23,781 nucleotides of DNA. Source: a virus. The notes beneath the pieces were generated by a model, which worked only from the letters and a program-made list of their open reading frames with translations, had not been told where the DNA came from and searched no databases. Location of the stretch: positions 1-23,781 of IMG/VR virus record IMGVR_UViG_3300025101_000190; one strand, given 5' to 3'. How positions within the stretch are numbered: the stretch's first letter is position 1; each line of letters begins with the position of its first letter. The translations under genes and the position numbers were made by a program. Positions 1 to 23,781 of the stretch are shown here, one piece after another.

Positions 1-3000
1 TGTTATTTTTCCAGTCAAAACTTACTGGTCTTAACTCTTTTATTGCATCTAGTCCAAAAGTTATATCTGCTATGTTATCTTTTTTTCTTTCATCAGATAG
101 TGAAACAAGTGAACGATAATAAACAGCACCAGCATAGCTTACAAAAAATTCAAATTCGCTATTTGAACTATCATAAACATAATAAGTTTCAACAGAAGTA
201 GATCCTCCACCAACACAAGTTAGTTGAGCATGGTCTGAACCAACTCGTTTTTTTAATGTAAAACCTGAATCTGTGAGATTATCCGCAGTTTTTCCTATAA
301 GTAATGTACCTGCTGAATTTATTCTCACTCTTTCAGATCCATTAGTAAAAAATGTAATAGGATGGGCTGTTCCTCTTGAAATCTGAAAAACATTAGCATC
401 TGCATAAATAGTCGAATTCCTACTTCCACTTATACCAAAATCTATTCTTGAGCCATTGCTACTATCTATTTGCATAAATGCAGTACCACTATCTTCGTTT
501 ATAGCTAAACCTGTTCCTGAAAAAGATAAGGATAATGGGTCTACAGTTGTAGTACCTATACCAAGATCTCCTCCATTAGTAATGCTTAACGCGTAAGATG
601 CGTTAGTATGAAAATCAAAAGAGTTTGTGCTATGATTATAAGATATTATTCCTCTATATCTATCCTCACCACTTGTACCATCAGCAAAATAAATTGATCC
701 AGAAGCATCATCTGCGGTTACTAGAGTCATTCCATGATTTACTCCAGATCCGGTACCACCTAATACTAAATCGTCAGCTGATGTCCAATAATTTGAAGGA
801 GTTAATCCATTTAATCCAATTCTTTCAGAACTATCAATAATCAATGATGTAGCATCAGCATTATCGTCTATACCTTGAGAAGTAAAAGCACCGCCTACAG
901 TTAGATCAGAAGGTGTAGTTAATGCACCACTTAACTTAGCAGAAGTTACTGTGCTATCAGCAAGGGTAGTTGCTAAAGCAACATTACCTGTGCCATCAAA
1001 AGAAACTGCATTAGCAGTAACATTACCAGTCAAAGAAAAGTTTCTGCCTGTAGCTAAAGCAGTTGCTGTTGCAGCATTGCCTGATGTATTTTGATTACCT
1101 GCACTATTTACTCCAGGAAGATCTATATTTGCTGTACCATCAAAAGATACCCCACCAATCGTTCTAGCAGTAGCCAAAGCAGTTGTAGTATCAGCTACTA
1201 CTCCTGATAAATTATTAATAAAAGTGTTTGTAACTCTTGCGTCTATAGCGGCATTTGCCCTTGTATCAGTATAATATAAATTACTTGATCCTTCACTTAG
1301 ATCATCGGTATCTTTAGTGCCTAATCTTGTATCAAATCTTGCATCGGTATAGTAAAGATTAGTACCTTCTGATAAATCTGATGTAGATTTATTGCTTAAG
1401 TCTAAATTTGATCCTGTTTGTAGATTAACTCTTGCATCAGCTCTTGCGTTAGTATAATAAAGATTACTTCCTTCTGCAAGATCTCCAGTATCTTTAGTAC
1501 CTAGTCTTGTATCAAATCTTGCATCAGTGTAATATAAATTAGTACCTTCGCTTAAATTACTAGTACTAAAATTAGAAATACTAGAAACAGTACCCGTAAC
1601 ATTTCCTTCTAAATTTGCAACTAAAGTTGCGACACTATATCCAGTGCCAGAAGTATTAACTGTAGTTGTAGGTTCTGCTTGCAAATCTTTAAATAGTTTA
1701 AATTTGCCACTATCGTTTGCATCTCTAAATAAACCAGCATAGAGATCTTGTGATCCTGATGTATCATATAAACCATAAAAACCAATATCTACAGAATCTG
1801 CAGAATCGTTATTTTTAGCTAATTTTATTAATGGATCTTCTACGCTCAAAGTATCTGTATTTACTGTAACAGTAGTTCCATTTACAGTTAAATTTCCTGC
1901 AATAACAACATTGTCTGGTAAACCTATAGTAACGCTAGATGATTCTGATCCAGATCCACTAACTTCAACCTCATTAGTTGTTCCAGTAATATCTTGTACA
2001 TAATTACCTGTTGTTTTTGATCCTAAAGCAACAGAATTGTCATCTACGCTTGCAGCATTTACATTTAAAGCATTTACAAAAGACTGTGTAACCCTAGCAT
2101 CAATCGCTGAATTAGATCTTGCGTCAGTATAATATAAATTACTTGATCCTTCACTTAAATTATCAGTATCTTTAGTACCTAATCTAGTATCGAACCTTGC
2201 GTCTGTGTAATATAAATTAGTTCCTTCTGATAAATCACTTGTAGACTTACCAGAAAAAGCTGTATTAAATCTTGTTGCTGTATAGTATAAATTTGTACCT
2301 TCTGAAAGATCAGACGTAGATTTGTTTGATAAATCTAAGTTTGATCCTGTTTGTAAATTTACACGCGCATCAGCTCTTGCATTAGTATAGTATAAATTAC
2401 TTGATCCTTCGCTTAGATCATCTGTGTCTTTAGTACCTAATCTAGTATCAAATCTTGCATCTGTATAATATAAGTTTGATCCTTCTGTAAGATCTCCAGT
2501 ATCTTTAGTACCTAATCTAGTATCGAACCTTGCATCTGTATAATATAAATTGCTTGATCCTTCAGAAACTTTATCTGTATTAAAACTTATATTTGCAGTA
2601 CCGTCAAAAGAAGTATTATTAATAGTTCTTGCTGTTTGTAAAGCTGTTGCTGTAGACGCGTTACCAACTAATGCAGAGGTTACTTGATTAAATACTACAT
2701 TATCACCTGTTCCAACGCTTTGACCAATAGCAAAAGTAACGCTATTACTAGATGCCGTAGAAGTTACACCTGTTCCGCCTAACAAAGAAAGTGTTTCACT
2801 ATCAAGATCAATAGCTATTGTATTTGATCCATCGCTTATATCAAGATCCTGTATTGTGACTTGATTATCTACATATGCTTTTATTGATTGTTGCGTTGCT
2901 AATGCAGTATTGCTATTTGAACTAAAATTATCTTCATCTAAAATACTTGTAACAGTCTGTCCACTTGTGAAACTTAAACTCGATATTCCGTTAACAGTTC

Positions 3001-3244
3001 CACCATTTATATCTACTGTATTATCAGCAGATATAGAAAAAGGTAATGTGATCCAGCCATTATTTGTAGAATTTCTTATTTTTGCTAAACTGTTAGTCGT
3101 ATCAATCCAAATTTGATAGGCAAAAGTTGTAGAAGGTTCAGATGTGCTTGAATTATTAGATACTATTGCCTGTAAAACATTGTTAAGATCTGATCTAAAA
3201 TCTGCTCCGGATTGATTATCTAAAACGTAGTCGTGAGTTGCCAT
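1..3244 (-). CDS. Large tail fibre with C-terminal S74 chaperone domain (partial, runs off left edge)
   Basis: An uninterrupted minus-strand frame starts at the ATG at 3244 and is still open at base 1, giving at least 1081 residues (starts MATHDYVLDNQSG). It is the distal receptor-binding fibre of the tail. Residues about 227-383 and 565-675 hold ten copies of a repeat built on SEG(S/T)NLYYTDAR. Between them (about 445-550) is a Gly/Val/Asn/Thr-rich block containing GNLTVNGTTVTVN and VEDPLIKLAKNN, of a kind common in marine phage fibres. Near the left edge the sequence reads LSDERKKDNI (Ser1050-Asp1051), the opening motif of the endosialidase-type intramolecular chaperone (peptidase S74), which trimerises the fibre and then cuts itself off at that serine. 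Only about 32 residues of this domain are inside the window. No clear Shine-Dalgarno lies before the start; it is 20 bases after the preceding gene. Confidence 0.88.
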   Translation of the reverse strand, partial: MATHDYVLDNQSGADFRSDLNNVLQAIVSNNSSTSEPSTTFAYQIWIDTTNSLAKIRNSTNNGWITLPFSISADNTVDINGGTVNGISSLSFTSGQTVTSILDEDNFSSNSNTALATQQSIKAYVDNQVTIQDLDISDGSNTIAIDLDSETLSLLGGTGVTSTASSNSVTFAIGQSVGTGDNVVFNQVTSALVGNASTATALQTARTINNTSFDGTANISFNTDKVSEGSSNLYYTDARFDTRLGTKDTGDLTEGSNLYYTDARFDTRLGTKDTDDLSEGSSNLYYTNARADARVNLQTGSNLDLSNKSTSDLSEGTNLYYTATRFNTAFSGKSTSDLSEGTNLYYTDARFDTRLGTKDTDNLSEGSSNLYYTDARSNSAIDARVTQSFVNALNVNAASVDDNSVALGSKTTGNYVQDITGTTNEVEVSGSGSESSSVTIGLPDNVVIAGNLTVNGTTVTVNTDTLSVEDPLIKLAKNNDSADSVDIGFYGLYDTSGSQDLYAGLFRDANDSGKFKLFKDLQAEPTTTVNTSGTGYSVATLVANLEGNVTGTVSSISNFSTSNLSEGTNLYYTDARFDTRLGTKDTGDLAEGSNLYYTNARADARVNLQTGSNLDLSNKSTSDLSEGTNLYYTDARFDTRLGTKDTDDLSEGSSNLYYTDTRANAAIDARVTNTFINNLSGVVADTTTALATARTIGGVSFDGTANIDLPGVNSAGNQNTSGNAATATALATGRNFSLTGNVTANAVSFDGTGNVALATTLADSTVTSAKLSGALTTPSDLTVGGAFTSQGIDDNADATSLIIDSSERIGLNGLTPSNYWTSADDLVLGGTGSGVNHGMTLVTADDASGSIYFADGTSGEDRYRGIISYNHSTNSFDFHTNASYALSITNGGDLGIGTTTVDPLSLSFSGTGLAINEDSGTAFMQIDSSNGSRIDFGISGSRNSTIYADANVFQISRGTAHPITFFTNGSERVRINSAGTLLIGKTADNLTDSGFTLKKRVGSDHAQLTCVGGGSTSVETYYVYDSSNSEFEFFVSYAGAVYYRSLVSLSDERKKDNIADITFGLDAIKELRPVSFDWKNN
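1222..1552 (-). repeat. Second cluster of NLYYT-type fibre repeats (4 copies)
   Basis: Four in-frame copies of a 25-35 residue unit, SEGTNLYYTDARFDTRLGTK or variants, lie back to back. The second copy carries an insertion reading NLQTGSNLDLSNKSTSDL. The last copy ends ANAAIDARVTNTF instead of FDTRLGTK, marking the end of the array. At DNA level the units are very similar, so recombination between them is plausible. Confidence 0.85.
2095..2566 (-). repeat. First cluster of NLYYT-type fibre repeats (6 copies)
   Basis: Six in-frame copies of the SEG(S/T)NLYYTDAR unit. Copy 3 carries the same NLQTGSNLDLSNKSTSDL insertion as a copy in the other cluster, and copy 4 is divergent (TATRFNTAFSGK). The array ends in SNSAIDARVTQSF, matching the end of the second cluster. 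The two clusters therefore look like a duplicated segment separated by about 540 bases. Confidence 0.85.
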
Positions 3245-3264
3245 GTATGTATTATATTATGTTT

Positions 3265-3489
3265 TTAATCTGGTTTAGTTGGAAATACAATTGAATTTAA
3301 GTCATCATCATCTGTATAGTTGCTAGGTAAATCTCTAAGTTCTTGTCGGTAACTTGCCCATTCTGATTTTTTATGATCAGATAAAGGAGAATCAGGCATT
3401 TGTGTCCAATCTGAGTGTTTAAGTAAATTATCTCTAATATCTCTTAAATATGCTAAAGTTGTTGGTAAATTATTAGGTGTATATTCCAT
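3265..3489 (-). CDS. Small tail assembly chaperone-like protein (Phage_tail_APC type)
   Basis: A 74-residue protein. The core, RDIRDNLLKHSDWTQMPDSP followed by LSDHKKSEWASYRQELRDLP, is the typical signature of the small tail (fibre) assembly chaperone family, which in other phages is encoded near tail fibre genes. The C-terminal tail (YTDDDDLNSIVFPTKPD) is acidic. Its ATG overlaps the stop of the upstream tip protein gene by one base (TAATG), so it is probably translated by coupling to it, and it lies just before the tail fibre gene. The family assignment rests on the W-T-Q-x-P-D-S-P and W-x-x-Y-R-Q-x-L-R pattern. Its client is inferred to be the neighbouring fibre. Confidence 0.8.
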   Translation of the reverse strand: MEYTPNNLPTTLAYLRDIRDNLLKHSDWTQMPDSPLSDHKKSEWASYRQELRDLPSNYTDDDDLNSIVFPTKPD

Positions 3490-6401
3490 TAGACCGCTAA
3501 TCCTATTGCTTGAACATAACCTTGTGAAAAACCTAATTGACTATTATTAGGATCAAAGTTTTTAATACCTACATATATAGAAACTACATAAGAAGTATTT
3601 CCGCTTAAATTTGCAGTTGTTCCTAAAAGATGAGGTGATAAAGATTGTGTACCAGTTCTTACAAAACCTTGTTCTGATACTATAGTTCCGCTACTAGTTT
3701 TAACTTCTAAAACAGCAATACTTTCTTCATCTCCACCTACAGTTCCTACAGGATTACCTGAACAGTAAAATGCATAAGGTTTTGTGCCAGAAAATGAAGG
3801 TGTAGTAAAACTTTTATTTGCTAGTTGAAACAAAGTATATGTGCCATTATTATTAAAAGGACTACTTGATAAAAATGTAGTAAGACTTGTACCTTGACCA
3901 TAATAGAAAGATATTACATTGTCAGTAGTTGTTCCGTTTGTTTTAGATCCTGTAGCTACGCCTATGTTACCTGCTGTGCCACTTATAGCAATGCCCGAAA
4001 TACTTAGACTGTTAGCAGCTATTCTAGAGGCGTTTAAAGTACCTGCTGTTATATCATCGGCAGATATTGCACCAAAAACACCAGAAGTTGATGTTAAAGT
4101 ATTAGCTGCTATTTCATTTGCAGTAATTGTATTAGCTGCAATTTTTGCAGCTGTTATTGCGTCAGTAGCTATCTTAGCCGTAGTTACACCATCGCTTGAT
4201 CCTGTTGAATCAGCAATTGTTGGAGTAGTAACAGAACCATCTTGCAGATCATTTGTTTTAATTGGTTTATCAGCTATGCTAAATGTTAAAGTTGTTGCAT
4301 TAGACTCTGTTCCGGTACTATTAAGCGCAGTAATACTTGCAACGTAATTTGATCCAATAGGTAAAAAATTAAGATCTGAAAAATGTTTATCTACTATTGT
4401 ATTTAGTAATTGATTGCTACTGCTATCTACAATATTAACTCTATATTGATAATAAGGATAATCTGTAGGAACGTCCCAAGAAATAAAAGGTCTACCTGTT
4501 GATGATGAATTAGTATCAGTAAATGCTAAATTAGTTGGAGCTTTTACAGCAAAAATAGTAGGTAAATCCATTACGTCGTTTACGCTTTGTTGCGGTGGTA
4601 CAGTCCAAGAGTAAACGTCAAAGTATTCTATAAGCACTACTCTGACTAAACCGTTTTCTTGTAATTCTAATTGAGCTACTCTCATAACTTTTCCACTTAA
4701 GCCAAAACCTGCTGCAGTAAAATCTACAATATCTCCTATATTTAGCTTATACATTTCTATCGTTCCTGTAAAAGAAACTGCCATTTGATTTCTTGATCTT
4801 GTTAATATACCCTTAGCTAGATTGAAGGCAATATAAGGATCTGTAACATGAGGAAACTGCGCAGTGATTTCTAGTTCTTCACCGCCATCGTCTGATGTAA
4901 AATTTGGACTAGCATTGTGCAAAGCTGTAATAGTATCTGGCTCAAAATCATTTTGTCCGTTTACAAATTCAACAACAACTTTATTTGCTCTTGCGTCTTT
5001 ACTACCATAACTTATTTCCATCCCTTCTTTTCCAATAATATGATCATCTGTAATGCTAAATGTTGAGCTTCCTACGTTTTCAATATGTAATTCAAATTTT
5101 CCATCTACATAAACAAAAATACCTCTCATGCAAGCAAGTAATTCTTTAGCATTTTCTATTATGTTATTATCAGGATCAATTACGCCATTACAATGAAATT
5201 TTGGTATTAATGTATTTGCATTAGCAACTGTACCATCTATGTCATAATTTTGTGTAAGTGGGTGTTGTGAATCCCATACGACTACATATTTATTTGATGA
5301 AGCAAAAGGAAATTTATATTTATAAACCTCTGTAATTATTCTATTATTAACTATAGTATTTCCGCCATTATCTTTTAAAATAATTTTTTCTCCGACTTTA
5401 AATTTTTTCCAATCGGAAAAATTATCGATAAAAGCAGAAGATAGTCCAGAAGTACCGGACCAAGCTACAGCAGATTCTGATCCGTTAAAGTCTGGTCCAT
5501 TATTTGTATTATCACAAATATTTGCAGCTGCAGAAAAAGTAGTCATATTTATGACGCTATCAGATAATCCTTTTCCATATTCGTCATTAGTAATGTAATC
5601 TAAAAAAGTTAAAGCAGGATTGTTTGACCATTCGTATGTAGAAGTATTACCAAACGTTTGTGAAGAGTCTCTTGGATCATAAACTTTTTTTCCTTGTACT
5701 GTCACAGTTAGCTGAGGTACATTTCTAAACATTCCTTCTGTGTCGTAATGATATTTTGCCGCAATATACGCTATACCGTTAAGTTTATGATTAGAAGTCC
5801 ACTTTGATATAGAAGCATCTAACATTGGATCTACTGTTTGAGTTGCAGCTCCGTGATGTAAATTAAAAACCATTCTATAAACTCCAGTAGGATCAGTTCC
5901 TTCTCCTGAAACAGAGGTAATATTTCCTGATTGTGCAGCTGTATTTAAACTACCTGCACCAGACGATATTTTATCTGATCCAATATAGTAACCATCTTTA
6001 AATCTTTCAGAATTAGTTATTAAGTCGCCATCAATTCTTATGCTGTTTCTATTTATATTTTCTAGTTCACCAACTCCTAACGCATAAACAACAAACAAGT
6101 CTTTGTTTTCATTATTGCGCGTTTCCATATACACTATTTGTGCACCTACTCTTCTTGATCCATATATAACAGGTATTCTTCCACCTGCAATGATCTTATT
6201 TGCCTTAATACCTTCTGTTTTTTGTTGTAAATTTTTAGCTTGATCTTTTGCGTCTAAGTAACCAGCTACTCCTGATGTAACACCTAATACAGCAGCTGCT
6301 ATTAATAATGGAAAACCTATAGGACTACCTGCCAAAAAAGCAATACCTAATGCGGTTCCAACAATGCCAGCAGCTTCTCCAAGTTTTCTAAAAAAACTCA
6401 T
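3489..6401 (-). CDS. Lambda J-like tail tip / host specificity protein
   Basis: A 970-residue tail tip protein that would cap the tube and contact the host. Residues about 12-48 are hydrophobic and glycine-rich. Residues 76-93 (IPVIYGSRRVGAQIVYMETR) and 260-279 (NNPALTFLDYITNDEYGKGL) match landmarks of the lambda J family, the latter corresponding to the family's NPA-x3-L-D-x-L-T-N-x-x-Y/F-G-x-G-L block. A fibronectin type III-like domain spans about 620-710. After it comes a low-complexity stretch of A-x-x-I-A-x-x-T-I-T units (about 735-800), then a beta-rich C-terminus. Lambda J is longer (1132 residues). The start overlaps the preceding stop as ATGA. No K- or I-like genes precede it, unlike lambda. 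The variable C-terminal part is the likely host-range segment. Confidence 0.85.
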   Translation of the reverse strand: MSFFRKLGEAAGIVGTALGIAFLAGSPIGFPLLIAAAVLGVTSGVAGYLDAKDQAKNLQQKTEGIKANKIIAGGRIPVIYGSRRVGAQIVYMETRNNENKDLFVVYALGVGELENINRNSIRIDGDLITNSERFKDGYYIGSDKISSGAGSLNTAAQSGNITSVSGEGTDPTGVYRMVFNLHHGAATQTVDPMLDASISKWTSNHKLNGIAYIAAKYHYDTEGMFRNVPQLTVTVQGKKVYDPRDSSQTFGNTSTYEWSNNPALTFLDYITNDEYGKGLSDSVINMTTFSAAANICDNTNNGPDFNGSESAVAWSGTSGLSSAFIDNFSDWKKFKVGEKIILKDNGGNTIVNNRIITEVYKYKFPFASSNKYVVVWDSQHPLTQNYDIDGTVANANTLIPKFHCNGVIDPDNNIIENAKELLACMRGIFVYVDGKFELHIENVGSSTFSITDDHIIGKEGMEISYGSKDARANKVVVEFVNGQNDFEPDTITALHNASPNFTSDDGGEELEITAQFPHVTDPYIAFNLAKGILTRSRNQMAVSFTGTIEMYKLNIGDIVDFTAAGFGLSGKVMRVAQLELQENGLVRVVLIEYFDVYSWTVPPQQSVNDVMDLPTIFAVKAPTNLAFTDTNSSSTGRPFISWDVPTDYPYYQYRVNIVDSSSNQLLNTIVDKHFSDLNFLPIGSNYVASITALNSTGTESNATTLTFSIADKPIKTNDLQDGSVTTPTIADSTGSSDGVTTAKIATDAITAAKIAANTITANEIAANTLTSTSGVFGAISADDITAGTLNASRIAANSLSISGIAISGTAGNIGVATGSKTNGTTTDNVISFYYGQGTSLTTFLSSSPFNNNGTYTLFQLANKSFTTPSFSGTKPYAFYCSGNPVGTVGGDEESIAVLEVKTSSGTIVSEQGFVRTGTQSLSPHLLGTTANLSGNTSYVVSIYVGIKNFDPNNSQLGFSQGYVQAIGLAV

Positions 6402-6949
6402 GCTTTACCCCATTTTAAATTAGGTTTAACTTCTGTTGCAAATTGTAAACCAAGATCTCCTGATGAAAAGTTTTGCTGTGATTCATCTGTATAGTATCTT
6501 CCTTTTTTTAAGGACCAGTTAGACCATTGAGTACTTACATTTAATTGTAAAATACTATTATCAATATTTTCTTTGATGCTTACAGTGTCTATAAAACCTG
6601 TAAAATAATTTATTGCGCCTACAAATGAATTTGATGAATTTAAAAAACCTAATAAAACTTCAACTTTTATATCTGTAAAATCTCCATTTTGTACTTGGCT
6701 CCTAACTTGATCAGAAACATTGCTAAAGCTTATACTCATACTTTCTACTTCTAATTTTCCTTTTTCTGATATTTGATCAACAGAGATCAATGAACCGCCT
6801 GCTTCGTAACTTTCTGAGTTAAAAGTAAGATCATAAGCCCAATTAGTAAGTCTGATCACAGTTCCGGTATGTAATTTTATAAGAAAAGCAATCTGTGTAG
6901 ATTCGTTAGAAACTTCAGTTTGTAAGTCTGATGATAATGTTCTAGGCAT
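6398..6949 (-). CDS. Minor tail protein, DUF2163/BR0599-like (lambda L position)
   Basis: A 183-residue beta-rich protein located immediately before the J-like gene, where lambda has its tail tip genes. It begins MPRTLSSDLQTEVSNESTQI. The C-terminal part, LKKGRYYTDESQQNFSSGDL, resembles the G-R-x-Y-x-D-x-x-Q-x-x-x-x-x-G-D pattern of the phage DUF2163/BR0599 tail proteins, which sit next to tail tip proteins in other siphoviruses. There is no cysteine cluster like that of lambda gpL, so a literal L orthologue is not claimed; a DUF1833-type minor tail protein is the alternative. The start overlaps the preceding stop (TAATG). Confidence 0.6.
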   Translation of the reverse strand: MPRTLSSDLQTEVSNESTQIAFLIKLHTGTVIRLTNWAYDLTFNSESYEAGGSLISVDQISEKGKLEVESMSISFSNVSDQVRSQVQNGDFTDIKVEVLLGFLNSSNSFVGAINYFTGFIDTVSIKENIDNSILQLNVSTQWSNWSLKKGRYYTDESQQNFSSGDLGLQFATEVKPNLKWGKA

Positions 6950-7554
6950 TAAGTAATTACCTCTCTAACTTCAAAACTAATACTATATAAACCATTTGCG
7001 CTAGTTGTATACATAATTTCATTGCTAGAAAGATAAACTGTAAAAGATGGTTTATTGACGGTAACAGCTTCATTATTTGCTAGACTACTAACTAATGCCG
7101 GTGATATTAAAACTGTACATTCTCCTGATCCATTAGAATCTATATCTGACTGTACCATATACACCTTTGAATGATTAGCAAACTTTATAAGATCTCCTGC
7201 TTTTAAAACGCCAGATGTACTTGCGTCAAAACCATCTAAAACTATAGAAGCATCTCCAGAGGAATGTGCACCGTTGACTAAAATGTCTGTTTGTGTTCTG
7301 TTTGATCCTAAATTATCTGTAGGGTGTTGTATTGTAAAATTTTCAAAACCACCTTTTTGTTTTTGTAAAAAAGCAAATATACTTTGTGATTCTTCTTGAG
7401 TCATTGGTGGCATAGAAACTTGAAAAGAAAAATATTGAGATCCTATAAGTCTTGATGACTTTTTACCAGATAAAGTTTGATTTATTAAAACTGGTCTATT
7501 ATCTCTAAAATTTAAAGTTCTAAAAGCAGGACTTGTAGGAAAAGCACCACTCAT
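6949..7554 (-). CDS. Minor tail protein, distal tail-like (lambda M position)
   Basis: A 201-residue protein directly downstream of the tape measure gene, a position held by lambda gpM and by distal tail proteins elsewhere. The N-terminus reads FPTSPAFRTLNFRDNRPVL, then an Arg/Gly-rich strand and MPPMTQEESQSIFAFLQKQK. This is a frequent architecture in phage tail completion proteins whose N-terminal domain packs on the tail tube. The C-terminal half is beta-rich and ends ISFEVREVIT. Stop/start overlaps (TAATG) join it to both neighbours. The role is inferred mainly from position; no catalytic motif is visible. Confidence 0.55.
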   Translation of the reverse strand: MSGAFPTSPAFRTLNFRDNRPVLINQTLSGKKSSRLIGSQYFSFQVSMPPMTQEESQSIFAFLQKQKGGFENFTIQHPTDNLGSNRTQTDILVNGAHSSGDASIVLDGFDASTSGVLKAGDLIKFANHSKVYMVQSDIDSNGSGECTVLISPALVSSLANNEAVTVNKPSFTVYLSSNEIMYTTSANGLYSISFEVREVIT

Positions 7555-9092
7555 TACACAACACCCATTTTTCCATTATTGTGCATTGCATTATTGATTA
7601 TTTGTGTAATAAGTTGTTTTCTAGATGCTAATAAAACGTCAAAACTTTGTGCATCTACTGTATTAATATTAAAATTAACAGTCGTACCGCCAGACGCTTG
7701 GCCTTTAGTATGATCTATAACTGTTTCATTTGGATGTAGTATTGCAGGAAAACCACCTCTTCCGTCAACTCCACCTGATCTTGATCCTGATCCTGTAAAA
7801 CCACCGCCATCAAAGCTTTTAAATTGAAAGTCAGGGATCATATTTGCAATAGGTCCTAGTATTGTTTTTCTAACAAAGATCCTTAAAATTTCTTTTATAA
7901 CAAAATCACTAAAACTTTTAAAGCTTAGTTTACCACTTTGTAAGCTATTTACTAAAGAATCTTCAAAAGATTTCATAGCGCCAACTAAACTTGTTTTTAT
8001 AACATTACTATCTTGTTTCATTTGATCTCTAAATTTAGCAAGAGGATCTAAAAGATCAGTAAGACCTGCTTTAAAACCATCTGTAAAATCTCCTGCAGAG
8101 TCTGATGCTGAGACTATAGCAAGTTGTGCTGCGCTTATTTTTAACCTAAACTGTTCCATTGCTTCATTAGTAAAGGCAACACCATCAGACATTATTCCAA
8201 AACCTGTTGCTATAAACTTAACATTATTTGCTATTTCCATCATAGCAATACCCATTTCTTCAAAAGTATTAAGTATTTCGATTGCTATAGTTTGACCAAG
8301 CATTTTAAAACCACCATCAGATTCTGCAATCTTTGTAATAAAAGTTCCAAATTCTTGAGCTAAACTTTGTAAAGCAGGTAAAAAAGAGGTTGTAATATTA
8401 TTTATTAGTGCACCAAATTGTAATTTTATAACAGCTACAGTATCATTAAATTTTTGTGTTTTATTAATTACATCATCGCCTAAAATTATTCCTAATCTTT
8501 GAGCTCTTTCTATAAACTCATCAATACCTTTTTTACCATCTCTAAATGTTTCTGATAAAAATATACCAGCTCTACCAAATAAATTTGCAAGAGCAGTAGC
8601 TCTTTCTTGTTCTGATCCAAGGTTTTTAATTCCTTCTGCTGTATCTCCTAAAATATCATCAAAACTTCTTAAGTTACCATCACTATCTTTGATAGAAACT
8701 CCAAGATCTTTAAAAATATCTGCTTGTGTTTTTAATCCTCTTCCTGCATCACCAATGGATCTTGCAAACTTAACAAGTCCTTTTTGTGTTTGTTCTATAG
8801 AAGATCCTGATTCAATAGCAGCTAATTGAAATGCTTGTAGGGTCTTTGTCGTCACCCCTGTCCGCAGAGCTGTTTTTCCTAGTGTATCAATAAAATCAAA
8901 AGATTTTTTAAAAACTACTACTAAAGCACCTGCTAAACCACCTAATCCAAGTGCTAATTTACCAATGGCTGCTCCAGCACCTGCAGCAAACTTACCAACA
9001 GCTTTTAAACCTTTGTTTAAAGAAGAAAAAGCTTTTTGGCTTTTTGAAACAACCTCTAAAACTATTTGATATTTACTTTTTGCTAATGCCAT
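7554..9092 (-). CDS. Tape measure protein (lambda H-like)
   Basis: A 512-residue protein that would set tail length and be ejected with the DNA. Residues about 35-61 form a Gly/Ala-rich hydrophobic segment (FAAGAGAAIGKLALGLGGLA and following). The middle is helical, with many Lys, Asp and Leu. The C-terminus has FDGGGFTGSGSRSGG and then FPAILHPNETVIDH, the usual closing motif of lambda-type tape measures. At about 0.15 nm per residue it predicts a tail near 75-80 nm, which is short for a siphovirus (inference). The start codon lies inside the end of the frameshifted T reading frame, with a 20-base overlap, matching the lambda G-T-H arrangement. It joins the next gene by TAATG. Confidence 0.9.
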   Translation of the reverse strand: MALAKSKYQIVLEVVSKSQKAFSSLNKGLKAVGKFAAGAGAAIGKLALGLGGLAGALVVVFKKSFDFIDTLGKTALRTGVTTKTLQAFQLAAIESGSSIEQTQKGLVKFARSIGDAGRGLKTQADIFKDLGVSIKDSDGNLRSFDDILGDTAEGIKNLGSEQERATALANLFGRAGIFLSETFRDGKKGIDEFIERAQRLGIILGDDVINKTQKFNDTVAVIKLQFGALINNITTSFLPALQSLAQEFGTFITKIAESDGGFKMLGQTIAIEILNTFEEMGIAMMEIANNVKFIATGFGIMSDGVAFTNEAMEQFRLKISAAQLAIVSASDSAGDFTDGFKAGLTDLLDPLAKFRDQMKQDSNVIKTSLVGAMKSFEDSLVNSLQSGKLSFKSFSDFVIKEILRIFVRKTILGPIANMIPDFQFKSFDGGGFTGSGSRSGGVDGRGGFPAILHPNETVIDHTKGQASGGTTVNFNINTVDAQSFDVLLASRKQLITQIINNAMHNNGKMGVV

Positions 9093-9560
9093 TTTTATTT
9101 ATCTTATCATAATACGCACACCATAGAGTAAACTCATCAACGGTTAATTTATTTTCTAGATCACCTACTGTATAACCGAGTCTATCAGCTAATGCAAATA
9201 GAGTCTGCCAATATGGCTCGGTTAAAACTTTTCCGCGTCTTCGCTCGGTATACTTCCCAGAATATCTGCAGCAACTAAGGATATAACACCTACATCTGCT
9301 TTATGCATAAAATCTGGTTTATCAGCAATGGTAAATAAATTTTTTCCGTCTTTATCCAAAGCCTTTAAAATAATTGCGTTAACCATAACTTCCAGATCAG
9401 AATTTGTAGCCATTTTATAAAGACGTTTAGATTCTGCAAGAGTTAAAGGTTTGACGTAAATTTTTAAAGGACCTTCTTCATCACCCCATTCTGGCACATC
9501 AAGAATTTTAACTTCTTGAGAGTCAAAATGAGCTTTGACGTTATCTATTACGCCAGCCAT
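9073..9560 (-). CDS. Tail assembly chaperone GT, made by -1 frameshift
   Basis: A -1 shift at the G-GAA-AAG heptamer (9234-9228) leaves the 112-residue G frame after Lys111 and continues for 51 codons to a TAA at 9075-9073, giving about 162 residues. The added part begins VLTEPYWQTLFALADRLGY and ends YYDKINKNGISKK. It has no start of its own and resembles the T extension of tail assembly chaperones, with a Trp-Cys-Ala-Tyr-Tyr ending similar in style to W-x-x-Y-Y motifs of T proteins. In lambda, G and GT coat the tape measure and recruit tail tube subunits. Position directly before the tape measure gene and overlap with its start support the same role. Confidence 0.8.
9173..9234 (-). other. 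Programmed -1 ribosomal frameshift signal
   Basis: The slippery heptamer G-GAA-AAG lies at 9234-9228; Lys AAG can re-pair as AAA after slipping. Four bases further on, TAACCGAG (9224-9217) and CTCGGTTA (9180-9173) form a perfect 8-bp stem closing a 36-base loop. The zero-frame stop TAA forms the first three bases of the stem. A stem this close to a slippery site is a standard stimulator. The P-site re-pairing (GAA to GGA) is imperfect, so the exact slip codon is uncertain. Confidence 0.72.
9222..9560 (-). CDS. Tail assembly chaperone G (zero-frame product)
   Basis: A 112-residue protein starting MAGVIDNVKAHF and ending SEDAEKF. I chose the ATG at 9560 because it overlaps the tail tube stop as TAATG, the junction used by many neighbours. 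An ATG further upstream at 9599 would only add residues read from the other frame of the tube gene. The sequence IYVKPLTLAESKRLYKM and the acidic WGDEEGPL region are typical of siphoviral tail assembly chaperones. It would chaperone the tape measure during tail assembly. A fraction of ribosomes is expected to shift to make GT. Confidence 0.82.
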   Translation of the reverse strand: MAGVIDNVKAHFDSQEVKILDVPEWGDEEGPLKIYVKPLTLAESKRLYKMATNSDLEVMVNAIILKALDKDGKNLFTIADKPDFMHKADVGVISLVAADILGSIPSEDAEKF

Positions 9561-9949
9561 TAATATGTGCCAATTGTTAATCCACCACTTCCTTGACATT
9601 CAATTGTCATTTCAACAAGTCCTTCAGAAGAACCTGTTATATTTTTGGAAGTGATTATAGCTGTACCAGTTAACTTATACGCCCCGCTACCAGATCCTTC
9701 AGGACCTAAATTAAGAGCAATACTTGATCCTACAGTAGCAGCAACTTGTCCAGTGCTATCTGTATCATCAAAGAATAACTCTATAGTCGCGGTAAAGTCT
9801 TTAAGTGTAGCTTCATAAGTTTTAGAGCTGTCACCCATGCTAGTGGATTCAACTACATCGGCTGTTTCAGTAATAGTATAGGATCTTACTTCCGCAAAGT
9901 CATTTGATCCTAACTGTACAACGCCGCTTTTACCAGTGAATACTGCCAT
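9560..9949 (-). CDS. Major tail tube protein
   Basis: A 129-residue protein, MAVFTGKSGVVQLGSNDFAE at the start and GSGGLTIGTY at the end. The strands around VVESTSMGDSSKTYEATLKD and FTATIELFFDD follow the siphoviral tail tube pattern, in which a loop with S-x-x-x-x-D is followed by a T/S-alternating beta strand. It sits between the tail terminator-like gene and the G/GT chaperone, where lambda has gpV. It lacks the extra C-terminal Ig-like domain of lambda gpV (246 residues). GAGG about seven bases upstream of the ATG provides a ribosome site, and the start overlaps the previous stop (TAATG). Confidence 0.87.
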   Translation of the reverse strand: MAVFTGKSGVVQLGSNDFAEVRSYTITETADVVESTSMGDSSKTYEATLKDFTATIELFFDDTDSTGQVAATVGSSIALNLGPEGSGSGAYKLTGTAIITSKNITGSSEGLVEMTIECQGSGGLTIGTY

Positions 9950-10098
9950 TATTTATCCTCGTTGTTAGTTTTTGTTTTTGTTCCAGACTGCTTTTCAACA
10001 GTCCACCCATTAGCTACTAAATTCTCAACATCACTTTCAAATACCGTTATAGTATCTTTTCCATTAGGTGAGTATAAAGTAATTTTGTCTTTTTCCAT
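9949..10098 (-). CDS. Small 49-residue protein between tail terminator and tube genes
   Basis: A short frame starting MEKDKITLYSPNGKDTITVF and ending TNNEDK. It has a strong ribosome site (AGGAGC, five bases before the ATG) and overlaps the start of the tube gene as TAATG, so it is very likely translated. The pattern L-Y-S-P-N-G-K followed by a hydrophobic strand, then NLVANGWTVEK, resembles very small phage proteins in which an N-G/A-W turn follows a helix. I do not recognise a named family. The last 12 residues are polar and probably disordered. The position suggests a tail accessory role (inference only). Confidence 0.72.
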   Translation of the reverse strand: MEKDKITLYSPNGKDTITVFESDVENLVANGWTVEKQSGTKTKTNNEDK

Positions 10099-10106
10099 AT
10101 TAGCTC

Positions 10107-10553
10107 CTATAATGCAACATCTGGCGCATTTTCAGTCGTTATGTATGTAATATTATACACCATAGATAATGAGGCAACTGGTTGATCGCCTTCTCCATTG
10201 TATTCTATTTCAGTAGTTTCTAAAAATGAATCAATAGCAAGATCATTGTGTGTCGTATCATTTGCCATCGCTATTTCAATTTCTTTTGCAATAGTATCTG
10301 CGGTATCATCTGTATTAGAAGTTCCTTTTGCAAATGCTTCAATTACTAACTGCAAATTTCTTTGTAATGTTCTATTGCTACCCATATCTAAAGGTTCAAT
10401 ACTTTCTGATCTTGTATAAATAATTAAAGCTGGTAGTTTTGAATTTTCTAAAGGGTAAACTCTACTTTGATAAACGTTTGATCCAGTTGTAGTCAAACCG
10501 GTTAATGTTGTACCTATTCGTTCTCTTATTTGTTGTCTTATATGATTAGCCAT
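10107..10553 (-). CDS. Tail terminator / completion protein (lambda U-like)
   Basis: A 148-residue protein at the lambda U position, between the connector proteins and the tail tube gene. It begins with a helix, MANHIRQQIRERIGTTLTGL, followed by YQSRVYPLENSKLPALIIYT, which is the R-x-Y/F-P-x5-L-P-x-L-x-V-Y-T signature of gpU/HK97 gp10-like tail terminators. These form the ring that ends tube polymerisation and joins the tail to the head. A central helix (TADTIAKEIEIAMAND) and a terminal strand complete the fold. It overlaps the upstream connector gene by eight bases. The family call is by pattern and position. Confidence 0.75.
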   Translation of the reverse strand: MANHIRQQIRERIGTTLTGLTTTGSNVYQSRVYPLENSKLPALIIYTRSESIEPLDMGSNRTLQRNLQLVIEAFAKGTSNTDDTADTIAKEIEIAMANDTTHNDLAIDSFLETTEIEYNGEGDQPVASLSMVYNITYITTENAPDVAL

Positions 10554-10896
10554 TTACTTCTAACATTAGTATGACAATACCTGTGCCATCGTCTTGTATT
10601 TCAGTTATATTATAATTTGTAGCTGATTTAATTGTATTACCTTCTATATCTTTTATTGCAGAAATATTTAGAGCATTTCCCTGTACTACATCAAGCACAT
10701 CTAATTGTCTACAATATGCCATTGGCTGATTAGTTTCTATTTCGCCGTCGCCAAAATCTATCGATTCATTGTTAAAAATTACATTAATAGTTTTAGAAGT
10801 ATCTGATGAATTTATATAAGTCGCTTGTATTCCATGCGCGTTTTCATCAAAATAACCAGCAAAATCCTGTTCTGTTTCAGTAAATAACTCGCTCAT
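10546..10896 (-). CDS. Head-tail joining protein, FII-like (second of two paralogues)
   Basis: A 116-residue beta-rich protein. The layout DFAGYFDENAHGIQATYI, then INVIFNNES, then NQPMAYCRQLDVLDV, then NITEIQDDGTGIVILMLEV matches the lambda FII-like connector family: an N-terminal DF-x-x-x-F helix, a beta barrel and a closing strand pair. FII-type proteins form a ring under the portal to which the tail attaches. It is clearly related to the gene just upstream (10893-11294), with which it aligns along nearly its full length. Its start overlaps that gene's stop as ATGA. Confidence 0.7.
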   Translation of the reverse strand: MSELFTETEQDFAGYFDENAHGIQATYINSSDTSKTINVIFNNESIDFGDGEIETNQPMAYCRQLDVLDVVQGNALNISAIKDIEGNTIKSATNYNITEIQDDGTGIVILMLEVNG

Positions 10897-11294
10897 TGTT
10901 TTTCTAAAATTAATTTGATAATACCAGTATCATCATTTTCTACTTTTTTTACTAAGTAAGTTCTTTCTGGTTTAAGTTGAGTCCCTTCATTTGTCGTAAT
11001 TGCATTTACAACAAGTCTATCGTCTTGTGATATATAAGGAGCATCACTGTGTTTTATATAAGCAACGGGTTGGACTGAAGATATTCCTGTAGTACCTTCA
11101 TTTATTAAAAAATATTGTTCATCAAATATTATATTAATATTTGTTGAATTTCCTGAGTCTATATCGAACCAAGTATCAATAAGACCCACTCTTTGATCCC
11201 AAAGACTAAGTTGAGCTTCAAAAAAAGTTGCAGTGACTCCAATACCTTTATTGTTTAAATAAGTACTAAAATCACTTGCACTTTCTAAAGCCAT
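10893..11294 (-). CDS. Head-tail joining protein, FII-like (first of two paralogues)
   Basis: A 133-residue protein starting MALESASDFSTYLNNKGIGV. It aligns with the next gene: DFSTYLNNKGIGVTATFF to DFAGYFDENAHGIQATYI, INIIFDEQYF to INVIFNNESI, QPVAYIKHSD to QPMAYCRQLD, and VENDDTGIIKLILE to IQDDGTGIVILMLE. It carries an insert of about 15-18 residues after the N-terminal helix (AQLSLWDQRVGLIDTWFDID). A head-tail connector role is inferred from the FII-like pattern and the location after the capsid gene. One paralogue may act as a connector ring and the other as a stopper or tail-side adaptor. Confidence 0.65.
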   Translation of the reverse strand: MALESASDFSTYLNNKGIGVTATFFEAQLSLWDQRVGLIDTWFDIDSGNSTNINIIFDEQYFLINEGTTGISSVQPVAYIKHSDAPYISQDDRLVVNAITTNEGTQLKPERTYLVKKVENDDTGIIKLILEKQ

Positions 11295-11500
11295 TATTTA
11301 GATCTCTTTTTAACTTCTTTTTTTGACTTTTCTAAACCGACAGATCTGTTGCTTTCTTCTTTTTTTGGTTTATCTTTAGCAATTTCTGCTTTTTTATATT
11401 GGATCAAAATATTTCCAACATCCTCTGCCAGATCAACAACATCACCTGCTTTTACAATTACACCATCTGCAACTGTATCTCTTAAAATTAAGTATTTCAT
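11294..11500 (-). CDS. Small lysine-rich protein downstream of capsid gene
   Basis: A 68-residue protein. I chose the ATG at 11500 because AAGGTG lies six bases before it. A longer reading from 11560 would run through the terminator hairpin and has no ribosome site. The N-terminal half, MKYLILRDTVADGVIVKAGD followed by VVDLAEDVGNILIQYKKAEI, looks like a small beta-barrel module often seen in phage genes between capsid and connector genes. The C-terminal half is a charged Lys/Glu tail (KDKPKKEESNR and following). It occupies the lambda D/FI position, but no decoration-protein signature is visible. Function unknown. Confidence 0.7.
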   Translation of the reverse strand: MKYLILRDTVADGVIVKAGDVVDLAEDVGNILIQYKKAEIAKDKPKKEESNRSVGLEKSKKEVKKRSK

Positions 11501-11515
11501 TTTTTCACCTTTTTT

Positions 11516-11542
11516 AAAAACAGGAGGCTTTACGCCTCCTGT
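11516..11542 (-). terminator. Intrinsic terminator / attenuator after the capsid gene
   Basis: On the minus strand ACAGGAGGC, loop GTAAA and GCCTCCTGT form a perfect 9-bp GC-rich stem, followed by TTTT. It begins 23 bases after the capsid stop codon and 16 bases before the next start codon. Because the later structural genes follow without an obvious new promoter, it probably reduces rather than abolishes read-through, giving more capsid mRNA than tail mRNA. Confidence 0.85.
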
Positions 11543-11565
11543 CTTTGTGTTTAACACCATATAGT

Positions 11566-12819
11566 TTACGAAGCTACACAGAAAGAAACAGCATGTCGTA
11601 CAGCTGTATCTACACTTTGCAATGCAACGACCCTTACGGTACCAGACTTAGAGTTGCTGAAAGGATCAACAACTATGTCTAATCCACCAAACATACCAAT
11701 AAGCAAGTCTCTCATGTTACCAAAAACATAGTTGTTTACAGTAAGCTGAGCAGATACATTAGTTCTGTACCCGTTTACTTGATCACCAACAGCTACAAAT
11801 TGTGCAGTGTTAGATGCTTTTTCAGTTGTTTTTAAAGTACCATAGTTTGTTGGGTGCATAATGTACATTAAGTCACCAACTAACGCGTTGTCAACAGCAA
11901 CTGCAGTTTCAATGCTTACAATTTCTGCAAACGTTGGAGCAGCAGCACTTGACAAAGATACTGTGTTAATTCCAGTAGTATTAGTAATACCTTTTGGATT
12001 ACCAGAACTTCCGCTACCTTCTAAAGCCGCATTATCAATAGCAATTGCCATAGAAGCTGCAAGATCATCTCTGATCAAGTTTTCAACATCTAAAGATGAT
12101 TGAGTAAGAAGTTGTCTAGTAACTTCAGTAAATGCACCTAAAGTTTTAGGAGTTAAACTAACGTTTCCGATAGTCATTTCTGATTCACCAGCGTCACCAC
12201 CTTCACTACTAATAAACGCAGCAGTACTTGCAGCAGTCTTTTTAGGGATTTTTACATCGCCTGTCAAGCCTCTGAGCATAGTAGCTGAATCCATTACAGC
12301 AGATTTATTTCTTAATACGTCAATAAAATCTCCGCCTCTGTAATCTTCTGCTATTAGATCAGAATCATCAGACGCGTTAAGATCACGTTGGTTCCAAGAT
12401 GCCATAACTTCTGGTGGAAGCATGATACCTTGTGCAGTTCTGCCGTATACTTTAGCAGCTTCTTCTGAACATTCAAATTCATATTCAGCTTCAGCTTGCG
12501 CCCTTCTGTCAGTAGGATTAGCTAAAGCGTTAATAGCTTTAACTAAAGAAAATCTACGAACATCCTTTTTAGTCATTCCAATTTCAGGAGTTTCTAAAGG
12601 TTTATTGTCTTCAATGTTTTCTAACAATATTCCTCTAAACTCATCAACTGAAACGCCATCTGAAATTGCTTTATCCGCAAGATCTCTTCTGTTATGTTTA
12701 GTAGCAAGATCTAAAATTTCTTTTGAGTTTCTTTGAAATTCTTGTCGAGCACTAACAACAGCTTCTGATCTAACTTCTTCCAAGTCAAGTTCAGGTTTTT
12801 TATCAATAACTTCTGTCAT
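11566..12819 (-). CDS. Scaffold-major capsid precursor from internal in-frame start
   Basis: The ATG at 12819 (Met434 of the fusion) begins MTEVIDKKPELDLEEVRSEA, exactly at the junction between the protease domain and the scaffold region. A ribosome site, AAGGAC, lies six bases upstream. A separate 417-residue scaffold-capsid protein is therefore likely, providing the many capsid copies needed while the full 850-residue fusion supplies a few protease copies. The logic resembles the nested lambda C/Nu3 genes, but here the nested product also includes the capsid protein. This is an inference from sequence; the ratio of products cannot be seen. Confidence 0.68.
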   Translation of the reverse strand: MTEVIDKKPELDLEEVRSEAVVSARQEFQRNSKEILDLATKHNRRDLADKAISDGVSVDEFRGILLENIEDNKPLETPEIGMTKKDVRRFSLVKAINALANPTDRRAQAEAEYEFECSEEAAKVYGRTAQGIMLPPEVMASWNQRDLNASDDSDLIAEDYRGGDFIDVLRNKSAVMDSATMLRGLTGDVKIPKKTAASTAAFISSEGGDAGESEMTIGNVSLTPKTLGAFTEVTRQLLTQSSLDVENLIRDDLAASMAIAIDNAALEGSGSSGNPKGITNTTGINTVSLSSAAAPTFAEIVSIETAVAVDNALVGDLMYIMHPTNYGTLKTTEKASNTAQFVAVGDQVNGYRTNVSAQLTVNNYVFGNMRDLLIGMFGGLDIVVDPFSNSKSGTVRVVALQSVDTAVRHAVSFCVAS

Positions 12820-14118
12820 TTTATTGTCCTTGTTAATAGGTTTATCTTTAGAACGTCCTACACCGACAGCCATTGACTGATCAGCTGGCACTGAGACAAT
12901 ACTCACTTCCATAGGACTATGTCCTACAATATATGCTGGCTTACCATTAATGTTATCAGCTGCACGTTCCATCTTGTTTACGACGTAGCCCACGCTGATA
13001 TTTTGACGAATACCATCTACTACATCTTTAAATACTTCATCAGCAAGCGCACTTCGACCAAAACGCACTATCGCAACAGCTCTATTTGTTGACTGATCAA
13101 GTTTATATTGTTCTATCACTCCAATTTGTTGCCTCATGTCGTGATCTAACAGTAAAGGAGCTCTTCCTGAAGACATGAATTCCATGTCAACATCTCCTTC
13201 TTTATGAGAAAGAATTTCCATACCAAAGTCCCTTTCTACAGGTTCTTCTGACGATACGCCTATTCTTACTCTCCTTTTTTCTTCATCTATAAATGAAGCT
13301 CGACTAAGATCAATAGTTCTATAAACGACTTCCATGTCGCCTAATCTATCTTCTTCGTCTTTATAACCTGACTCTTCTAAATCTAGATCATCAAGTTCAT
13401 TTTCTACTATACCCTCTTTTTTAGCAAAACTAACAACTACAGCGTCATCAGTTTCACTAACGTCGAGGATATGTCTATCTTGTTTATCCATAGATTTTAC
13501 CTCGTGAGTTATAGTTTCAATATTTGGATCCTGAGATCCAAAACCTCTAATTGGACTTATTTTAGTCAAAGTACTAAATTTATGTCCTACCCTTACGTCT
13601 GTTGCTTCTCCACCTCTATATAATTGTATCAGAGCAGCAGGATCTTCTGGTGTTCCTGTCAATGTTAGTTCTGATCCTGGAATATTAATTTTTCCATCTC
13701 TTTCAACTTTTATAATTTTTCCCCTAGCTCGACCGCCAGAACTTCCCCAACTTACAAAGTCTCCGACTTTTAAATCGTTAGGACCTGCTCTTAAACTTCT
13801 TTCATCTTCATTTTTCATTTGATTCACCAATTTTCTTGACCAAGAAAAACCTGCATCACCACCCCATAATGCCCATGCAATACGACCATTTGATGGATAG
13901 CCATCTTCACCAGGTTTAAAACCCTCGGCTTGTTTATTGTTTTCGTGTCTACTAAAAAAGCTAAACATTCTTTTAATAGTAGAATCCGATAAATCTTCGC
14001 CAGCTATAATTTGTCTAGCTCTAATGGCACCTACTCTAGTTCCACCTCTACCGTGTTCTTCTCTCCAATCTAAGCCCTTACGAGCTTCTTCTTTCATACC
14101 ACTATTCGGTTTCGCCAT
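11566..14118 (-). CDS. Fused prohead protease - scaffold - HK97-fold major capsid protein
   Basis: An 850-residue multidomain protein. Residues 1-100 hold a module with KPNSGMKEEARKGLDWREE, FFSRHENNKQAEGFKPGE and NGRIAWALWGGDAG. Residues 113-187 are a small barrel (VGDFVSWGSSGGRARGKI). Residues about 262-420 are an HK97-type prohead protease (S78) with the likely catalytic set His326 (LLLDHD), Ser375 (NISVGY) and Glu404 (PMEVS). Residues about 440-510 are a charged helical scaffold or delta region. Residues about 515-850 are an HK97-fold major capsid protein (AAFISSEGGDAGESEM, LEGSGSSGNPKGI). The protease would cut the scaffold off assembled capsomers. It overlaps the portal stop by 17 bases; AAGG lies upstream of the ATG. 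Protease-capsid fusions occur in other phages, but this one adds two N-terminal modules. Confidence 0.88.
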   Translation of the reverse strand: MAKPNSGMKEEARKGLDWREEHGRGGTRVGAIRARQIIAGEDLSDSTIKRMFSFFSRHENNKQAEGFKPGEDGYPSNGRIAWALWGGDAGFSWSRKLVNQMKNEDERSLRAGPNDLKVGDFVSWGSSGGRARGKIIKVERDGKINIPGSELTLTGTPEDPAALIQLYRGGEATDVRVGHKFSTLTKISPIRGFGSQDPNIETITHEVKSMDKQDRHILDVSETDDAVVVSFAKKEGIVENELDDLDLEESGYKDEEDRLGDMEVVYRTIDLSRASFIDEEKRRVRIGVSSEEPVERDFGMEILSHKEGDVDMEFMSSGRAPLLLDHDMRQQIGVIEQYKLDQSTNRAVAIVRFGRSALADEVFKDVVDGIRQNISVGYVVNKMERAADNINGKPAYIVGHSPMEVSIVSVPADQSMAVGVGRSKDKPINKDNKMTEVIDKKPELDLEEVRSEAVVSARQEFQRNSKEILDLATKHNRRDLADKAISDGVSVDEFRGILLENIEDNKPLETPEIGMTKKDVRRFSLVKAINALANPTDRRAQAEAEYEFECSEEAAKVYGRTAQGIMLPPEVMASWNQRDLNASDDSDLIAEDYRGGDFIDVLRNKSAVMDSATMLRGLTGDVKIPKKTAASTAAFISSEGGDAGESEMTIGNVSLTPKTLGAFTEVTRQLLTQSSLDVENLIRDDLAASMAIAIDNAALEGSGSSGNPKGITNTTGINTVSLSSAAAPTFAEIVSIETAVAVDNALVGDLMYIMHPTNYGTLKTTEKASNTAQFVAVGDQVNGYRTNVSAQLTVNNYVFGNMRDLLIGMFGGLDIVVDPFSNSKSGTVRVVALQSVDTAVRHAVSFCVAS
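12817..12831 (-). promoter_or_regulatory. Internal ribosome binding site of the scaffold-capsid product
   Basis: AAGGAC at 12831-12826, then six bases (AATAAA), then ATG at 12819-12817. Spacing and core are as good as those of ordinary genes in the window, and the site falls precisely at a domain boundary. Confidence 0.7.
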
Positions 14119-15613
14119 CTTCGGTACCTTGTATATCTGGTTCTACAGGCATTTTAACACCATATGGTTGAAATGCTGTCCTTATTCCATATTGATCTGC
14201 TAACCTAGATTCTCTGTCGTGCTGTTCAAAAAGTTCTTCTACATCTCTTCCATAGTTAGATTGTACATCTTGAAAAGTAACTAACCCTGATTGCATGCCG
14301 CTTATAGATGCCATCATTTCCTTTTGAGGATCTACCCAAGAAAAAGATCTTGGTATAAAGTTTGCAGCGTTTTGAAATTTTTCGAATCTAGATATTGGCA
14401 ATGGTTGACCGTTTGGATTTGTACTAATTTCACCTGTAAGTATTGCCATTTCTAACCATTTTTCAAAAACAGGTCTGACAAAATGTTCTATTGTAAATTT
14501 TTGATATAATCTATACATCTCTCTATCTTCTAATGCACCTGCTCTTAAAGAGCTATAATTAACAGAGCTTAAATCGTTTGTTAAAGCATGATAAGAAATA
14601 TTTAATCCCGAAGCTATACTCCTTAAAACTTGCGTTGTAAAAGATTGAAAAGCGGTACTTGGATGATCAGGATCAAAAGTTTTAAAATCAGTTCCGGACG
14701 GTAATTGTTCAAAAGTACCTGCCTCTGCGTTCATTAAAGGTACGTACTCTTCATCCTCACCATCGCCTACATATTGATCACCATCCGGAGAAACAAAAAA
14801 TCCCATTTTAGATGCGGCTGTTCTAGCAGCTACAATTTCTGCTTCCATATAGCCGTTTAACATTTTAATATTTGACATTGCAGAAGATGTAAAAGGTACA
14901 CCTCTATTTTGTTCTGGTCTAGTCGGCATATATGCGTGTATTAATTTATCAGCAGCTACTCTAATATGTCTTTGCTTTCCGGTAGTGTATTCTTGATCAT
15001 AAGGATGTTTTTGGAATAAGTGATAAGCAACAGGCTTGTCAAACTGATCAACTTCTACTCCCATTTTTATTTGATTGGCACTGCCTCCAGCTTGTCGGTT
15101 TTTATCTTCATCAAGATGATCAGCTTCTAAAAACTGAATTCTATAACCATATTTATACTTTTGCGCGCTATTGTGTCTTATTAAAACTTCGCCATCTCTA
15201 CACAAAGATTCAACAAATAATTTTTGACAATCTATAAATGACTGTCTTTCATTTACTGTACAATGTCCTAATTTGCACCAATCTTTCCATTTTTCTTCAA
15301 TAACTCTATTAGCAAGCATATCTAACGATCCATCATCGTTTCTAGCTTTCATACTTAATCTGATACCACTATGTCCAACAACATTACTAACCATGAGGTT
15401 TAAATATCTTTGAACATAACTATCATTTCTAGCTAAATCCCTTGATCTGTCTCTTAAAGTTTTAAGTTGTCCTTTTATTTCAGCGTCAGCTGATGTTGAT
15501 GTTTGTAGAAAGTCAGAAAACAATCTACCACCTTGCGCACCGTTATATCTTCTTACTTTGCTTATTTTAAGTTTATTACTTTTTCTAGTTCTAAATCTAT
15601 CGTACCAAGCCAT
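14102..15613 (-). CDS. Portal protein (lambda B family)
   Basis: A 503-residue portal that forms the dodecameric DNA gate at one capsid vertex; lambda B is 533 residues. Diagnostic blocks include ARNDSYVQRYLNLMVSNVVG near the N-terminus, DGEVLIRH, RIQFLEADHLDEDKN, HAYMPTRPEQNRGVPFTSSA, and ASGLNISYHALTNDLSSVNY followed by SSLRAGALEDREMYR, which corresponds to the family's Y-S-S-x-R-x-G/A motif. The C-terminus is acidic (EPDIQGTEDGETE). It begins on a TAATG overlap with the gpW-like gene and ends inside the start of the protease-capsid fusion, so the three are probably coupled in translation. Confidence 0.92.
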   Translation of the reverse strand: MAWYDRFRTRKSNKLKISKVRRYNGAQGGRLFSDFLQTSTSADAEIKGQLKTLRDRSRDLARNDSYVQRYLNLMVSNVVGHSGIRLSMKARNDDGSLDMLANRVIEEKWKDWCKLGHCTVNERQSFIDCQKLFVESLCRDGEVLIRHNSAQKYKYGYRIQFLEADHLDEDKNRQAGGSANQIKMGVEVDQFDKPVAYHLFQKHPYDQEYTTGKQRHIRVAADKLIHAYMPTRPEQNRGVPFTSSAMSNIKMLNGYMEAEIVAARTAASKMGFFVSPDGDQYVGDGEDEEYVPLMNAEAGTFEQLPSGTDFKTFDPDHPSTAFQSFTTQVLRSIASGLNISYHALTNDLSSVNYSSLRAGALEDREMYRLYQKFTIEHFVRPVFEKWLEMAILTGEISTNPNGQPLPISRFEKFQNAANFIPRSFSWVDPQKEMMASISGMQSGLVTFQDVQSNYGRDVEELFEQHDRESRLADQYGIRTAFQPYGVKMPVEPDIQGTEDGETE

Positions 15614-16203
15614 TAGAATTTAACCCCTACATTATTTCCTGATCTTTGTTTATTTTTTATTCTAGCTTTTTTGATTTCTTTTAGATATTCTGCTTTATAA
15701 GTAGATCTAAAAGTCATTAATTCATCTACACTCATTCTAGATAATGATCTTCCTGCTATAGAAAAAGATGATTGATCAATAGTTGCTCTATTTTCTAACA
15801 CAGCTTCTATATTATCTAAACATTTTTTTGCGTGGCTTCTTAAATCAGCATTAGTATTTGCAAAATTTGTTTCTATAGTTGTTCTACCAGAATCTATTTC
15901 TATTCTTTGAGAATCAGAAGATCTAGTGATGAAGGCTTTCCAAACATAATCTCCTGCTGTATAACTAGTGGTACTTGATGATGAAACTTCGATAAAATAA
16001 GTATCGGAAGCTTCTACGGCAGTTAAAGTAAATTTGTGTGAACCGCCTCCACCACTATCCTCATGAAATTCATACGTTAAAGCGTATGATCCAATAGGAT
16101 AATCATTGTTAAGATCTTCTCTTTTCCATGTCCATCTATCTCCTGCGACTAGGGTATCTGGCTCTTGAGTTGGATAATTTGCTCTATCGAATAAATTTGA
16201 CAT
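15613..16203 (-). CDS. Head-tail joining protein with gpW-like C-terminus
   Basis: A 196-residue protein. Residues 1-115 are a beta-rich domain (AGDRWTWKREDLNNDYPIGS, ALTYEFHEDSGGGGSHKFTL, DYVWKAFITRSSDSQRIEID). Residues about 120-196 are helical: SHAKKCLDNIEAVLENRA, then SFSIAGRSLSRMSVDELMTF and a basic tail. The S-I-A-G-R-S-L-S/T-R turn between two helices is characteristic of gpW-like head completion proteins, but lambda gpW is only 68 residues, so this is a larger two-domain version. It lies directly before the portal gene, as W does in lambda. No good ribosome site precedes the ATG. A TATAAT-like hexamer lies 38 bases upstream, but no matching -35 was found. Confidence 0.72.
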   Translation of the reverse strand: MSNLFDRANYPTQEPDTLVAGDRWTWKREDLNNDYPIGSYALTYEFHEDSGGGGSHKFTLTAVEASDTYFIEVSSSSTTSYTAGDYVWKAFITRSSDSQRIEIDSGRTTIETNFANTNADLRSHAKKCLDNIEAVLENRATIDQSSFSIAGRSLSRMSVDELMTFRSTYKAEYLKEIKKARIKNKQRSGNNVGVKF

Positions 16204-16254
16204 ATAACGTTTTAAGGAAAAAAATTCCTTTACGAAATATATTATATTTTAATT

Positions 16255-17361
16255 TTAACTATTTTTATATGATTCAATACTTAAATTATTTTGATCTAGA
16301 ATATAAGTATCTGAGGGATGTATATCTAAATCATTAAAACTACTAATAAGATCTAAGCTTAGCATTTTCTTTTGTCTTCCTTTAGGATGATCTGTAATTT
16401 TACAACTATTCCAAACTTTATCTCTATCTAAATGATCATAATCATTGCCCGGTTTAATATAATTTTCTATCCATCTTATATAATCGCACATAACATCTTC
16501 TGTATTGTAAGGAAGAGAACCAGTATCTTCGTATATTTTTTTTACAAGATCATCAATAGGTTCTTTATCGCTTATTAGTTTCGCACACTCTATTGCGTTA
16601 GAGCCATAAAAAAAATCTGATTCTGTATCTATAAGATCAGGAAACCAATCAGCAATATCTGCTAAAAAAGCAGCATATTGAAATTTGTATCTTACAAGAC
16701 CCATCTTGTTATTCCAGTCATACATAACATTTGCTAATTCTCTAAATTTTATATTTTGTTTTCTTTCTAAAGTATCTATAACAAGGTTAATTAAACTTGG
16801 AAGGTAATTAACTATAAAATAATCTCCACCTCTTTTATATTGCGTTTTTAAATAATCAGGGACTTTTGGGAATTTAGGAAACTGATAACCTACGGACGTG
16901 TAAAATGTTTTATCATAGCTTTTAACTAATTCTTTTATATCTGTTATATCACTACATTGCCATAAATCAAAAAGAATTGTATTGTGATATCCGCTTGGTT
17001 TTTTTGCGTAATTTATAGCACTTCCTGTCAGTCTATGTATCATAAAAATATAAAGCCAGGTTTTAAGATCATGTTTTGTACCTTTCCATTTTTTTATTAT
17101 TTCTCTTCGTTCATTTGTACAAAAACCCATTTGTATTTTTGTATAGTAAGGGTGTGTACTTTGATCTTGATAAAAAATATCGTTTATGATCTGACTAAAA
17201 CCAGCATACTTTCTTTCAACTACATCATAAAGTTCAACTTCTTTCATAAGATCATCTTCTATATCACAATCTTTGTGATCTAAAATTCCTAAATTACAAT
17301 GGCTTTGTTGTTTTTTTGCCATTTTGTAATATCTGATAAATTCCTCGTAATACTTATTCAT
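16255..17361 (-). CDS. Putative amino acid:DNA transferase-like base-hypermodification enzyme
   Basis: A 368-residue protein without signal or membrane segments. Conserved-looking blocks are HRLTGSAINYAKKPSGYHNT (109-128), FYTSVGYQFPKFPKV (153-167), YKRGGDYFIVNYLP (175-188), MYDWNNKMGLVRYKFQYAAF (213-232) and the acidic DIADWFPDLIDTESDFFYGS (235-254). This combination resembles, from memory, the amino acid:DNA transferase (ADDT) group associated with thymine hypermodification in phages, where an amino acid or amine is attached to an activated 5-hydroxymethyl group of the base. I cannot run a profile search. An alpha-glutamyl/putrescinyl thymine pyrophosphorylase-type helical enzyme is the main alternative. 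It overlaps the PLP gene by eight bases and is the last gene of the seven-gene modification block. Confidence 0.5.
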   Translation of the reverse strand: MNKYYEEFIRYYKMAKKQQSHCNLGILDHKDCDIEDDLMKEVELYDVVERKYAGFSQIINDIFYQDQSTHPYYTKIQMGFCTNERREIIKKWKGTKHDLKTWLYIFMIHRLTGSAINYAKKPSGYHNTILFDLWQCSDITDIKELVKSYDKTFYTSVGYQFPKFPKVPDYLKTQYKRGGDYFIVNYLPSLINLVIDTLERKQNIKFRELANVMYDWNNKMGLVRYKFQYAAFLADIADWFPDLIDTESDFFYGSNAIECAKLISDKEPIDDLVKKIYEDTGSLPYNTEDVMCDYIRWIENYIKPGNDYDHLDRDKVWNSCKITDHPKGRQKKMLSLDLISSFNDLDIHPSDTYILDQNNLSIESYKNS

Positions 17362-18205
17362 TCCAATCTCTATAACTGTTTATGTTTTTATATAAGTTTT
17401 TATTTTGCAAAACAGGTTCTGTTCCAACATTCCAAAACAAAATATCTTTATTAGTATTTTTAGGTATATATTTCCAAACCTTAGCATCATAAGAATCTAC
17501 AGATGGAAAAGGTGGCATATTATTTTTACTTTCTGATGTTTGAAAAGGCAAAGGTTCAGATATTACAGAAGATCTTCCTAACTCACCTTCCTTTAAATTT
17601 CTTGCAACTGCAACAGAAATAAATTCTGAATTAGGCCAAGCTAATTGCAAGGATCTTGATAAAACACCTGTTGATATTGCTGTATAAACAATATCAGGTT
17701 CTTTTATTTTTTTTGCTACTTTTATCATTCCACATACAACAAGTTTATGATTTAATCCTAAAGGTACAAAGTAGTGTCCATGATCCTCTGCGTATTTTTT
17801 TGCGATTCTGTTTAAATTAGGCATAGCAGCTATTCTATGAAATATAGGTTTAGCACCTCTTTCTATACAACAAGCTTGATGTTCGCTTATCTTTTTAGAA
17901 GATGGCATAAATAAAATAACGTTTTTATTGTGCCTTTTTGCAACATCAATTATAGAAACTCCAGCTAAACCAACTCTTGGTTGTACATAAACAATAGTAT
18001 CTTCTTTTACTTGACTTAATAACGCATCTGCTCCTCGACATTTTGTACCTACCAAAAGATCATCTCTTACTACTCTTACATTTTCATAAGTTTTTATCAC
18101 AGGATCTGGATAAGGATCTTCCCAACCTTTTAACAGATCAAGATATATATTTTTATATTTTTGATCTTTATTTGTGCCGTCTTGTATGTGATTATTATGA
18201 CTCAT
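17354..18205 (-). CDS. Fold-type II PLP-dependent enzyme (tryptophan synthase beta-like)
   Basis: A 283-residue soluble enzyme. VVRDDLLVGTKCRGADALLS (45-64) matches the ACC deaminase/cysteine synthase-like pattern in which the lysine of G-T-K-x-R (Lys55) binds pyridoxal phosphate. DTIVYVQPRVGLAGVSIIDV (69-88) is the following substrate-binding strand and helix. TAISTGVLSRSLQLAWPN (175-192) sits where the phosphate-binding Gly/Ser/Thr loop is found. The rest of the fold is present, though the C-terminus is shorter than in free-standing amino acid enzymes. Such enzymes act on the beta or gamma carbon of amino acids. In this cluster it could supply or process the amino acid placed on the base (inference). 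It overlaps both neighbours by 8-11 bases. Confidence 0.7.
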   Translation of the reverse strand: MSHNNHIQDGTNKDQKYKNIYLDLLKGWEDPYPDPVIKTYENVRVVRDDLLVGTKCRGADALLSQVKEDTIVYVQPRVGLAGVSIIDVAKRHNKNVILFMPSSKKISEHQACCIERGAKPIFHRIAAMPNLNRIAKKYAEDHGHYFVPLGLNHKLVVCGMIKVAKKIKEPDIVYTAISTGVLSRSLQLAWPNSEFISVAVARNLKEGELGRSSVISEPLPFQTSESKNNMPPFPSVDSYDAKVWKYIPKNTNKDILFWNVGTEPVLQNKNLYKNINSYRDWNE

Positions 18206-19181
18206 CGTCTAAAAACCTACCCCAATCTTTTCTTCTATAATGTGTCGGAGCTATATGAACACTTGAGCTCAACTCCATTATTTCTTTTGCATATGATTCA
18301 GGATCCATTGTGTACCAATGAGGTGGAGGAGACACAACATGTCTATAATTTTGAAACAAATATCTTTTCCATTCATTTGTAAGATCTCTTCTTTCTGTTT
18401 CTGATCCAAAAAACGGTGTTCCTTGATAAAAACCTGTTTTTGGTATTCTTCTAAATTGGTATTCTACGGGAACAGGACAAGCTAATTCTACTCTTATGTC
18501 ATGTCTTTTTTGTAATTCATAACTTCCTTTGATCAAAGAATTAAGCATTTCTTTCCAATCAGTATTATTTCTAATTATATGGTGCCTTATATCTATTGAT
18601 CCAAAACACAAAGTCATTCTCACTATATTCTTAGGTACTTTAATGTAGTCAAACCAGTGTTTCCTTTTTAGTAATCCATACAAAGTTGATCCATCTTTTC
18701 TAAGTATAGAATCGTATCGTTTAGAAAAAGCTATAGAATGTGAATCTCCATAAGTAAGACCGTTAAAGTCTAATAAATTATAATCGCTATATTTTATAGA
18801 ATCTACATTTTTACAAAACTCAGTAACTTGATTGCACCAGTTTTCGGTTATTTTCTCGTATGTACTTTTTGCATTTAAACGTTGTTTAAAAAGTAATCCA
18901 TAATCTGGCATATCATGATCTAAAGAAACAACATTTTTATGTTCCATAACTGTGTTAAATTTTTCATATATATCCTTGTTAAGACCGCCAAAAAGATTTA
19001 AGGATCCTTTAAAATTAACTCCATGATCTATATATACGGTTTCATTTTTTAATATGCTTTTTGTACATTTATGGTTTATTTCTGCTTCTAACATTTCTGA
19101 CCAGCAAAAACTCCACCCGTACGTATGAGATTTAGAATTAACTGGTATATTTGCTAAGGGATTCGTAATCGCATTTTTCAT
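18195..19181 (-). CDS. SGNH/GDSL-like protein with GDSH and DIRHH motifs
   Basis: A 328-residue protein. The N-terminal 140 residues (GWSFCWSEMLEAEI, VYIDHGVNFKGSLNLFGGLN, SLDHDMPDYGLLFKQR) form a distinct domain. From 142 it reads LTYGDSHSIAFSKR, with block I Ser147. LCFGSIDIRHHIIR (191-204) takes the place of the G-x-N-D block, with Ile where Asn is usual. SSSVHIAPTHYRR (305-317) resembles the C-terminal His block. The central RIPKTGFYQGTPFFGS (245-260) is very conserved-looking. SGNH enzymes are esterases or acyl transferases. The substrate here is unknown; a step in building or trimming the base adduct is one possibility. AGGAGA eight bases before the ATG supports this start, despite a 44-base overlap with the deaminase gene. 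Confidence 0.55.
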   Translation of the reverse strand: MKNAITNPLANIPVNSKSHTYGWSFCWSEMLEAEINHKCTKSILKNETVYIDHGVNFKGSLNLFGGLNKDIYEKFNTVMEHKNVVSLDHDMPDYGLLFKQRLNAKSTYEKITENWCNQVTEFCKNVDSIKYSDYNLLDFNGLTYGDSHSIAFSKRYDSILRKDGSTLYGLLKRKHWFDYIKVPKNIVRMTLCFGSIDIRHHIIRNNTDWKEMLNSLIKGSYELQKRHDIRVELACPVPVEYQFRRIPKTGFYQGTPFFGSETERRDLTNEWKRYLFQNYRHVVSPPPHWYTMDPESYAKEIMELSSSVHIAPTHYRRKDWGRFLDDES

Positions 19182-19617
19182 AATGTATATCTCCTAATTT
19201 AAAAATATTTTCCGTAATAACAAACGACTCTCTCCAATAATCACTGACTATTGGTTTTGAGCATGTAAAAACTTGTTTAATTCCAACTTGTACAATTGCT
19301 TTTGCACATTCGCTACAAACATCTAAACCATATACAAATAAAGAAGAATTTTCTAAACTAACACCGTTTAAAGTTGCGTGATATATACAATTCATTTCAG
19401 CGTGTACTATATATTTATATTTAACTTGTCTATTTTCGTATAAATTTTTATCATCATGAAAGGATCTTGGAAAGCCATTATATCCTTGTGATAGCACTTG
19501 ACCTTTGTCGCCTATACAAATAGCACCTACTTTTGTAGATGGATCTTTGCTCCAAGTAGAGATTTCTTTAGCTAATCTAAAGTATCTATACTTCCAAATA
19601 TTCGAAATGTCTCTCAT
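19138..19617 (-). CDS. Deoxycytidylate (dCMP) deaminase
   Basis: A 159-residue zinc-dependent deaminase converting dCMP to dUMP. Zinc and catalytic motifs are HAEMN (His72, Glu74) and CSECA (Cys101, Cys104). WSKDPSTKVGAICIGDKGQV (22-41) and SQGYNGFPRS (43-52) are the nucleotide-binding landmarks of dCMP deaminases. Length is normal for the ComEB/T4 cd family. Product dUMP is the substrate for the thymidylate-synthase-family enzyme encoded immediately upstream, with which it overlaps by 32 bases. The family is often feedback-regulated by dCTP and dTTP; whether that holds here cannot be seen. Confidence 0.92.
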   Translation of the reverse strand: MRDISNIWKYRYFRLAKEISTWSKDPSTKVGAICIGDKGQVLSQGYNGFPRSFHDDKNLYENRQVKYKYIVHAEMNCIYHATLNGVSLENSSLFVYGLDVCSECAKAIVQVGIKQVFTCSKPIVSDYWRESFVITENIFKLGDIHYEKCDYESLSKYTS

Positions 19618-20239
19618 AAATATGTAAGTTTTGTACTTGCCAAAATATATTACCTACTTCTATACATACTAAATCACTGATCATAGTAAGTAAGTATTCT
19701 TGCCAAGCATAATCGTTTTTATAACCGTATACTACATCGTTACTTCTCATTTGCACGACGCAATGTAATTTATTATTTCTAATATAGTAAGTAACAGCGT
19801 TAGTACAAATAAAATCATTTTTGCCGTTACTTTTAAATTCTTCCCAAATAGATGGTCTTGTATAAACTAAACAAGCTCTTCTCGTGTCTTTGTTTTCAAG
19901 TAATTCATCTACAACTTTACTAAATTGATTGTAATACTGATCAGAAAAAACAAGGCGTCCATAATTACTATTTACTTCTCCGTGAGAGTTAGCTGTATAT
20001 TTCCATGCTGCGGGTATAATTTTATAAGGCAAGTCTTTTATATTTGTACTTTGACTTTTATACCATTCTAGTTCTGCGTTAATATATTCTTTATTAACAT
20101 TTCCAAATATAGTATTTTGATCACAAACAAAACTAGCCGGGATCATTTCTATAGTTTTTGATCCTGTCTTATCTATAGTAAATTCTTTATTCTTGTATGC
20201 GTTAATGAAATAATCTTTTATATTACTTGTCTTGTCCAT
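19586..20239 (-). CDS. Thymidylate synthase-family nucleotide (hydroxy)methylase
   Basis: A 217-residue enzyme, shorter than bacterial ThyA (264). Cys145 in DFICTNAVTYYIRNNKLHC is the likely nucleophile, QMRSNDVVYGYKNDYAWQEY (163-182) is the substrate loop, and NLHIYERH (204-211) is the family's H-x-Y motif. It could make dTMP, or 5-hydroxymethyl-dUMP or -dCMP, from methylene-tetrahydrofolate. The residue that reads the pyrimidine (Asn177 in E. coli ThyA) aligns without gaps to Asp176, with Asn175 adjacent, so specificity is ambiguous. The adjacent dCMP deaminase favours a dUMP substrate, and the surrounding genes favour hydroxymethylation. A purine-rich AGGGGGAAAA precedes the ATG. It overlaps the upstream gene by 17 bases. 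Confidence 0.82.
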   Translation of the reverse strand: MDKTSNIKDYFINAYKNKEFTIDKTGSKTIEMIPASFVCDQNTIFGNVNKEYINAELEWYKSQSTNIKDLPYKIIPAAWKYTANSHGEVNSNYGRLVFSDQYYNQFSKVVDELLENKDTRRACLVYTRPSIWEEFKSNGKNDFICTNAVTYYIRNNKLHCVVQMRSNDVVYGYKNDYAWQEYLLTMISDLVCIEVGNIFWQVQNLHIYERHFEYLEV

Positions 20240-20510
20240 CTATTTTCCCCCTGTGAAATAAAATTAAAAATGTCGCATAGTTAATAAGATCTTTTGCATT
20301 GTCTTCTATACCTTCAAAGTTTGGCTCACCATCTGCTTCTATTAATGACCATAGTCTAGTTGTTTTTGTATGTATCATTTCCATAATAGATAATGCACCG
20401 CGTGGATAATAATCAACTTGTTTGATTCTAGATTCTTTATTTTGATAGTCTTCTGATTTCTTTTTTAGTATCTCTAAACATTCAACTAATACTTTTTCTG
20501 CTTCAATCAT
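20223..20510 (-). CDS. DUF1599 / nucleotide modification-associated domain 1-like protein
   Basis: A 95-residue all-helical protein. Its pattern, KKKSEDYQNKE near residue 17, then MEMIHTKTTRLWSLIEADGE (43-62) and DNAKDLINYATFLILF (70-85), follows the DUF1599/Nmad1 family: K-x-x-D-Y near the start, K-x-x-R-x-x-x-L in the middle and D/E-x-x-D-L-I-N-Y-A at the end. The family is related to MazG-type pyrophosphohydrolases and occurs beside genes for modified nucleotides. It may hydrolyse an unmodified or modified dNTP. The gene overlaps its neighbours by 8 and 17 bases, so it is part of the same operon. Confidence 0.65.
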   Translation of the reverse strand: MIEAEKVLVECLEILKKKSEDYQNKESRIKQVDYYPRGALSIMEMIHTKTTRLWSLIEADGEPNFEGIEDNAKDLINYATFLILFHRGKIDGQDK

Positions 20511-20904
20511 TTTTGATCTCCTTTAATGTTCCTACGTTGTCTTGATGATAAGGTGCTTTCCATAATTCTGGTTTTATAAGATCAGGTAAATTATGCTTGT
20601 TTTCTCTTTTATCATTAATATCTTTTTCTTTTATCATATTTGCAAAATGTACTCTTGCCCAAGCTTTCTCAATATCTACATCAAAACTATCTAAAGTACC
20701 TAGTGCTACAACTACTAAATCTATAAAAGCATCAACGATATCGTCTGCGTTGTTTAGATGTCTTGCATCTTGAAGTTCTGTTAGTTCTTCTTTTATGAAA
20801 TTGATTCTAAAATCTAAATATTCTTTTTTTAGATTAGGTTCCATATTTCTAACGGTGTTAGTAATATCAAACCTCTTATTAAGGTCTTTTATATCTTTGA
20901 TCAT
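20503..20904 (-). CDS. All-alpha NTP pyrophosphohydrolase (MazG/PRA-PH-like)
   Basis: A 133-residue helical protein. FIKEELTELQDARHLNNADD (36-55) followed by IVDAFIDLVVVALGTLDSFD (56-75) gives the E-E-x-x-E and D-x-x-x-D metal-binding pattern (Glu39/40/43, Asp58/62) of the phosphoribosyl-ATP pyrophosphohydrolase/MazG superfamily. The end, DLIKPELWKAPYHQD, is similar to phage members of that family. It would cleave a nucleoside triphosphate to monophosphate and pyrophosphate, perhaps removing a competing dNTP such as dCTP, dTTP or dUTP from the pool (inference). It is the first gene of the seven-gene block. AGGAGT six bases before its ATG is a strong ribosome site. Confidence 0.8.
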   Translation of the reverse strand: MIKDIKDLNKRFDITNTVRNMEPNLKKEYLDFRINFIKEELTELQDARHLNNADDIVDAFIDLVVVALGTLDSFDVDIEKAWARVHFANMIKEKDINDKRENKHNLPDLIKPELWKAPYHQDNVGTLKEIKND

Positions 20905-20949
20905 GTTCTACTCCTATAATTAGTGTTACCTTACTAAAATTATCTATAT

Positions 20950-20983
20950 ATGTAAACTTTTATTTACATTTATTTGTTTACAT
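20950..20983. repeat. Three TTTACAT-type sites in the divergent intergenic region
   Basis: ATGTAAA (20950-20956) and TTTACAT (20963-20969) form a perfect inverted repeat with a six-base centre. A further TTTACAT lies at 20977-20983, exactly 14 bases after the second, as part of a longer direct similarity (TTTACATTTATTTG and TTTACATTTGTTTA). The third copy contains the -35 hexamer of the plus-strand promoter. The arrangement looks like an operator for a transcriptional regulator. Confidence 0.5.
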
Positions 20984-21005
20984 TTGTTTATATATATCTT
21001 ATAAT
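20977..21005 (+). promoter_or_regulatory. Near-consensus sigma70-type promoter for the two plus-strand genes
   Basis: TTTACA at 20977-20982, a 17-base spacer, and a perfect TATAAT at 21000-21005. The first gene starts 32 bases after the -10 element with AGGAG upstream of its ATG. Only one -35 position differs from consensus. AT-richness makes chance -10 matches common, but the ideal spacing and correct placement support it. Confidence 0.65.
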
Positions 21006-21037
21006 ATATACATAATTTAATAAAACAGGAGAAAATT

Positions 21038-21247
21038 ATGACTTTTACTAACCGAGAAATCAGAGCAAAACTTAGAGAAATGTTTAATAACAAACTTATT
21101 TCAGATGTTGAGTATGTTCACGCTGAGATGTTTGTTAATGCTTTGTTTTTTACTAAAAATTCAAACCATAAGGAAATAACAAGAACGCTTGAAAAAAGAC
21201 CTTTAGGTTTTGAGTCTGGTGGTGATAGATATAGTATAAATTCTTAA
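21038..21247 (+). CDS. Small plus-strand protein of unknown function, 69 residues
   Basis: Starts MTFTNREIRAKLREMFNNKL and ends GGDRYSINS. It is probably helical in the first half, with a basic amphipathic segment and a hydrophobic YVHAEMFVNALFF stretch, then a basic C-terminus (TRTLEKRPLGFESGGDRYS). No family recognised. It has a strong ribosome site (AGGAG) and a good promoter, and is one of only two genes on the plus strand, so it may be expressed at a different time from the structural operon. A small DNA-binding or host-takeover protein is possible but unsupported. Confidence 0.7.
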   Translation: MTFTNREIRAKLREMFNNKLISDVEYVHAEMFVNALFFTKNSNHKEITRTLEKRPLGFESGGDRYSINS

Positions 21248-21257
21248 GGAGAAAATT

Positions 21258-21458
21258 ATGATCGTACTTAGAAAATATAAAGAGCCTGATGCCAAGTGGG
21301 AACAAATAACACTTGAAGAAGCTATTGATAAACTAGAAGGCTCAGGCTATTGGAAAAAAAATACAGTCAAAGATATGCTTGAAGATGGTCAAAAACTTTG
21401 GTCGCCTTACGCATTTTTTAAAAAACAAGATCAAAAAGAAAAAGAGCCACCTTTTTAG
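21258..21458 (+). CDS. Small plus-strand protein of unknown function, 66 residues
   Basis: Starts MIVLRKYKEPDAKWEQITLE and ends KKQDQKEKEPPF. The middle, LEEAIDKLEGSGYWKKNTVK, looks like a helix-turn-helix-sized element, followed by LWSPYAFFKKQ and a charged tail. No family recognised. It lies 10 bases after the previous gene and has the same leader, AGGAGAAAATTATG, which suggests an expression cassette. Its TAG stop lies within the loop and the first base of the descending arm of the terminator hairpin that follows. Function cannot be inferred. Confidence 0.7.
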   Translation: MIVLRKYKEPDAKWEQITLEEAIDKLEGSGYWKKNTVKDMLEDGQKLWSPYAFFKKQDQKEKEPPF

Positions 21459-21471
21459 GTGGCTTTTTTTT
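21441..21471. terminator. Bidirectional intrinsic terminator between convergent genes
   Basis: GCCACC (21446-21451), loop TTTTTA, GGTGGC (21458-21463) and T8 (21464-21471) on the plus strand. Read on the minus strand the same hairpin is followed by TCTTTTTCTTTTT. It therefore stops plus-strand transcription from the two small genes and minus-strand transcription from the large terminase gene. The seven-gene block downstream thus needs its own promoter. Confidence 0.9.
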
Positions 21472-23275
21472 ACCAATTATTTATCCAATTACTTTTTCTT
21501 TGTATAGATCTTCTTTTGCTTTGTTTTTGATCTGATATTTGATTATTTTCTATATATTGCTCAATTCTTTCATAATTAGGTTGGATAATATGTAAAGCAG
21601 AAACAGCGTAAACAAAAGTATCTAGTGCCTCATTTCTTTGTGTTTTTTTAACCCAAACTAATTTTTTTTGTCCTTGACTAAATTTAGTAATTCTTTTTTC
21701 TGATGTAAGTTGTTTAAAATATTCTTCATCTACATGGTTGGGAAAATGTATAACTGTTTCTTCTGCTTGTAATCTTGAATAAATAAATTCTTTGCCTGTA
21801 TCTGATCCTACTGGGTATAACACAAATCTTTCTCTGCCTATAAAAGAAGGTCTACCTGCTATTGGTTTATTTGCTTGAGATTGACCTTTAATAGCAAAAA
21901 CTTTACGTGCTTTTCTTTGATCACAAAAAACATAAACTTGCTGTGTATGATGACCACCTGAGTCGATACAAGTACAAGCTATTCTTAGCTTTTTATTATC
22001 TTCTCTTTTATATCTATATCTAAGATAAGTATCAAGATCCTGCCAAACATGATTAGAAGAAGGATCACCGTAAAAAATTTGATAGTCAATAACCCATGCT
22101 TCGTTATTATGTCCCCAACCTATAACTTGTGCTTCTAGTCTATCGTTTTGCACATCAACTCCGCATGTAATCACTAAAACTTCGTTAGGTATTTCTATAT
22201 TGTCATATTGCTCCCTTTTTTCTAGTAGCGCATTGTATTCGATACTTTCGCCAGGATCATCGAATGATTTTCCTAGAGCTGTATTAACCCATGTCCTTAA
22301 CATTTCAGGTTGGCTTTTAACAGCGTAAAAATCTATTGCCATATCTTTCCATTTTCTCCAAGGGCTATACAATTCAGAAATATGAAAGCCGGCTGTTTTT
22401 TTTGTTTGTTCTTTAGCTATCCAAACTCCTTTCAATAACATGTTTTGTTTTTCTTCTTCAGGTATTACTTCTTCACAGAATTTACAGTGATATTTTGCAG
22501 TTTCTGGTTTACCACTTTCCCACCTTACATATTCCCACTCTAATACTTGAAACTCTTTGCAATGAGGACACGGAACATGATAATACCTTTGATCAGACTC
22601 TTCAAAAGCGGTTTCTATTCTTGATATTGATTTTATTGTTGGCGTACTTGTAATAAATACTTTTCTATTCCAAAAAGTTGTAGTACGTTTCATCGCTAAG
22701 GAAATAGGATCTCCTTCTGTTCCTGCAGATGCGTCATATCTGTCTACCTCGTCACATAATAAAATACGTATAGGTCTTGAAGCTAAACCAGCTGCTGAAT
22801 TAGATCCAACTATATTTATATTTCCGCCTGGAAATTGTTTTGATAATACTGTATTGCTACTATCTTTACTTCTTGGATCTTTAACTTTTTTCCTAAGTCC
22901 ATCACAATCACGGATCATATTAGCAAGTCTATCTTTTGACCATGCTTGTGCCATTTGTAATGTAGGTTGCAAAACTAGAATAGGCGATGGGTCCTGATCT
23001 ATATAATAACCTACTATATTGTTTAGTATTTCTGTAGCTCCAACTTGCGCACTTTTCATAAACACTATAGTATTTATTCTATGATCATTAACAGCGTCCA
23101 TAATACCCTTTTGGTAAGGCGCTCGAGATGTTCTCCAAATACCAGCTTCCGAAGAAGATTCAGGAGAAAGTACTCTATTTAGATCTGACCACTCAGATAC
23201 AGTAAGCTCAGGAGGTGGACTCCATATCTTTTTTATCGACGAGAGTGTTTTCTCTATATTCTTCTGGTATTCCAT
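21470..23275 (-). CDS. terL: Terminase large subunit (GpA family)
   Basis: A 601-residue DNA-packaging motor and nuclease. Residues 74-81 (KSAQVGAT) are the Walker A-like motif and ILLCDEVDRY (171-180) is Walker B. A zinc-binding pair, CPHC (236-239) and CKFC (264-267), is typical of the lambda gpA/GpA family. The RNase H-like nuclease begins at CGVDVQNDRLE (Asp374) with CIDSGG (Asp438), and a late motif is EALDTFVYAVSAL. The family cuts at cos-type ends in lambda, so a cos mechanism is likely but not shown. It overlaps the small subunit by 68 bases and lacks a strong ribosome site, suggesting coupled translation. The bidirectional terminator begins directly at its stop. Confidence 0.95.
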   Translation of the reverse strand: MEYQKNIEKTLSSIKKIWSPPPELTVSEWSDLNRVLSPESSSEAGIWRTSRAPYQKGIMDAVNDHRINTIVFMKSAQVGATEILNNIVGYYIDQDPSPILVLQPTLQMAQAWSKDRLANMIRDCDGLRKKVKDPRSKDSSNTVLSKQFPGGNINIVGSNSAAGLASRPIRILLCDEVDRYDASAGTEGDPISLAMKRTTTFWNRKVFITSTPTIKSISRIETAFEESDQRYYHVPCPHCKEFQVLEWEYVRWESGKPETAKYHCKFCEEVIPEEEKQNMLLKGVWIAKEQTKKTAGFHISELYSPWRKWKDMAIDFYAVKSQPEMLRTWVNTALGKSFDDPGESIEYNALLEKREQYDNIEIPNEVLVITCGVDVQNDRLEAQVIGWGHNNEAWVIDYQIFYGDPSSNHVWQDLDTYLRYRYKREDNKKLRIACTCIDSGGHHTQQVYVFCDQRKARKVFAIKGQSQANKPIAGRPSFIGRERFVLYPVGSDTGKEFIYSRLQAEETVIHFPNHVDEEYFKQLTSEKRITKFSQGQKKLVWVKKTQRNEALDTFVYAVSALHIIQPNYERIEQYIENNQISDQKQSKRRSIQRKSNWINNW

Positions 23276-23720
23276 CTTTTGATAATTCTTCTAAAGATTC
23301 ATTAACGGCTTCTTTAATTATTTTTTCTGCATCAGCAAAATCTGTAACAGCAATAACTAGGTGAGCTATTTTATTAGGTAATCCTAACAACTTTGCACGA
23401 CAATTTGAAATGTAATTTGTCCATGTATCTGCTACTAATGATGTAGGTATAAGCTTACCTTCTAATACCTCAACATCAAGCTCGGCTTTATCTGCTTGAG
23501 CTTTAGTCAAACGAGTTTTCTCTTCTGTTATATCTCCTGATCCATCTTTGAGATGATACCTAGCTTTGTTTTGTAAAAATGCAATATATGATCTTCGACA
23601 ATGTTCTAGATCTAATGGATTGGCACCAGGTTGCGTAACAAAAACATTTTCTTTGATCAATTTTGCAACGTTTTGAGGTGTCATAAATAAATGCTCTGCT
23701 ACTTCTTTTCTAGTTGCCAT
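23208..23720 (-). CDS. terS: Terminase small subunit (Nu1-like)
   Basis: A 170-residue DNA-recognition subunit of the packaging enzyme. The N-terminus, MATRKEVAEHLFMTPQNVAK, is a winged-helix type HTH (residues about 2-22). A charged helical region (KTRLTKAQADKAELDVEVLE) follows, as in lambda Nu1 and related proteins, where it oligomerises and contacts the large subunit. It starts the structural gene order and overlaps the large-subunit gene by 68 bases. No clear ribosome site precedes the ATG within the 61 bases visible upstream. Confidence 0.88.
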   Translation of the reverse strand: MATRKEVAEHLFMTPQNVAKLIKENVFVTQPGANPLDLEHCRRSYIAFLQNKARYHLKDGSGDITEEKTRLTKAQADKAELDVEVLEGKLIPTSLVADTWTNYISNCRAKLLGLPNKIAHLVIAVTDFADAEKIIKEAVNESLEELSKDGIPEEYRENTLVDKKDMESTS

Positions 23721-23781
23721 AAGTTTATTTTAAATTCAATTTGTCTAGAGAGTGCCTAACAAAACATCGTGACGCGAAAAC
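23721..23781. other. Non-coding edge upstream of the small terminase gene
   Basis: Sixty-one bases with no gene. The last 14 bases (CGTGACGCGAAAAC) are GC-richer than most of the window. In lambda the cos site lies just upstream of Nu1, so part of a packaging site could be here, but too little is visible to support it. Confidence 0.25.

Follow-up and report, generated by a model that had tools for sequence, protein, structure and literature searches.

What does a block of seven genes do between the terminase and portal genes of a phage, and if it serves the modification of DNA, which base does it alter? The block lies in a 23.8-kb viral record with an open left end (the whole 23,781-nucleotide stretch is here called the window), and partner genes may fall outside it. 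The source is a small marine phage of a siphovirus lineage. A sequence-only reading had proposed seven overlapping minus-strand genes, acting as a DNA base-hypermodification block that makes 5-hydroxymethyl-dUMP. The gene arrangement was confirmed by an ORF check, which found seven minus-strand ORFs at 16255-20904, with neighbours overlapping by 8-44 nt, and Pfam and PHROG profiles placed them between the terminase and the head-tail joining/portal genes. The flanking genes are likewise on the minus strand, with the terminase large subunit (GpA; 21470-23275; PF05876, 7e-95) upstream, and the head-tail joining protein (15613-16203; phrog_5774, 1.7e-38) and the lambda-family portal (14102-15613; PF05136, 5.6e-99) downstream. 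Two small plus-strand ORFs (21038-21458) also occupy the gap between the terminase gene and the block. In the cultivated relative, roseophage CRP-821, the terL, joining protein, and portal genes are directly adjacent and the block is missing, indicating that the block is an insertion relative to CRP-821.

Nucleotide-supply genes and the hydroxymethylase

The supply half of the block, on the minus strand, includes a MazG/PRA-PH-type NTP pyrophosphohydrolase (133 aa; 20503-20904; PF01503, 2.4e-10; phrog_671, 1.9e-18), which has a probable function in nucleotide-pool cleansing and may play a dCTPase-like role. The next gene encodes an Nmad1/DUF1599-like, nucleotide-modification-associated protein (95 aa; 20223-20510), with a PF07659 match (2.2e-4) just under the cut-off and relatives in cassette loci that are 43-64% identical. 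A dCMP deaminase (159 aa; 19138-19617) was identified by PF00383 (8e-17) and phrog_174 (8e-36). These three assignments agree with those made from the letters alone, and the predicted functions of the supply half are shown by homology.

The remaining supply gene (217 aa; 19586-20239, minus strand) matched the Pfam thymidylate synthase family (3e-21), as had been proposed, but its specific identity proved to be different. The family profile matched the T4 dCMP hydroxymethylase, 1b49, with E = 2e-109 and 368 bits, compared to 1e-28 for a CMP hydroxymethylase and 2e-26 or weaker for thymidylate synthases, all of which scored below 104 bits. In an internal control, the same profile gave 342 and 339 bits for the dCMP hydroxymethylases of phages 44RR and 25, whereas the second, TS-like proteins of these phages scored just 57 and 61 bits. 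Residue C145 of the window protein corresponds to the catalytic C148 of T4, and D176 corresponds to D179, the residue that specifies cytosine in the T4 enzyme (PMC6400193). Both the Asp and the Cys were kept in 115 of 115 relatives scoring above 250 bits. The gp42-type match and the invariant Cys and Asp argue that the base is 5-hydroxymethylcytosine (hmC), not hydroxymethyluracil. Judged by sequence, the “thymidylate synthase” gene encodes a T4 gp42-type dCMP hydroxymethylase, and the earlier proposal of 5-hydroxymethyl-dUMP synthesis, by way of dCMP to dUMP, fails on the cytosine-specifying Asp.

Spread of the cassette and its position in T4-like viruses

The other half of the block encodes three proteins, P1, P2, and P3. 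P3 is encoded in at least 590 IMG/VR loci. Across the 196 of these that were analysed it was accompanied by P1 and/or P2, usually together with the same nucleotide-supply genes. All seven genes occur together in 26 IMG/VR loci, and many more contigs are partial. Among 76 further P3-selected loci, P1 was present in 66, P2 in 60, the deaminase in 54, and the hydroxymethylase in 53. This repeated co-occurrence indicates that the block did not arise by chance. The cassette occupies the same place, between terL and the head-joining gene, in a second siphovirus lineage (L159 and L162), whose P1-P3 are 55-69% identical to the window proteins, and it recurs in hundreds of uncultivated T4-like viruses.

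The order in the T4-like viruses is gp43-MazG-Nmad1-gp42-deaminase-P1-[X329]-P2-P3-UvsX-gp41, compared with gp43-imm-42-beta-gt-(segA)-uvsX-40-41 in T4. The cassette, thus, lies between the hydroxymethylase gene and uvsX, at the position of the T4 beta-glucosyltransferase gene; the gp43-UvsX region is a documented home of hmC-modification genes (PMC8056088). Searches with phmmer across the 196 loci revealed neither beta-GT nor alpha-GT. Many cassettes are accompanied by a UDG-like protein, many relatives also encode X329, a paralogue of P1, and some carriers have an epimerase or GT-like gene nearby. The gene-neighbourhood comparison that the sequence-only reading had suggested, therefore, showed a recurrent cassette at the T4 beta-glucosyltransferase locus, a wide spread and a position which that reading had overlooked. 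Its broader proposal of base hypermodification is supported by the hydroxymethylase identity, the conserved cassette, and the T4-like synteny. With good confidence, we regard the block as an hmC hypermodification cassette, in which P1, P2, and P3 would replace the glucosyltransferase and act after replication.

Comparison with known systems locates the departure in P1-P3. The cassette shares with T4 the dCMP hydroxymethylase, the location from gp43/gp42 to uvsX-gp41, and a P3 N-terminus weakly resembling beta-GT, but it has SGNH, PLP, and ADDT/glycosylase-fold proteins and no glucosyltransferase. Validated 5hmC carbamoyltransferase cassettes (MetaGPA) carry TS, PRA-PH, and dCMP deaminase domains (PMC8670742), and their supply domains, including a TS-family hydroxymethylase, are those seen here; P1-P3, however, stand in place of the carbamoyltransferase, for whose domain (PF02543/PF16861) none of the seven genes gave a Pfam match. 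RB69, which makes arabinosyl-hmC (PMC6024577), is also an hmC phage without the T4 glucosyltransferases and with modification genes between polymerase and UvsX, but it relies on arabinosyltransferase sugar chemistry rather than SGNH, PLP, and ADDT-like proteins.

The proteins P1, P2, and P3

P2 (283 aa; 17354-18205, minus strand) matched phrog_7093 (2e-35) and, under the cut-off, PALP (1.4e-5). The Schiff-base lysine of its N-terminal motif, K55, is invariant in an alignment of 37 relatives, and is also present in the P2 homologues of R6L and Mae-JY30, both of which exceed the PALP cut-off. P2 is, on this alignment, a fold-type-II PLP enzyme, as originally called, with predicted PLP binding. 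PLP enzymes are known in the thymidine-hypermodification field.

P1 (368 aa; 16255-17361, minus strand) gave no Pfam match, including to ADDT, and was modelled by AF2 (pLDDT 91.5, pTM 0.90) as an all-helical protein with an HhH-DNA-glycosylase-like fold. Its best VIA match was AGOG (Z 9.0, a modest value for a helical protein), with glycosylase-like proteins in all top rows, and Foldseek against the PDB gave no significant match. Beyond close homologues, the nearest BFVD structures were ADDT and 5-hmdU kinase (HMUDK) helical-domain proteins; one ADDT-annotated BFVD protein aligned with 13% identity, E = 5.7e-3, and TM 0.40-0.45, and one P1 homologue, 49% identical, is annotated as ADDT in UniProt. 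Comparison of P1 or X329 with ADDT by hhalign revealed no link with either 5 or 32 ADDT sequences (probability 0.2% with 32), whereas comparison of P1 with the HMUDK helical family gave a probability of 31% over 246 columns with 50 sequences, a match absent with four. The ADDT-like call made for this protein may hold at the level of the fold, but not by sequence profile, and P1 appears remotely related to the HMUDK-helical superfamily. When profiles of P1, P2, P3, X329, and the UDG-like family were run against the PDB, nothing useful emerged, and tblastn found no P1 in cultivated phages.

The resemblance of the P1 fold to ADDT/HMUDK-helical proteins, which are among its nearest viral structures, recalls ViI, M6, and phiW-14, in which 5-hmdU-derived thymidine is hypermodified: hmdUMP is synthesised and built into the DNA, where the base is activated and then receives an amino acid. 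Such a route would also employ the dCMP deaminase and pool hydrolase of the block. It is nevertheless highly unlikely here, as the synthase is of the dCMP-hydroxymethylase type, with a predicted preference for cytosine over uracil and Asp176 invariant, and the locus is that of hmC phages; in addition, searches of four carriers, some of which are fragmentary, gave no hmdU-kinase P-loop domain (PF18748), and six gave no ADDT Pfam match.

P3 (328 aa; 18195-19181, minus strand; phrog_13881, 2e-69; no Pfam match) was modelled by AF2 with a pLDDT of 89.8. Residues of about 133-326 form an SGNH-fold domain, matching 2hsj with Z 12.7 over 171 residues and PatB 8tlb with Z 11.7, which bears out the SGNH-like call. 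The GDSH motif at 145-148 (block I Ser) and H309 (block V His) are invariant in 40 sequences; the block III motif is G[SN]ID[IV]R, with the Asn of G-x-N-D off its expected position and a different spacing. The N-terminal domain weakly resembles that of T4 beta-glucosyltransferase (PF09198; hhalign score 35.5, probability 34%); 30 column shuffles scored no higher than 22.2, and pairs of unrelated families no higher than 24.7. PF09198 (T4-Gluco-transf) gave sub-threshold matches in 12 of 40 P3 relatives, the window P3 not being among them. Of six large viral records, three had a single, sub-threshold PF09198 match, which fell on the P3 N-terminus. These Pfam matches prompted consideration of P3 as a plain glycosyltransferase, which was set aside because residues 133-326 model as SGNH.

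A broader form of this idea, that hmC is glycosylated with P3 as a divergent glycosyltransferase-like or sugar-tailoring enzyme (e.g., a sugar esterase or acylase) and the sugar enzymes encoded elsewhere, is unlikely: the C-terminal half of P3 is SGNH, leaving the nucleotide-sugar half of a GT-B fold absent, the seven-gene set contains no glycosyltransferase, and the PLP and ADDT-like partners fit it badly. In its favor are the weak BGT-like domain, the epimerase or GT-like genes close to some cassettes, and a UDP-galactopyranose mutase gene located near the P3 homologue of phage 25.

That homologue belongs to a set from Aeromonas phages 44RR2.8t, 31, and 25 (27-30% identity over 96%), which encode a hydroxymethylase and lack glucosyltransferases (PMC2993671). 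These phages resemble the cassette carriers in combining a P3 homologue with a dCMP hydroxymethylase in the absence of glucosyltransferases, but their genomes gave no tblastn match to P1 or P2. ORF233c of 44RR is a P3 fused to an HMUDK-helical-type domain (hhalign probability 96%, E = 4e-9). In phage R6L, a P2-like domain is inserted in a ParB-DNA methylase. Both arrangements argue against a role for P1-P3 other than DNA decoration, as do the association of the three proteins with one another and the hydroxymethylase in highly diverse viruses, and their joint presence in small siphoviruses. An operon of general nucleotide metabolism, in which P1 is a true DNA glycosylase directed against unmodified host or rival DNA, and P2 and P3 have metabolic or cell-surface functions, is therefore improbable, despite the likeness of the P1 fold to 8-oxoG glycosylases, the frequency of SGNH and PLP enzymes in metabolism, and the UDG-like protein beside many cassettes.

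A proposed route to a decorated cytosine

In the favored reading as an hmC cassette, the MazG-like hydrolase and Nmad1 would adjust the pool of nucleotides, the gp42-type enzyme would produce 5-hydroxymethyl-dCMP, and the deaminase would divert dCMP to dUMP/dTMP. The resulting hm-dCTP would be polymerised into DNA. Once the DNA has been replicated, P1, joined in many relatives by X329, might bind it and flip the base. P3, with its N-terminal domain resembling the hmC-binding half of beta-glucosyltransferase, may act on the 5-hydroxymethyl oxygen through the SGNH domain, most simply by O-acyl transfer. The acyl product could be the final decoration or an activated leaving group; P2 might supply or trim an amino-acid-derived group, and the enzyme attaching this group may be the ADDT-like P1. 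For the P1-P3 steps, both order and chemistry are tentative, and the proposed version is rather doubtful. The decorated cytosine would take over the role of the T4 glucose in protection from restriction.

The final base, as deduced from the gene content, may be new. We consider it a serious possibility, approaching an even chance, that an undescribed cytosine base is made by an ADDT/PLP-type, amino-acid-based route on hmC without a P-loop kinase, with a beta-GT-like/SGNH chimera activating or acylating the hydroxymethyl group, and that this base is common in uncultivated aquatic T4-like phages.

Phages with hmC are the textbook example of camouflaged DNA, and the cassette provides a concrete, testable candidate for the decoration in 44RR, 31, and 25; through the P3 relatives that Aeromonas phages 44RR and 25 encode, the reading can be tested in culture. 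P1, P2, and P3 represent three functionally uncharacterised enzyme families, and new cytosine chemistry is probably present across hundreds of environmental viruses, which is relevant to defence by restriction or by glycosylases and to the development of enzymes that label or help sequence modified cytosine.

Gene content and the hydroxymethylase

The seven overlapping minus-strand genes of the cassette (16255-20904) were recovered exactly as the sequence-only reading had described them. In the coding direction, they encode a MazG/PRA-PH protein, an Nmad1-like protein, a thymidylate synthase (TS)-family protein, a dCMP deaminase, P3 (328 aa), P2 (283 aa), and P1 (368 aa), and are flanked by a GpA-type terminase on one side and head-tail joining/portal genes on the other. 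In the closest cultivated phages by terminase, the CRP-821-type roseophages (about 50% identity), terL, the joining protein, and portal are contiguous. The window is a complete viral record of 23,781 bases, and is probably a fragment because one end is open. Between terL and the cassette, the plus strand carries two short ORFs of 69 and 66 aa (21038-21458) with a strong -35/-10 match (20977-21005) and a terminator-like stem (21445-21464); together they possibly form an independently expressed unit. Elsewhere, a single 850-aa ORF (11566-14118) encodes a capsid polyprotein with a Tudor-like domain, a prohead-protease-like region, and an HK97-type capsid, and a tail protein (2-3244) contains repeats of the form SEGSNLYYTDARFDTRLGTKDT and a C-terminal S74 chaperone domain, incomplete at the contig end.

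The TS-family profile matched T4 dCMP hydroxymethylase (2e-109, 368 bits); CMP hydroxymethylase came next at 1e-28, and thymidylate synthases scored no better than 2e-26. Residues C145 and D176 of the window protein are equivalent to T4 C148 and D179, and the Asp and Cys are kept in all 115 relatives scoring above 250 bits. Asp179 of the T4 enzyme mediates cytosine recognition and N3 protonation, and its D179N mutation lowers kcat by up to about 3600-fold (PMC6400193). As a control, the same profile gave 342 and 339 bits for the dCMP hydroxymethylases of phages 44RR and 25, and 57 and 61 bits for their second, TS-like proteins. The proposed hmdUMP route to a modified thymine was therefore not borne out, as profile match, residue conservation, and control all point to a dCMP hydroxymethylase; the modified base is predicted to be cytosine. 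On a 305-kb viral contig (L100, 4678-5976), the hydroxymethylase continues into a dUTPase-looking C-terminal extension.

Putative finishing proteins

The predicted P1 model is all-helical (pLDDT 91.5, pTM 0.90). The top VIA-align rows were exclusively HhH-type DNA glycosylases (Z 9.0 over 203 residues, modest for a helical fold). With closer homologues set aside, the best BFVD matches were an ADDT-annotated protein, an alpha-glutamyl/putrescinyl-thymine pyrophosphorylase, and the phiW-14 hmdU-kinase helical protein. Profile comparison revealed weak agreement with the 5-hmdU-kinase (HMUDK) helical family (31% probability, 246 columns) and none with ADDT. The likeliest reading of P1 is an ADDT/HMUDK-like protein that flips bases and has a putative catalytic role. 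X329, found in many carriers and absent from the window, matches P1 at 84% probability and is a probable paralogue.

P2 falls in a fold-type-II PLP family in which one Lys is invariant, and its relatives in cultivated phages occur exclusively in DNA-modification contexts. In Erythrobacter phage R6L (L001, 6807-9238), one polypeptide carries a ParB domain followed by a DNA methylase with a P2-family PLP domain between its motifs, and in Microcystis phage Mae-JY30 a P2 relative adjoins ParB and methylase genes. This insertion and these neighbours provide independent evidence that the P2 family acts in DNA base modification.

The P3 model (pLDDT 89.8, pTM 0.86) contains an SGNH-fold domain at residues 133-326, which aligns with 2hsj at Z 12.7 and with the O-acetyltransferase PatB at Z 11.7 and has an invariant GDSH and C-terminal His. 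Its N-terminal domain gave sub-threshold Pfam matches to T4 beta-GT in 12 of 40 members. Among six large viral records, the P3 N-terminus was the sole PF09198 match in the entire record in three (G002, G008, and G005; E 5e-4 to 7e-3), and the other three had none. The P3-beta-GT hhalign score of 35.5 exceeded every one of 30 shuffles (maximum 22.2) and every unrelated family pair compared (maximum 24.7). These concordant lines, individually not strong, weakly suggest a resemblance to T4 beta-GT. In the 44RR homologue, the C-terminal region belongs to the 5-hmdU-kinase helical family (96% probability, E 4e-9, 237 columns). Phages 44RR, 31, and 25 encode a hydroxymethylase without a glucosyltransferase, and the group on their hmC was left open (PMC2993671). 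Aeromonas phage 25 may also add a sugar to hmC, because genes for UDP-galactopyranose mutase (PF03275, 5e-54) and a GT-like protein lie directly upstream of its P3 homologue (L004, 3776-5957).

Distribution and genomic setting

IMG/VR scans yielded 50 loci with P1, 80 with P2, and at least 590 with the P3 alignment; all seven families occur together in 26 of the first loci, from the P1 and P2 scans. The 76 loci newly found via P3 contain P1 (66), P2 (60), hydroxymethylase (53), and deaminase (54), numerous contigs stopping within the cluster. The cassette is genuine and widespread. Another siphovirus lineage (L159/L162) shares the window's order, terS-terL-cassette-joining-portal, with P1-P3 identities of 55-69%; in L159 (3053-3358), the Nmad1 slot is occupied by a protein with the N-terminal domain of dATP/dGTP diphosphohydrolase (PF18909, 3e-28). 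Among cultivated phages, P1 had zero matches, P2 three weak ones, and P3 relatives in 40 records, nearly all T4-like Aeromonas phages. A search of open-access literature, a scope outside which most subscription papers fall, turned up no description of this gene combination.

T4 replisome surroundings (at least one of gp41, gp43, gp44, gp45, gp46, gp47, gp62, and UvsX) were found in 146 of the 196 loci having P3 plus P1 or P2. The commonest order is gp43-MazG-Nmad1-gp42-deaminase-[UDG-like]-P1-[X329]-P2-P3-UvsX-gp41, and an alternative P3-P2-P1 arrangement matches the window. The next recognised gene after the cassette is UvsX in 73 loci and gp45 in 20. Compared with the T4 order, gp43-imm-42-beta-gt-(segA)-uvsX-40-41, this arrangement places the cassette, as judged from synteny, in the beta-gt site. 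The polymerase-UvsX region has been described as the seat of hmC-modification genes (PMC8056088). No beta-GT or alpha-GT was found by phmmer in the 196 loci. A small UDG-superfamily-like protein (L109, 5437-5859; Pfam UDG E 0.0012, below cut-off), with relatives in 36 loci, is encoded immediately ahead of P1 in many cassettes.

Proposed pathway

Homology indicates that the cassette supplies hm-dCMP, which would be incorporated into DNA. P1/X329 would then flip the base, P3 would target the hydroxymethyl group through SGNH chemistry, and P2 would provide or trim an amino-acid-derived group. The earlier proposal is partly supported: hypermodification of DNA stands, with cytosine replacing thymine. 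This interpretation gains support from analogy with validated 5hmC carbamoyltransferase cassettes, which have the same supply domains (PMC8670742). With its uncharacterised finishing enzymes, the cassette represents a new variety of hmC hypermodification.

Follow-up and report, generated by a model that had tools for sequence, protein, structure and literature searches.

An SGNH-fold protein as the predicted core of a probable phage cassette for 5hmC hypermodification

The best overall explanation of the locus described here, to which we assign a probability of roughly 60%, is that it is a cassette making hypermodified 5-hydroxymethylcytosine (5hmC), in which an SGNH-fold protein of 328 amino acids and a helical partner form the core and a PLP enzyme is an exchangeable tailoring component. 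The locus was found in a 23.8-kb phage fragment from IMG/VR, the whole of which is called the window below. That the cassette serves 5hmC hypermodification is, given its gene content, highly probable; the particular roles that we propose for the SGNH-fold protein and the PLP enzyme are doubtful. A wider reading is tentative, and we give it somewhat less than even odds: 5hmC hypermodification would include a large undescribed class centered on an SGNH-fold enzyme whose DNA-binding domain is glucosyltransferase-like. Exchangeable partners would add either a group derived from an amino acid (PLP type) or inositol (synthase type), and the same enzyme would account for the cytosine modification that is missing in Aeromonas T4-like phages.

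Gene content and the predicted modified base

The cassette interrupts a lambda-type packaging and head module, with the terminase gene on one side and the gpW-like and portal genes on the other, and the same gene order is kept in a 90% relative. All cassette features given here are on the minus strand. It includes the two open reading frames, overlapping by 11 bases, that a preliminary description had reported, and both are present: the gene for the 328-aa protein (18195-19181; phrog_13881 family), assigned as the cassette core from its homologues, linkage, model and fold matches, and the gene for a 283-aa fold-type II PLP enzyme (17354-18205; phrog_7093). On their 5' side, on the same strand and overlapping, are genes for a MazG/PRA-PH-like pyrophosphohydrolase with a probable dCTPase role (20503-20904; PF01503, 2e-10), an NMAD1-like protein (DUF1599, nucleotide modification associated domain 1; 20223-20510; PF07659, E 2e-4, just under the cut-off), a thymidylate-synthase-family protein (19586-20239) and a dCMP deaminase with HAE...CSEC zinc motifs (19138-19617; PF00383, 8e-17). 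The gene on the 3' side of the PLP gene encodes a 368-aa protein of an undescribed family (16255-17361). Elsewhere in the window, positions 11566-14118 encode an 850-aa protein in which a head maturation protease region is apparently joined to the major head protein.

Judged by sequence similarity, the thymidylate-synthase-family protein is a dCMP hydroxymethylase of the T4 gp42 type, the predicted source of hydroxymethyl-dCMP, and no thymidylate synthase. It matched T4 dCMP hydroxymethylase (PDB 1b49) with 221 bits, compared to 51 bits for the best thymidylate synthase. The catalytic Cys is kept (DFICTN), and the GYKND motif has Asp at the position that decides between C and U (177/179). Nearly every cassette has a GYKND-type Asp motif, and 109 of 110 have the catalytic Cys motif. 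A metagenome association study found this Asp to distinguish phage contigs with modified C from those without, and there a 5hmC carbamoyltransferase usually has PRA-PH and dCMP deaminase domains as its neighbors (PMC8670742). In addition, several related contigs encode ThyX, so dTMP has another source and does not depend on the hydroxymethylase. Together, the dCMP hydroxymethylase, its Asp motif, the neighbors described in that study and the presence of ThyX indicate that the cassette very probably works on 5hmC.

Fold and active site of the 328-aa protein

The preliminary description had proposed an SGNH fold with an altered active site for the 328-aa protein, and both parts of this proposal are supported by structure prediction and by conservation. 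A model built from 82 diverse homologues reached a pLDDT of 93.8 and a pTM of 0.90; a first model, built from 6 sequences, was discarded at pLDDT 48. The C-terminal domain of the model (residues ~130-322; 18216-18794) aligned structurally with 2hsj_D over 166 residues lying within residues 133-322 (VIA-align Z 12.3, 3.1 A), and Foldseek matched the model to SGNH enzymes with an E value of 9e-5 and a probability of 1.00. Its best structural matches in the PDB were nearly all SGNH/GDSL enzymes (hydrolases and acetyltransferases), mostly esterases or acylhydrolases. A sequence search with the family against the PDB gave nothing credible. The GDSH motif had also been considered as a GT-B donor loop, an assignment dropped once the model gave the C-terminal domain an SGNH fold.

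The block I motif, the C-terminal His and the replacement of the block III Asn by Ile, all named in that description, each hold in 82 of 82 homologues. Block I consists of Gly145, Asp146, Ser147 and His148 (18738-18749), with Ser147 as the candidate nucleophile, and His309 of block V (18255-18257) is the candidate catalytic His. The altered block III reads GSIDIRHH (residues 194-201; 18579-18602), in which residue 196, at the usual Asn position, is Ile in every homologue and Asn in none, so that GxND is not formed. Similarly, residue 306, three before the His and usually Asp, varies among S, K, Q, G and R, so that DxxH is not formed. Glu303 is the nearest invariant acid to His309, and it belongs to a further set of invariant residues with Asp197, Arg199, His200, His201, Arg204, Glu240, Arg244 and Arg264. 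According to the model and the alignment, the 328-aa protein has an SGNH fold lacking the standard active site and is no canonical SGNH hydrolase. A literature search, with incomplete coverage of subscription journals, yielded no account of an SGNH protein taking part in DNA modification.

The N-terminal domain (residues 1-129; 18795-19181), Rossmann-like by the secondary structure of the model, had been reported as an unrecognised domain of 140 residues. It is a real and well-modelled domain of about 130 residues, although it is not wholly unrecognisable: only one weak Pfam match recurs in the family, that to PF09198, the N-terminal domain of T4 beta-glucosyltransferase (BGT; matched by 17 of 82 members, best E 0.003), and a profile comparison of the two N-terminal domains with hhalign gave a probability of 24-41%. 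Asp90, which the profile alignment places at the BGT catalytic base, is present in 64 of the 82 homologues; Asp88, an earlier choice for this counterpart, was given up in favor of Asp90, and neither residue is invariant. A search of T4 with the A10 profile gave no match, and T4 BGT was absent among the structural matches listed, a list filled by matches to the C-terminal domain. The listed matches of the C-terminal domain, which would correspond in position to the GT-B donor-binding domain, are nearly all to SGNH folds. On these profile comparisons, the likeness of the N-terminal domain to T4 BGT is suggestive only.

Constant and exchangeable partners

Relatives of the SGNH-fold protein occur in at least 590 viral stretches, two pattern scans having returned at least 590 and at least 592 true relatives. 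The closest 80 loci per scan were kept, and the counts given here therefore describe the neighborhood of the queries rather than the whole family. All 85 pairs of SGNH and PLP genes are on one strand and 77 of them overlap or are at most 20 nt apart. Given this conserved strand and spacing and the number of relatives, the pairing is not due to chance, and the tight pairing noted in the preliminary description stands.

The PLP enzyme is nevertheless not the constant partner. Partners were counted per locus, without dereplication, in 81 loci flanked on each side by at least 2.5 kb; the viral contigs are fragments. The 368-aa family was present in 51 of these loci, 41 times with the PLP enzyme and 10 times without it, and an HMUDK_hel-like protein together with myo-inositol-phosphate synthase was present in 30. 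Every locus had either the 368-aa family or the HMUDK_hel-like protein and none had both; likewise, the PLP enzyme (41 loci) and inositol-phosphate synthase (30 loci) shared no locus. On a quick tree of SGNH sequences dereplicated at 85% identity, there were at least three switches between the two types and at least five gains or losses of the PLP enzyme. These counts and the tree identify the SGNH-fold protein as the constant part and the PLP enzyme as an exchangeable one. The earlier emphasis on the SGNH-PLP pair is thus reversed, the constant partner being the 368-aa family or the HMUDK_hel-like protein, and the pair is not linked in all homologues, PLP being absent from the Aeromonas and inositol-type lineages; the preliminary description had named unlinked homologues as a refutation, and this applies in part. 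The suggestion of consecutive steps holds to the extent that the two proteins appear to act in one pathway, which is very probably 5hmC hypermodification. Movement of an acyl or amino-acid group by the pair, as suggested there, is still a hypothesis.

The two constant partners differ in what they resemble. In hhalign comparisons, the inositol-type partner matched the C-terminal domain of a fusion protein of Aeromonas phage 44RR (99.8%, E 2.5e-29) and HMUDK_hel (78%). The 368-aa family gave nothing significant against ADDT or HMUDK_hel (4.8% and 5.7%), with three short motifs lining up; the name 'AADT' that we had considered for it found no support in Pfam or in profile comparison and was withdrawn. 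Its profile had no match in the PDB, and a tblastn search found the 368-aa protein in no named phage.

In the sister cassettes (for example L124:1593-5361 and L126:3061-7104, and about 54 other loci), myo-inositol-1-phosphate synthase (PF01658), a HAD-like protein and the HMUDK_hel-like protein replace the PLP enzyme, and a C5-cytosine DNA methylase is often next after these genes. This gene content suggests that inositol may be placed on phage DNA. By eye, the flanks of another cassette (L003:3702-14350) contain genes for a HAD phosphatase, a cytidylyltransferase, UDP-glucose dehydrogenase, an NAD epimerase, KdsA and KdsB, apparently a phage KDO/sugar pathway. Given the sugar pathways near some cassettes, other donors are also conceivable.

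Homology to gp052 of Pseudomonas phage M6 extends over the length of the PLP enzyme (BLASTP 8e-8; hhalign 96.9%, E 1.4e-10), whose catalytic Lys, Lys55, is invariant in 27 homologues. Erythrobacter phage R6L has a fusion of an M6-like PLP domain with a DNA methylase (L009:1-2423), and in Microcystis phage Mae-JY30 an M6-like PLP enzyme adjoins ParB and methylase genes (L008:8384-10702). These two phages appear to present another DNA-modification context for the M6-like PLP family.

Direct homologues of the 328-aa protein are found in Aeromonas phages 44RR and 31 (795 aa) and 25 (348 aa); they belong to phrog_17781 and phrog_13881 and all are uncharacterized. The 795-aa protein of 44RR is a fusion of an SGNH-type domain with an HMUDK_hel-like domain (L005:4408-8388), and its gene directly adjoins a sodium:solute symporter gene. 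The gp42 proteins of 44RR and 25 are 48% identical to the dCMP hydroxymethylase of the window, and inositol-phosphate synthase is absent from both phages. In phage 25 (L006:3776-7047), the SGNH homologue is adjoined by genes for UDP-galactopyranose mutase and for a glycosyltransferase-like protein of 358 aa without a Pfam match. Phages 44RR, 31 and 25 have homologues of gp42 and gp56 and no glucosyltransferase, and whether their hmC carries another modification was described as an open question in 2010 (PMC2993671). Based on homology, the SGNH relatives in these phages are candidates for whatever, if anything, replaces glucosylation.

Proposed pathway, alternatives and known systems

In the pathway that we propose, dCTP would be converted to dCMP and then to hydroxymethyl-dCMP, which would be built into DNA as 5hmC. 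The 328-aa protein would recognise 5hmC, perhaps via its glucosyltransferase-like N-terminal domain, and its SGNH domain (Ser147, His309) would act on the hydroxymethyl group, most likely by acylation or another activation, where M6 uses a kinase. This acylation or activation is the weakest link of the mechanism. Transfer of a small molecule, which would be an amino acid in the PLP type and inositol in the synthase type, would be completed by the 368-aa protein or, in the sister type, by the HMUDK_hel-like protein. The PLP enzyme would then trim or rearrange the amino acid, with decarboxylation as one example, and the resulting base would protect phage DNA against nucleases. The published 5hmC decorations that we met in this work are sugars and carbamoyl. 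If our interpretation is true, the range of DNA chemistry would be extended by a class with members in at least 590 viral stretches, which would offer new enzymes for 5hmC tagging, as well as a named, testable gene for the question of what, if anything, substitutes for glucosylation in the Aeromonas phages.

Alternatively, the same enzymes could act on hydroxymethyl-dCMP or -dCTP in the nucleotide pool, before polymerization, and not on DNA. Such a role would suit a cassette rich in nucleotide-level enzymes (the MazG-like protein, deaminase and hydroxymethylase) and has a parallel in the 5hmC carbamoyltransferase, which also acts on 5hmdCTP (PMC8670742). However, the HMUDK_hel-like partner and the M6-type PLP enzyme belong to post-replicative pathways, and the N-terminal domain has some resemblance to that of a DNA glucosyltransferase; we consider modification of the pool unlikely. 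A more conservative view of the SGNH domain is that it is a plain hydrolase within the same pathway, for example one that removes an ester from a decorated 5hmC intermediate or clears by-products. Its nearest folds are mostly esterases and acylhydrolases and it keeps Ser147 and His309, yet the oxyanion Asn and triad Asp are absent in 82 of 82 homologues, and new invariant Arg, His and Glu residues are present. The occurrence of the SGNH protein with every partner set, and its fusion to an HMUDK_hel-like domain in 44RR, suit core transfer better than hydrolysis, and we judge the hydrolase role quite improbable.

It is also conceivable that the SGNH-PLP pair stands beside nucleotide genes by chance and forms an unrelated module, serving metabolism or surface polysaccharides, as phage SGNH domains are common in tail fibers and some cassettes are near sugar-pathway genes. 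We regard this as very improbable: linkage to dCMP hydroxymethylase and deaminase genes recurs across divergent SGNH sequences and distinct phage types, the PLP enzyme is of the type found in M6 hypermodification, and the 328-aa protein is without tail-fiber architecture. Hypermodification of 5hmC with the SGNH-fold protein at its core remains our preferred interpretation.

The cassette resembles several known systems in part. The thymidine hypermodification cassette of M6 shares with the window a homologous PLP enzyme and a thymidylate-synthase-family hydroxymethylase as its entry point, M6 has a dCMP deaminase gene as does the window, and its HMUDK_hel is likened to the protein of the inositol cassette type. 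M6 gp051, gp054 and gp055 are ADDT, HMUDK and HMUDK_hel, its cassette also contains a radical SAM protein, and the same gene set is listed as the thymidine modification cassette of the M6-like phage SN1 (PMC9476957). M6 modifies U/T, whereas the cassette of the window would modify C, its hydroxymethylase being of the dCMP and not the dUMP type. The hmdU DNA kinase (PF18748) and ADDT (PF18724) were both found in M6; searches of the window and of eight large cassette contigs, which may be incomplete, gave neither, so the M6 route would not simply carry over to these nine contigs. No radical SAM protein is among the genes annotated in the window; the SGNH-fold protein and the 368-aa family are present instead.

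SGNH/GDSL hydrolases and acetyltransferases such as PAF-AH, PatB and sialate O-acetylesterase share the fold, the GDS of block I and the C-terminal His with the 328-aa protein, which differs from them in its block III Ile, in lacking the Asp three before the His, in its extra N-terminal domain and in its linkage to DNA-modification genes. Glucosylation of 5hmC in T4, by gp42 and BGT, uses the same dCMP hydroxymethylase family, and its glucosyltransferase is the enzyme to which the N-terminal domain shows a weak likeness; it has no counterpart of the PLP enzyme or helical partners, and the C-terminal domain of the window protein is an SGNH fold. Finally, the 5hmC carbamoyltransferase cassettes combine a thymidylate-synthase-family protein that has Asp at 177 with PRA-PH and dCMP deaminase, as in the window (PMC8670742), but decorate the base by a TobZ-like carbamoyltransferase, a step for which the window would use an SGNH-fold protein with its partners.
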